64,000 bases of DNA from assembly GCA_034440635.1 (NCBI GenBank), contig JAOTON010000951.1, positions 310,001 through 374,000 of the forward strand, written 5' to 3'. The DNA comes from Lepas anatifera. Taxonomy: Eukaryota; Arthropoda; Thecostraca; Lepadidae. Under the pieces are notes generated by a model that was not told the origin of the DNA, did no database searches, and saw only the letters and a list, made by a program, of their open reading frames with translations. This document shows positions 1-64,000 of this stretch, in pieces (position 1 is the first letter of the stretch; each line of letters starts with the position of its first letter). The position numbers and the translations under genes were made by a program.

Positions 1-2022
1 AAGGTGAGTAGGATGGTGGTTTGGATGGGAATAGTGTGACAGGGCTGAAAATTGTGAAAACTAGTTCTTAATCTAAATCAATTAGTAGAAATCCTGGTTT
101 AGGGGACTGTGCTCTGAGCTCAGAGGCACATGCCTTTTTATCTTCCCTCCCCAGAATCTACCGGTATAATCAGCAATTTATATGACCAGGGGTACCTAGG
201 CATCACAAGCAGTTTTAGCGATGCCTCATTCTTCGTTAGCTCCATTTTAAAAAGGGAGTTTCCATAGTGTTCTTATTCCTCATCTATTCAAGACCAGCTC
301 TGGGGCTCCTTAGTGTGCTTCAGAGCCCTCCAGAACAGTTTCCCCATCCCCCAGTTGTGCCTCCAGGGAGAAGGCTAGGTCAGTGACCCCGCCCCGAGAT
401 GATGGGAGTTGGCCTTGTGTTCTTTTTCTCTGTCTATTCAAGACCAGCTCAGGGGCCCCTGATGTAGATCAGGACCACAGAGCAGCTCATGCTTCTACCC
501 AGGGACTAGGTTAGCTCAGTGGCCCCAGAGATGGGTCATCAGACTAGCTCAATGGCCCCAGATAGTCTCATAGGGCCTTGAACCAGCTCAAGGAGCCCCA
601 GAACAGTTTAAGGCTCCAGATCACCTCAGGGGGCCTCAGGCCAACTTAAGTGGCTCTCAAAAGCTCAGCGCTCAGACCATCTCAGAGTATCCCCAGAACC
701 CAGACCTGCTCTTGGGCCCCAGATCAGCTCATGGGGCCCCACATCAGTTCAGGGGCCTGAAGTCAGGTCAGGGGGCAAGATCAAGTCAGGGGCACCAAAT
801 TAGTTCAGGGATCCCTCACCAGCTCGGGGCCGCTCGGGGCCCAATCAGTTCAGGAGCCCCAGAAGCTGCTCAGGGTACACCAGATCGGCCCATAGGGCAC
901 CAGATCAGCTTCGGGGACAAACATCAGTCAGATCAGTGGTCCCCGACCAGCTCGGGGCCCAGATCAGCTCAGGGGTACCAGATCAAGCCAGGCGGCACTT
1001 AATCAGCTCAGGAGCCCCGTACCGGCTGATTGGGCCCTCATCAGCCTCTGTGGACCCAGCTCAGCTCAGGGCTTTAGAGCTGCTCGGGAAATCACGTTAT
1101 CAACTCAGGAGGCCTAGGTCAGCATAAAGGGCACCATATTAGCTCAGAGGGCACCAGACTAGCTCAGAGGGCATGGGATGGGCTCAGGAGGCACAGTGAT
1201 GGCCCAGGAGGCTCCAGATTGACTCAGGGGGCATTAGTTGAGCTCAGGGGGCGCCAGATCAATCAGCCCGGGGGCCAGATCAGTTCCTAGCCCCCAGACC
1301 AGAGCAGAGACATATATCAGCTCAGGGAACATAAGATCAGCATAGGGTGCATCAGACCAGCTCAGGCGGCACCAGATCATCTAAGGAGACATCAATAACC
1401 AGCTCAGGGGGCACCTGATCAGCTGAAGAGGCACCATATTGGCCCAAGGGACAGTGGATCAATTCCGGGAGGCATGAGATCAGGCAAGGGGAGGGGGCAG
1501 ATAAGGCTCAAGGGGCACGGAAACAGCTAATAGGGCACCAGGCAAGCTCGGAGGCATCATACTAACTCACAGAGCATTAGATAGATTCAAGAGGAACAAT
1601 AATTTGCTCAGTAGGCACCGGATTGACTCAGGGGGCACCAGATTAGCTTAGAAGGCACGTGATCAGCTCAAGGCGCCAAGGCCAGCTCAGTGGGCACCAG
1701 AGGAGCTCAAGGGGCACCAGAATAGCTCCGCCCGTACGATTATTGGCGACGATGAGGCATTAGCTGGAAACGGATTACGTGCCCATACTCTTACCGGGTG
1801 CTTGTAAAGGCGACAGAATGCCTTAGCTGACCAAAAAAGGTACTAAATTGTCAAACAATAGTTTTGGTCGCTAAATGCATTCTACTTGCATCTAAGTTCA
1901 ACAGCGTGGGACACTAAATTTCGAGCGGCACGGCCCAAACGGGGTACACCACCTAGCGATCAAAGGGCACTCCGGTACCGATGGGGGGACACGTGCCCCT
2001 GTCCCCCCTGGCTGCGCCCCTG
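1..2022. mobile_element. Right part of a G-rich-tip TIR element, left end outside window
   Basis: The sequence ending at 2022, read on the minus strand, begins CAGGGGCGCAGCCAGGGG. This is the same kind of tip as CAGTGGTGTAGCCAGGGG at 61561. Everything to its left is G/C-rich minisatellite, as in the other elements of this type in the window. I infer the right terminus of a large TIR element whose left end lies before base 1. The TSD cannot be tested because the other flank is missing. No transposase-like reading frame is visible. Confidence 0.5.
540..1735. repeat. Minisatellite, about 20-bp unit
   Basis: A degenerate tandem array of a unit close to GATCAGCTCAGGGGGCACCA, with many substituted and indel variants. 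Before it, 270-540 holds two diverged copies of a longer unit containing TATTCAAGACCAGCTC. The core CTCAGGGGGC recurs in the arrays at 37.8-38.6 kb and, on the other strand, at 61.0-61.5 kb. The short ORFs across it are by-products of the repeat. Confidence 0.85.
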
Positions 2023-2670
2023 CATGCATAGCTGGTCAACAAGCTTAGCTAAATCTTCAAGCGTTTTCGACAATCCCTGAGCACATACTTTTCTTGAGGT
2101 CTGCCCTCTGAGTCCTTGTTTTGTGATAGATTTGACAATTCCGTTATAAAGACAAATTGCATAGCCCTTATTTCGAAATAATTACATTATACATCTAACC
2201 GTCAGAACAAAAGAGGCTATCTCATATAATTTTTGGATCGAACTTCCAGGCCAGTTTCCAGAGAAATGACGCGTCGGCTGACTGGCTTCTCCCTGACCAG
2301 TGCTATGCAGCACTATTTCGTCACTGATAGGGCGTTGGTAAGATCGCGCATTCTCACACATTATGCTATTATCTGCTGTAAGCCTGAACAGAGAACAGCA
2401 AGGTATGTTGTCACATATGACTGAAACATCTGTGAACAAGTCTCTAGTGTTTGGAATTTGATAAGACTACCTTTCCTTTGTTAACATTGACCTTCAAATA
2501 TAGAGCTAGGCGAAATTGTGAAACCTGATGAATAAGCAAATAATAACACTCTAAAATCTTGGTGATTTTTTTCGGTCCCACTAGCAGTTGGGTACAATTA
2601 TATATTTATAGTGGGATGAAACTAAGCTGTTCTAAAGTCATATTAAGCGTGTGTTAGCGGTGTAACTTGC
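2023..2670. other. No supported feature
   Basis: AT-rich, non-repetitive sequence between the TIR element and the candidate exon. Short ORFs at 2182-2439 (minus) and 2233-2424 (plus) overlap each other and resemble nothing I recognise. If the exon at 2671-3172 is real, this is the start of its downstream intron. Confidence 0.4.
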
Positions 2671-3172
2671 CTGCAGTTCTGCGGACCCGGCGAGGTCCGC
2701 TGCTGCTGAAGCTCTGCCTGGGCGGCGAGCCGAGGCCGGGAAGACGCCTCCGATATCGGCCGAAACCGGCCCTGCTGAAGCTGAGGCTGAGGTCGCAGCT
2801 GCTGAGGCTGACCCTGCTGACGCTGAGGCTGAGGTCGCAGCTGCTGAGACTGACCCTGCTGACGCTGAGGCTGAGGTCGCAGCTGCTGGGGCTGACTTTG
2901 TGAGGACTGCGGCTGGCTCTGCTGAGGCTGGGGTCGAAATTGTTGAGGCTGCGGCTGAGGCCGAGGCTGAGGGCGACTTTGCTGAGACTGGATGCTCTGA
3001 GGCGGCGGCCCCCGCAGCACGTCCTGAGCAGACGGGCTGACTCCCAGGAACTGGGAGGGGTTGCGCTGGGCACGCACTCGACCGCGCATCAGCGGCTCTA
3101 GACTACTGGGCACGCGACCACTGTAGGGCGCAGCCAGCATCTGACGCAGCTCCTCAGCAATCTGCGGCGCCC
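2671..3172 (-). CDS. Candidate internal exon of a secreted Pro/Gln-rich protein
   Basis: A 502-nt block on the minus strand, open throughout. It is preceded by an acceptor (CACCGGCAG before 3172) and followed by CAG|GCAAGT, the consensus of a GC-AG donor. The translation begins APQIAEELRQMLAAPYSGRV, continues through a basic stretch, and then becomes Pro/Gln-rich, with a 12-13 residue repeat containing QQLRPQPQRQQGQ in about three copies. It begins with two nucleotides of a split codon and ends with two, so the upstream intron is phase 1 and the downstream intron phase 2. The phase-1 start fits the signal-peptide exon at 11902-11956 on the same strand, which would give a secreted low-complexity protein. 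I do not recognise the family. The Gln/Pro repeat could also be a chance-open microsatellite, but the first 60 codons are not repetitive and look coding. Confidence 0.5.
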
Positions 3173-3525
3173 CTGCCGGTGTGTGTCACGGGTACAGCTC
3201 AGTCTCATGTCTGGAGCACACCCAGCAATCTGCGGCGCCCCTGCCGGTGTGTGACACAGGTAATCAGTCTCATGTCTGGAGCACACCCCAGCAATCTGCG
3301 GCGCCCCTGCCGGTGCGTGACACAGGTAAACCGTCTCATGTCTGGGGCAAAACTGCAGCAATCTGCGGCGCCCCTGCCGGTGCGTGTCACAGGCAATCAG
3401 TCTTATGTTTGGAGCACACCCCAGCAATCTGCGGCGCCCCTGCCGGTGCGTGTCACAGGTACAGCTCAGTCTCATGTCTGGAGCACACCCCAGCAATCTT
3501 CGGCGCCCCTGCTGGTGCAAACCAC
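3156..3525. repeat. Tandem repeat, 66-69 bp unit, carrying the exon's acceptor
   Basis: Copies of AGCAATCTGCGGCGCCCCTG start at 3156, 3224, 3290, 3357, 3423 and 3492, spaced 66-69 bp. On the minus strand each unit contains CGGCAG followed by GGGCGCCGCAGATTGCTG, which is the acceptor and first 18 nt of the exon ending at 3172. The unit length is not a multiple of three, so the long ORFs across it are not evidence of coding. Confidence 0.9.
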
Positions 3526-3649
3526 GGCAGTGCTGTTTGTGTGTGGAACTCTTAGGAACAGCAAGACAGAGCGTCATGCTGAGTAAAACCGTATTAAGTT
3601 TCTAGATGATCGCGAATATATACACATTTTCGTCTTTTAGGTGTCTTTT

Positions 3650-3830
3650 AAGCATAAAACTCAAGCCAATGACCTATGGGACCTTAAGTAGCCTCGACAA
3701 CCTCACGGTGATGTACTCCGTCGTATAATGAGAAAGTTACATGATCTTAGCCTTGATGTAGTTAACAAGCAGTTCAGTATTCGGTGACTTTTTACGTCTG
3801 ACCCTTTTAAGGTTAAAAGAAGTCGTGGCC
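3650..3830 (-). repeat. Dispersed repeat, inverted copy of 19995-20180
   Basis: Sequence such as AAAACTCAAGCCAATGACCT, GTCGTATAATGAGAAAGTTA and GTAGTTAACAAGCAGTTCAG recurs in reverse complement at 19995-20180, with scattered mismatches. The similarity fades after about 3840. TGACCT-type hexamers continue to about 4125, so this is probably the edge of a larger decayed element. Confidence 0.75.
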
Positions 3831-4125
3831 TGAGGTAGCCAAATATAGTCAAACCCTTGAATGTACCGATAGTCAGTCATAAAACTGTTATAACTTTGTA
3901 AGTTTGTTAGCTGTGTGATCCATTTGAGACCCTTCGAGTTCATTGACCTGAGGAGAGGTAACAGCGGTCATTGATCTTATATCAAGTTCACCCGTGCAAT
4001 GCAATTCCTGTGTATTGTTTTCGTTTGCGTTTAATAACCATTCCCTAGAACATGGATGAACTTCCAGTGACTTACTGTAATTTGACCCTCTGAGGTCAGA
4101 CAAGGTCAGTGACCTCAGACTACCT

Positions 4126-5560
4126 CATGTGTCATGCATACATATAAACAGAAACAAATGAAGCGCGTCGGAAGCCATTTTCTGGTACTGCAGTTGTTCG
4201 CGTGCCAGGGTTACATAAACGCCTCAAGTAATTCAAGCTACAGGGTTCACCCATTTACCATATCAAGTTTTCGATATGTCATTGCATACCCCAAAAAACG
4301 CAGATGCTATAAAACTGGCTTCTGAGATGTCCCATGTATGTACAAACCTGGCGCAGAAGCGTTACGTGTCTGTGATTTAATTGATGTCCTCCAGAGGTCA
4401 CCGATCGACTTAGCTTAACCGCATGTTTTCGATGCACACGGCGCACCGGTTGGGCTCCCCCCGCACATTTCCATCATCCCTGAAATTTTTCGGCCGGGTC
4501 CGACAGGCCCTACTTTGTTGGCTCATTTAAGTGATATTTGAAACTCCTCCCGCCCCTCCGTTGTGTTCCGGATTTTCTTGCCTGGTCGGTGACCTCTTAA
4601 GCATGAAACCTGTTTCATGATATAAAACCACAAATTATGACACTGCTCGAAGCGTTTTAACATCCCGGTTATTTCCTACTTTTAGGTATGTCGGTAAACA
4701 GTATTGAACTTCATTAGGGGTAAAACTGGTTTGACCTTTTATAACGGCTACTTGCCTGGATATTGTGTGACGGTCACCACGTTTGCCAGAGACTGGATTA
4801 TAATGTGCCTATAGTCATGATAGTACTTTGTTAAATGATTTGAGATTTGCCATTAGGTCCATACCGCAAAGAAACGCGCCTGAAATTTGGCTAGCTTTTT
4901 GGGCACAGCCGGCGTTAAAACGTCATACACCATCAGATAGGTTTGGTCCCCAACAACACGCTTCCACCTTTTTGTGTCATTCTGCTTTTCTCAGTTTCCA
5001 AATGTCCAGGGGGGATTGTAACTTGATCCCATAAGCTGTTTTATCAGGATAAAGTTGATGCCACTTTGTGACTTTTAAGTTGATAGCACTTGGTGCGACG
5101 TTGGGTGTCAGTTGTCCATTTGATTATTCATACATAGCATGTGAGATTTCTTGTACATTTTCGATTGCGCACCCAAAAAGAACATACACAAACCCCGAAT
5201 TTCCGGTACATCCACATAGGGGGGCGCAGGTCCGATAAATTAAAATACGGGGTTTCAGTTCCGGCAAGTCGACGTACGGGGGCGCAGTGCCGGTAAGTCT
5301 ATATTTTATTTTGAAATTTATATCTGCATACTTAATCATATTTGATTGATCGACCAGAGAAAAGTGGCATAATTGGCTTTTACAGAGGTAGCCAGTTGAT
5401 TGGGGCAAGGGCGGAACAGATGGCTCAGCTACTGCCGTAGTCAGCCACGTCACCGTACTAGTCATCAGCACATCAGCCAGGTGCGGCGCTGCCGTTCCGA
5501 CCTGTTTCGTCGGTGTCGGCACTCAGCTGTTGAGCAAGGGGTGTGCTGTATTATCCGCTG
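4126..5560. other. No supported feature
   Basis: Mixed-composition unique sequence. A minus-strand ORF at 5124-5522 has no recognisable domain and no convincing splice sites. Nothing further can be supported. Confidence 0.4.
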
Positions 5561-5626
5561 GCTGATCATTAATCGACCACTCTGCGGTACAGTGCATGCC
5601 ATGGTGCAGTGATTAATGAGCTCAGC
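5561..5626. repeat. Imperfect hairpin
   Basis: GCTGATCATTAATC and GATTAATGAGCTCAGC form imperfect inverted arms with additional pairing (CACT...AGTG) toward the centre; the loop region includes GCATGC. No matching terminal motif or TSD was found outside it. Confidence 0.45.
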
Positions 5627-6720
5627 GTTAGCGCCGTTCCTTCGGGAACTTACGTCAGCGCTCGGCGGCAGTGACAAAGCTTATATAACTGCAGCTGGCA
5701 AAGGCCGTTCTCGGACCAGCGCCTCAACAATGACAAATCGTGGTGTCAACGCTCGGTTAATTTGTGTAGTGACGAATGGAAAAACTTGACTTAAAGAGTA
5801 AAAACACAAGAGCGCAGGAGGTTTCACCAGAGCTGGTGTGAGCGAGTTCGGCATGTCCTTCAGCGTATGGACAACTGCACAATAAGTGCGTAGGTGTGGA
5901 ATAACAGACACGACGGTATCAAAAGTCAAATTTGTTCGGTTGCAGGAAATATCCAATGAAAACGTCTGGGGTTTCTGATTTCCATAAAAAGAGACGGGCA
6001 GCACTGCCTGGGATAGTTGTTTCTTAATTTTTATGTTGCCCTATTTCATTTCATGACCATGTCTTGTTAAGTTACGGGGCTGGGTCAAGTGACGTCAACC
6101 TTCTAAAAGTTGTCTTATCACTGCTTTTGAGTTCTTTCTGTTTAATTGAATGAATTTTATTTTCGATCAGTTTTTTGTTTGTTTATTTTTACATAATAGC
6201 AGGGTAGCAGAAGCGAAAGAAGAAATCAGCAAAAATACATAAAAGACGAGCAATAAGGGGGAACAGAATAGGGAACAATTAATAGGTACGTAAAAAATGC
6301 ACCATATTTTTCCTGCTGGGAGACCATGAAAGGCTGTAAATTGTTTTTTCCAGGAACCTGTGATACGTTTGGCTCAAGGTCGGTTCAAATCCGTTGCATT
6401 GCCTCTTAGTCCACTGGAAAAGTTTGGATCTGCCCTTTCTCAGCAGATGTGTCTCAGATCCACGTGTAACTAATTATTCACAATTATTCACCATTATACA
6501 CATCATCAGCTCATTGGCTCATTTCAGAGGAGCACTGTAATACCCTTACCCAGCGACCTCAGAAAGGCTATTTGGATTCACTTAAACAATCTTAAGCTCT
6601 TGAGAGAGAAAATTTTTGCTAAATAAAGATACAGCATTTTTTTCGAGGTCATTTGTTGTTAAATATCAGTCATAATCATGGTCATACTGGGTTTCAGCCT
6701 GAACTTGACCGGACTTGACC
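5627..6720. other. No supported feature
   Basis: Unique AT-rich sequence. The minus-strand ORF at 5681-6004 has no recognisable domain. Confidence 0.4.
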
Positions 6721-6724
6721 TTAA

Positions 6725-7908
6725 CCCGCGCGGGGCTGAGGTCTCCAGCCGAACGCGCGGGGCTGGGGGTGTAAATTTTACCCCCTGTTATCTCCCGAAC
6801 TAATGGTCCGATTTGGAAAATTCAAACGCCAATTGAAAGATCTGATCACGAAAAACTAAAACCATTTACTTAATTTAAAGTTTGAGGTCAAGGTCAAGGT
6901 CAAACTGAGGTCAGCTGTCAAAAGCGTGATTTTTGAGGTTGCAATGCTACGGAGATCAGGCAATGGAAGCTATGAGCTTCATACTTCATGGAAAGCCTTC
7001 ACTGGAATGCAGCAAGGTGCTTTGAGACCGTTAGGCTGGTGGCATGACCGGGTCAGGTCAAGATGAGGTCACTAAATGTCACCATATTTTTGTATCCAAA
7101 TGTGGTCATGCGATACATGTTTTTGAGCCATTTTGCATGCAGAGTTCAGCTATGATGTTCAGAGAATCATATCTGAAATACTCTGGTCTCAACTTGCACA
7201 GCCGGGGTCAAGGTAGGTCATCAGAGGTAAACTTTTTAAGTTCATACTTTTTGCCAAATGACACATGATTTTGGACCTGTTTTGTCTCAGAAACACTATA
7301 AAAGTAGTGTAAAGCGTGTACGAGGTCATCCTGGGTCATCCTGGGTCACTATGATTCACTAAATAAAGACAGTATTGATCAGCCCTAAAAATCAGAGCGT
7401 GAGTCGCTGAGCTTTCGCAGCTCTCAAGGCTAAAGTTATAAAGCTAGAGACTCAAAATTTGTCATGCATATGCACTGTATGGTGTTTTACCAAATAAAAT
7501 CCGGTTTTTGAAAAATCTTGAAAATTTTGGAAATTTTGTAACTTTCTAAAAAAATTTAAAAATATTTTTTTCTAAAACCAAAATTTTGAAAATCCGAGAT
7601 AGCCATTTTGAAGACCACAATAATGCCTATCGTTTGATGCAAGAAAATTGGAAATCAGTTCAGAACTGTAGCTTCAGCAGCTCTTTAAACATTGCGCGAT
7701 TTTGGTACAAAAATCGCCTGTAGTGACGTCACATTTTTGCTTATTTCTCAAAAAAGTTTTCAACCGATTTCATTTTTATTTTGCAGAAATGTGTGAAATT
7801 GATGTAAGAAAAGGTACTGAAAATTTGGCGGCGCTGCGCTCCGCCGTTTTTGAAATATCGCAAAAATTCGCGAGGGAGGGTAAAATTAACCCCCCAGCCC
7901 GGTGCGGG
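6725..7908 (+). mobile_element. TTAA-flanked TIR element (1.18 kb)
   Basis: It is bounded by TTAA at 6721-6724 and TTAA at 7909-7912. The ends are CCCGCGCGGGGCTG on the left and, read inward from the right, CCCGCACCGGGCTG. The interior is rich in AGGTCA/TGACCT, including four near-contiguous half-sites at 6884-6913. The ORF at 7044-7268 has no recognisable domain. TTAA duplication with CCC-initial ends is the pattern of piggyBac and Kolobok elements; with no transposase the copy would be non-autonomous. Confidence 0.75.
6884..6913 (+). promoter_or_regulatory. Cluster of nuclear-receptor-type half-sites
   Basis: Three directly abutting AGGTCA hexamers are followed five bases later by a fourth. 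Two of them have the extended TCAAGGTCA form bound by monomeric receptors of the ERR/SF-1 type. Binding is an inference from the motif only. Confidence 0.4.
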
Positions 7909-8022
7909 TTAAGGAAATCTATTATCTTATCCTAAATTGGTGATGCCTTATAAATTATTTAGTTAATCCGACGGAAGAACTACATCAATGCATCAATTGC
8001 CCTACTCTTGTTATTAAATTAA

Positions 8023-9567
8023 CCCTCGCTCTGCCGGCACCCCGGGAGTTACGCGCCCTGCCGGCATGGCTGAAAAAACCTCCTCTGGTTTACTGATAGA
8101 GAACTTGAAGTGTAAGCGGTCGTATGTGCCTTACAGGGTCTCAAAGACACCTCAATCATTTTCACCTTGTTCGTATAAGTTTCACACATGAATTCCTATC
8201 AAGTGTGCCTAAATTAGTCCTTTTAACCAAACCTTGCAGTTTCATCCCGACCACAGCGGCCGCCACCCGCGGCGCGCTGCCGCCTGCGCCGTGTCCCGGG
8301 TACAGCCTCAGACAGGAGGTGCCGGCACCTGGCGCCGGTGCCTGAGCGCTGGGAGTGGCGGCCGCGCCAGCGAGCACATGCATTCGCTGTGGGATGGCGC
8401 CCCAACGGCGAAACAATTAGATGGGACCATTTCAAAAGCGGAAAAGAAACTTTTGACGTTTGATATGCCATCTGCATAAAGCACTTGTCACTTGTCGGAT
8501 ATATCCTAGCAAAAACAACTGACGTAGCCCCCTACATTGTGCTTACACACATTGTGAACATATAAATTTTCGGGAAATTAATTTGACATATTTAGATTGT
8601 TCGTGCATAGTCTCATCTTGAATACTGACGGAAAGATCGCACCTCGGTTTGCTAAGCCTAGCCGTACTGACACGCGCTCTACCTGGCTGAGATGAAAGAA
8701 AATGGCATCCATAGGAAATGGATGTTTTCGGGGATACGGACACAGAGTTTTCACAGTGTGACGTGGTGTCAGAAATAGCTAAATAAAAAAGAAATGTCAT
8801 AATATAGACATGCATGGAGAGAGGGTGTGTATGTTTTTCGTCATTCATTTTTTTAATCACCTGAGTATTCAATAAAATGTACAGGAAAATTCAAGGAACT
8901 AAAAGGATATGGATAATTGCACCATTCCTACCAATGGATCTTTTACATCCCTATCCGTTGGCTACCCTTTTACACGGCAAATTGTCCCTTTGCCATCCAG
9001 CTGTGAACCTGGCACAATGTCAAGTTTGGCGTGGAAATCTCCCCTGCGTAACCACGATACAAGGAGGGTGACCTGAGACCACCCCTCTCACCCCATTAGC
9101 CCCTGCTGATGTTGTCGAGCCCCTGGCGCTGTCACCATGCCGTCTGGGGACGTTTTCCAGGAAGCAAGCGTTAGAGATGCTGGCTGGGCCATTGTTCCGT
9201 ATTTTCACGCGTGTCCTTATCGTCCCCTCGATCGCTATCAGCTGACCAAACCACGAACACTGTCACCCCTCTACCTGCCACCTGCGCTGACGAGCCCGGT
9301 CTGTGTCAGAGGCTGTCGCGGGCCCCAGCGGGCCGCGGCACGGGCCGCCACTGCCAGACCTGAGTGGAAAAGCGCGAACATCATCTCAAAAACTTCCGCT
9401 TTACGCAAAAAGTTGAAAAGGTATCTACTTTCTGTTTGCCGGGAATGATGCAGAATTGACATAGGAACAGCTACCCCGAGCATTATCATCGGGACGGTTA
9501 GTTGGATGTAGATATTCGCATTGAAACTGCGAGAGGAGGAAAAACAGCACCGCCGGCAGGGCGCGGG
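8023..9567 (+). mobile_element. TTAA-flanked TIR element (1.55 kb) with GC-rich islands
   Basis: TTAA at 8019-8022 and 9568-9571 flank ends CCCTCGCTCTGCCGGC and, inward from the right, CCCGCGCCCTGCCGGCGG. The interior is mostly AT-rich but has two GC-rich islands at about 8240-8410 and 9100-9370, each open in several frames on both strands. None of these frames shows a recognisable domain. Confidence 0.75.
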
Positions 9568-9571
9568 TTAA

Positions 9572-11895
9572 AATTGATCTAGGGCAAGGAGAGTTCGGTT
9601 TCTCTGAGTTTTACTTGTTCAATAGTGGCTTCCACTTGCCATCGTACAAATTTTAAGTAAGATATTAAGAGATCACTGACTATTTCATTCGAATGCCATT
9701 TTAAATTCACAATGCTATCCTGTTGGATGTCCAGGTATTTTTATCTCATTTGCGACCGCGTTTCAATATTTATTATTCTGCGTTCTATAGAAGCCTCCAT
9801 GATCATCCCTATGACTTGTTCCACTTAGCGAGGCTTGTTTTACTTTACAGTCTAGGTTAATTATGCTTTCAAACAAGTACAATGGTAGTATACAGCAACC
9901 ATGAAACCCAAGACTCACGGATCAAGACTCAGATTCTACGTTTTTGCGCCTTGAAATATATTTTTTCCATTATACCCTATGCCTTAGCACTTTGTATATA
10001 TTGTCACGTTTTAGGACTCAAGAAAACGTCAGGAAATTTTAGTACTAAATTAGAGTTAAGAGTTCAAAACCATCTCTAAATAAATATTTTTTATTTTAGT
10101 CCCCTGTGACCTTGCAATATGCATCACGCGTTACATCGATGGGTTGCATAGCAATATGGAATATGAATTGATGTGAACATATTTCTGATCACTCCGATGA
10201 TAACCTATGTTACTGCACAATATGTGATTATTTTGACTTGGCTTTTGGATGGCTCATGGGTATTATTTACGAGATACCGTCGTCGATTGCAGCAATATGC
10301 GCCAGTTGGCTGTGCGATGCAAAACCCAGGTCATTGAACTGGCCCGGAAGGCGACTGTATGGCCTCGGGAAGTAAAAATTGGCATCCATCTCAAGCTCTT
10401 GTAGCTTTAACACGTCGGTTTTTACTACGAACTTCCACGTTAATCAAAGGCCAATTACGGGGCAGCTCCCAATAAACTGCCTCGCTGGTAACAACCGAGC
10501 CCCTGTAGGGAGAAGGTGATGAAACCAGAATAATTGGCAGTCGGAGGATTATTCTGGCTTTCGTAGCCATTTTACATTGAAGTGGGTGTTGGTAACAGCT
10601 GGTATGGAAGGTGCTCCTTTCATGAAGTGGAAATCTGTTTAACCTTTTCTTCATTCCTGTCAGCGAAACGCCTTTATTGGCGGTAACAGAGGGGCACTTC
10701 TGTTTCAATATGGCAAGTGAAGGTTGACGTAAGCTTTTTCGGTGACTCATGGCTATTAGAAACCATAAGCACGGCGAACTCCCACAGTACCACCTGCAAA
10801 AAATGAATATATTGTCTTATTTACAAGGAACACGATGAAAGAATTAGCCATATTAATATTTGATACGACTAAAATTATTTCTACTCCTAATTTTCTTAAT
10901 ACATGTATTATGCGAATCAATCTTCCGCAGCTACAGTCAAATACCTCTAAAATTATAGGCCTGTTCTCAAACCTGACGCGCATTGCGGCTGCAAATAAAA
11001 AATTTTGTTTTCAAGCGCTAAAGCTCTTAAAAATGTTCATTTAAAGGGTGTTGCAAAGTCTTGGGGAAACGCACACCCCTGGTATTTAGGTAATAGTTTT
11101 GCTCAACACCATATTACATTCAATCGCAATGATGCAGTTAGTTACCCGATGGTAGAAATATAATTTCCTAACGACAGTTGCTGGCAAAGTTATAAGCTCT
11201 CCAAAAACATTCGCAATTACTAGATATTATGGACAAGGTGGTATGCAGATCTTTGGAATTCGTTAAAGCCGGCAGATTTCCTGCAAGGTTGAAGCATTAT
11301 CAGCCCCAATTTCACATTTGTACGCGACTCCATTTGTATGACATATTGGGCTCGATGTTTGTATCTCACAATTCCTGGCACTTGGGAAAGGCGTTTTCTC
11401 TTTTGATAAAATTGGCAGCATTCTAATTGCAAGATAGACCAGCTAAGGATAATATCATGGAGCAGAAATTATTTACATCCATTCCATGATAATATAACAT
11501 GCAGAAATTAGACAAAATATGATTGGTAAATTTTGAAGAAAGCAAATTTATGGTTGACAATGCTCAGCTGAACAGCAATGTGTCAGTGTGGGACACGAAT
11601 CTGTACCTATCTAATTACCCCTAAGTACTGCTACAGCCCATTCTCATGGCACTATAGATATGTACTTTGTACGCTGGACCTCGCACAAAGTTTGGATTTT
11701 GGATTTGCTGAAATATGTGGGTAAGCAGAGTTTAGAACCAATTATGCATTCTTCAAATCACCCTGGAGCTCCAACTACAAAAGCGGTCACAAAATACGGC
11801 ATGCAGCTTGAGAAAATTTGGTGTTTTAGTGAACGAACACTTCAGTGTGTTTTTGACGTCAGAATGGTAGGTGTTTTGGTGCTGAGTGTGGCAGT
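9572..11895. other. No supported feature; probable intron of the minus-strand gene
   Basis: Unique, mostly AT-rich sequence. The longest ORF (10391-10750, minus, 119 codons) has no recognised domain. If the exons at 11902-11956 and 2671-3172 belong together, this stretch is intronic. Confidence 0.4.
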
Positions 11896-11901
11896 TCTCA
11901 C

Positions 11902-11956
11902 CAGTGACGGAGGCAGCCGCCACAGTCAGCAGCAGCAGCAGCAGCCGGGACACCAT
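11902..11956 (-). CDS. First coding exon of a secreted protein (signal peptide)
   Basis: The ATG (11956-11954) has a strong Kozak context, with A at -3 and G at +4. It encodes MVSRLLLLLLTVAAASVTG, a textbook signal peptide with a short n-region, a Leu/Ala hydrophobic core and small residues near the cleavage point. The frame meets a splice donor ACTG|GTGAGA at 11902/11901, so the exon has 55 coding nt and ends in phase 1. A TATA-like box lies 130-139 bp upstream, which leaves room for a short 5' UTR. The exon at 3172-2671 on the same strand opens in the matching phase and would continue the protein as ...VTG-APQIAEELR. The product would be secreted; its function is unknown. The CTG run inside the leucine core could vary in length between individuals. 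Confidence 0.65.
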
Positions 11957-12085
11957 GGTCAGCTGCAGGCTCTCGCTCTCCTCCGCTCCGGTGTGGGCCC
12001 TGTAACCTGCTGGCACCCTTCTCCGGTACGGACGCGCCTCCGCTCGCAGCCAGCGCCTGTCTGCCAGGCCGCGCTCTCCCGCCCG

Positions 12086-12093
12086 CTTATAGC
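12086..12093 (-). promoter_or_regulatory. TATA-like box
   Basis: GCTATAAG on the minus strand, in a GC-rich context and downstream of a (GA)n tract. Transcription would start near 12060, about 100 bp before the signal-peptide ATG. The role is inferred from position. Confidence 0.5.
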
Positions 12094-12095
12094 CT

Positions 12096-12166
12096 GCTCT
12101 CTCTCACCTCTCTCTCTCTCTCACTCCCCCTCACTCTCGCTCTTATACTCACCCAGTGACGTTGTT
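12096..12166. repeat. (CT)n / (GA)n tract
   Basis: Imperfect CT dinucleotide repeat on the plus strand, GA on the coding strand of the adjacent minus-strand gene, just upstream of its TATA-like box. GA tracts of this kind often sit in open promoters and bind GAGA-type factors; that role here is inference. Confidence 0.7.
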
Positions 12167-12636
12167 CGAGGTAAAGGAGGTAGGGGGTGGTGCAATGGGA
12201 CCCCAAATTGTGAAAAACATTCATTTTTTAAGAAAGAGGTTCAGGCAAAATCGGACGGCTTCGGGGAGAGAAAATTGATTTTCGCTGGATCCAGCAGTGT
12301 ACTCACCACACATGTTCTAACTTTCTTGCTTTCCGCTCTGCACTATTTTGTACCCGTTATCTTTGACTCGTGGATTTTCATTTTCTCCTCGCTTTTTTGT
12401 GACCAGACCATCAATATTTATCGATGAAGCTGTTGGAAGAGTTTGCAGTTTTCTTATTGAGGCGTTGTGGAGGGCATGTCTTTTAGCTTCACTTTCTGTC
12501 TCATCTCGTCATTTCATTTTGTAGGTCTGCATATCTATCGGCACTGCGAGGGAAATGTACCGCCATCATCTCTGCTGCGCCTCGACGGGTACTGACATGT
12601 ATCTACTCCTGACAATGCGACAGTCTGATTCTTTAA

Positions 12637-13835
12637 CCTTCGCCCGAGTGGGGGTCTTTTTAGATCCCCCCCATCGGGTTTTTCCGAAGTGACCAAAAAA
12701 CGGCGGCGCGCAGCGGCGCCAAACTTAATCTAGCTGTTTCTTCATCATTTTTACATAGATCCTGAAAATTTTAGCTCAAGGTCGTATCAGGTCAGGTCAC
12801 CAGGTCAGGTGAAGAGACCTCATCTAAAAGAAATGATGAGGACTGCATAACTAGAAGGAGAGTTAATCGATTAAGTTGAAATTCATACCACATATTGGGC
12901 CCACCAGGAGCTAAAACATATGTTCCGGGATTTTTGATATTGGTGACCTAAGGTCATGTGCAGAGCATGACCTCCCCATTGTAAATACATGGGGAAAATC
13001 ACGAAATGGGCTTTTCTCAGAAAGTATGGATGGAATCAACTTCAAACATAAATGACGTCTTGCTTTTAGCCCATTTCTGAAGTTGATGCCAAAAATGTTG
13101 ACTTGTGACCTTTAAAAGGTGACCTTTGGTCAAACAAGCATTTTTTGGTGTTTTACTCCATACATTTTTAATAAACAAAGATAGAACTTTTTTGTCATCA
13201 AAGTGTTTGTTAAGTCACTGAAAGCCAAATGTATTACATCATGACTATGCCACGTCAAGTTGGGTTAGACCGTTGACCTGGGTCAGGTCAAATTTTTAAA
13301 TTTGACCGGACATAGCAATATTATATATCATTCGATTTGTATTGACGAGAGGATTGCAATGGTCTATCAACTATGACTGTATCTTGTTTGGTTTGGAAGT
13401 TTTTAGCGAAAAAGAAAACGTCCTTATGCATGGGCGGCTATGGACATTCCCAAGAACATTCCCAATATTCAGTGACCTTTAGCTCCCTAGGCTTTGACCT
13501 GAGCCGAATAGAATTGCAAATGTAATGAAAGAGCAACTCAAGAGCTTTCGAATGGCGTTAAACAAATGTTTCTAGCTATCGTAGTTTCTGAGATATATGA
13601 GGTTTTCTTAGTACACCTCATATTAGCGATTTTGACCTATTTTGACCTCTGGTGACTTTGATATTGACCTGACGAGAAAAATGACGGAAGGATTTTCAAT
13701 ATCATTTTTGAAGAGCTTTTGATTGCCGTTTTATGATTTTTTCTAGCTCTATTAATTTTTGAGATCTTGAGAGTCGTTTTTAGCCCCCCTCCCCACCAGG
13801 GCGAAGGCGGCTCGTACCCGCCACCGGGGCAAGGG
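12637..13835 (+). mobile_element. TTAA-flanked TIR element (1.2 kb), left arm of an inverted pair
   Basis: TTAA at 12633-12636 and 13836-13839. The left end is CCTTCGCCCGAGTGGGGG and the right end, read inward, is CCCTTGCCCCGGTGG. AGGTCA/TGACCT hexamers are dense. It matches 14377-15564 in the opposite orientation along its whole length, including a GGTCAGGTCACCAGGTCAGG-type block and a block with GGGCCCACCAGGAGC. No open transposase is visible. Confidence 0.8.
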
Positions 13836-14376
13836 TTAATCTGATACACGATAGACTTGATACAATTTTATAAAATTTGATACAATGCCGTTTACCATGT
13901 GACATTTTCATGTGCTCTCGTGACGACTGACGGTTCTTAACCCGTCCCTGGCTCAAGTCTGAACTATAAACTGCCAGGTACAGGATTCTTAAGCACACCC
14001 TCTGCTAACTCGAGAACTACCCAACCGATTTTATCCATTCAAAATGCAATAGATAGTTTTTTTGGACATCGTCATGCCTTAGGTTTATCTTACCCTGTTC
14101 AAATACTCGAGCCTGGATTCCAATTTTATTGACCTGGAATGATAGCCAATGGACATGCAGATGCTTGCATGCCGTTTGTGATGAAATATTTACACATATA
14201 ACGTCATAGCGTGAATGTTGATGCAGATTTCATGGACTAGGTTACTGATGCGATTCAAACTACGAAAAGTTGACCATAATATGGCTTCCAAAGAGAGTAT
14301 GTGCCCATGGTTTAACTATTCAATCTAAAATAATGACTATTTTACAGATTTGATGACGCCACTATGACGTCATTAA

Positions 14377-15564
14377 CGATTGTACCGGTAGTAGGTACGA
14401 GCAGCCTGGGCCCTGGTGGGAGGTTACCCACCACCCACTATCTCAAAAACTAAGAAAGCTAGAAAGAATGCAAAACAGTGATCAAAATCTCTCCATAAAT
14501 GATATCGAAAATACTTCGGTCATCTTTCTCGTCGGGTTAATATCAAGGCCACCAGAGGTCAAAATGGGTCAAAAATTGCTAATATGAGGTGAACTAAGCA
14601 AACCTCATTTATCTCCAACACTAAGATAGCTATGAAAATTTTTCGAATACCATTTAGAAGTTCTTGAGTTGCTCTTTCTTTATAACCCATTGATTTTTGG
14701 CTCAAGTTAAACCCTAGGGAGCTACAAGTCCCTGAACATTGGGGATGTTCTCGGGAATGTCCATAGCCGTCCGTGCATAATGACGTTGCCTTTTTACTAA
14801 TAACTTCCGAACCAATTAAGATATCTACAGCTATAACTGACGCACCATTGCAATTCTCTCGTCAATACAAATCGAATACTATATGATATTGTTATGCCAG
14901 GTGTAATTCAGAATTTGACCTGACCCAGGTCAACGGTTTGACCCAGCTTGACCTTGTATAGTCATTATGTATATCGTTTGACTTGCAGTGACCATACAAT
15001 CACTTTAATAACAAAATAGAAGTTTTATATTTTTATTCAAAATTTTATGGAGTAAAACACCAAAAATGCCCATTTGACCTTAGGTGACCTTTCAAAGGTC
15101 ACAGGTCAAAATGTTTTCCATTAACTTCGGAAATGGGCTAAGAGCAAGTCCTAACCGATATTTGAAGTTGATTCCAGCCATACTTCCTGAGAAAAGCTCA
15201 TTTCGTGATTTCCCCATGAATTTGCACAGGGGAGGTCATGCTCGGTACATGACCTTAGGTCACCAATGTAAAAATCCCGGAACATATTTTGTAGCTCCTG
15301 GTGGGCCCACTATTTGCTATGAGTTTCAAGTTGATCGATTGACCCTCTTTTAGTTATGCAGTCCTAAACATGTTTTGAGGCGATATCACCTCACCTGGCC
15401 TGGTGACCTGACCTGATATGAACTTGATCTAAAATTTTCAGGGAAGATGTAAACATGATATAGGGCCAACTATATAGGTTTGGCGGCGCTGAGCTCCGCC
15501 GTTTTTTGGTCACTTTGGGAAAAACCCGAGAGGGGTCTAAAAAGACCCCCACCCGGGGCAAAAG
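14377..15564 (-). mobile_element. TTAA-flanked TIR element (1.19 kb), right arm of an inverted pair
   Basis: TTAA at 14373-14376 and 15565-15568. It is a reverse-complement relative of 12637-13835, so the two form inverted arms of about 1.2 kb separated by about 540 bp. The plus-strand ORF at 15084-15353 lies in the non-coding consensus of this family and is not a gene. Confidence 0.8.
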
Positions 15565-15568
15565 TTAA

Positions 15569-18000
15569 ATCTGATAAATGAAACATGTTATGCAGATATG
15601 TATGTATAACGTTACTTTATGGGCGTGTAACACGCATTCGGATCCTGGAAGTCAGAATCACAGCTATATTTATCGTGTGGCTTATCATCCAGATATCATA
15701 TGCAGATAACATGTGGCTTATTCTGTGCTATCAGGCAATAACCTAGCCAAAATGTAGGTTTTATAGGGGAAGGTGTCTTTTTGAAGATCAAAAATATTCA
15801 CGGCGAATTTGCACCAATATATCCCCGATGACGTCATAAATAAGTAACATAGATGTAGAGCCAATTAATCAGGCAATATGTCTAAACACACCTTTGGAAA
15901 ATGCCACTCTCTGCTGCTGAAAAATGAACACAAAATCAAAAGGGTAATTTTTTATAAGACTCTCAATTCCAAGAGGGTACCTACTATGACAAAATTGAAC
16001 AAATTAGTTTTGCCCAGCTGCATTTGAAGTAAGAGGCAATCATTTCTGGATGTGTACTGAAAGCTTTGGCTCTTTTTTCCGTGAAGACCAAGGAGAGATG
16101 CTCAAAAGTAAGTGTGAAGTTAATATTGTCAATTTAAAACCCTGCTAATATTCAGCACACTAGCTAACTTTTCTTTAATATCTGGAACGCTAGGTGCCTG
16201 CACTGCCCTCTGAGCACCAAAACACAAAAGAGTGGAAACGTTTGTGGTGCCAGCATATTTGTGATTTTCTTGGCGATGACGAGTCCAATGGAACCGTTCT
16301 CATTCGAACTAGCTGACTAAAGTTTTGCATGTATAGCCCCATTTACCTTCGCTAATTTGGGGTCTCCCCACCCAGAAAGGTTTTTTCCCGAGGTATCCGG
16401 ATTACAGCAGCGTGTTCGCAGCGTTTCCATCCTTAGCATAGCTGCTTTTATCATGTTGTCCTCTCTTCTCCGAATTCAAGGCTAACGTCACTTCAGATCA
16501 GGTCGTAATTCCATGTTCAGTGACCTCAACCACCAAAAGTTTTGAGCCTGCACTTTTACTGATTTTAACCGAATATTTAGAAACTAATTTTGCGCCATGA
16601 GGACGCCAAACGACTTAATCCCGCTTTCGGGATTTTTCAGATATATGACCAATGGTCAGGCCAGGTCCGAGGCACCTTCGAAACAAACTTTGAAAAAGCT
16701 TCCTTCTGGTACATACGGCTCAGGTAAGCTTCAAAATTTCCACATTCTGCGTGCTCAGCCCAGTTCTAAGGTTGGATGCCTTCAGTAGGTCATCCGAGGA
16801 CAAGTAAGCGAGTATGGGCAATTCACTTGATAAATTTCAGCTAGAGGAAGATGGAGCTTCGTTTCACAGTCATTATGTTTGCATTTCCAATGCAATTGGA
16901 TTGATTTATGTACATCACTACAATACCAGGTCACTTAATGTGATTGTTTTAACTTGAGGTCTGATTAACTTTTGGATTCGACCTAACATTTTTAAAGAAT
17001 ATAAACAAAATTAAAAATTGCACGTATAATGTTTCAAGCACGCATCTTTTCCAATACATTCATGTTATATCAAATTGCGAGGAATAATAAATAAGGCATA
17101 GGCGTGTCTTTCGGACTTTCTTATATGATGAGTATAATGCTCCTTTTTCCCAGCACTTCAGCCATAAATCATTCGATTTCTTTGACGAGAGCATTTCAAT
17201 GGTGTCTGAATGATTACCGTGTTTTTGTTCAGAAGTTGATGGAGAAAAAGATAACCAGCCATAATAATGGTATAGTGCCCGAATATCGTGCTCCACCTCA
17301 ATTCACGAAACCAATCAATGATCTGCATGACCAGCAGGCTGCATGACGGCATATGGAACAGGTTTGTGTGGAGTTATACCCTTTTGTTTTTTCACACGTG
17401 CAGGTAATATAGATTTCTTTCATTCCTTATTCTTAGTTATAATATTAGCCAGAGGTCTGACAAATCCCATTCATTCCAACGTAGTTGGGAAAAGTTTCAG
17501 GGCGCAAAAAATCAAGCATTTTAAAAAAGGCTTTTACCTATTGAGGTGCAAGCAATCCTTCCTCATAATATGGTACCATAATCTGGGGCAGAGCCTATGC
17601 ATTCCGTGAACTGGGCATTGCCATTTTCTCTCTTGCTACACTCCGAATACAATTTTGGTTCGGAAAAACTTTTATTTTCTCTGGGTAAAAATTGGTATCC
17701 AATGGGGAAAATTACTACTTGTTCGGACCTTTGGTATTCAATTTTGGAAAAGTTGACAAAATCTCGTGAGCAGGAGTAGCGACGTCCTCCGACTGAGGGT
17801 TTTAATGACCGTCAAACTGGGAGAAGCTGCATGAAAAACGAAAGGTGCAATCATATAGAAAGACATAATCATCGCCAAACTATCTTGTTCCCTGAAAATA
17901 CACTAGAGTTTCTGCAAAAAGAAGTGTTATACGTGCGGGCGGATGGTCTTGGTTTTTGTGTTTTAAGTGGAAGATGATGCCGGGCTCGGGAGGTGCAGCT
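15569..18000. other. No supported gene; possible decayed repeat at 16.3-17.0 kb
   Basis: Unique AT-rich sequence. Around 16340-16960 there are scattered TGACCT hexamers and a fragment resembling the GGTTTTTTCCCG part of the TTAA family, suggesting an old copy. Short ORFs at 17.1-17.8 kb on both strands overlap each other and lack recognisable domains. Confidence 0.35.
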
Positions 18001-18235
18001 GTGTGAAATCGGCCTGAGGCGGGCTGCGGGGCCGTCAGCTGCGTGAGGTCGGGGCAGCATCTGCTAGCCGCCGGGGCCGGTTATTTGCCTGATGGAGGTG
18101 AACTGACCTCGGACCAGTGACTATCATTACCCTGGGCCCCAGTGGAGCCCCCGCTCTCTCGCAATCGACGCCGCAGGTCACGCCACCGCACGCAGGGGCC
18201 AATGCCCCCCTTGCGGTTGACCTCATCGGACGCTA
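18000..18235. other. GC-rich block of unknown nature
   Basis: A CpG-rich island inside AT-rich sequence, with short open frames on the minus strand and several AG/GT dinucleotides that could be splice sites. It could be an exon or a promoter CpG island. No protein family is recognisable, and no start or splice pair stands out. Confidence 0.25.
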
Positions 18236-18730
18236 GCCCCAGCCATTTCTGACATCACCTGTTTCCCATGAAAAATGTAGCGTTGGTAATGGTTATAGCC
18301 ATTCAGAGAGACACCACTGCCCATAATTCTGGGCACGGGCCATTGCGCCAGCGCAGTTAGACGTGGGATTTCCTGTGCCTTTGAAATGGCTTCAGTTGTT
18401 CATATACGATTTCTGGTCAGAGACAAATTAAAGCCCGGATTTTTTAAAATTCCTGATTACTGCAATTTACAACTTTTAGTGACAAAAATAATTTATAATG
18501 CGCAGCTGCTTGTTACTATTATTCTTTAATATATTACTTTTCTCCTTTGGTTAGTGAGTGACCTCTTTGGCAAAGCAGTGATCTACGTCTGGATGAATAT
18601 TGTGAGGAATACAGCTAAACAGCCCCTCTGTGGCAGAAGGATGCCATCACTGTTCTTATTTTGGAAAAACGATAGCATGTAGAACATCTTAAATGCTCAC
18701 ATATAGTCTTAGCCGCTGACGTGCCCTTAA

Positions 18731-19749
18731 CCCTCGCCCCACCGGGGCCATCGATGCCCCCTAAGGTTTTTTTCGGGATAGCAGAAAAACGAAGAAACGC
18801 AGGAGCGCAGTTGAGGGTTCTACCTCTCGCCCCATTATTTTCACATCATCCCTGAATTTTTTTAACCCGGGTCACCCAAGGTCAGGTCACTAGGCGAGGT
18901 CAACCAAGGTCACCTCACTTCAACTTTTGAGCTCTATAAGAGCTACGGTTCTCAGTCGATAGATTTGAAACTTCCTACAGTTCATGGCCCCGCCAGGGTC
19001 TACAAAGTGTTTAACCGGAATTTTTCGATTTCGTGACCTAACGTCAGGTCACGAGGTGACCTCTCCCATTGAAAAACATGAGAAAAAGCTGTCTTATGAT
19101 CTAAAAGCCACAAAACGATTGCAAATGCTCGGCTTGCTCAGAAAAGCGTTCTTGGACACCCTTTTACGGATCCCAGGGGTCATATTTGCCCCTTGACCTC
19201 TCCAAGGTCATCGAAGGTCACCAGGGGTCAAAAACAGTATTTTGGCAATAACTTTTGACCTTATTTAGCTAGAGCATTGAATGAAACACCATCGTGTATG
19301 TATCATCACTAGCTTTCATTTGATATACAGCAAGGTCACTTTCTGACCTTTGATTACCTCAGGTCATATGAGGTCACGAGGTGACCTCTGGAGGTCAAAC
19401 CACTGGCGGGAGGTCATTACGTTCCACATAGCGGAACAAGGTATGGCTTTTTCCTATCCAATATAATGTACCAGACCTCAATAGCTCTAATGGCATAAGA
19501 GTTATGCCCAGTTTTCCTATGCATTGCATATTTGAGTGAAAATAGCCTATCGTGACCTAATTTGACCTCTGGAGGTCAAACCATTGACCTGAGTGCTTAA
19601 ACATGCGAAGTAATTTCTTACTGAATTCACACTAGCTTTCTAATGCACTTTGCAGATTTGCACTAACCCCATATTTTCGGAGTTAGAGGGGGCATCGATG
19701 CCCCACGCGGTGGGGCGAAGGTGGCGCCGGACCCCCGATGGGGCGCGGG
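18731..19749 (+). mobile_element. TTAA-flanked TIR element (1.0 kb)
   Basis: TTAA at 18727-18730 and the mutated form TTGA at 19750-19753. The ends are CCCTCGCCCCACCGGGGCC and, inward from the right, CCCGCGCCCCATCGGGGG. The element at 54452-55418 is of the same subfamily in the opposite orientation. The interior is rich in TGACCT/AGGTCA. Confidence 0.75.
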
Positions 19750-19994
19750 TTGAAATCAAGTCCATCTTAAAAGCTGCTCAGTGATCCCAACTGATCCCAT
19801 CTCATAAGCCGGAAGTGGTCGCTATCAGGGGAGTCTGGGGCCTTGGCTATCGGTACCCGGAGGTCGAATTTTACAAAGCGCCGAAGTTCCTTCTCATGGT
19901 GATGTTGTTTCCTGATTCCAAGGGATTGAAAGTCGCGGAGATTTTCAATTTCTTTTAGGTTACAAGAATGCCAGTTTTGGCCATAGAACATTGT

Positions 19995-20180
19995 AGGCCA
20001 TGACCTCTTTAGCCTTAAAATGGTCAGACGTAAAAAGTCACCGAGTACTGAACTGCTTGTTAACTACATCAAAGCCAAGAGCATGTAACTTTCTCATTAT
20101 ACGACGAAAAACATCACCTTGAGGCTGTCGAGGCTACTTAAGGTCCCAGAGGTCATTGGCTTGAGTTTTATGCTAAGTAG
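19995..20180 (+). repeat. Dispersed repeat, inverted copy of 3650-3830
   Basis: Matches 3650-3830 in reverse complement over about 180 bp. It lies between two TTAA-family copies and may be part of a larger decayed member. Confidence 0.75.
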
Positions 20181-20279
20181 ATCATTTTACCTACTTACAG
20201 TGACAAAGCAAACACAATGATGGCAAATCAAATTGTAATCATTGTTTAACCAAAAAGTTATAAGGTAACTTGTTCAAAC

Positions 20280-20774
20280 TTGCTTAGTTGATCGCAGATG
20301 ACCTCAAGAAGGTTACGGCTCAAAATTGTCAATATCAACCTTAGTATACGGTCACGAATGCATTATCTTGAAGCTTTGAAGCTGATAAGAGCAGTGCGGA
20401 TTTAAAAACGAAAATTTCAATTTTTTCATAGGCTTACGATGGCGGGGTTATGACCCGTACATGACCTTAGGTCATTAATATCGAAATCCTGTTACCACTT
20501 ATTTTTTACTCGGTGGCCTTATAATGTGCTATGAATCTCAAATCAATAGATTAAACTTAATCTCACTGGTGCCACTTTGAATATTGTTAGTGTTGTGGTC
20601 GCTTGACATGACTTTATGACCTGACCATAAATGACATGGACGTAAAATTTTCATAAGATGTGCACAAAAGAAGACGGAATAGCTATGCAAAGTACGGCAC
20701 CGCTGCGCGTCACCTTTTCCCGGTCATCCAGGAAAAACCTTAGGGGGTAAAAAAGACCCCCATCTGGACGCAAG
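20280..20774 (-). mobile_element. TTAA-family element, 5'-truncated fragment
   Basis: The right end reads GACCCCCATCTGGACGCAAG followed by TTGA at 20775-20778, a mutated TTAA. The preceding 500 bp match the minus-orientation consensus of the family (compare 15000-15564). The left boundary is uncertain. Confidence 0.55.
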
Positions 20775-21117
20775 TTGATACACTTTGTTCCCTAAAAAGT
20801 TATTTTTTACTTTAAAAGAGCATATTTAAAGCTGAATTATCCATAGAGGAAACAAATCGAATATGATTTCAAAACTGCATTCCACAAGGCCCCAAGTGGC
20901 GTGACCCAGTGTCTCTAGCCGTGAGTGTAGCATACCTTGATTTATTGTGCATTCATACTGTTGTGATCTTCCAAAAAAGCTCTGCAGCCGATTCGAGCCA
21001 CCTCACCTCTTGGGCAAGTTAAATCAGCACCCCAGGGGCAGGCCGAAACATGCAAAATGAAGAGCTAGCGAAGACATAGTTTATTCAGCTTTTGTTATTG
21101 TCTTTCCGACAAGATAT

Positions 21118-21180
21118 CATAGGTGCGGGAACGGGGGGAGGGGCAGAGGTGGGGTGGGTACCCCTCCTCCCTCCCAACTT
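21118..21180 (+). mobile_element. Isolated left tip of a G-rich TIR element
   Basis: CATAGGTGCGGGAACGGGGG resembles the CATAGGCGTAGGAAC tips at 29507 and 60814. No matching right end was found nearby, so this may be a truncated element. Confidence 0.35.
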
Positions 21181-21614
21181 TTCGACTGGGTGAGCAGTAC
21201 CCCTTACTTTGAGCCGATTAAGGACCTTTTCCGTAAACAAATATCTTCGTCTTGTGAGCTTTCGAACTCCGCCTGTAATTTTCCTTTATCTTTCGTGGAG
21301 AATGAGATACGGAGGGGGACGAAAAACGCCCTCCCAGCGGGGCGCGTCATGCCAGGGACCCCAGTGGGGCGGGTGTTAACACGCGCATTGACGGGGTGGG
21401 CGGGTCCCCGCCTCCTCGGTTTTTTTGGAGATAGCATAGTAACGGCTGCGTGTAGCGCCGCCGTATTTGGCATACCTTTTCTCTCATCATTTTTAAAACT
21501 TTTTGGACAATATCAAGGTCAGGTCATCTCAGGTCAGGTCAACAGTACAGGTCAAGTGACCTGACCTCAAAAAATTTGAAGATAGCATAAGTCGGAACAG
21601 GGTGAACTTACCGG

Positions 21615-23107
21615 ATTTATTTATTCATCTCATATGAGCAACAGGGGCTTGCCCCCAGTAAAAGCTCAATTCAGGGATAACATCCAGATTCCTTAAAATT
21701 ACATATAAGATACATGTTAAAAAACAAGTCAAGACAAAAAGTAAATACAAGGTAAGAATAAAAAAGATAAAAATATACAAAATAAAATTCTAAAACATTA
21801 AAAAATACATATGTAAAGGCCAACAATAAAATACAATGAAATAAAATAAATGGTGCGTTCCTACTGCCTAACATATTTCCGAACATGAGATTTGAACTGA
21901 CCTGATGATATTCTAAATGAGTCAGCAAATGGACAGGCGAGCATAAAATCATTAAAAGCTTTGGGCAGCCGACAGTACACACCCCGCCTCACAGTCTCCT
22001 CTGTGTACAATGGTGCGCTCAGTAAAGTGCCTGCCATTGCACATGTTCTTCTTGCCGGCACGTGAAGCGGGAAGCTACCAAGCAGAAAGGAGGAATCGAT
22101 CTGGGCCGTTAGAATTTTGTGTACAAAAGTAATGTCATATTGCAGTCTTCTCTCGACTAGACTTGGGATTTTGAAATGGGGCAGAAGTTCAACGTATCCT
22201 AGATTTACGGAGGGTTGAGTAGAAACGGATGCTAGTCAGATAAGAAATGTATGGTGAATTTTTTCCAGTCTTTCCAGATGCGTTTTGGCAGACCCACCCC
22301 AAATGATACATCCAAACTCAAGAATTGAAAGAACATTGGAAAAATATGCCGTGAAAATTGACTTGGATTTCAATTTCGAGCTCGCTCTCACTCCTCCCAC
22401 CCGATGGCCAGTCTGGAGCGACCGAATCATCACACCTAACATCCTGTTTGCTCGACTTACGATTTTATCTATATGTTCTGCGGATGTTAATTTGAACTCC
22501 AGCCAAACGCCAAGGTCCCGAATGAAAGATACTTTTTCTAGGGCGTGGTTTTGACTTTTGTAGATGTTCAGCATCGGTTTCTTCTTCGGAGAAATTGTAA
22601 ATGATTTGCATTTGGACGGATTAAGCTGCAGCTTCCAAAGATGAGACCAATCAGCCAAACGTGTCAAGTCAGCATGAAGTAGCTCTGAGTCCTCAGGAGT
22701 CACAATTTTATGAAACAATATTACGTCGTCGGCGAAAAGAAGACAGTTCGTTTTAATTTTGTCCGAAAGATCATTGATGAAAAGAGCAAACAGAATCGGT
22801 GAGATAATTCCACCTTCCGGCATTCCAGAGCGCACAGGTGTCCACTCAGAAAATTTACCATTAAAAGCTACGCGTTGCTTTCGATTTGTGAGGTAAGAAG
22901 AGAGCCAATTGAGGGCGGCACCTGAGATTTGATAGGAATTTTGTAACTTATGAAGCAGTAATTTGTGGTTGACACTCTGAAACCCCGAGGAGTAGTCGGT
23001 GTATATGACGTCAGTTTGATGACCAGATGAGATCGCCTCCCACGACGTTTTTAGAATACAAGCTAATTTTGTATCACGAGAGTGGTGTGGGATTGAAAAG
23101 AGAGGTT
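21615..23107 (-). mobile_element. 5'-truncated non-LTR retrotransposon (LINE) fragment
   Basis: On the minus strand it runs from a 5' truncation at about 23107 to a 3' tail ATGAATAAATAAAT at 21615-21630. It encodes a reverse transcriptase and the C-terminal region typical of jockey/CR1-like LINEs. It sits inside a TTAA element, between the GGTGAACTTACC and ATTGAAACTCATATC parts of that element's consensus, which fixes both boundaries to within about 10 bp. Confidence 0.85.
21861..23107 (-). pseudogene. LINE reverse transcriptase, one in-frame stop
   Basis: A single minus-strand frame runs from the truncation point to the stop at 21861. It shows motif A-like TDYSSGFQSVNH, a fingers/palm stretch NWLSSYLTNRKQRVAFNG, motif B-like GMPEGGIISPILFALFINDL and the catalytic FADD (around 22734). 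The C-terminal part LVERRLQYDITFVHKIL is typical of jockey/CR1-type LINE proteins. The frame is broken by one TGA at 22236-22238; the next 125 codons continue in the same frame. The endonuclease and N-terminal regions are missing. Motif A reads FQ where many relatives have FD, while the catalytic first Asp is present. The intact frame around a single stop suggests a fairly young insertion, dead by truncation. Confidence 0.9.
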
Positions 23108-23715
23108 GTGATATTGAAACTCATATCACATAATGGGCACAACGAGTTCTCTAAAATATGTTCCGGTGTTTCTTATATCGATGACCTAAGGTCAGGTACG
23201 AGCCATGACCTTTCCATTGGGAATACATGGGAAAAATGGTTTTAACTGAATAACTTAGTAACGGATGGTGATAGAGCGTTGATTTTAACTTCATTAGATT
23301 CGCCTTGTCTTTGCAGTTCTCAAAATTTGCATTTTATCTAATTTGACGTTGACCTGACCTCCGGTCAGGTAAAATCCTTGATTTGACCTGGCAAGGTCAT
23401 ATTATATATCATTCTATTCGGCTTGCTGCGAGGATTCATATAGTTCAAGTTGCTTTGCTCTATCTTTACTTGTTCAGATGGATGACCGAAACCTTCATTT
23501 ACATGCTATCCCTATGATGACATTTTTTGACCTCTAGAGACCTAAAATTTGGCCTGACAAAAAATGGTACAAATATTTTTGATGGAGAAGTGGATGGGGT
23601 ACCCAACGGCGTTTACCGTTTTTCGTTACCTAGCGTGGTTTCGAGATCTTAGGGGGTACCCACCACCCCCGTCAAAGTGAAGGTGGCTCAGACCCCCGTC
23701 AATGTGCGTGATCAA

Positions 23716-24300
23716 CTCAGCTCAAGAAACTCGACAGGGCCACTCAGTCAACAGGGAAGGTATGTGTTTGGGAGAGCGCCCAGCCATACAGGGTTCTCAC
23801 TATAAATTACACCCCCCTCCCTCATCTTCAGCCATCTTTTGTGTTTAATTCTTAGCACAGTGAGGTGGCTCCCTCCAATTTCAACAGGAAGAGCCTCCCT
23901 CTGAGTCGCTGCTGATAGAGTACCCGTTCTTGTTTTTTTAGAGGTGCGCTCAAATCCCGTGGCGGGCTTTCACATTACTTTTAGTCCTACAGCTTGTTCA
24001 TAGATGGCAGGCCGCATGCACAATCGATACCATTCGTCTCGCGGCCGCTTTGCCATCCGGCTTCAGGCCAGTGGGCATCTGTACCGACCCCGAAATCTGG
24101 GGGCCGAAGCATGCAGCGGTGTGCTAGGTGCTGTCTTCAGTTCTCCGTGACGTGAGTGGTGAACCATCTGGCTACTGGGCTCCAGCAGGACTCACTATTC
24201 CCGTAACAGAACGAATTTGACCTGAACGACGCAGCCGTGCACAGCCGCCAGTGTGACCAAATGATACTCTCACAAGTGAATTTGGTATAACTAGTGCAAA
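23716..24300. other. No supported feature
   Basis: Unique sequence of mixed composition with no repeat boundary, domain or splice pair that can be defended. Confidence 0.4.
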
Positions 24301-24630
24301 AGCTTTATTGACGCAAAACAGTGTGCTTGGACGCTGCCAGGCCTGCCTTGAGGCTGGCTGTGTGTCGACCAGGCGGATGCCACAGGCGTGAGACCGGTGC
24401 TGCCGGGAGTGGAGTATTCTCGTGCGCGCCTCGGGAGCAGACGCCTCAGTGCCTTTCACTTGGACGGCAGTGCCGGCCATCTCAAGATGTCGCGCCGTCA
24501 TCACAGAATACGCTGAGGTATGTTGGGCCTCTGCAACAATGGTTGAGTCTCAGGAAAGCTACCTCTTCTGCCGCTGAAAATCTACCGGCGTTGAAAATAT
24601 ATTCAAGTTGGCGAGGGGGAGGTAGGCGCC
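24300..24630. other. GC-rich block, possible exon
   Basis: GC-rich and open on both strands (plus from 24321, minus 24504-24172). On the plus strand a donor-like CTGAG|GTATGT occurs near 24517; on the minus strand a possible acceptor lies nearby and an AATAAA occurs at about 24306-24311. The signals conflict on strand and no domain is recognisable. Confidence 0.25.
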
Positions 24631-24633
24631 GAT

Positions 24634-25471
24634 CTGCAGAAGGTGGCAGGTTTCGACGAGATGTCGTCGGGGTAGCCTCGGGCCAGACCTACCAGCTTAG
24701 GGCAACTTTTGCCAATCTTTAGGACAGGCCAGGAAACCTTGATCCGGACACAGAAGCGCCAAAAAAATAACACAAAATTGGAAACATATCTTGTGATTAT
24801 TGTTTTTTAGTGGCCTACCTCCAGAATAAAGTAAAAAGATATGCCCGATGGAAAGAAAAGACGGCCCCGGCAGCTAAATTTATGCTGCAATTGGGACAGG
24901 ATTTGAGCTGCCCCCAAGACCTCTTTGTGAAGCCTGTCACGTTCTGCAGACTGGGGTAGGGATAGGGATTGCGATGGTGATGTCCTCCTACATGGCAATT
25001 TCTACTCATCGCGTAATCTGGCACGTTCATAATGCACAACAATCGACTTGCAGCCTGAGCAAGAGATACACAATGACTTCACTGGTGGATCTAGGGTCGC
25101 CACTCTGCAGAACGTGGCAGGCTTCTCAACGAGGTGATTGGGGCAGATCAAATCCTGCCCCAATTGGGGCATAAACTTGGTTCCTGGGGCAGAATTTTGT
25201 GTCCACCGGGGCAAAAATTTATTTTATACCTTCAGAAGGCCTCTGAAAACAACATTCACTGTTTATTTTCTGTATGTTCTTTTTCTTCTTTTCGGTGCGT
25301 CTGTGTCCCCTCAGTGTGCCAGTGCTGCTCCAAGTCTGCCCCGGCTCCGAGCGGTTTCTACCCCAAGGTTTCCTTACCTGTCCCAAAGATGGGCAAAAGC
25401 TGTCCCAAACCGGTAGGTCTGTCCAGAGGCTGCCCCTACGAGATCTTGTCGAAACCTACCACCTTCTGCAG
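24634..25471. repeat. Long palindrome, arms about 320-370 bp
   Basis: The left arm 24634-24949 and right arm 25105-25471 align as reverse complements end to end. Both outer ends start CTGCAGAAGGTGG and both inner ends carry CTGCAGAACGTG. In between, ACCTACC, GGGACAGG, ACACAGA, ATAAA and ATCCTG...CAATTG blocks match in order with insertions. Spacer is about 155 bp. It could be a foldback-type element with long TIRs, or an inverted duplication. Confidence 0.7.
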
Positions 25472-25484
25472 ACTGGTCTATGGG

Positions 25485-27275
25485 GAGGGGGAGGGGTAAA
25501 CCGGGAAATTCCCCCAACTCCCCAAGTGTTGAATATTTTCTTTAAAAACATTTTTTCACGATGTTGGGCCTAGTTACTCCCCCCAAATCGTTGGTATGGA
25601 TCCGATCGTGAGTAGCTTTAACGAAGTCCTTCCCTCCTGTCGTGCAAAATTATTGACTGAAGCATGAAATCCTGTTTAAGTCACCCATGGCGGCCTCTCA
25701 GGAGTCATATGTCCAATTACCATTAAAGGGAAATAATCGAAAAAAATTTATTGTGCTTTCTTGCTATTTGAAAAAAAATATTGATTACGATACTGTCAAT
25801 TATTCTTGTATCTTCGGCAAAATTTTTGAGGCCACTCACCTATTATTGAAATATGTTAACGGTACCGGTAAAAGGCTGGAGCCTGCTCTTGTCTCAATGT
25901 TTTCAAAAGCTCTTTAAAGTTTAAAGTAATTGTTTTTGTAATACAAATATATGTTCTCTCAGTTTGCCCTAGAAATGGAACATAAGCTAATTTCTGAAGT
26001 CTTCAGTCGTTTCGTACCTCGGGTCTTCAGTCGTTGTCTACAAAATTCCCTGGATGACGAAACTTTTGCGTGAGATAGGTCATGTGACCCCGGTATGAGA
26101 ACTCCTAGGCTTCCGATTGGTCAATTGTGATTTCTGTGATATTTGTTCTGTGATCTCATTTCTGTGATCTGATCTTCAATTCTGAGTCCTTATAAGTCCT
26201 ATGTTTCTGTTTCAAAAGAGTTTTGGAATGTTGTTTTTCTCAAGTAATTTTTTATGTGATAGTTCGAGGGTCTACACCACTGTTTAAAACAGATATGGCC
26301 TAGTTTTTAGATAAATGAATGGCCATAGCCGAGGCTGCGTTATTCGATCGATAGTGAGAGTTCTTGATAAGTCGTCCAGAAGTGTTAACTTTGAGAGCGA
26401 TTTTAAGGCATTTGGAGGCTGAATTCGCAAAAATAAGAACAGGACTTCTTAAACAAACTTTTGTGATCTTTTGATCTAGCCAATACAAGTTTTCGCGTAT
26501 CTCTCATTAAGGTGACATTAGTCTTCGGAAGTCTGCTATGAGCGCTGGTTGCTCGGAGTTCGAAGTAAGTGCTGATATTTTCTTCCACCCGACCTTCACT
26601 TTGTTTTCAACAAATTTCTGTTCGTAGTAATGGAGAGGTCAGGGCACTGAATAATTCTGCAAAGTAGGGGAAAGTGCCCTTATTACCCACACCTACCGGG
26701 AAAATCGCAATTGCTCCAAGACGTCCGACACCTGGCGGCACTAGAAGCCGTATACATCAGGAAGCGCGACCCATTAATAAATAAGAAGCAGAACGCCAGG
26801 GTAACTCTCCTACTTTTTGAGGGGCCTCGGCTAACGTAGAGTAGTCCCCTCCCCTCACGTGTGCTTTCACTGTAACGTTTAGAATGTATTATGCATTTTC
26901 TCCTTGTCTCGTACTGTATAGATTTCCTTTAAGACAATTAAATCAACTTGAATCTTTCAACTGTGGTGTTAATCGTGGTGCATGTTTGTTTGCCATGCTC
27001 ATATGCATGGGATCTTGTGCGAGACATACAAAATTCAAACCTTGCTTTTTATAACGATTTTTCAACGTACCACAGTCTTGAAAACGTTTATGTTAGATAA
27101 ATGAAACCGGTAGACTTAAGGTGCATTTTGACTTCAATTTCTTCAATATGACATGAATATCGGAAAAATTGTGCCCGAACATAGCAAAGAAAACCGAAAA
27201 CTTATCAGGGACATCGAAAACCTATAAAGAAAACTACAAAAAGCCAAAGCTGCAGTAACGTTCAGCCAAGACTGA

Positions 27276-27278
<3 letters not shown>
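25485..27278. other. No supported feature
   Basis: Unique AT-rich sequence with a few short ORFs lacking domains. No element termini recognised. Confidence 0.4.

Positions 27279-27334
<56 letters not shown>
27279..27334. repeat. (TA)n microsatellite
   Basis: An uninterrupted AT/TA dinucleotide run of about 56 bp. The Tyr/Ile repeat ORF across it is an artefact. Confidence 0.98.
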
Positions 27335-27338
<4 letters not shown>

Positions 27339-27613
27339 TCAATTGCTGAAACTTTTTTTGACCAGACTATTGCGATAACATAAGTTGAGGTCACTTGAAG
27401 TGGTTTAGCGGTTTGACTTAAAACTATGTACACCTCGGGAAAGCTGCAATATGAATCAAGAACAAGCTGCAATAAGTGGGGAAGCGTCCATTTTCCCCGT
27501 TGTCTCCGGCTCAGAAAAGTCAGAAGCTAAGTAGCTCAGGTGGAGGCCGACTTACTAGTCCAATCATGTAATGGACGAATTCAAGTTAAAATATTGAAAA
27601 GCTGTGTTCTTAA

Positions 27614-28024
27614 CACCCGCCCCGGTGTAGCTCCAAGCCACCCTCGCCCCGGTGGTGGTGGAGGGAGTTTCAAATACCCCCCCTCGAACTCGGCTCCTAT
27701 GCAGAATAGCGAAAAAACGCAAAGGCTGATGGATATCCCATCACAATGCATCAAGAAACTACCCGGTCATTTCTTACTCAGGTAAATATTGAGGTCATGA
27801 CAGGTCAAAAAGGTGACCCTGACCTGACCTCATGTCAGGTCAGGGTCGACACCTAATCTAGCACAGTCGATATGATTACCAGTGGATTCGTAATAACAAC
27901 TTAAACGTTAAGGTATCAGATAAAAGCTTTATCATTCTTTCCCGCAAAGTTATTGACCTAAGTCTGAGACCTGCGTAAGTAGCCCCAGATAACCTCTCAG
28001 AGGTCACAGGTCCAAACTTAAAAC
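27614..28024 (-). mobile_element. TTAA-family element, left piece of a split copy
   Basis: TTAA at 27610-27613 is followed by CACCCGCCCCGGTG. The piece matches the left 40% of the full copy at 59371-60529, for example CCCTCGAACTCGGCTCCTAT in both. It stops in the middle of that consensus, at AGGTCACAGGTCCAAACTTA. The consensus resumes at 42619 (ACATGAACAT...ACGAAGGTAT), so this and 42619-43077 are two halves of one element split by the 14.6-kb insertion. Confidence 0.8.
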
Positions 28025-28485
28025 CAGGGGTCTAAAAAGTGAGCTTGTGGTCGCCGACTAAAATCCAAGCTTCTTAGATGGTCGCCGAACCTAATACTAC
28101 ATGTATTACAAAATCGGTCTTAAAAGTGGTATAAATATGGCTATAGGGAATCACTGGCGAGTGCAAGGGGGAAGGTTCCGATAAAATATAGATATAAAAA
28201 ACCTATAAAATATAGATCGGGTTTCTCGATATCGATAACCTAAGCCAGAATCAAGTCATTACCTAAGTGATTTCATGAGATTATAATTCAGTATTAAAGT
28301 CAAACTTATGATCTGAAAGCAACAAAATTATACATGCTGGCTAGGGTGTTTCAGCCCACTATAGTGAAATTTTGTTTGTTTGGAACGAAGTCATATCGAC
28401 TTTCCCCCAGCTCTAGACGTAAAACTGAATCGATTGACACCCTTAAAAGCAAAATAAAAGGGCATTTAGAGGTCGCGCACTTTTA

Positions 28486-28758
28486 TCACCAAAAACCATT
28501 ACACTTGAAAGAGGCGCATTCTTTCTTGGTGCGCTTGGGTAGAGCCCTCCGATGGAGTTCCACCACCCGGAGCAGGTACTGCTTCTGCTTCTCGTCCTTG
28601 ACGAATCCGTTGAACTTCTTGATGAGGGCGATCTCCCTTTCCCACTGTTTTTGTCTTGAGTCGAAAGTTAAAGTCATTGTGGCGTCCCATTTGATATAAT
28701 GATCCTTCGCATATGTAGGAGTATCGCAACAGATTCGACGCATATGTTCTAAATTCAA
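28486..28758 (-). CDS. Unidentified coding-like fragment
   Basis: A 90-codon ORF whose middle, KDHYIKWDATMTLTFDSRQK followed by a basic helical-looking stretch (LIKKFNGFVKDEKQKQYLL), has coding-like composition and GC-rich third positions. Part of it (DHYIKWD..LTF.SRQKQ) is repeated on the opposite strand at 29011-29080. I do not recognise the family. It lies just inside the left end of the 14.6-kb element and might be a remnant of the element's own protein or a captured host exon. The AAG before GATCATT in both copies could be a splice or duplication boundary. Confidence 0.3.
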   Translation of the reverse strand: MNLEHMRRICCDTPTYAKDHYIKWDATMTLTFDSRQKQWEREIALIKKFNGFVKDEKQKQYLLRVVELHRRALPKRTKKECASFKCNGFW

Positions 28759-28905
28759 CGTAAGAACATATTTTAAGGAACATCAAACGATCAAACAATT
28801 ACTGGTCAAACCAAAGGACAGGATAGACAACCGGAAAAACCAGGCCCAGTATACAAGATGGAATGTAATGACTGTCCAAAAATATACATTTGAGAAAGCA
28901 AAAGG

Positions 28906-29130
28906 ATGATGGAAGTCCGACAAGACGAACACCGAAAATCTCGACAAAAACTAATGCGAGAGTCAATTGACGAGAGAGCAGCGGAGGCCACAGCAAAACA
29001 ATCATTCGAAAAGGATCATTATATCAAATGGGACACCACAACGACTTTAACTTTCAACTCAAGACAAAAACAGCGGGAAATAAAAGATGCAATTTACATC
29101 CAAACCACCACGGAACCAAAATGGATATAA
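28906..29130 (+). CDS. Unidentified coding-like fragment, inverted relative of 28486-28758
   Basis: A 74-codon ORF starting ATG ATG, encoding a charged, probably helical N-terminal part (RQDEHRKSRQKLMRESIDER) followed by KDHYIKWDTTTTLTFNSRQK, which matches the minus-strand fragment at 28638-28717. The two copies are about 90% identical over roughly 75 bp and then diverge. Function unknown; it may be a pseudo-exon. Confidence 0.3.
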   Translation: MMEVRQDEHRKSRQKLMRESIDERAAEATAKQSFEKDHYIKWDTTTTLTFNSRQKQREIKDAIYIQTTTEPKWI

Positions 29131-29506
29131 ATATCGGCAAAGTTACCATCTTCTCTGGATTTTTGGACCTCTTAAAACGCCAGCCAAACAAAGAGATTGA
29201 ATTGAAAAATAACACGTGTTTAGAGCTAATAATTCTAAAATGATTCGTCATGTTCATAGCTAAGATTGTTCTTTCAAAGTTTACCCTGTCTTCGTGTTTT
29301 TCGCTTAGTTAGGTTTATGTCATAGTGTTTTCTTCATCTCCCTTGAAAACGGGGGCGGATGCTCCCGAAATCGGTCGGGTTTTATGCTCAGGCTAGTCTT
29401 GTGCAGTAATAAATGTTTTATTTAATTTTAAGAATATTTCAGATGTGAAATAGAAAACCAAGCAAAAGAAAACCAGCGCCAGTATCAGTGTGGAAATGTG
29501 TACATT

Positions 29507-29653
29507 CATAGGCGTAGGAACAGGGGGCAGGGGGCCATAGCCCCCCCCAATATTCTTGATTCTTAACCCTTAACCCTATGGCGTTGACTGGAAAGAAATG
29601 ACTTCCAAATGCACCTTGGCCTCCCCAATATTCTGGACGTTCCTACGCTTATC
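29507..29653. mobile_element. 147-bp hAT-like MITE with 8-bp TSD
   Basis: The left end CATAGGCGTAGGAAC and right end GTTCCTACGCTTATC are inverted with small differences. Exact duplications TGTACATT flank the element (29499-29506 and 29654-29661). It is too short to encode anything. Confidence 0.8.
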
Positions 29654-29829
29654 TGTACATTTGAATACATTTGATAAAAAACTGCAAAAGTGCGCGACCT
29701 CTAAATATTATCGAAATACATGGAAATCTTGCACCGAAGCTTGTAAGCAGATGAGGTTTGAGGGGAACGTCGATATGCGTCAAAATATTGCATTTTGGAA
29801 CAATGAAACACCCTAATGCTGGCCCTTAA

Positions 29830-30390
29830 CCCTAGCCCCGGTGACCAGCATGAATCACCTATGAACCCCCCCTGGTGGGAGGGGGTTAAAAATGACACCC
29901 TCGATCTCGGAAACAAAGAAAGATAGAAGCGGAAAAAGCGATCGAAAGGTCGTCGGAAATGCAGTCAGCGTTACTCCCGGAATTTTTGCGGAAGGTCAAT
30001 ACTGTGGTCACCAGAGGGGGATAATTCATATACGTCAAAATGTATCAAATGCAGTGCTCTATAAAACCTTGCTTATCTCCGTACGCAAAATAATCGGAAC
30101 CACTTTCTCAACGCTATTCGACAGAGCCGGACCAGCTCTTTCACAAAGGCAACATCCATTTTCATATCGGTTCAAAGGCTAGGGCGCAACAGGACACTGA
30201 ATATTGGGGATGTTATCACGTAGCTTCAAGTTATAATAGGAAGAACGCTCGCATTGGGCGTGATATGTCGGACCTAAGAGCCAATGTTGGATAGTGATCA
30301 GTCATTTATACGCACTACGCAGTCATGAATACGTGTCGATAGTGCCCACTAATCTTAGGCTAAGTCTGTTTGGAGGTCAATCGAGGTCAA
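29830..30390 (-). mobile_element. TTAA-family fragment
   Basis: TTAA at 29826-29829 is followed by CCCTAGCCCCGGTG. The next several hundred bases follow the minus-orientation family consensus (CACCAGAGG, ATTGGGGATGTT, GGTCAATCGAGGTCA). The far terminus is not recognisable. Confidence 0.55.
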
Positions 30391-31316
30391 AGATGATACA
30401 CTGCCCGTACACAAGGGCAATTAAATGGGCGCCGAAAGCGGTGGGACGGGGTACCTACGCATCCTCCTGTTGGCCAACCAGGGGGAGGTCTCCCCAAAAT
30501 TTTCGGTTCGTCATTAATGCTGTCAGGTACCAAATATGCTCACAATTCCCCTGCCCCGGTCAGCACAAGCCCGGGTCCGTTCCCCTGTAAAAATTCCGTG
30601 GGAGCGTCCCCAGGCATTAACATTTTCGCCCATCACTTCTATACCAAGCAAGATACAACCATGATTGATGCAAAATTGTTGTTCTCTCATCAATAATGGT
30701 TTTATTTTGTGTCCATCCATGTGAAAAATTGTTAGGCCTTATCTTAGAGACAAATAAAAGGGTTTGCAGCACCTTAAAAAGAGCCTCAGAAACAGTTCCG
30801 ATGTTTCATTTAACTAGAAAAATGTTTTCATGTACATACATGCGTCGTGAAATACTTGTGATCCTTCACCTTGAGGCGTCAGAAATCAGATAAATTCCTG
30901 TAACATTTCAAATAAATAATTCAAACATTATTCATTGGCAACATTTCGTCAGAAGTGCAGTGGAAAATATCAACCATTGCTAAGATGAGGCCCGATTTTC
31001 ACTCCATTGTTGAACATGGTTCTATTCAAAGCAATAGCAATGCTGTCTCTTGGGAATAACCTTGTTTTCTTTCCATGACATCATTCCCATGATAACTATT
31101 TCCAAAGCTCTTAATTGATGCATTTTAGCATTAATAATCAGGACTGAAAAAGTTTCCAGAATAGTTGCTGATGACCTATTTGGACCAGGATTGGGTACTG
31201 AGAAGAATAATTTGCATTTCAGCAACCTGTTCTTTTGTGGTGGACCAGTGACGGATCCAAGGGGGGGCCCAGGGGGCCCGGGCCCCCTTAGCTCCGAAGC
31301 GCCCCAGTAAAGCTCA

Positions 31317-31351
31317 GCTCATATCGGGCGCCGAAGGCGCCCGATATGAGC
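31317..31351. repeat. Perfect 16-bp stem hairpin near the element tip
   Basis: GCTCATATCGGGCGCC, loop GAA, then the exact reverse complement. It lies about 70 bp inside the left end of the 8.28-kb element. Subterminal hairpins can take part in end recognition, but no function is shown. Confidence 0.9.
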
Positions 31352-31359
31352 GGCGCGCC

Positions 31360-34300
31360 TGTACCCATTTCGTGCGCCAAGGTGGTAGATACCACTTATT
31401 CCACTTGAATGAACACATACTCCTTAAAACCATGGCAAAACGCCCCTGCCCAAACACTAGACGCCTTTACTGGTCTTTTGCGCCCCCGTAAAATGTTGAA
31501 GATGAAATTTAGAAAGATAACAAAAGCGCCCCGGCAAAGAAAAGGCGCCGCTAGATAGCAAGATTGCGCCATGGGGAACTAATGCACCCCTGAGTAGCCT
31601 AGGCGCCCCCTGGATGAAGCGCCCTACGGATACCATATGCGCCCTTGGCTAGGAAAGGCGCCCCTGGGCAGCAAAGGCAAATCTTGGTAGCATAGGTGAA
31701 CTGGACAGCATAAGCGCCCCTTAGATAGAAATAGGCGCTTTAGGAAAATAAAATGCTCACCTTGGATAGAAAAAGGCGCCCTTTGATAGCCTAGGCGCCC
31801 ACTGGAAAAAGCGCCCTACGGATGCCATTTGTCATATGCACCCTTGGATAGCAAAGGCGCCCCTGGACAGCAAAGGCGCCCCTGGGTAGCAAAGGCGCCC
31901 CTAGGAAGGCACCCCTTCGATAGAAACCCGCCTTTGGATAGCCTAGGCGCCCCCTGGATGAAGCGAACTACGGATATCATATGCGCCCTTGGCTAGGAAA
32001 GGCGCCCCTGGGCAGCAAAGGCAAATCTTGGTAACATAGGTACCCCGGACAGCATAAGCGCCCCTTAGATAGAAGTAGGCGCTTTAGGAAAATAAAATGC
32101 TCACCTTGGGTAGAAAAAGGTGCCCTTTGATAGCCTAGGCGCCCACTGGAAAAGCGCCCTAAGGATGTCATATGCACCTTTGGATAGCAAAGGCGCCCCT
32201 GGACAGCAAAGACAACCCTGGATAACACAAGTGCTGTGGACAGCAAAGGCGCCCCTAGGACGGCAGCCCTTCGATAGAAAAGCCGCCTTTGTATAGCCTA
32301 GGCGCCCCCTGGATGAAGCGCCCTACGGATATCATATGCGCCCTTGGCTAGGAAAGGCGCCCCTGGGCTGCAAAGGCAAATCTTGGTAACATAGGTGCCC
32401 AGGACAGCATAAGCGCCCCTTAGATAGAAAAAGGCGCTTTAGAAAATACAATGCTCACCTTGGGTAGAAAAAGGCGCCCTTTGATAGCCTAGGCGCCCAC
32501 TGGAAAAAGCGCCCTACGGATGTCATATGCACCCTTGGATAGCAAAGGCGCCCCTGGACAGCAAAGACAACCCTAAGTGCTGTGGACAGCAAAGGCGCCC
32601 CTGGGTAGCAAAGGCGCCCCTAGGAAGGCACCCCTTCGATAGAAAAACCGCCTTTAGATAGCCTAGGCGCCCCCTGGATAAAGCGCCCTACGGATACTAT
32701 ATGCGCCCTTGGCTAGGAAAGGCGCCCCTGGGCAGAAAAAGCAAATATTGGTAACATAGGTGCCCTGGACAGCATAAGCGCCCCTTAGATAGAAATAGAC
32801 GCTTTAGGAAAATAAAACGCTCACCTTGGGTAGAAAAAGGCGCCCTTTGATAGCCTAGGCGCCTACTGGAAAAAGCGCCCTACGGATGCCATATGCACCC
32901 TTGTATAGCAAAGGCGCCCCTGGATAGCAAAGAAAACCCTAGATAATACAAGTGCTGTGGATAGCAAAGGCACCCCTGGGTAGCAAAGGCGCCCCTAGGA
33001 AGGCACCCCTTCGATAGAAAATCCGCCTTTGGGTAGCCTAGGCGCCCACTGGATGAAGCGCCCTACGGATATAATATGCGCCCTTGGCTAGGAAAGGCGC
33101 CCCTGGGCAGTAAAGGCAAATCTTGGTAACATAGGTGCCCTGGGCAGCATAAGCGCCCCTTAGATAGAAATAGGCGCTTTAGGAAAATAAAATGCTCACC
33201 TTGGGTAGAAAAGGCGCCCTTTTATAGCCTAGGCGCCCACTGGAAAAAGCGCCTACGGATGTCATATGCACCCTTGGATAGCAAAGGCGCCCCTGGACAG
33301 CAAAGACAACCCTAAGTGCTGTGGACAGCAAAGGCGCCCCTGGGTAGCAAAGGCGCCCCTAGGAAGGCACCCCTTCGATAGAAAAACCGCCTTTAGATAG
33401 CCTAGGCGCCCCCTGGATGAAGCGCCCTACGGATACTATATGCGCCCTTGGCTAGGAAAGGCGCCCCTGGGCAGAAAAAAGCAAATATTGGTAACATAGG
33501 TGCCCTGGACAGCATAAGCGCCCCTTAGATAGAAATAGACGCTTTAGGAAAATAAAACGCTCACCTTGGGTAGAAAAAGGCGCCCTTTGATAGCCTAGGC
33601 GCCTACTGGAAAAGCGCCCTACGGATGCCATATGCACCCTTGTATAGCAAAGGCGCCCCTGGATAGCAAAGAAAACCCTAGATAACACAAGTGCTGTGGA
33701 TAGCAAAGGCACCCCTGGGTAGCAAAGGCGCCCCTAGGAAGGCACCCCTTCGATAGAAAATCCGCCTTTGGATAGCCTAGGCGCCCACTGGATGAAGCGC
33801 CCTACGGATATAATATGCGCCCTTGGCTAGGAAAGGCGCCCCTGGGCAGTAAAGGCAAATCTTGGTAACATAGGTGCCCTGGGCAGCATAAGCGCCCCTT
33901 AGATAGAAATAGGCGCTTTAGGAAAATAAAATGCTCACCTTGGGTAGAAAAGGCGCCCTTTTATAGCCTAGGCACCCACTGGAAAAAGCGCCTACGGATG
34001 TCATATGCACCCTTGGATAGCAAAGGCGCCCCTGGACAGCAAATACAACCCTGGATAACACAAGTGCCGTGGACAGCAAAGGCGCCCCTGGGTAGCAAAG
34101 GCGCCCCTAGGAAGGCACCCCTTCGATAGAAAAGCCGCCTTTGGATAGCCTAGACGCCCCTGGATAAACTAGGAGCCCGAGAAGGAAAACGAGCGCCCCA
34201 CTGGGAAGTACAGGCGCCCTCTGTATAACATAGATGTCCCTTATCCACCTTCAGCTGCCCTGCATTGGAGCAGCGCCCCCAAGACCAAAGGCGCCCCTGG

Positions 34301-36690
34301 ACAAAAAGACGCCTCTTGGTATCAAAGGCGCTCCTAGATAACATATGCGCCCTTTAGATAGGAATAGGCGCTCCAGGAAAGCAAAATGCACCCCTTGGTT
34401 AAGAAAGGTGCCCTTGGATAGCAAAGGCGTCCCTGGACAGCAAAGGCAAATCTGGGAAACATAGGTGCCCTGGACAGAATAGGAGCCCCTTAGATAGAAA
34501 TAGGCACTTCAGGAAAATAAATGCAACCCTTGGATAGAAAAAGTGCCCTTTGATAGTCCAGGCGCTCACTGGATAAAGCGCCGATGGATATCATATGCAC
34601 TTTTAGATAGCAAAAGCGTCACTGGACAACAAAGACAACCCTGGATAACATAAGAGCTTTGGACAGCAAAGGCGCCCCTGGATAGCAAAGGCGCCCCTAG
34701 GAAGGCACCCCTTCGAAAGCAAAGGCGCCTTTGGATAGCCTATGCGCTCCCTAGATAAACTAGGTGCCTGAGAAGGAAAATGAGCGCCCCATTGGAAAGA
34801 ACAGGCTCCCCCTGTATAACATAGATGTCCCTTATCCATGTTCAGCTACCCTGGATTGGAGCAGCGCCCCTCAAGAGCAAAGGCGCCGCTGGACAAAAAG
34901 GCGTCTCCGTATATCAAGGGCACTCCTAGATAATATATGCACTCCTTACATAGAAATAGGCACTTCAGGGAAGCGAAAGGCGGCCTTTGGTTAGGACGGC
35001 GCCCTTGGACAGCCTAGGCGCCCTCTGCATAAAGCGCCCTACAGATATCATATGCGCCCTTGGATAGCTAAGGCGCCCCTGGACAGCAAAGTTAACCCTT
35101 CTTGAAATAGATGATCTGGACAGCATAGGCGGCCATGGATAAACTAGGCGCCTGAGAAAGAAAACAAGCGCCTCACTTGAGAGTACAGGCGCCCCCAGGA
35201 TATCATAGGTGTCCCTCTCCATCTTCAGCTGCCCTTCTGTCTATGGTTTGGCACACCTGTCCGACAGTTGCGCGCTCTGTTATAGGGCTCGAGCGCTCAA
35301 TTTATGCATGAACTGCCTTTATTAACCACATTTCATTAACCCATAACTGAAGGCTTAGTGCTCCATCGCTGCAACCGGGTGCCTTTTTCAGTATGTGCGC
35401 CCCGTTTCCGAGAACGCTGCCCTCACCAACCAGCAGTCCTCCCCGCTCAGCAGATGAGCGCCTCTTTCTGATAACTAGGCACTTTATTTCAGTGTTCAAG
35501 CGCCTTATTTCAGAATTTTTATTCTCCATCTATTTTGGGCTCCTCCTGGATTGCAGAGGCGCCCCCTCAAGTGCAAAGGCACACCTGGATAGAAAAGTGC
35601 GCCCCATGTTTGCAAAGGCGCTCCAAGATAGCATATGTTCCCCTTAGATGGAAATAGGCACTTCAGGAAAGTAAAATGCTCCCTTTGGGTAGCAAAGGTG
35701 CCCATTAACAGCGAAGGCAGCCCTAGATAACAAAGGTTCTCTGGACAGCATAGGTGCCCTTGGATAAACTGGTGCCCGGAAGAGAAAAATAGCGCCTCAC
35801 CGGAGACAAAAAGCACCCCAGGATAACGTAGGGGCATGTATTTCAATCATGTCTGTGATGGAAAAATACACCTAGACAGCATATGCGCCCCTGGATAGAA
35901 ACACACCCCTGGGCAGTAACGGCGCCCCTGGAAAGCAATAGTGCGCCCCTGTAGAGAAAAAAACCGCCTCCTGAATAATCCTAGGCACCGCCCCCGAAAT
36001 ATCAGATGCCCGTGGATAGAACAGACTGCCTTGAATAAAACAGCGGCCCTGGATAGTAAAGGCGACCTTTGATAGCATAAGCGTTCCTTAGCAACAATAT
36101 GGGCGCTACATGAGCTCAAGGTTCACGTGCACCTAAGCCCAATAATAGAGCAATCAATCGATGCCGAAGCACTCCTTAAAGCACGGGCGCCAAATTTCCT
36201 AAGAAGTAAAGGCGCCTCTGGGTAGCAAAGGCGACCCTCGACAGTGGTGTAGGTATTCCTGAATAACAGCAGCGTACCTTGATAAGAATAGCCCCAAGAT
36301 GGCACAGGTACCCTGTTGATAGGAAAAGCGCTCCTGAATATCAGAGGCACCCTCTGAATGAGGTGCCCATGGAGAGCATAAGGGCGCCCTATGCATAGCA
36401 AAGTGCCGCCCCCTGGATAGCCTAAGCGCCCCTTGCATAGGGTAGGCGCCACTGGGTAGTATAGGTTACCTTGAATAAAAATACGCCCCTCAATACCAAG
36501 GTGAACCTGGATAAGAAAAAGCTCCCCCTTGGGCACCGGGTATCAAAGGCACCCCCGGAACAGCAAAGATGCCCCTGGATAGCTAGGTTGCGTCCATTGG
36601 GGAGCGAAGGCGCCCCTGGGTGGCACAGGTGCCTCATCGAAGCAAAGGCCCCCCAGAGAGCATAGGTGTCCCTGATGAGCACAGGTACTC
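31360..36690. repeat. Minisatellite with higher-order repeat structure
   Basis: The basic unit is 18-20 bp, close to GGCGCCCCTGGATAGCAAA. About 19 variants are arranged in a higher-order unit of 355-376 bp, seen from the marker CCCTTCGATAGAAA at about 31913, 32268, 32632, 33008, 33371, 33746 and 34112. The middle shows a longer period (see 32581-34068). From 34.1 kb on, the copies are more diverged. ORFs across the array only reflect the repeat. Confidence 0.92.
32581..34068. repeat. Two nearly identical 740-750 bp dimers
   Basis: TGTGGACAGCAAAGG starts at 32581, 33320 and (as CGTGG) 34069. The blocks 32581-33319 and 33320-34068 show only a few visible differences, so the second-order duplication is much younger than the first-order variants. 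Confidence 0.8.
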
Positions 36691-36984
36691 CTGGACAGCC
36701 CCTAAATGACGTTGCATAATGTTACGATTCCTATTATGACGTATGCTATTATATCAAAGTAAAGGTTATTCAGTGTTTAGATCAAGGTTACAGGTCAATT
36801 TTAAAGGTCACTGGCCTTGATGATCAAGGCTTGATCAAAGGTCATTGGTAAGCTTGGGCACAGCGCTAGTTATAGCGTAAATTAGGCATAATATGTTGGG
36901 TTGTGCCGTAATAGGTCAATGACCTTGAAGGACCTTGACCCCAAAAATTGCAGACATTGTTTAGAGCCTTCCCTTTTGGCCTCA

Positions 36985-37790
36985 GCCCTGTTCTAGAGTA
37001 TTCGCTCCCCGTTCCGGCCCGTTGCTTGAACACCCCCTCGAGGTCTCCCAGTGGCACGAATAAACGTCGGCGCGAAGCGACACAGTACTTGTCACACCTT
37101 ATCATTGATCAATTCCGCAACTTTCCCTCAAAATTTAAGGTTGCGTCATCTCAGGTCAGGTCACCAGTGCAGGTCAAGTGACCTCACCCCAAAAAATGTT
37201 TAAGTTGGCGTAAGTAAGAAAAGGGTGAATCTATCGAATTCAAACTTGTACCATATAATGGGCCCAAAAAGTACTAATACATTTATTGCGGGATTTTTCC
37301 CATCGATGACCTAGGGACAGGTACGAATCATGACCTCTCCATTCAAAATGCATGGGGTAAAACGGAAATTTGCCGAAAAATTGCTCTATGTCTGCAGACT
37401 CCGCTTGGAATACCTTCGGATTCCCCAAATCATGGTATCCTAGGCCTCTTTATCGGTTCATGTTGCAAGTTTAGACATGTTACCTCTGAGAGTTCATCTG
37501 GGGCTTCCTAAGCAGGTTTTAAGACTTGGGTTAATTGCTTTGCAGGAAATATTGACAAAACCCGTATTTTGATACCATTTTTTATTGCTATTGTGAGTTG
37601 ATTCATATGCATACTGACTATGCTAGGCTAGATGGTGACCTTGACCTAGCCTTAGGTCAGATCATTTTTATGTTTTGACCTAGTATAGTCATATTATGCA
37701 TTATTTGATCATTCGCCGTAACGAGAGGAAGCGAAGTGTGCCTAAAAATGATTCTAGCTCAACTCTGGCAGATGCTAGAGTATATACACA
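36985..37790 (+). mobile_element. TTAA-family fragment inside the 8.28-kb element
   Basis: It matches 49061-49850 and the reverse of 59371-60529 from CGCTCCCCGTTCCGGCC onward, including ACTTGTCACACCTTATC and ATAATGGGCCC. The right side is truncated where the next minisatellite starts. About 300 bp before it (36690-36985) is TGACCT-rich and may be an older piece. Confidence 0.65.
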
Positions 37791-37799
37791 GAGGCATGT

Positions 37800-38600
37800 T
37801 GTAAGCTTTGTCTCGGGGAGGGGGCCCTAGCGCTGATCGCGGGAAAAATCCCCAATGGCCCCCAGGGGCCCTCAGGGAGTCAGGAAATCTGGCGTGGGTG
37901 GAATCCGGTAGGAGGGATTTTGGGTCTCCAGAATCAGCTGAGGGGCCCGTGCCAGTTAAGGGGGCCCCAGATAAGGGCCCCCGACGAGCCCATTTGACCT
38001 CAGCGCCAACACAGGATTCTCAAGACCAGCGTGGGGTGCCTACCTATTTAAACGGTTTCTAAATAAGCTCAGGGACCCAAAACTAACCCAGGGGTCCAAT
38101 TTTCAACTCATGGGGCCCAGACACTCTGAGGGGAACCTGCAGAAGCTCAGAAGGCCCATAAAACTAATAGGGCCAGACTAGCTGGGTGCCTCGACGAACT
38201 AGTGCCCAGATACGCACAACGGGCCCCAAACAAGCTGAAGGGATCTATATCAGTTAAACGAAAACAATACCAACTCAGGGACCCTGACCAGCTTAAGGGA
38301 CACTTATCCAGCTTGGGGCTCAGGCTCAGAGCTCCAGCTTTTTAGCTCAGAGGGCCCAGGACCGGTTGAGGGGGCCCTATATCAATAAAAGGGCCCCAAA
38401 AAGCTTAATAGACTTCAGCGGCGACATATAGGTTTCAAGTTCAGTGTGAGAGTCTGGTTAACTAAAGCGGTCCCAGATCAGCTGAGGGGACTCGATATAA
38501 ACTCATCGAAGTCACCGAAAACTCAGGGGCCCAGGCCCGCAGAGGTTCTGCGGCCTATGAGGCTCAGGTTAGCGTCAATCGGGTATTTCAGTATTGAGCC
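37800..38600. repeat. Minisatellite, about 20-bp G/C-rich unit
   Basis: Degenerate units such as AGATCAGCTGAGGGG and CTCAGGGGCCC, related to the array at 540-1735. Confidence 0.7.
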
Positions 38601-38887
38601 GTTAGCCAGGACAACTGTGATAAGTGGAGGTGGTGGATACGACACGTCAGTTTTTACCATGACCGAATATAACTATATTATTTGCTCATCGCGCTCCAGT
38701 TAGTGTCAGTGGGTGCTTACAGCATTTTCTACCACGGTACCAGTCCTTAGCTGGCCCGAAATATGCTTGATGGTAAACGTGAACATGTCCTCACTAAGAG
38801 GAAGCTTTCATAAAAATAAGCATTTACAAATCCTTTTTTAAACGCGTTCTTCATTGACACTGGCCGCCTTTTTGGTGGTAAATTGGC

Positions 38888-39426
38888 CAGTGGCGGATCC
38901 AAGGGGGGAGGGAAAAAAAGGCATTCCCCAAACGAAAAAGCTCGGGGCAAATCTGCGTTTTCGCCCCCCAAAGCGATCAGCCTCCTTTTTCCCCTACTCC
39001 TTAGTTTATAAGCAAGATTTTGGTGTTCCAACTCTCAACTTCAAACAGAACATAAGTTGATAAGATGTTCCCTGACCTGTCCCCTCGAATCCGGAAATGT
39101 AAAAAAACACTGAAGATTATATATTCGGGCACAGCCCTTCATCAGAATCATGGAGTAAATATAAATAATTCTCAGTTATAGTATAGCCAGACCTCCATAG
39201 TATAGCAAGGCATAGTATAGCCAGCCTTGGATAGGAAGAAGTATCTCGAGCCCATACTTTTCACCCCGTGAAGTTTTTTTTGGCTTTTTGCCTCAAATAC
39301 CCAAAATTCTACGGGCAAGTGATATTGGTAGCGCAGCTTTTTACTGCGTGACGTTTTTTTTTTTTTTTTTTTTGCTTTTCGACTTTAGTTTGCCCCTCCT
39401 AAACCGACCGGCTAGATCCGCCACTG
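38888..39426. mobile_element. 539-bp hAT-like element with 8-bp TSD
   Basis: The left end CAGTGGCGGATCCAAGGGGG and right end CTAGATCCGCCACTG are flanked by identical AAATTGGC (38880-38887 and 39427-39434). It contains a 20-plus T tract at 39354-39373 and no coding frame. It inserted into the right side of the 8.28-kb element, which shares the same tip class. Confidence 0.88.
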
Positions 39427-39876
39427 AAATTGGCGCCCCTCAGGTTCGGCGCCCCCCAGGTTCGGCGCCCCCAGGTTCGGCGCCCTCCGAGCCTGGGCCC
39501 CCCTTAACGAAATCCTAGATCCGTCACTGTGGTGGACACAATCTCTCTGTGATATTTCTGATGTACCTCTGTGGCAGTGCTTCCATATTTCATCCATACT
39601 AGAGAAAACAAAACGATTCAACTTTCTTGTGACAAAAAATACAAGATATTATCAGAAACTTGGATGCATATAATCAGTCAGTTAAAAACATACACACACA
39701 CCTTGATCACCCAGTGTGCATCCATCTGTGCAAAAGACACAGCTTATTCTATGTTTGGCAGACTTGGATTGGACCATTGTCCTTGCAGTGGAGTCTTCTG
39801 GCAAATTGGAAATGGTTATCACATATTTGTGCTGTGCAGGAATGCACATTTATATCCCTTATGGGGTACCAATGCA

Positions 39877-40678
39877 CAGAGATGGATCTAGGATTTTAGT
39901 AAGGGGCAGGCAGCCCTCTGAGATTGCATGCTGTCAACCAAAATGGCACACTTCACCCAAAAGGGTGGCTATCATCATCAATCAGTGGGAGAAACTGTGG
40001 TTGGTGTGACTTAAAAATGGTAACAGTGCCATAAATGGGAATGTTTGACCCATAGATGGGAACACCCATTCTCAATTATGGGAATGCATGAGACCATTTT
40101 CCAGAACAATATTTTAGGCCATGAAACAAACTTTTGTTCTTTCTACCTGGCTTATTTCTGTTCTTAAAATTTTAGAGGACATTTATCTTTGAAGCAGAAA
40201 CAGGAAATCAAACTTTATACCCTGCTTCAAATATTGAAGCTCAACATGTTTATTATGATCATTCACATGTCTTGGTGCATCTGTGTAAATAAAACCCTAG
40301 TCATATACAAAATAAATTAATAGATACCTAGTGAAACAATAAAAAAGTTTTTTAATATTTGATTTATATTGCCACTTGAGATAATAATATATACAGACCA
40401 AGACACATGGCCATACAGAAGATGACGTGAGCCAACCTAGCACAACAAAACCTGTTTTCAGTACCTTTAATGCCATTTTTCACAACTTCTAAACTTCAAA
40501 GCTCCATCTGTAGCCCCATCATTTGTATTCTAGTGGTGGGGGCAGTAGCAAGGTATTTTCTGCCTCACAGACCTGGTTTAATCAATTTTGGGGTACCCTT
40601 TTCCTCAGGCCGCCCTTAATCCTTTCAAACTTAAGGGGTCCTGGACTCGAGTTCAGGGATCCCTTGCACCCGTCACTG
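39877..40678. mobile_element. Degenerate G-rich-tip TIR element
   Basis: The left end CAGAGATGGATCTAGGATTT resembles the right tip of the 8.28-kb element read inward. The right end is GCACCCGTCACTG. The flanking octamers CCAATGCA and CTGTGGCA match at only four of eight positions, so the copy is old or the boundaries are slightly off. Confidence 0.45.
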
Positions 40679-40734
40679 CTGTGGCACCCCAAATGAAAGC
40701 TCAAGTTATTTTCTGTGCCTACTAAGAGCATCCT

Positions 40735-41060
40735 TAAAATTTTCCTATTTCTCATTTCAGGGACTTTAAAATTTATAAATAACAGGCCTACTTGGTCACC
40801 CAGTTATATGTCCAGCTATAAGGCCCAGTCTGCAAAGTATGGCAGCATGCCAGACGAGTCGCACCAGCCATCTAAAATTCTCGCACCACCAGCCTCCAAA
40901 AATTTGCACTAATCTGGCACATACCAGGGAAAAAATGCACCCATTCCTACCCCAGTGTACAAAGTATGGCATTTTCGACGAGATCTCGTCGGCGCGAGTG
41001 CCCTTGGAGACAGGACCGAGTGGTGCGAATTTTATCAACCTGGTGCGAATTTGCAAGGTA
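40735..41060 (+). other. Possible exon-like segment (acceptor to donor)
   Basis: A strong acceptor (TTTTCCTATTTCTCATTTCAG ending at 40760, shown here only as position) is followed about 300 bp later by the consensus donor CAAG|GTAAGT at about 41058. No single frame is open across the whole interval, so the segment could be non-coding or a pseudo-exon. It overlaps the A and B arms of the permuted inverted repeat. Confidence 0.25.
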
Positions 41061-41538
41061 AGTGACACTTAAAATTAACAAATAATGGCTGAATGACTAT
41101 TAAGACACAGGAGGGGCCTTATAAAAAGCCCTTAATTAACTGACTAATGATTGAGATAGCATTGCATTGCAGGGGTAGGAATGGGTGCATTTTTTTCCCT
41201 GGTATGTGGCATATTGGTGCGAATTTTTGGAGGATGGTGGTGCGAGAATTTTAGATGGCTGGTGCGACTCGTCTGGCCTGCTGCCATACTTTGCAGACTG
41301 GTTCCTACCCCTACAATGCAATGCTACCTCAATCATTAGTCAGTTAGTTAAGGAATTTTTTATAAGGCCCCCTCCTGTGTCTTAATAGCCATTCAGCCAT
41401 TATTTGTTTAGTTTAAGTGTCACTAACCTCGCAAGTTCGCACCAGGTTGATAAAATTTGCACCAGTCGGTCCTGTCTCCAAGGGCACTCACACCGACGAG
41501 ATCTCGTCAAAAATGTCGTACTTTGCACACTGGTATAA
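40825..41538. repeat. Permuted inverted repeat, order A-B-A'-B'
   Basis: A (40825-40953) is the reverse complement of A' (41172-41301), and B (about 40950-41175) is the reverse complement of B' (about 41301-41538), with few mismatches. The order is A, B, A', B' instead of the simple palindrome A, B, B', A'. A and B also begin alike (CCAGT.T.CAAAGTATGGCA). B and B' each contain the perfect palindrome GACGAGATCTCGTC (40977-40990 and 41495-41508). Confidence 0.85.
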
Positions 41539-42284
41539 GGCAAGAACATGGTGGTATCAAAAACAGTATACTTGTTATGGATAGTCTCATAATTAGGCAC
41601 CCCAAAAATCATTTAGGAAATCCACCCCTTGGGAATGTGTGACTATACAACAATGTTTACGATGACATTTTAGTGTGATTGTGGTTGGAAAGGGTTTAAA
41701 CATGCACCACTTGTATTCAAGTTTTTTTCCTTCTGAGACTTTTTCGCGATAAAGCAAAACAAGGAAACATCATTGCAAGTAGACTCCAAAACCCACCTAG
41801 ATTGCACGGACTGTCTATGATAAACGCACATCTTGATTTAGCCCCTTGGATTTAACAAATTGAACACCAGTCGTCAAAAACGGCGCTCACTGCTCCCAAC
41901 AAGAATACAAAAATATTAGCGGCAGCCCGCGCCGCGCTCGTTCTGAAGGCCGCAGACACCGAAAATGTACCAGGGTGACCACCGGCGACCAAGCGACCAC
42001 TGCAAGTCGGCGGTTTCGGCCGACCTGGTCTCCCATTGGTCGCCTATAGAAAAAAATGAAAATCATCGACTTGGTACCGACTCGTGACAGATTCTAGTAC
42101 ATTCTAGTTTGAACTTAGAAATAGTACATAAATACGGTACAGGGAGATGGCATCATCTAAAGTACCAGGTCATTTCAGTCGTTTTTCATAAAATTGGAAC
42201 CAAAAATTGTAGTAAGAAGAAACATAACTAGCATAGACTAGCAGCAACTAAGGGCGGTGATGATACCAGATGTAATCGGCCAAA

Positions 42285-42475
42285 GATGCCCCGTTGTAGC
42301 CAAGCTGTCTTTCAGAAACGCCAAACAAGCCGGGAAACGAGGGCTAACTTGGCTCTTTGTCGAAGTAGATTCTGCCCATTCTTGGCCAAAGGAACTGGCA
42401 GACTTCATCCAATAGATTTTGATGGGCTCTGTATGTATTACGATGACGGGTGGAGACAGTGGAGAGGGTAAGCAT
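42285..42475 (+). other. Short coding-like segment near the right end of the 14.6-kb element
   Basis: An ORF MPRCSQAVFQKRQTSRETRA... of 61 codons ends at a donor-like GAGAGG|GTAAGC. A second frame is also open for about 50 codons. No known domain was recognised. It could be a first exon of the element's lost protein. Confidence 0.2.
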
Positions 42476-42618
42476 ATTTAGAAGCAGGAGCGGATGGTGG
42501 AAGCTAAAATCATAGGAAAACAGATGGAATCAGAGTTTGAGACGGTTGCTGGGTCGCCAACCAAAAGATGATAGGGTCGCCGACGGCGTAGGTAGATCGG
42601 CAAGTTTTTAGACCCCTG

Positions 42619-43077
42619 CTTAAAACATGAACATATAAGGGGGCTTACGATACCATGATTTGGGGTTTACGAAGGTATCTAAAGCAGTATCTTCAGAAAT
42701 AGAGCTCTTTTTCGGACAATTTCCGTTTTCCCATGCATTTCCAATGGAGAGGTCATGATCCGTACCTGACCTTAGGTCATCGATATGAAAAATCCCGGAA
42801 TACGTCTTGTAGTACTCGGTGGGCCCGTTATGAAGTATATGCTTCAATTCGATGGATTCACGCTTTACTTACTTATGTCACCTTAAACATTTTTTAGGTG
42901 AGGTCACTTGACTTGCACTGGTGATCTGACCTGAGATGACTCGACCTTAAAATTTTAAGGAAAGTTGCCGAGTTCGATCAAGAATAAGGTGTGGCAAGTA
43001 CGGCGGTGTTTTGCGCCACCTTTTTATGCTGCCGGAAAAACTCCACGGGGTGTTCAAACACCTTACCGGAGCGATAG
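42619..43077 (-). mobile_element. TTAA-family element, right piece of the split copy
   Basis: It continues the consensus interrupted at 28024, including CATGACC..GTACCTGACCTTAGGTCATCGATATG and AAAATCCCGGAA blocks (short motifs only). It ends at TTAA 43078-43081 after TTACCGGAGCGATAG. Together with 27614-28024 it makes a copy of roughly 870 bp. Confidence 0.8.
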
Positions 43078-43081
43078 TTAA

Positions 43082-43720
43082 ATGCGCCTCTAGTGCAATC
43101 TGGTGCGGTGCATTTTGAAAGCAGTAGGGCTCAGGTGGAAAGAAACGGGCGAATTAATAAACGTCAAATGTTTTTTTGTGCATAAAGAATGCAAACCAAT
43201 GTATTTCCTGAAAACATTATCATTTACACAATATTTATAACAGTATATGCGCATGCATACGTGCAATAACCAAAGAGAAAAATGTGTCTAGCGTGGCTGT
43301 TCCCGGCTTTCCAATCGCTTTGGAAACTAAAAAAGGAGAGTAGATATGCCCAACAGAGCTACTAAGAAAAGAGCCGAAAAACTGCAAGTATTGTTAAAAC
43401 ACCAAGCGGGTGTATTTTCGTACAGGGTAAATAATGACCCTCTTTCCTTCTAATGAGCCTCTTCCTCTTCTTCTTTTCATTTATAGCATTGCACTTTTGT
43501 AGAATTTCAAAAATATAGCTTTCAATTTTGTCTCCGATGATTTGGTACATCTTTAATTCATTGATATTCATCACAATTTGTTGATAAGCGTGGGCACCAA
43601 AACTGTTGTAAAAAGCTTCGGGTGATTTTTTTCTGGTTTTATTCACTGGTGTCATTTCCATGTCGAGATTGCAGTCTCCGGTGCAGTGGTGTTTTTGCAG
43701 CTATTTCAGTCAGCCTCTGG
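43082..43720. other. No supported feature
   Basis: AT-rich; a Lys-rich minus-strand ORF at 43362-43661 has no recognisable domain. Confidence 0.35.
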
Positions 43721-43734
43721 TGGCATATAGCGTC

Positions 43735-44072
43735 GCTCCATCCATAGCCGGATCCGGGTTTTCCAATCAGAGGGTATGCTCGAGGTGGCGCCGTCTAGAC
43801 CAGGGGCGCCACTTTTCGGTCGGTAAAACCAATCAGTTGGGCGCCAAATCCTATCTATCGTGGGGTCGCCAATTCGGGTGATTTGGGGCGTGGGCTTTGG
43901 GACGTGAGCTTTGGGGCGTGGGGGTGGGTTCGATATTTCAGGGGGCGCCATCGACCTTTTAGGGGGGGGGGCACTGTGACCATTTCGAATGGAGCCGAGG
44001 GTTGATCGAGGGGGCATCAAGTACTCCCTCCCCTCCCCCTTGATCCGCTTATGGCTCCGTCCTGTGAAAGCT
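43735..44072. mobile_element. Possible TIR element with CCATARSCGGATC ends
   Basis: CTCCATCCATAGCCGGATCC on the left and GGATCAAGGGGG-type sequence preceded by GGAGCCATAAGC, read inward from the right, are similar but diverged. The interior is G-rich with GGCGCC motifs. No TSD could be recognised. Confidence 0.3.
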
Positions 44073-44640
44073 GCTTTCGCGTTGGCATGTGCCACCACTT
44101 CATTTGTTCCTTCCATAACAACGACAATAATACAAAATAATGTAAAATGAAGTTGACATTGGCGAACGATCATAGTCCTTACTCATGCCTGAAAAAGGCA
44201 AAGGGTGCTTTCCTCCCACTCAATCGCATTCCGTATTCACCATCTGACAGTGAAGTGACTTGTTTGGTATTTAATCTGGGGATGGGGGCGGGGGGGGGGG
44301 TTACGGATAGCAGGGCGAGAGGTCAAGTTTAGGCGATGTTTTGTAAACGTTAACATCCCTGAGTTCGGGTCACCATCGTCCTTACATCTCCAAACACGTC
44401 CGGTAGCTCCGGTAATTATCCGATCTTGACATCAGTGCACACCTTGTGTGTTTTTTTAATAATATTGTAATGTGCCCTATTGTATTCGTTTAGTTTTTGT
44501 ACATGACGCTTCGAAAAAGAAGCACATGGGATAAAACACCGAGCATAAATAATGATGTAAGAAAATAAAACCTAAAAACGAGCCTGGCACATGGACGTGC
44601 GTCATGGCCGCTTTCTTTTCCCCGCCATTCTTGTTCGAGA
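44073..44640. other. No supported feature
   Basis: Unique AT-rich sequence with a G-tract at 44290-44300. Nothing further can be supported. Confidence 0.35.
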
Positions 44641-44654
44641 CAGCCGGCTGAATA

Positions 44655-44793
44655 TCATATCAGTCTGTCATTTCCGGTGGAGGGGAGGGTGCGGCTGTTG
44701 GTGCTCCGCCGATGGTCCGTCCGGTCCTGCTCTACTGCGTGGATCACTTCGGCTGCCTCGCTTAGAGCCGCCTCTGTACAGCTAACCTCCGCT
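44655..44793 (-). CDS. Candidate terminal coding exon
   Basis: After an acceptor TCTAGTTTACAG the minus strand is open for 45 codons (one leading nucleotide, then AEVSCTEAALSEAAEVIHAV...) to a TGA at 44655-44657. The composition is coding-like (Ala/Glu-rich helix, then a polar tail) and GC-rich in an AT-rich setting; the two other frames close within 10 codons. The leading single nucleotide means a phase-2 upstream intron, which fits the phase-2 donor of the candidate exon at 48782-48856. Product unknown. It could also be a chance-open GC island. Confidence 0.35.
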
Positions 44794-45845
44794 CTGTAAA
44801 CTAGACAACCAACTCACGGTAGCAGGAAAATGGGTGCAGGCCGCACAGCCAACCTCCGCCCTGTAAACTACACAAACAACTCACGGTAGCAGGAAAATGG
44901 GTGCAGGCCGCACAGCCAACCTCCGCCCTGTAAACTACACAACCAACTCACGGTAGCAGGAAAATGGGTGCAGGCGCACAGCTAACCTCCGCTCCGTAAA
45001 CTACACAACCAACTCACGGTAGCAGGAAAATGGGTGCAGGCCGCACAGCCAACCTCCGCCCTGTAAACTACACAAACAACTCACGGTAGCAGGAAAAATG
45101 GGTGCAGGCCGCACAGCCAACCTCCGCCCTGTAAACTACACAAACAACTCACGGTAGCAGGAAAAATGTGTGCAGGCCGCACAGCCAACCTCCGCCCTGT
45201 AAACTACACAAACAACTCACGGTAGCAGGAAAATGGGTGCAGGCCGCACAGCCAACCTCCGCCCTGTAAACTACACAAACAACTCACGGTAGCAGGAAAA
45301 ATGGGTGCAGGCCGCACAGCCAACCTCCGCCCTGTAAACTACACAAACAACTCACGGTAGCAGGAAAATGGGTGCAGGCCGCACAGCTAACCTCCGCCCT
45401 GTAAACTACACAAACAACTCACGGTAGCAGGAAAAATGGGTGCAGGCCGCACAGCCAACCTCCGCCCTGTAAACTACACAAACAACTCACGGTAGCAGGA
45501 AAAATGGGTGCAGGCCGCACAGCCAACCTCCGCCCTGTAAACTACACAAACAACTCACGGTAGCAGGAAAAATGGGTACAGGCCGCACAGCCAACCTCCG
45601 CCCTGTAAACTACACAAACAACTCACGGTAGCAGGAAAATGGTTGCAGGCCGCACAGCCAACCTCCGCCCTGTAAACTACACAAACAACTCACGGTAGCA
45701 GGAAAATGGGTACAGGCCGCACAGCCAACCTCCGCCCCGTAAACTCACAAACGACTCACAGTAGCAGGAAAAATGGGTGTAGGCCGCACAGTCAACCTCC
45801 ACTCTGTAAACTCAGGAAATCCGCTCAGGAAAAATGGGCGTAGGA
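44774..45845. repeat. Satellite-like array, 67-bp unit, about 16 copies
   Basis: The unit contains CACAGCCAACCTCCGCCCTG, AAACTACACAAACAACTCAC and GGTAGCAGGAAAAATGGGTG. Copies are highly alike, with decay only at the ends. On the minus strand each unit carries TTTGTGTAGTTTACAG|GGCGGAGG (acceptor-like) and CTACC|GTGAGT (donor-like). The unit next to the candidate exon at 44793 supplies that exon's acceptor and first bases. Confidence 0.95.
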
Positions 45846-46195
45846 TAAATTAGTTAGCCAATTTTTTAGAGATGGAAGCCACGGATGGAAATTGGAGATA
45901 TCATGAGGAGATTTCGAGGGAAGTTGTTCATGCAGCCGATGTTTGGCTTATGAAAATTAACATAATTGATTGATTTCGCAAATATGGGACACGTTCAAGG
46001 CTTTTCGGCAAGGAATCAGCTCTGGCAAACAGCAAATTAATTTCTCAGACTCCTTCCCTTATTTTCCGTCCATATTTCATCTTTTTGAGATCACGACCAC
46101 CACGTGGCTGTCCACACGCGGCCGGGCGTGGGGGCGGGGGGGGTTGTTTTCATTCGCACTGGCGCCATAGCACACCAGTGCTGTGCTGCGCCGCT

Positions 46196-46630
46196 CGTTG
46201 ACCTGAGTTGACCTGAGTTGAGCCGCTTGTTGACCTCGTTGACCTGAGTTGAGCTGCTTTTTGACCTTGTTGACCTGAGTTGAGCCGCTTGTTGACCTCT
46301 TTGACCTGAGTTGAGCCGCTTGTTGACCTCTTTTATCTGAGTTGAGCCGCTTTTTGACCTCGTTGACCTGAGTTGAGCCGCTTGTTGACCTCGTTGACCT
46401 GAGTTGAGCCGCTTATTGACCTCGTTGACCTGAGTTGAGCCGCTTGTTGACCTCGTTGACCTGAGTTGAGCCGCTTGTTGACCTCTTTTACCTGAGTTGA
46501 GCCGCTTGTTGACCTCGTTGACCTGAGTTGAGCCGCTTGTTGACCTCGTTGACCTGAATTGAGCCGCTTATTGACCTCGTTGACCTGAGTTGAGCCGCTT
46601 GTTGACCTCGTTGAACTGAGTAAGGAGCTC
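46196..46630. repeat. Tandem repeat, about 31-bp unit, 13-14 copies
   Basis: The unit is close to GTTGACCTGAGTTGAGCCGC plus TTGTTGACCTC, in tandem with few variants. It contains TTGACCT hexamers. The minus-strand 100-codon ORF (46635-46333) starts at an ATG just outside the array, but its repeat register shifts every unit, so it is weak evidence of coding. Confidence 0.92.
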
Positions 46631-46639
46631 AGCATCCCC

Positions 46640-47060
46640 GCCTCTCAGATCAACCACACTCAAAACCTAGCACAGGCGGAAGTGTATTCTAAGATATTTT
46701 CGCCGGAACTGCAGCACACTATTGTCGGTCGCAGTCGCACACTGCCACCGGAAGTAGTTTACAGGCTACGATCTCTCCCCGCGGCGGGCGTCAGCGCTCT
46801 CAGTCGATCTCCTGGCCGGATTCCCAGAGCGGGAGGTGGCGTCCGTCCCTGAGCAGGTGGCGCCACCGTCGCCGTCAGCTGGGCCAGCCCGAGTAAATAG
46901 TGGGATCGATAGGTGGCTGTAAGATGCGGCCTGTTGGTCAGGGACGGGTCTCCGGGACGCCGTCGTCTGTGACGCGCGAAAATGCCATCAACGCCTCCGC
47001 CGCCGCCGCTCCTGCGCGGAGGGTGACTCAAAGAAGCTCACAAACAGCCAGAGGAGTCTG
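46640..47060. other. CpG-rich block, possible promoter or exon
   Basis: GC-rich with many CpG, open for about 90 codons on the minus strand (47031-46759) after a pyrimidine-rich stretch ending CCGCGCAG, and for about 65 codons on the plus strand. No domain recognised. A CpG-island promoter or a GC-rich exon is possible. Confidence 0.3.
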
Positions 47061-47641
47061 CGTGGCCTGCGCGAAAATTTACTGGATATTATTGTTAATG
47101 CTGGACTAAGTTCTAAAAGCCCTAGTGAGACGCTAGCAACGTATTAAGTGCAGCATATTCTGTACTGATAAGCAACATATTACTTGCTGTATATTATAGA
47201 ACGCAATATGTATCTCACCTATCTCTCTTACTCATCCATCTTTCGGCGAGGCTATCTCACTTTCTCAGGACAGGAAAATCCCGAGACGCAGGACAGCAGC
47301 TGCTCTGCTGATTGGGAGCGAGGCTGCACATTCAGGGATTTCCACCAGATACTTTACCTGAAGACTGACCAGGTCCGTGCCTCCAATGATAACGGTTCCG
47401 GGTGGTTAGGTGAATCCCACGTCATGTCCGACACTGCCCCCGTTTACTGTCATCTTCTTAGTTGGAGGTGGTAAGTGAAAAGGCTGCCTAAATTTGACCC
47501 ATGGCCAGGCATTTCCCGCTCTGAAATATGGGCCCTATGGAGCTACATCATGAATGGATTTTTTCTGCATGTGACCTAGAGTGGGCCGGTTGGGTGCGGA
47601 CACGCTGGGTGATGCCGTCACAGCGGGCGCGGTGGCGTTAC

Positions 47642-47740
47642 TTAGTAGTGGCATCGCGGGGTGGCAACAAAGACGTCGCAGCGTCTCTCGTGACCCGGTG
47701 GAGGCCAGACAAGGTCCAGAAATCGGGTCTCAAACAAGTT
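47642..47740 (-). CDS. Candidate terminal coding exon
   Basis: An acceptor TTTTTCCGGCAG, itself downstream of a (CT)n tract on this strand, is followed by 32 codons (NLFETRFLDLVWPPPGHERR...) and a TAA at 47642-47644. Codon content looks coding, but a second frame is also open through the same interval, so frame and reality are uncertain. No domain recognised. Confidence 0.25.
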   Translation of the reverse strand, partial: NLFETRFLDLVWPPPGHERRCDVFVATPRCHY

Positions 47741-47758
47741 CTGCCGGAAAAACGAGAC

Positions 47759-47850
47759 AGTGAGAGAGAGAGAGAGAGAGGGAGAGAGAGAGAGAGAGAG
47801 AGGGGGGAGGGAGAGAGGGAGGGGGGGAGGAGAGAGAGGGAAGGGGTAGG
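47759..47850. repeat. (GA)n microsatellite
   Basis: Imperfect GA run with GGGA interruptions. Arg/Glu and Ser/Leu repeat ORFs across it are artefacts. Confidence 0.97.
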
Positions 47851-47989
47851 GAACGGAGCTACTATTGCTGTGAGGCTTTTCGCATACAAACTTTTTCCAC
47901 ACAAAAATCAAAAGGCACTAGAAAGATTACGTTTGTATCCGCTAAAAGTGCATGTACTGTATTTAACACTGGATGGCCCAATATGAAAA

Positions 47990-48780
47990 TTGTCCGCATA
48001 ATACATTGCATCTTTTTTATTTGAAAACATTGTTCTGATGCTCGGGTCATGAGATGGTAATTATCATCGAGGTGCCAGTGCGGTGTCAGGTGTGTACCTA
48101 CGTTCTCTTATTTTATAGGTACAAAGTAACACCAGATATTTATGTTTTATACCATTTTGGAGGGCTACTCCTCAGGTAAAGCAGTTCCCCTTCGAATTAT
48201 GCTTAGAGGCGTCCACCAGTCAGCGGAGCATAACATCATGTGCAGAGGTATGTTAAGCGCCGGGACATGAAATAATGCTCAGGTGCATCGATTAACAGTC
48301 GCGCTTCGAGGGAATTCAAAATCCATAGAACAAATTTTTGTGGTGTAAATCACCTCTGGGACTTCAATCATGTGCAAAAGCAGGGTTTCAGGTCTGATCA
48401 AAAGTTTTCATCTGTGGTAAGTTTGATGCGGCCCGTGAAAAAGGGATACATCTGCAATGAGCTCTCTCAAAGCCCAATCAACTTGCCCGAAGAACAAAAG
48501 TGTCTGAAGTGCCAAAAATCCGCTCTTCTTCATTTTGTTAAACAAAACAAAAAACACCCTGCAATGTGAAGGTGGAGGTGAACACAGTAGACTATGAAAC
48601 TGAGAGCCACGTGGATCTCTCAGCGCTACTTGGGTGAACCCCTAGATTGGGTTTGGAAAGAAGTGATATTTTTCGCCCTCAATGCTATGTAGGAAGAAGC
48701 AAGCGTTAGTGTGTCAGCGCTGCCGCGGGTGGGCTGGCGGTCAGTCACCGAGCGAAACCCGAAAACACCGCGAGAAGCCA
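47990..48780. other. No supported feature
   Basis: Unique sequence. A plus-strand ORF at 48372-48569 contains a CLKC motif, but nothing else supports it. Confidence 0.3.
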
Positions 48781-48781
48781 C

Positions 48782-48856
48782 CTGCGGGCGCCGGCCGACT
48801 CGTAAAGCCTGTTACTGCCGCTGCTGCTCTCCCTCCCCCTCAGCCGACTGGCGACG
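48782..48856 (-). CDS. Candidate internal exon (75 nt)
   Basis: On the minus strand the long (CT)n tract ends in CTCTCAG, an ideal acceptor. It is followed by 75 nt open in one frame (VASRLRGRESSSGSNRLYES...) and a donor-like CGCAG|GTGGCT. Both introns would be phase 2, compatible with the candidate exon at 44655-44793. It is Ser/Arg-rich. The evidence is limited to splice-like signals, frame and GC content. Confidence 0.3.
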
Positions 48857-48858
48857 CT

Positions 48859-48895
48859 GAGAGAGAGAGAGAGGGAGAGGGAGAGAGAGAGAGAG

Positions 48896-48974
<79 letters not shown>

Positions 48975-48988
48975 AGAGAGAGAGAGAG
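48859..48988. repeat. (GA)n microsatellite
   Basis: About 130 bp of imperfect GA repeat, CT on the minus strand, directly abutting the candidate acceptor at 48857. Confidence 0.97.
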
Positions 48989-49060
48989 TCCTTCATTCAC
49001 TTTATTTCAATTTTCTTGTTTTAGCCAGAAAGATAAAACGTCATTTAGAGTTAAAGTTAA

Positions 49061-49850
49061 CCCTCGCCCCGGTGGGGGGTGTTTGAACATCCCTCTCGGA
49101 TTTTTCCCGCGGCACGAAAAAATGGCGGCGCGGAACGCCGCTGTACTTGTCACACTTTATCCTTGATCAATTCTGCAACTTTTTCCAAAATTTTAAGGTT
49201 GGGTCATCTCAGGTCAGGTCACCAGGACAGGTCAGGTGACCTCATGGGCCCACCAAGTGCTACAACATATATTCCGGTCAAGTACGGACCATGGAAATAC
49301 ATGGGAAAACAGGAATTTTGATGTATTTGTGCAGATAAAGCTGAGAATACCTTCATATTCTCTATATCGTAGTACCCTGTGCCCCTTTCCAGGTTGATGG
49401 TGCAATTTTTGACCTGTGACCTCTGAGAGGTCATCTGGGGCTATTTAATCAGTTTTCAGACATAGGTCAATAACTTTGCATGAAATGATGATGCAGCTTT
49501 TATTTTGATATCATTGCGTTCGAAATGCTATTGTGAGTGGAATGATATGCATATTGACTATGCTAGGTTAAAAAGTAAACTTGACCTGAGCTGAGGTCAT
49601 GCCATTTTTCTGTTTTGACCTAGTATGGTCATATTATACATCATTCAATTTTCCGTGACGAGAGAAAGCAAATTGTGCCTGAAAATGATTCTTACTCAAC
49701 TCTGTGAGACGCCAGAGCCCAAAAATTATACTCGAAATCCCACTTTCTTTGACTTGTCATGACCTCAATATTGACCTCAGCCCAAAAGTGACTAATATAG
49801 TTTCTTCATGAATTTGTATGAGCTCAGAACGACGAACTTTGTCACATTCA
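49061..49850 (+). mobile_element. TTAA-family element, right side truncated
   Basis: TTAA at 49057-49060, then CCCTCGCCCCGGTGGGGG. It matches the reverse of 59371-60529 for about 790 bp, including ACTTGTCACACTTTATCC and GTATGGTCATATTATACATC, then departs from the consensus before the right terminus. Confidence 0.7.
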
Positions 49851-50004
49851 AAGGAAATACTCTCGAGTATTTTAGTCTTAGGCCAGCCCCAAAATATTTT
49901 GGATTAGGCTACAAAAAGCTGGAAACAGGCTCCACACGTGCTGAGCTCTTCCAAAATTTAACTAATTTAGGTTTAAACGTCCATAATATTCCCCCCTCCC
50001 AATC

Positions 50005-50445
50005 AAACTAGTTGCGCTGGTATCCAGCACCGGCCTCGGCGTGGATACTGGGCGAGAGATGGCCCATGCTTTCCAAAAATCATTGATAAAAACGAAGAGA
50101 TTCTTTTGAGAACTGGAGCGGTTGCGGGGCGCCGGCGGGTGCGGCGCTGGGTGGCGGCCATGGCGGTGGACGTGTCCGGTGGCCTCCGCCCACAGTGCTG
50201 CCTCGGAGGGGCCAGGAACTGAGTGAAGACTCTTAAAATTTTAGAAAATTTATTTATTTTGGTTAGATGTTTGCATGTGAGCATCATTTGAAGTGTTAAT
50301 GTCAATGTCTGCTGTTATGTGTCGCTATTGATGAGAGCGGCGCCAATAATTAAGTCTTTTGGCTTCTGCGCCAATCTCAAAGTGCATGTGACCTTATGAA
50401 GTGTGAGAACGGAAGAAAATAAATTCATCCATCTATCTACCCCTT
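50005..50445 (+). mobile_element. Probable 3' end of a LINE
   Basis: A GC-rich segment open to a TGA near 50220 is followed by an AT-rich stretch, the phrase GGCTTCTGCGCCAATCTCAA and a tail AGAAAATAAATTCATCCATC. This layout is common at 3' ends of L2/CR1/jockey-type LINEs. No catalytic domain is present, so the call is tentative. Confidence 0.35.
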
Positions 50446-50739
50446 GGACGTGAGTGGGTCAAGTTTTTATCGTTCTGACATCGAGAAACCAGAAAAGATC
50501 GCACGGTGTGGTAAAAACGAGCGAGCGTGCCGTGGCGGTAACCTATTTTAGTTCAGAGCGATCCCAGATATCGCTGATTTTAGCCTCTTGGAGGCCAAAC
50601 AGCCAAAGCTGTCAAAATCAAAACTTGTTATCGGTATTTGTTGGAGCTCAGGTGCATTGTTCCTACCACTACAAGACCTGGTTTAAAACATTCGGCTACG
50701 AAATTAAATTCCATATGTTAACACGTGCAGTTGAGGGGT

Positions 50740-51620
50740 CCTAAAGGGCCTCCTTCCTTGATATCTCAAAAACCAAGATGGCTAGAAGGACCCCCGTTGG
50801 GAGGTGTTTGGGGCAATGGTGATCTATTATATTATGGCTAAATTTCATTGACCTAGGTCAATACCTACAAGGTTAGATGAGTTCATGAATCTGAAGTGTT
50901 GGCCGTGCTGGGGACCTGATGGTAAATGCCGTAATTATTCGCTGAGGTCGGAAAATCGGTCAACTCGCCGACAATGCTGGTGACAAAAATAGATGAAGTC
51001 GGAGACAAAGCAGGCGAGTTTGTGCTCAAATCAGTGTGAGGCCCTGACGCGCAGTCTGTCAATACGTTCATTAAAATTTAGAAGGACTTAAAGGATTGTC
51101 AAATAATCCCGGTTAGATACCAAGCCTCAACATTTTTTATCACACCAAGTTTGGGTTCAGATTCCGTTGGTGATATTTTGGCTCTTTTTTCGACCTCGGA
51201 TTATGCGAAAAACGGGAAATTCACGTGGAAGTGGTCTAAGGCCCTAGAGGGAAGGTATCGCACAGTTTCCTGTGAAATTTTGGGATTAAGTTCATTCAGG
51301 GACATTGACCTGTGACGTCGCAATATGATACATTGTCAATAATATACACTATGGCTAGCACTGTTGCAGCTGTTGTTCGGGAAATGAGACCTTAACCTTG
51401 ACTCTTGACTTTTTGACTTGTCCGGTGACTTTAACCTTGACACTGAATAACCTTACCTATGTTATCATAGCAAAATATATGTTATAGGTACTGAGAAACG
51501 CCATCTGACTAAAAGCACTGGGATCAATGACCTTGAAATGCTTCTATAACCTTGACCTGTCACCGTTGCACTTGAACTTCATGTGGGGCGACCTTGACAT
51601 ATACCGATTATATGTGCTGT
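50740..51620 (+). repeat. Dispersed TGACCT-rich repeat, family shared with 58570-59130
   Basis: Shared phrases in the same order as at 58.6-59.1 kb include TTTCATTGACCTAGGTCAAT, ACCTTGACTC/ACCTCAAGCTGTGACCTT and ATGACCTTGAAATG-like blocks. It is probably another subfamily of the TTAA elements, but the termini are not clear. Confidence 0.5.
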
Positions 51621-51624
51621 TACG

Positions 51625-52665
51625 TCACCACACTCGGTCTACAATGTCGAGTAACTGGTGCGCCCACGTGATTGTGGCAATCCAAAATATAGGTCTGACT
51701 TTGAAAGCCTAGAAATAAAACATAATTGACCAATTTTAAAAATCTTTCACCAATCGATGCGCTCGTAAGCTCTCTCAAATGTAGCCAAGCAGCGTTATCT
51801 GGCCATATTCGAAAAGCAGGTGAGGCGCTTTAGAGTCCCCCATGTTCAGCCATGGTAGTTAAATAGCCCCTAGTGATGGCACCATCCGGCAATTCTCTGA
51901 GTCGTTCTTTTTAGGGTGCCTGCAGTAAAGAAAACGTACTGATAGAAAAACGGGTCCCCACTGGAGGGGTTGAAAACTTCGTAGCGCTGCAATGCTCGGT
52001 GAGCGCAAAACGGGGAGTATGGCCCCCAAATATACAACTAGGGACATTGCGCTACCCCAGCACGAGCGGGAGCTCACTGAAGCGCCGCACCCATGCCCCA
52101 CCGCCAGGGTGCTACCAACGTGGGCTCAGTGTTGTTAGAAACTTTCGCAGGCCTCCCAGAAGAGCAGAGTACCTTGGGGCGGGTGACAAATGCGGGCCCG
52201 GCTTCCTGCCGCGCGCGTTTCGCTAGTCGTTTGTCAGCTGGCATGATGTGCAAACAAAGCACTGCAGCGAGGCCGCTGTCGGCTCGCACCGAACCTCATT
52301 TGTCGACTCTGCCTATTTCGGTCCGGGGGCAGGAGTGCTGACTGAGCCTCACCGGAGGCGGGGCTTCTGTCGCCACGCACAACGGTTGACTCAAGTTGTA
52401 GCGAACTGGCACTGACGCGTCTTGATTGATTGCCAAGTGAGCCCAAGGGTCTAAAAGGCTATGACTTTCTAACATGGTTAACAGTAGCCTGCCCCCTTCC
52501 GCCTGGCCGGGTAAAAGGGACTAGTACCGCAATTAGCCAGAAAAAATAAATTGTTATCTGCTTCCTCTACCAGTCAACAATGATAGACGGTGTGAGAGGG
52601 GAGGGAGGAAGTGGCACGCAGCGTCTACCCAATACATGATCAACTGATGATCTTGTCGCCCACTC
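51625..52665. other. No supported gene; GC-rich block at 52.0-52.4 kb
   Basis: 52040-52400 is GC-rich and open on both strands for 70-80 codons (plus 52093-52341, minus 52289-52074). It could be a CpG island or an exon; no domain or convincing splice pair stands out. Confidence 0.3.
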
Positions 52666-52674
52666 AGCTCAGGC

Positions 52675-53213
52675 CTGGGGCGTAGCCACCATGGGGGTCA
52701 TGGAGGCCACGGCCCCCATGAATTTTTGGTGGATCTCCACCTGTCTTAAGGGGCCTTCTTTGACACTTAGGGTCTGGAATAGCCCCTTGAGTATCAAAGA
52801 GCCTAGCGTACTTGCTTATAAAGGAGGCCTAATTTGGCCTTTGGCGGAGGTCCCACCAGCTATAAAGAAGTCCCTATAATGTTCTACCTAGGCCACCCCT
52901 TCACTCAAAAAGAGGCCCACTCAACGGCCCACATAGGTGGCCCCTTTACTTATAAAGCAAGCCCCTAAACAGCCTATCCAGGAGGCTCCTTTACATATAA
53001 AGGAGGCCCACTAAATGGACTAGGTGAAGGCGCCTTTACTTATAAAGGAGGCCCCTAAACGGCTAACACAGGAGGCCCCTTACTTATGAAGCAAGATTCT
53101 AAATGAATTACAAAATGGAAGCCCCCAAAAGCTAGGAGGCTCCCTCAGGACCAGGGATAGGAGGCCCCCTTCGATCCTGGCCCCCATGGAAAGAAATCCG
53201 TGGCGACGCCCTT
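52675..53213. mobile_element. 539-bp TIR element with internal tandem repeat, 8-9 bp TSD
   Basis: The left end CTGGGGCGTAGCCACC and right end, read inward, TAAGGGCGTCGCCACG are flanked by AGCTCAGGC at 52666-52674 and 53214-53222. The last eight bases, GCTCAGGC, are the likely TSD. The interior is a tandem array of GGAGGCCCCTTTACTTATAA-like units. No coding capacity. Confidence 0.75.
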
Positions 53214-53222
53214 AGCTCAGGC

Positions 53223-54447
53223 ATCTGGAACCAATCGCTTAACGCTCCTAGAATGCTCCGCCATGTAATGAACTGCAACTGTCTTCAGTTAAGGATAGTG
53301 ATCATGCACGCAAAGGGGCTCATGTTGTGACAGATATTATTTCACTATTGAAGCTGCACGGGGTTGCTTCATATCGGCTTTGATAGACAGTTTCCAATTC
53401 TGTGCGTATGAAGTTGACAATCATCAGTTAGATAATAATTGTTTTGTTCATGCACCCGCCTTTTAAGCTCGAAAGGCTCGGAAAGCTCAATAGACTGGAC
53501 CCTAGATGGTAGGCCTGCAATCATCAAATTTTTCCTGCCCAGGAAACTAAAAGGGAGTTTCGGCCATCAAATGTTGTTTCAAGTCTCCAAGCTAAGTGGG
53601 CCCAGCCATACCAGGAATGCCCACCTTGCTTCATCTAACGTATACAAATTTCAGGTGGTCCGTTTCTTTCACCTGTGTTTTTTTCTTGTTTCTGCTGCAG
53701 CTAGACTCCAAATATGTGGGCAGAAAATCCTAGTTGGCACCGATTGACCAATTATTTTACAGCAAAAAATTCACCTGAACAGCTTCAAGAATATGGAAAG
53801 AAAGCAAAACATCATGTTTGGTCTTTTTAAATCACCAGCGTGCTAATAATCCAAATATGTCAAGCAGTTTTCTTTATTCTTTTCAGCATCTACAATTGTG
53901 GGACAAACTGGAACAGCTTCAACACACAGGGTAATGCAGATGCCCCAGTCACCCTGCTCTCTCCAGACAACTGCAGATTTTTTTAGAAAATGCAGCGGTG
54001 GCGTGGCTTTTTGCAATGGAGTATCTTCGGCCTCGTATCCTAGAATATACTAGGGCATATTTAAAGGAGTGGGCGATGGTGGTTTCTCGGCTGAGCAAGG
54101 CACATATTTTCATCGAAAGTACAAATCTTTCCACCAAAAGGACATCTTCAGGTCACCAAAAGTGTAATTAAAAGAAGTGACTTGTTTGCGTCTGTCTTAG
54201 TAGTAAAAAAGTGCGTCTGTCTTATGTTACGTTTGTTGGGATAAACAACTCTGACCTTTTTCTACATTTTGAAAACACCATTCTGCCATTCCTCGATTTT
54301 CCACTTTGACGTCTTTTCAGCCCTGGTCATGGCTGACAGGTCTTTTGGACTCGGGCCAGGCGAAAGACTGACTTGAGGTAGACAGTATCAGATCATATGA
54401 CAGGGAAGCTACCAGTGGAGTGAAAGTGCTACAAGTGCAGAGTTGGC
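53223..54447. other. No supported feature
   Basis: Unique AT-rich sequence. The plus-strand ORF at 53439-53747 has no recognisable domain. Confidence 0.35.
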
Positions 54448-54451
54448 TTAA

Positions 54452-55418
54452 CCCGCGCCCACCGGGGTCCGGCGCCACCTTCGCCCACCGGGGGCCATCG
54501 ATGGCCCCCTCTAATCCGAAAATATGGGCGTTAGCGCAGATCTGCAAGTGCAATGAAAGCTCGCGTGAATTCAGTAGAAATTACTTCACATGTTTTAGTG
54601 CTGAGGTCGATGGTTTGACCTCAGTGTCAAATTGGGTCAAGATCGGCTATTTTCACTCAAATATGCAATGATTAAGCAAACTGGGCATAACTCTTATGTA
54701 TTAGAGCTATTGAGGCCTGGTAAGTACATTTGATAGAAAATTGCCAGTACGTTTTCCGCTATGTGGAACGTAAAGACCTCCCGCCAGTGGTTTGACCTCC
54801 AGAGGTCACCTCGTGACCTAATATGACCTGAGGTCATGAAGGTCACAAAGTAACCTTGCCGTATATCAAATGAAAGCCAATGACAAGACAAACACGATGG
54901 TGTTTGTTTACCGCTCTAGCCTAATTGGGTCAAAGTTATTGTCAAATACTGTTTTTGGCCTCTGGTGACCTTGGATGACCTTGGAAAGTCAAAGGGAAAA
55001 TATGACCCCTGGGATCCGTGAAAGGGTGTCCAAAAACGCTGTTCTGGCAGTCTGAGTATTTGCAATCATTTTTGTAGCTTTTATATCATGAACAGCTTTT
55101 CCCATGCTTTCCAATGTGGGTGCCTCGTGACCTGACCTCAGAGCACGAAATCGAAAATCCCGGATATACACCTTGTAGACCCTGGAGGGGTTATGAGTGT
55201 AGGAAGTTTAAATTGATCGATTTCGAAATGTGCTCTTACGAGCTCTAAAGTTGAAGTGAGCTGACCTTGGTTGATCTCGTCTGGTGACCTGACCTTGGGT
55301 GACCCGGGGTAAAAATTTTGGGGATGATGGGAAATGATGCAGTGGGGTGAGCCCTCAACCGGGTGCTGCGCCTCGTTTTTCTGCTATCCCGGAAAACCTT
55401 GGGGCATCGATGCCGGGG
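54452..55418 (-). mobile_element. TTAA-flanked TIR element (0.97 kb)
   Basis: TTAA at 54448-54451 and 55419-55422. The left end CCCGCGCCCACCGGGG matches the right end of 18731-19749. The copy is inverted relative to that one, with shared blocks such as GGAGGTCACCTCGTGACC. Dense half-site hexamers. Confidence 0.8.
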
Positions 55419-55555
55419 TTAAAGAAAAAGGATAGCATAAGGCCCTGAACGGACATTAACGAACACCCACTGGGGAGGGGAAAATTCGGACCTTCCCTCC
55501 TGGCTTGCCAGGATTCACAAAAAAACAATGAGACGCAGAACAACATACCTTACAG

Positions 55556-55714
55556 CAGTGGCGGATCCAGGAATTCATTAGGGGGCTAGGGGCTAGGGGC
55601 TCGAGCCTCACCCGCCAGTACCTCAAGCAGCCCCTCACCTATGTATTAACTATAGGGGCTCGGATATTTCGGTGGGGCTTGAGCACCCCAAGCCTCCCCT
55701 TGGATCCGCCACTA
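55556..55714. mobile_element. About 159-bp G-rich-tip MITE
   Basis: The left end CAGTGGCGGATCCAGG and right end CCTTGGATCCGCCACTA are inverted. Flanking octamers CCTTACAG and GCTTTTAG agree at five of eight positions, so the TSD has decayed. Confidence 0.6.
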
Positions 55715-56440
55715 GCTTTTAGTTTCTAATTGTCCATCAACTCCAGGCACCTGACCAAAGCTTTCAAAATATTATGGAGTCTTTGGGGTCCAAAATCTTT
55801 TATCTCGAAATTTTCGTGGTATTTCCCTAAGAACGGGGTTAATTTTTCCCCCCCACATTATGAATATGTGGGGGAAGAAAGGAGGGGCTTTTTCATCGAG
55901 CATGGGGCTGATCAAGCTGGAATTTCTCATATCATGAAATTTTAACAAGGTTTTTGGCCATCAATCTGGAGTTTTTTTAGCATCAGACCTAACAGAGGTC
56001 ATCTGTGGCCACCTGCGCAGGCTGTGATTCTTTTGCTACTTTGCACGGAGCTGAGATAACGCTTCTATTTGGACGTGATTGTACTTGTATTGCCACTGGG
56101 ATTCGCAAGATGTGCGATAGGACCATGTTAGGTCAACATGAGACCATGTGCTGGCTTGAGGTCCTGCCATTTTCACATGTTGACCTAGTATTTTCACTTA
56201 GTATTTTATAGTATTTTCATCTCATTCGATTCACCAGGATGAGAGGACTCCAATGAAGCCTAAAAAGCTGTTCTAGCACCGCTCAGAAAATATATTTAGG
56301 ATAAATTTTAATATCCTGATGTAACCCCATGGAACGTCTTTGACATATCGTGACCTTAATGTTAACCTGACCAAAATAGTTTGTACAATTTCTCTTCGTC
56401 TGGTGAAAATCTTTCAGACGTTGCCCGTAATTTTGCTTTA
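55715..56440. other. No supported gene; scattered TTAA-family remnants
   Basis: The phrase GAGGTCCTGCCATTTTCACATG and the CATTCGATTCACCAGGATGA part resemble interior parts of the TTAA family, so 55980-56400 is probably a decayed copy. Confidence 0.35.
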
Positions 56441-56444
56441 GCTT

Positions 56445-57995
56445 AGCAGAGTGCAGATTTTCAGGCCCATGAGATCGGAAAGGACGGACAAGATAAGAGG
56501 ACAGGGCACTAATGGGCAGTTAAATAAAGCAGAGTAGTGCCAACAAGAAGAGAGGACAGCACGCTGGGGACAGTCAGATGGAACTTGTCTTGGCAGAGAA
56601 TAGGAGGGCCCGGGCACAAATAGCCTTTGTAGCTGCAGTGCCCTAAAACTCCAATAATCCGAATGGGAGGGCCAGGTGCTGGTGGGAAGAAAGATTGGAC
56701 CGGAAAAGACAGAATAGAATGAAAAGCACTGCACTGGTGACCATTCAGATAGAGCCGGACAGGGAAGAAAACAAAACAGGAAGGACAAGGCGCAGGTGGA
56801 CTGATAGATGGAGCTTGACATGACAGAAGAGAATGGACGACAGGGCGCTGGTCAGCAGAAGGGAAGGCTGGGTAGCACAGGATAGATTAGGGGAAGGGCG
56901 GTGGTAGGAAGAGAGCTGGACAGGGTGGAGAAGAAGAGAAGATAGGGCACTGGTAAGCGGTAGATAGAGCTAGGAAAAGCAAAAAGACGAGTGGAATAGC
57001 AGGGGCGATCAGTTGTGGCCGGGAAAGATGGACCAGGGAGCAGGGCTGAGAATTGACGAACAGCCAAGTAGAGCCGGGCAGGGTGGCAGGAAGGAAAGGG
57101 AGGATACTAGTCAAATAGGGTTAGACAGGGCACAAAAGTGGGAGAAGAGGACGCTGCTGTACACATTTGAGGGTGGGGAATATAGGAGAGGAGGGCAGAG
57201 TGTTATCGGGCAGCCAATTAGAGTCAGGCGAGGCGGATAGAAAAAGGGCAGGGTGCTGGTGGGCAGTGGGATTGAGCCGGACAGGGCAAAGACGAAGGTA
57301 AAACAGGGCGTGATGGACGAGCAGCTGGGGTCGGACTGGGCGAAGAGGAGGGAATGGGGGCGGGCGGATAGTCAGAAACGGCTAATCAGGGCTAAAGATA
57401 ATACGGACATGGCACTGGTTGGCAGTCGGATAGAGCCGGGAAGGATTGAGAAGAAGGAATTACAGGTCACTGGCAAGCAGTCAGATAGGACAGAAGAAAA
57501 AAGCAGTAGAGAACGTAGGGTGGGGCTCTGGTCGGCCTTCAGATGGGATTAAAAAAGGAAAAACTAAGAGCAGAGGACAGGGCACTGGTGGGCAGCCATA
57601 TAGGGCAAGAGGAGCAAACAGATGGGGCGGGAAATGCAATCAAGAGAGAAGGTCTTGGCACTGGTGGTCACTCAAGATGAGCCCGGCAGGGCGAAAAGGT
57701 AAAAGGACAGGGCACGGGTGGGAAGTCGCTCTACGGCTGACCAGGGAATTGCTGCTCGGCGCGAGCAGTCACATACGGCCGGACGGGGCAGAACAGAATG
57801 GAGGGTAGGGCTCTGGTGGGTCGTCTGATACGGCCGGACGGGGCAGAAAAGAATGGAGGGTAGGGCTCTGGTGGGTCGTCTGGTACGGCCGGACGGGGCA
57901 GAACAGAATGGAGGGCAGGGCTCTGGTGGGTCGTCTGATACGGCCGGACGGGGCAGAAAATAATGGAGGGTAGGGCTCTGGTTGGTCGTCTGATG
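56445..57995. repeat. Purine-rich minisatellite, 55-60 bp unit
   Basis: Over 1.5 kb the plus strand is strongly A+G-rich, built from diverged units containing GGACAGGGCACTGGTGGGCAG and GATAGAGCCGG. The last copies (57770-57990) are nearly identical at a 55-bp period (ACGGCCGGACGGGGCAGAAC). Many ORFs on both strands result from the repeat. Confidence 0.9.
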
Positions 57996-57999
57996 CTGC

Positions 58000-58560
58000 T
58001 ATACAGGGAAGAGAGGAAGAGAGGGCGACGCGCGTTTCATTAAAATATGCTTGGAATCATTCGCGGAAAACTGAGGTGGAGGAGGGTCCAATCAGATCCC
58101 CAAGCGGTGAAGGATCAACTGTAGATTTCAGGAGTGTTCACGTACAACGCACTAATCATCCCTGAAGCTACCTGATAGAAACAAAAGCGTCAACAAAATA
58201 GAACACAATTTTAACTCTAGCTTTGAGAAGTTCAGGTAAATCGCGCCAATGGTCCCCGAAGTTACCTGATAGAAATAAAGTGTTCAGTCATCGGGGGCTG
58301 TCACAGAACAATAACGGTTACGGTAGCATCGGTTTCAGCGACAGTAGTGAAGAAGATTCGGTTGCAAACGATGCATACGTACAACCTGCGGTAACTTGCC
58401 TGACACATTCTCTGAGTAATTCACTCATTGAGATCCTTGATCAGGGTGCATTATTATAGCTTGGATGATTTTATTTTTTATATGTTACATGTAAATAAAA
58501 ACTCGCACCCCATGTAAAAAAACTCTTTCGGAGGGGGATTGGCGCCAATGCACAGTTGAG
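58000..58560. other. No supported feature
   Basis: Unique sequence. A 78-codon plus-strand ORF at 58223-58459 has an ordinary-looking composition but no recognisable domain or splice context. Confidence 0.3.
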
Positions 58561-58569
58561 GAGGCCTTT

Positions 58570-59130
58570 AAGTACCCAGGCCAAGCGCGTAAGGAAGATG
58601 CCCGTTTGGGATCTAGTGTGGCCTTCAGGTATCTACACTGTAGCAAACTTTCATTGACGTGGGTCAATATCTTCAAGGTCAAATGAGGTCATAAAAGTCA
58701 AATCTGGGGGATACTGGGGGCCTTCTGGCAAATCCCGTCGCTATGCCGAACAAATTAAAGAATACACTGGAAAAGGACTAAGGCCATGGAGAGAGGGTCT
58801 CATACAACTCTCTGAATTGTTGGGCTGTGGGTTCTTGAAGGTCTTTGGGCTATAAAGTTACAATATGAGATATTCTCCATAATTTAAAGTATAATTATCA
58901 CTATAACGACCCTTGAACGGGAAATGGGGGGTCTGAATTTGACCGATGACCTCAAGCTGTGACCTTGGATTGGAAATTGATTACCCTTAACTATGATGAC
59001 ATGACAAAATGTACGTCAAGCTGGGTGCGTTTACCTGGCCGAAAGCGCCGAGACCCATGCCCTTGAAAATGCTAGCATGACCTTGAACTGTAACCTTTGA
59101 CCTCCTTTAGCTAAAAATGCTTCGTGTGAA
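58570..59130 (+). repeat. Dispersed TGACCT-rich repeat, second copy of the 50740-51620 family
   Basis: It follows the order of blocks at 50.8-51.6 kb: TTTCATTGACGTGGGTCAAT, then GGGAAAT, ACCTTGG, CCTTGAAAATGC. Ends undefined. Confidence 0.5.
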
Positions 59131-59370
59131 TTCATGATGGCGCAAATAAAGGAGGTTCAATCTGGTACAAAGCATTACCAGATAGTACGCCGAATTGACG
59201 TTACGCTGATCAGGAGACATGCTATATGTAACTGAGGAAATTCAACATAGCGAAATATTTGGTTTATCAGTCATCTTTTAACAGAAGCAAGGAAAACTCC
59301 ATTATTTTTTTTAACTGCCCCTAAAGCCATTGCAGTCTGAAATTACAGTAAGGTTCTACATTCCCTGTAA

Positions 59371-60529
59371 CCTCCGCCCTGCTGGGCTTCTGAGACACCT
59401 TCACCGTGGTGGGGTTTTCAAACACCCCACCCCTCGAACTCGGCTCCTATGCGGAATAGCAAAAAACGCGAAAACTGGTGGATAGCTCATAAAAATTAAT
59501 GAAGAAACTACGTCAGATCATTTTTTGCCACAGGCCAATATTGTGCTCATGACAGGTCAAAGAATATTGCATATTAGGGTGGTATTTTTGGGCTCTAGGG
59601 TCGTAGAGAGTTGAGTTAGAACCATTTCTAGGCACCATTCGTCTCCTCTTGTCACGGAAAATCGAACGAGGTATAATATTGCTATGGTAGGTCAAAACAC
59701 AAAAATGACCTGACCTCAAGTCAGGTCAAGGTCACTTTTCAACCTAGCATAGTCATTGGTTGTTTTTTTATTTATTTTGTGCGGACACTCCACTGGGTGG
59801 CTTTTGACGTGTATGGACATGAGTGAGCAATATAGGGCGGTGGATGGATGATGGGGTAAGTGGTGGAATACCCTGGGGTCGCTGCTGCGGCTGCGCCGCT
59901 GTTTTAGGATGGAGGAAGATTATCAATATGCATATCAATCGACTCGCAATTAAGAATCCAAGGTAATGGTTTCAAGTATGGGAGTTACCACCATTTCCTG
60001 CAAAATTATTGACCAAAGTCTGACAACTGCTTAAATAGCCCCAGATGAACTCTTAGAGGTCACAGGTCAAAAATTACAACATGAACCTGGAAAGGTGCAC
60101 AGGATACTACAATTTGGAGAATACGAAGGTATTCTCAGCTTTATCTACACAAAAACACCTCATTTCCTGTTTTCCCCATGTATTTCCAATGGAGAGGTCA
60201 TGATCCTCACCTGACCCTAGGTCATCGATATGAAAAATCCCGGAATATATGTTGTAGCACGTAATGGGCCCATTATATGGTGTAGGTTTCAATTCGATAT
60301 ATTCACCCATTTCTTACTTATGTCACCTTAAACATCTATGGAGGTGAGGTCACTTGACCTGCACTGGTGACCTGACCTAAGATGACTCAACCTTAAAATT
60401 TTGCGGAACGCTGCGGAATTGATCAAGGCTAAGGTGTGCCAAGTACGGCGGCGCGTTGCGCCGCCGTTATTTTTCCTACCGCTGGAAAAACCCGAGGGGG
60501 ATGTTCAAACACCCCCACCGGGGCGCCGG
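59371..60529 (-). mobile_element. TTAA-family element, most complete copy (1.16 kb)
   Basis: Right TTAA at 60530-60533; left GTAA at 59367-59370, a mutated TTAA. Ends: CCTCCGCCCTGCTGGG on the left and, inward from the right, CCGGCGCCCCGGTGGGGG. It serves as the reference that shows 27614-28024 plus 42619-43077 to be one split element. Within it, 59765-59900 holds a short extra stretch containing GCTGCTGCGGCTGCGCC that the other copies lack. Confidence 0.75.
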
Positions 60530-60813
60530 TTAACAGGCGCAGGGGACGGGGTCCTAAAGTGTCCCACCTGTTTTTCCAAGGTGGCCGGACAGCCGTTCGC
60601 CTCTGGAAAACGCTACTTAGCCGAGTTTGAGAACATTTATGAATGCGTAGATTTGGGGAAAAATTGTTAAAATTGGTCAATACATGTTTGCTTTATAGGC
60701 TTCGAAAGTCAGACTTATATTTTGAGACCGTCACAATCGCGCGATCGCACCAGTTCCCCTACATCGTATACCGAGTGGTGACGTCATAACGTCATACATA
60801 TTATCAGGCTATA

Positions 60814-61560
60814 CATAGGCGTAGGAACCGGGGGGCCAGGGGGCCACTGGCCCCCACTTTTCTGGGATGGGCCCCCGCAACGGAGATAAGAATATCAACA
60901 ACTGTAATATCAAGCAAGAAACTCAAACTGTCCCGATAGCTTGCCCGGGAACCCCGTTAAACTTATCTGTGCCCCTAAACTAAGTTGAGGTCTTATGAGT
61001 TGATTTTAAGTTCCCCTAAGCTTCTCGGGGCCCCTGAACTGGCCTCTGATGCCATACGAGCTAATCTGGGCCCTTTGAGCTGAACTGAGCGCCCCTGAGA
61101 TGGTTTGGGCAGTATGAACTGTTCTAGGATGCCTAAACTGAGCTAGGAGCCGTAACCTTAAACAGGGCCCCGTGAGTTGGCCAGAACCTATATCCACCGA
61201 CCTGGGGGCCCCTGAGCTGAGCTGGGACCGTAAAGTTAATATTGCCCCTTGAGCCAATCTGGATCCCCTGTGATGCACAGAAGACCCTAAACTTATCTGA
61301 GGCCCCTGCACAGGAATAGGGCCACTGCTCTGAAATTTGGTTATAAGCTTTAATTGAAACCCTGAACTGTTCTCAAGCCCCAAATATGCCGACAAGGGGC
61401 CCTGGATGAGCCGGGCCCTTAAGTTTATCTGGTCATCAGAGCTAATATGGGCCTCTGTGTTGAACTGAGGGCCCCTGAGATGGTCTGGGACCCCCTATAA
61501 GGCTTTACAGCCACTGACCGGGCGGCCGAGAGCTTGAATGGGCCCCTTGAGATGTTCTGA
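60814..61560 (+). mobile_element. Left part of a G-rich-tip TIR element
   Basis: The tip CATAGGCGTAGGAACCGGGG matches the tip of the MITE at 29507. From 61000 it carries minisatellite units like GCCCCTGAGCTGATCTGG. No right end is present before the next left end at 61561. Confidence 0.55.
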
Positions 61561-63387
61561 CAGTGGTGTAGCCAGGGGAGGGGTCTCAGGGGTCCGCGGA
61601 CCCCCTTAGGCTGACCTTATGCACTAAAAACACAAAAATTGATTTCGGGGGCCCTGAGCCTGGTCTCGGGGGGGCCTCCCGAGCTTGGTCTCAGGAGGCC
61701 CCCGATAATCGGTATCGAGGGCTCCAGAGTACTGAATATTGATCTTGGAGGACCCCTGTGCTCAGTCTCAGGGAGTCCCGAGCTTGGCCTCAGGGCCCCC
61801 GAGCTTGGTCCCCCCGAGCTCGGTCTCACGGGCCTTTCGATCTTGGTCTCACGGGCCTTTCGATTTTGGTCTCAGGGGCCCCCGAGCTTGGTCTCAGAGG
61901 CCCCGAGCTTGGTGTCTGGAGGCCCTCCGAGCTTGGTCTCAGGGAGCTCCCGAGCTTAGTCTCAGGGGGCCCTTCGAGTTTGGAATCAGGGCCCCCGAGC
62001 TTGGTCTCAGGGGCCCCCGAGCTTGGTGTCAGGGAACCCTCCGAGCTTGGTCTCAGATAACCCCGAGCTTGGTCTCAGGACCCCCGAGCTTGGTCTCAGG
62101 GACCCCCGAGCTTGGTCTCAGGGAGCTCCCGAGCTTGGTCTCAGGGGACCCTTCGAGTTTGGTCTCAGGGCCTCCGAGCTTGGTCTCAGGGGCTCCCCGA
62201 GCTTGGTGTCAGGGAGCCCTCCGAGCTTAGTCTCAGATAACCCCGAGCTTGGTCTCAGGACCCCCGAGCTTGGTCTCAGGGGACCCCCGAGCTTGGTCTC
62301 AGGGATGCCCCCAAGCTTAGTCTCAGGCCCCCTCTCCCCGAGCTTAGTGTCAGGGGCCCTCGAGCTTGGACTCAGGGGAGGCATCCGAGGGCATCTGATG
62401 CATAAGGCTGACCGTATGCACTGGAAAACACGAGCATTGGTCTCGGGGCCCTGATCTTGGTCTCAGGGGGCCACCGAGCTTGGTCTCAGCGCCCCCCGAG
62501 CTTTGTCTCAGGGGCCCCGAGCTCGGTGTCAGGGGCCCTCCGAGCTCGGTGTCAGGGGCCCTCCGAGCTGGTCTCAGGGGCTCCTGATCATCGGTATCGA
62601 GGGTTCCAGAGTACCGAACATTGATCTCGGGGGCCCCCTGAGTTCGGAGGGACCACGATCATTGGTATCGAGGGCTCTGGAATACCGAATATTGATCTCG
62701 GGGGCCCGTGAGCCTGGTCTCAGGGGCCCTCGAGCTGGTCTCAGGGGACAACCGAGCTTGGTCTTAGGGTGAGGGGGGCAAGCTTGGTCTCATGGGCCTT
62801 TCGATGTTTTGTCTCATGGGCCTTTCGATCTTGGTCTCACTGGGTCTCGACCTTGGTCTCAGGGAACCCCCGAGCTTGGTGTCAGGGGGCCCTCGAGCTT
62901 GGTCTCAGGGAGCATCCGAGCTTGGTCTCAGGGTCCCCTCGAGCTTGGTCTCAGGGGCACCGAGCTTGGTCTCAGGGGTTCAGGGCCCCCCTCGGGGTGT
63001 CCCCGACTATTGATATCGAGAGACTCATGAGTGAGGCACGAGCATTGGCCTCATAAGACCCAGAGTTTGGTCCCAGGGGCCTCCAGGCCCGGGTTCAGGA
63101 CCCCCGAGCATCGGCATCGAGGGGCTCCAGAGCACCGAGCATTAGTCTTGGGGGGGCTCGAAATATTGATCTTGAGGGCCCCGGAACATCGGTGTCGAGT
63201 TACTCCTGAGAAAAGCGCGAGCATGGGTCTAAGGGTGCCCCTGAGCCTGATCTAAGTGGGACCCCGAGCTTAGTCTTAGGACCCCCCGGGCATCAGCATC
63301 AAGGGGCTCCGGAGTATTGGTCTAGGGGAGCAATTATTTTAGAGGCCTGCAAATGGTGATTTCAGAGGGCCCCCGAAAGTTTGGATG
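61561..63387 (+). mobile_element. Left part of a G-rich-tip TIR element with minisatellite
   Basis: The tip CAGTGGTGTAGCCAGGGGAG is followed within 15 bp by GGTCTCAGGGG, the core of the minisatellite that fills the next 1.7 kb. The right end is not in the window before the next left tip at 63388. Confidence 0.6.
61655..63000. repeat. Minisatellite, about 21-23 bp unit
   Basis: The unit is close to CGAGCTTGGTCTCAGGGGCC, tandem with few interruptions. Longer markers such as ATCGGTATCGAGGG...AATATTGATCT recur at about 61710, 62595, 62665 and 63110, giving a loose higher-order pattern. ORFs rich in Gly-Leu-Arg are artefacts. Confidence 0.92.
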
Positions 63388-64000
63388 CAGTGGTGTAGCC
63401 AAGGGGGCCCTAGGCGTCCGCAGACCCCCACCCCTTGGGCCAATCTGAACCACTGCAAAGGATTCTCTGATCACGGTGCCCCAGAGTCAGTCTCAGGGGC
63501 CCCTGAAGATTCGTTCTCAGGGCGTCCTGAGTCGGCCTCACGGCCCCCGCCCTGAGAGTCGGTCTCAAGGCCCCCGAAAGTAGATTTTAGGGGTCCCAGA
63601 GGGTTGGTCTCAGGGGCCCCAAAATTCGCTATCAGGGACCCCGGGAGTCTGTCTCAGGGGAGGGGGCCGAGCTAGTCTCAGGGGCCCCCCAGAGAGTGGT
63701 TCTCAGGGCCCTGTAACATAGTCTATTTCAGGGGGGCCCCTGAGAGTCAGTCTCAGAGAACCCCAAGAGTCGGTCAAGGGGACCCCAAGATTCTGTCTTA
63801 GGGGAACCCGAGATTCGGTCTCGGGGTTCCCCTGAGATTGTGTCTCAGAGAATCCCAAGAGTCAGTCTCAGAGCACCCCAAGAGTCGGTCTCAGGGGGCC
63901 CTCATAGTCTCACGGGCTTCTCTCTCAGGAGTCAATATTTAGTTTCAGGTGGCCCCGAGTTAATCCGGGGTCCGAGAGTTAGTCTAATTTGATCCGCAGA
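63388..64000 (+). mobile_element. Left part of another G-rich-tip TIR element, runs off window
   Basis: The tip CAGTGGTGTAGCCAAGGGGG closely matches the one at 61561, including the following CGTCCGCAGACCCCC (GGTCCGCGGACCCCC at the other). It is followed by a minisatellite of about 20-22 bp with GAGTCGGTCTCAGGGGCCCC. Confidence 0.6.

Follow-up and report, generated by a model that had tools for sequence, protein, structure and literature searches.

The window analysed here is a stretch of 64,000 nucleotides from a 1.04-Gb assembly. It contains a stack of DNA elements lying one inside the next, and in a genome-wide copy search the elements of this nest proved to be mobile families of that genome. 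The features discussed below are the following.

27614..28024, plus strand: left half of a split TTAA-family element, preceded by TTAA at 27610-27613; 80-85% match to parts of 59371-60529
28025..42618, plus strand: outer hAT-like element, 14594 bp here; TIR CAGGGGTCTAAAAA, TSD CTTAAAAC
28342..29815, plus strand: 1474-bp passenger of the outer element; TIR TAGGGTGTTTCA (12/12), TSD ATGCTGGC; empty sites and scars elsewhere
29826..30214, plus strand: older stretch of the outer body, with 66% resemblance to a 1.2-kb TTAA subfamily
31246..39529, plus strand: middle hAT-like element; TIR CAGTGACGGATC, TSD TGGTGGAC; absent at this position from the 18 scorable other outer copies
31864..34165, plus strand: tandem array in the middle element, 6.3 units of ~375 bp
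~37010..37780, minus strand: TTAA-family copy within the middle element
38888..39426, plus strand: inner 539-bp element, most likely a long-standing passenger of the middle family; TIR CAGTGGCGGATC, TSD AAATTGGC
40825..41533, plus strand: X element; TIR CCAGTSTGCAAAGTA with 1 of 12 end bases mismatched, TSD TATAAGGC; interrupted by a second X
40952..41301, minus strand: second X, 350 bp, reversed inside the first; TSD TTCCTACC, 2 of 12 end bases mismatched
42619..43077, plus strand: right half of the split TTAA-family element, starting with the second CTTAAAAC and followed by TTAA at 43078-43081
59371..60529, plus strand: TTAA-family reference copy, compared with both split halves

Three nested TIR pairs with exact 8-bp TSDs (outer, middle and inner) had been named in the original prediction, and all three were found at precisely those bases, with the first 12 end bases identical within each pair. 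Its inventory of the nest was incomplete, lacking the elements at 28342-29815, 40952-41301 and ~37010-37780. A scan of the window for 8-bp repeats flanking ends with at least 10 of 12 matching bases, at spacings up to 20 kb, returned 22 pairs, whereas 30 dinucleotide shuffles gave 0-4 apiece. Many of the 22 fall within tandem arrays or other inverted repeats; all 12 end bases match in only four, the three named pairs and 28342-29815. The 8-bp TSD is exact in all six window pairs assigned to the hAT-like set. The stack of DNA elements in this genome is genuine. Rfam yielded no match in the window. A reverse transcriptase is located at 22239-23120; among at least 120 related proteins listed, three bear a name.

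The outer element and its TTAA target

The outer left end has 534 exact matches genome-wide, compared with none for the reversed-pattern control. Copies were drawn in two sets: the first 20 came from the best 40 matches of 785 candidates, and the next 40 were taken from the top of a list of 100 places among the 534 exact matches (the pairs L066/L067 and L091/L092 look like duplicates and were kept within these 40 left ends). The expectation that the left and right outer ends delimit a single element was borne out: a right end was found in 14 of the fetched copies, and the flanking 8-bp TSD is exact in 12 of them and has one mismatch in the other two; the ends also co-occur with an exact TSD on contig C845. 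No clear or strong TSD motif was found in the left flanks of 40 outer copies. Seven uninterrupted copies with the 1474-bp passenger measure 5.91-5.95 kb. Divergence within the outer subfamily reaches 1.4% in a best-match sample; the 34 ancestral-type left ends average 3.7%, and a figure of 0.9% understates the family spread because the first 20 copies were best matches.

Alignment supports insertion of the outer element into a TTAA-family element. The left half aligns with 59406-59561 (80%) and 59994-60080 (85%) and the right half with 60074-60533 (78%), so that the target is continuous across the gap, as had been proposed, and the join needs just the 8-bp duplication counted once. The full copy contains two extra stretches absent from the left half, and its left flank is GTAA rather than TTAA. 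TTAA borders the split copy at its left and right outer limits, as a TTAA target duplication, and TTAA elements with duplicated TTAA also occur inside other outer copies (L011, L016, L020, L027 and L028). The TTAA element looks like a non-autonomous element of the piggyBac type.

Insertions and departures within the outer element

Of 20 other outer copies, 18 have a single TGGTGGAC and no insertion where the middle element sits here, and 2 were not scorable. Thus, the middle element inserted into this outer copy, and the predicted order of these two layers holds at the locus. In a best-match sample of seven middle copies, divergence reaches 3.4%.

The same four layers are nested a second time on contig C845. 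The middle copy there, at 399651-407593 with exact TSD CACACCTT, lies reversed at a different site of another outer copy, has a tandem array of 6.1 units of ~365 bp, and aligns through the TTAA-family copy at ~37010-37780. Two outer copies inserted into the TTAA-family sequence on C845, at points 76 bp apart.

The left junction of X (40825) is present in 17 of 20 other outer copies. The site of the second X is uninterrupted in 14 of 20, the remaining 6 being unscorable, and L021 contains X at a different site with the 8-bp TSD CCAAATGA.

The empty pattern of the 1474-bp site occurs at 195 places in the genome (control, 0). Four outer copies (L017, L020, L025 and L059) have this site empty, yet possess the five marker bases of the filled subfamily, positions that were chosen from these same filled and empty groups; over ~420 bases, the four differ by 0.4-0.9% from filled copies versus 3.3-3.8% from ancestral empty ones. 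A few bases are lost at the junction in three of the four. Among 100 listed empty places, only L059 and L017 fall short of the usual length of 39 bases; ancestral-type copies, too, show single-base changes at the empty site. The empty site of L020 is clean and could reflect gene conversion instead of excision. Excision footprints were found for this passenger only, with three of the four marker-bearing empty copies scarred and the fourth clean. The 1474-bp element has moved out of several outer copies, presumably by cut-and-paste chemistry, with scars remaining.

The inner element as a probable old passenger

Among the 40 inner matches scored of 4551 candidates, 39 occupy the same AAATTGGC site in middle copies; in 34 of these cases the site was read from a left flank of ~45 bases, and L118 was assigned by visual inspection. 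In the C845 nest, the middle copy already contains the inner element. Given the shared site and the filled copy on C845, the inner element probably entered an ancestor of the middle family before the middle element landed here. A search requiring exact flanks found no empty inner site in the middle family, and the left part of the exact flank was present in 22 of 34 checked flanks; the status of the inner element as an insertion therefore rests on its TIR and TSD. It is most likely an old passenger carried in by the middle element rather than the last arrival. Perhaps it also predates the arrival of the outer element, as the spread of 3.4% among middle copies against 1.4% in the outer subfamily would suggest, a weak comparison because both samples were best matches.

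Superfamily assignment

Short TIRs, 8-bp TSDs and open reading frames in which no Pfam domain scored above cut-off give the outer, middle, inner, 1474-bp and X elements the look of non-autonomous hAT-type elements. Starts of CAGGG, CAGTG and TAGGG fit the end rule of hAT elements. The first bases CAGGGGTCTAAAAA, CAGTGACGGATC, CAGTGGCGGATC and TAGGGTGTTTCA conform to it; X, starting CCAGT, fits less well. The Pfam search covered 20 stop-free frames of 77-139 aa (10 in the outer element and 10 in the middle and inner elements); none exceeded a family cut-off, and two weak matches lay below it.

The hAT assignment from TSD length, made in the original prediction, fits and is likely; no transposase was tied to the ends. 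The alternative, that these elements belong to P, Merlin or KDZ, draws on the same point, on the missing TSD motif in the 40 left flanks, and on the fact that TSDs of 8 bp do not by themselves single out hAT, those of P, Merlin and KDZ also being ~8 bp. We consider it rather unlikely, given the hAT-like ends and the 150 scored hits (of 1241 candidates) in this genome to the hAT dimerisation domain, the transposase class searched, many of them in long open frames. In two hAT-domain loci of one family, moreover, the common sequence stops near CAGGCGCGCACCCAGGATTTTCGTAAGGGG, a sequence similar to the right end of the middle element. Exact ends of the nest elements were absent at 20 hAT-domain loci read downstream. 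Several of these loci (L031, L033, L036, L043 and L045) have matches to the middle/inner end with 2-3 mismatches, which may or may not belong with the transposase. The sequence CAGGGATCTAATAG was considered as the end of an outer-related hAT element and rejected, two copies being alike far past that point.

History of the nest

We favour, with a probability of about 0.86, a mutual nest of young non-autonomous hAT-like families that carry passengers, built partly from the inside out. The repeat-dense genome would have hosted recent activity of several cut-and-paste DNA transposon families, the nest elements being moved in trans by transposases probably encoded elsewhere in it. Insertions would land in available DNA, much of which consists of other transposons; the density of the families in the genome would account for their insertion into one another. 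Passengers would travel along when the host element moves. The inner element would have entered a middle ancestor, and X and the 1474-bp element outer ancestors, after which the composites multiplied. At this locus, an outer copy would have inserted into the TTAA element, and the middle element, with the inner one aboard, and the second X would later have entered that outer copy. Passengers would keep their own mobility, so that the 1474-bp element can depart and scars remain.

Homing of elements onto one another, with targeted insertion into outer or TTAA elements making nests commoner than chance, would explain why the same layer stack is found twice, in the window and on C845, and why two outer copies hit one TTAA-family sequence there. 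This is decidedly unlikely: TTAA-family sequence makes up 14.9% of the window, the one window from which coverage was taken, and 3 of 21 outer insertions, the window copy included, lie inside such sequence (P(>=3) = 0.63), so that enrichment was rejected. L010, with a TTAA-family match of 57-65 bases ~160 bases from its insertion, was not counted. Insertion sites are, moreover, scattered within outer copies.

The nesting had been read as an unambiguous order of at least four insertions. The nesting itself, the entry of the outer element into the TTAA element and that of the middle element into the outer stand; the placement of the inner element last does not. A strict outside-in sequence at this locus (TTAA element, outer, middle, inner) agrees with the nesting of every pair with its own exact TSD and with the confirmed middle step, but is highly improbable, since 39 of the best 40 inner matches share one middle site, the C845 middle copy is already filled and no empty inner site was found with exact flanks. 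The inner element as the youngest event was rejected on the first two of these grounds; given the shared position, the inner step could hold only if gene conversion had spread the element among middle copies.

A false assembly join of unrelated contigs at 28.0 and 42.6 kb is very unlikely, its probability close to negligible: repeats are abundant in the region and closely related outer copies almost identical, but the outer ends occur together elsewhere with exact TSDs, the TTAA target is continuous and the same layers recur on C845.

Returning to the mutual nest of passenger-carrying families, such nests probably behave as mobile modules in this genome: composites multiply as subfamilies, passengers can leave, precursor, filled and scarred states coexist, and depth is no clock. 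As the inner element was probably carried in by its host, stack depth does not give the order of events. Nesting order serves as a clock of transposon activity, and the locus provides a counter-example in which empty sites, a co-moved passenger and scars coexist in a single assembly. Outer copies number in the hundreds, some of them almost identical, and form natural insertion traps for families that have moved since the outer burst.

Comparison with known systems

The transposon nest described here is a known kind of system. The TTAA duplications and the ends of some TTAA-element relatives, which start TTAACCC, are like those of piggyBac-type elements; in the split window copy, unlike in that type, the two ends match each other only weakly by eye. 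The hAT-like elements share with maize Ds a non-autonomous look, short TIRs and 8-bp TSDs, the latter being typical of Ds. The passages on Ds in PMC3260210 describe these members of the hAT Ac/Ds system as non-autonomous, very variable in size, with short shared TIRs, and moved only with Ac. Unlike in Ds, the ends here are CAGGGGTC, CAGTGRCGGATC and TAGGGTGTTTCA, and other transposons are lasting passengers. In the parts of the respective papers that deal with nesting, REANNOTATE takes nesting level to reflect temporal order (PMC2672092), and interruption analysis (PMC2517846) and TinT (PMC3014933) read elements interrupting elements as a time series. In contrast to nesting-based dating as set out in those parts, the deepest element here most likely entered an ancestor of its host before that host arrived.

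Nested structure of the locus

The three pairs of inverted ends predicted originally, each with an 8-bp duplication and one inside the next, were recovered at the same bases, with 12 of 12 end bases matching in each pair, and the same scan of the window yielded a fourth pair with 12/12 matching end bases, that of the 1474-bp passenger. The elements concerned are:

28025-42618, outer hAT-like element, inserted in a split TTAA-family element (27614-28024 and 42619-43077)
28342-29815, 1474-bp passenger in the outer element
31246-39529, middle hAT-like element in the outer element
38888-39426, inner 539-bp element in the middle element
40825-41533, element X in the outer element
40952-41301, minus strand, second X inside the first

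Flanking 8-bp repeats around inverted ends numbered 22 in the window vs 0-4 per shuffle in 30 dinucleotide shuffles. Many of the remaining matches among the 22 lie within tandem arrays and other inverted repeats. As predicted, the split TTAA element is continuous across the outer insertion when aligned to the full copy at 59371-60529 with the 8-bp duplication counted once. The full copy includes two stretches absent from the left half of the split copy, and its left flank is GTAA, not TTAA. Arrays or runs of G+C-rich units of about 19-23 bp occupy 574-1728 and 61009-63900, close to either end of the window, and were also seen by eye at 37800-38700 in the middle element.

The best explanation of the nest, to which we assign a probability of about 0.86, is that recently mobile hAT-like families nested in each other and passengers moved along with their hosts, the inner element having been in the middle one before its arrival here. 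This value is slightly reduced because the search for empty inner sites spans no more than roughly two thirds of the variants of the flanks.

The outer family and its passenger

In the assembly containing the window (1.04 Gb, 2126 contigs), the outer left end CAGGGGTCTAAAAANTNNGC has 534 exact matches, and the reversed control has none. Twenty outer copies were fetched from the 40 best matches, a sample biased toward close copies; seven of these (L012, L014, L018, L019, L023, L024 and L026) run from one end to the other without interruption and measure 5.91-5.95 kb. Across the shared 5.9 kb, the mean pairwise difference among these 20 close copies and the window is 0.9% (range 0.2-1.4%), and 0.3% separates the window copy from the majority base. 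The expected pairing of the ends holds elsewhere: among the 14 of these 20 copies whose right end falls within the fetched sequence, the 8-bp duplication is exact in 12 and has one mismatch in two. A run of AACCT units, which read TTAGG on the opposite strand, directly follows the outer fragment in copy L028, at a point about 2337 bases into that element. TTAGG is the telomere repeat of many arthropods, and the run may hint at an insertion near telomere-type repeats.

Of the 20 close copies, 17 carry the 1474-bp passenger, one of these as judged from its left side alone; the three that lack it are L017, L020 and L025. Among 40 outer left ends taken in contig order, a match rule classified it as present in one and absent in 35, with four unclassified, and the empty pattern with exact flanks occurs at 195 places genome-wide (control, 0). 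Given this predominance of empty copies, the empty state is most likely the original one, and a single lineage that gained the passenger multiplied.

Five marker bases, chosen from these same filled and empty groups, read ATAAC in 14/18 filled vs 0/34 empty copies (L059 was omitted from the latter, being under test). L017, L020, L025 and L059 lack the passenger yet carry ATAAC, and over about 420 bases they differ by 0.4-0.9% from filled copies vs 3.3-3.8% from empty ones. The junction is missing a few bases in L017, L025 and L059 and is clean in L020; L017 and L059 are the only places shorter than the usual 39 bases among 100 listed of the 195, and single-base changes at the empty site also occur in ancestral-type copies. 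We read these four copies as putative excisions of the passenger, with L020 possibly representing conversion instead. The window itself reads ATAGA: across 28025-29925, the outer markers are filled-type left of the passenger and ancestral to its right, a mixture that would reflect an early filled lineage or, alternatively, a gene conversion patch.

Order of the insertions

The original prediction ordered the nest from the outside in. Its placement of the middle element as a late arrival in the window's outer copy stands: the insertion site is whole, with a single TGGTGGAC, in 18 of 20 outer copies (L018 is without the left flank, and L028 does not reach the site). The second X, 350 bp long, which lies reversed within another copy of the same element and is flanked by duplicated TTCCTACC, is likewise a late arrival, its site being uninterrupted in 14 of 20 outer copies and not scorable in the other six. 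The left junction of the first X lies at the same position in 17/20 copies, and X therefore entered an ancestor of the outer copies. Its mobility is seen elsewhere as well: in L021 it occurs at a different position with CCAAATGA duplicated.

The predicted placement of the inner element as last does not hold. This element is not a late arrival, and in 39 of its 40 best genome matches it occupies one site of the middle element (34 of the 40 judged by left flank). A second middle copy, on contig C845, lies within another outer copy at a different site, reversed, with CACACCTT duplicated exactly; it measures 7943 bp vs 8284 bp in the window and already contains the inner element, at AAATTGGC. The same site is occupied in the window and in L051-L055, middle copies among which the right flanks differ. 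For the other 34 matches, about 45 bases of left flank were read: the middle flank is there with at most 2 mismatches in 32 and with 3 in L118, which was accepted by eye, and L117, interrupted by another element, was excluded from the count. In L117 (C834:242691-242770), an element ending CTATG/CATAG, GCGGATCC, lies at the very start of the inner copy, forming another nesting layer. A genome search for empty inner sites, allowing up to 24 free bases between exact flanks, found none, its left part being present in only 22/34 flanks. Divergence among seven middle copies averages 1.6% and reaches 3.4%, exceeding that of the outer subfamily, both samples being best matches; at equal rates, this would weakly suggest that the inner insertion may also be older than the arrival of the outer element here.

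TTAA-family elements

Nesting goes every way among these families. Insertions of TTAA-family elements with TTAA duplicated lie inside outer copies L011, L016, L020, L027 and L028; outer copies lie within TTAA-family sequence in the window, C845 and L022; and the middle element itself contains a TTAA-family copy, at about 37010-37780. On C845, one TTAA-family stretch, assigned without its TTAA ends in view, holds two outer left ends, those of a complete outer copy and of another that starts 76 bp after it. The latter (L049, C845:410231 onward), known from its left end only, is of the ancestral type, without the passenger. The four layers (TTAA, outer, middle, inner) are thus found twice, in the window and on C845. 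Of the window, 14.9% is TTAA-family sequence, and 3 of 21 outer insertions lie in sequence of this family, a density that suffices to explain the repeated nest. Further TTAA-family elements in the window are:

12633-15568, two oppositely oriented elements of the 1.2-kb subfamily, matching the L011 insert at 89% and 82% and together resembling one long inverted repeat
18727-19754 and 54448-55412, two of the 1.0-kb subfamily, matching the L016 insert at 88% and 92%
21376-23710, one of the 845-bp subfamily, matching the L020 insert at 86-87% and interrupted by a 294-aa reverse transcriptase frame

Three of the 120 listed relatives of this frame have a name.

Classification

The 8-bp duplications, the short ends starting CAG or TAG, which agree with the usual end rule of the superfamily, and the putative excision scars fit hAT; that the elements work like non-autonomous hAT elements is well supported, and they likely belong to hAT. 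Matches to the hAT dimerisation domain were scored at 150 of 1241 candidates in the genome, many in long open frames. Downstream of 20 such loci, read on that side, no exact outer, middle or inner ends were found; at several, sequence not tied to the transposase matches the middle/inner end with 2-3 mismatches, and at two loci of one family the shared sequence reaches a point resembling the right end of the middle element. No Pfam family scored above the cut-off for 20 ORFs of the three elements. The TTAA element probably works like a piggyBac-type element.

Nesting depth as a clock

REANNOTATE treats nesting level as temporal order (PMC2672092). This locus differs from that reading, in that a fixed passenger lies deeper but is older than the arrival of its mobile host. 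Without claiming priority, we take the locus to show where nesting fails as an order in time.
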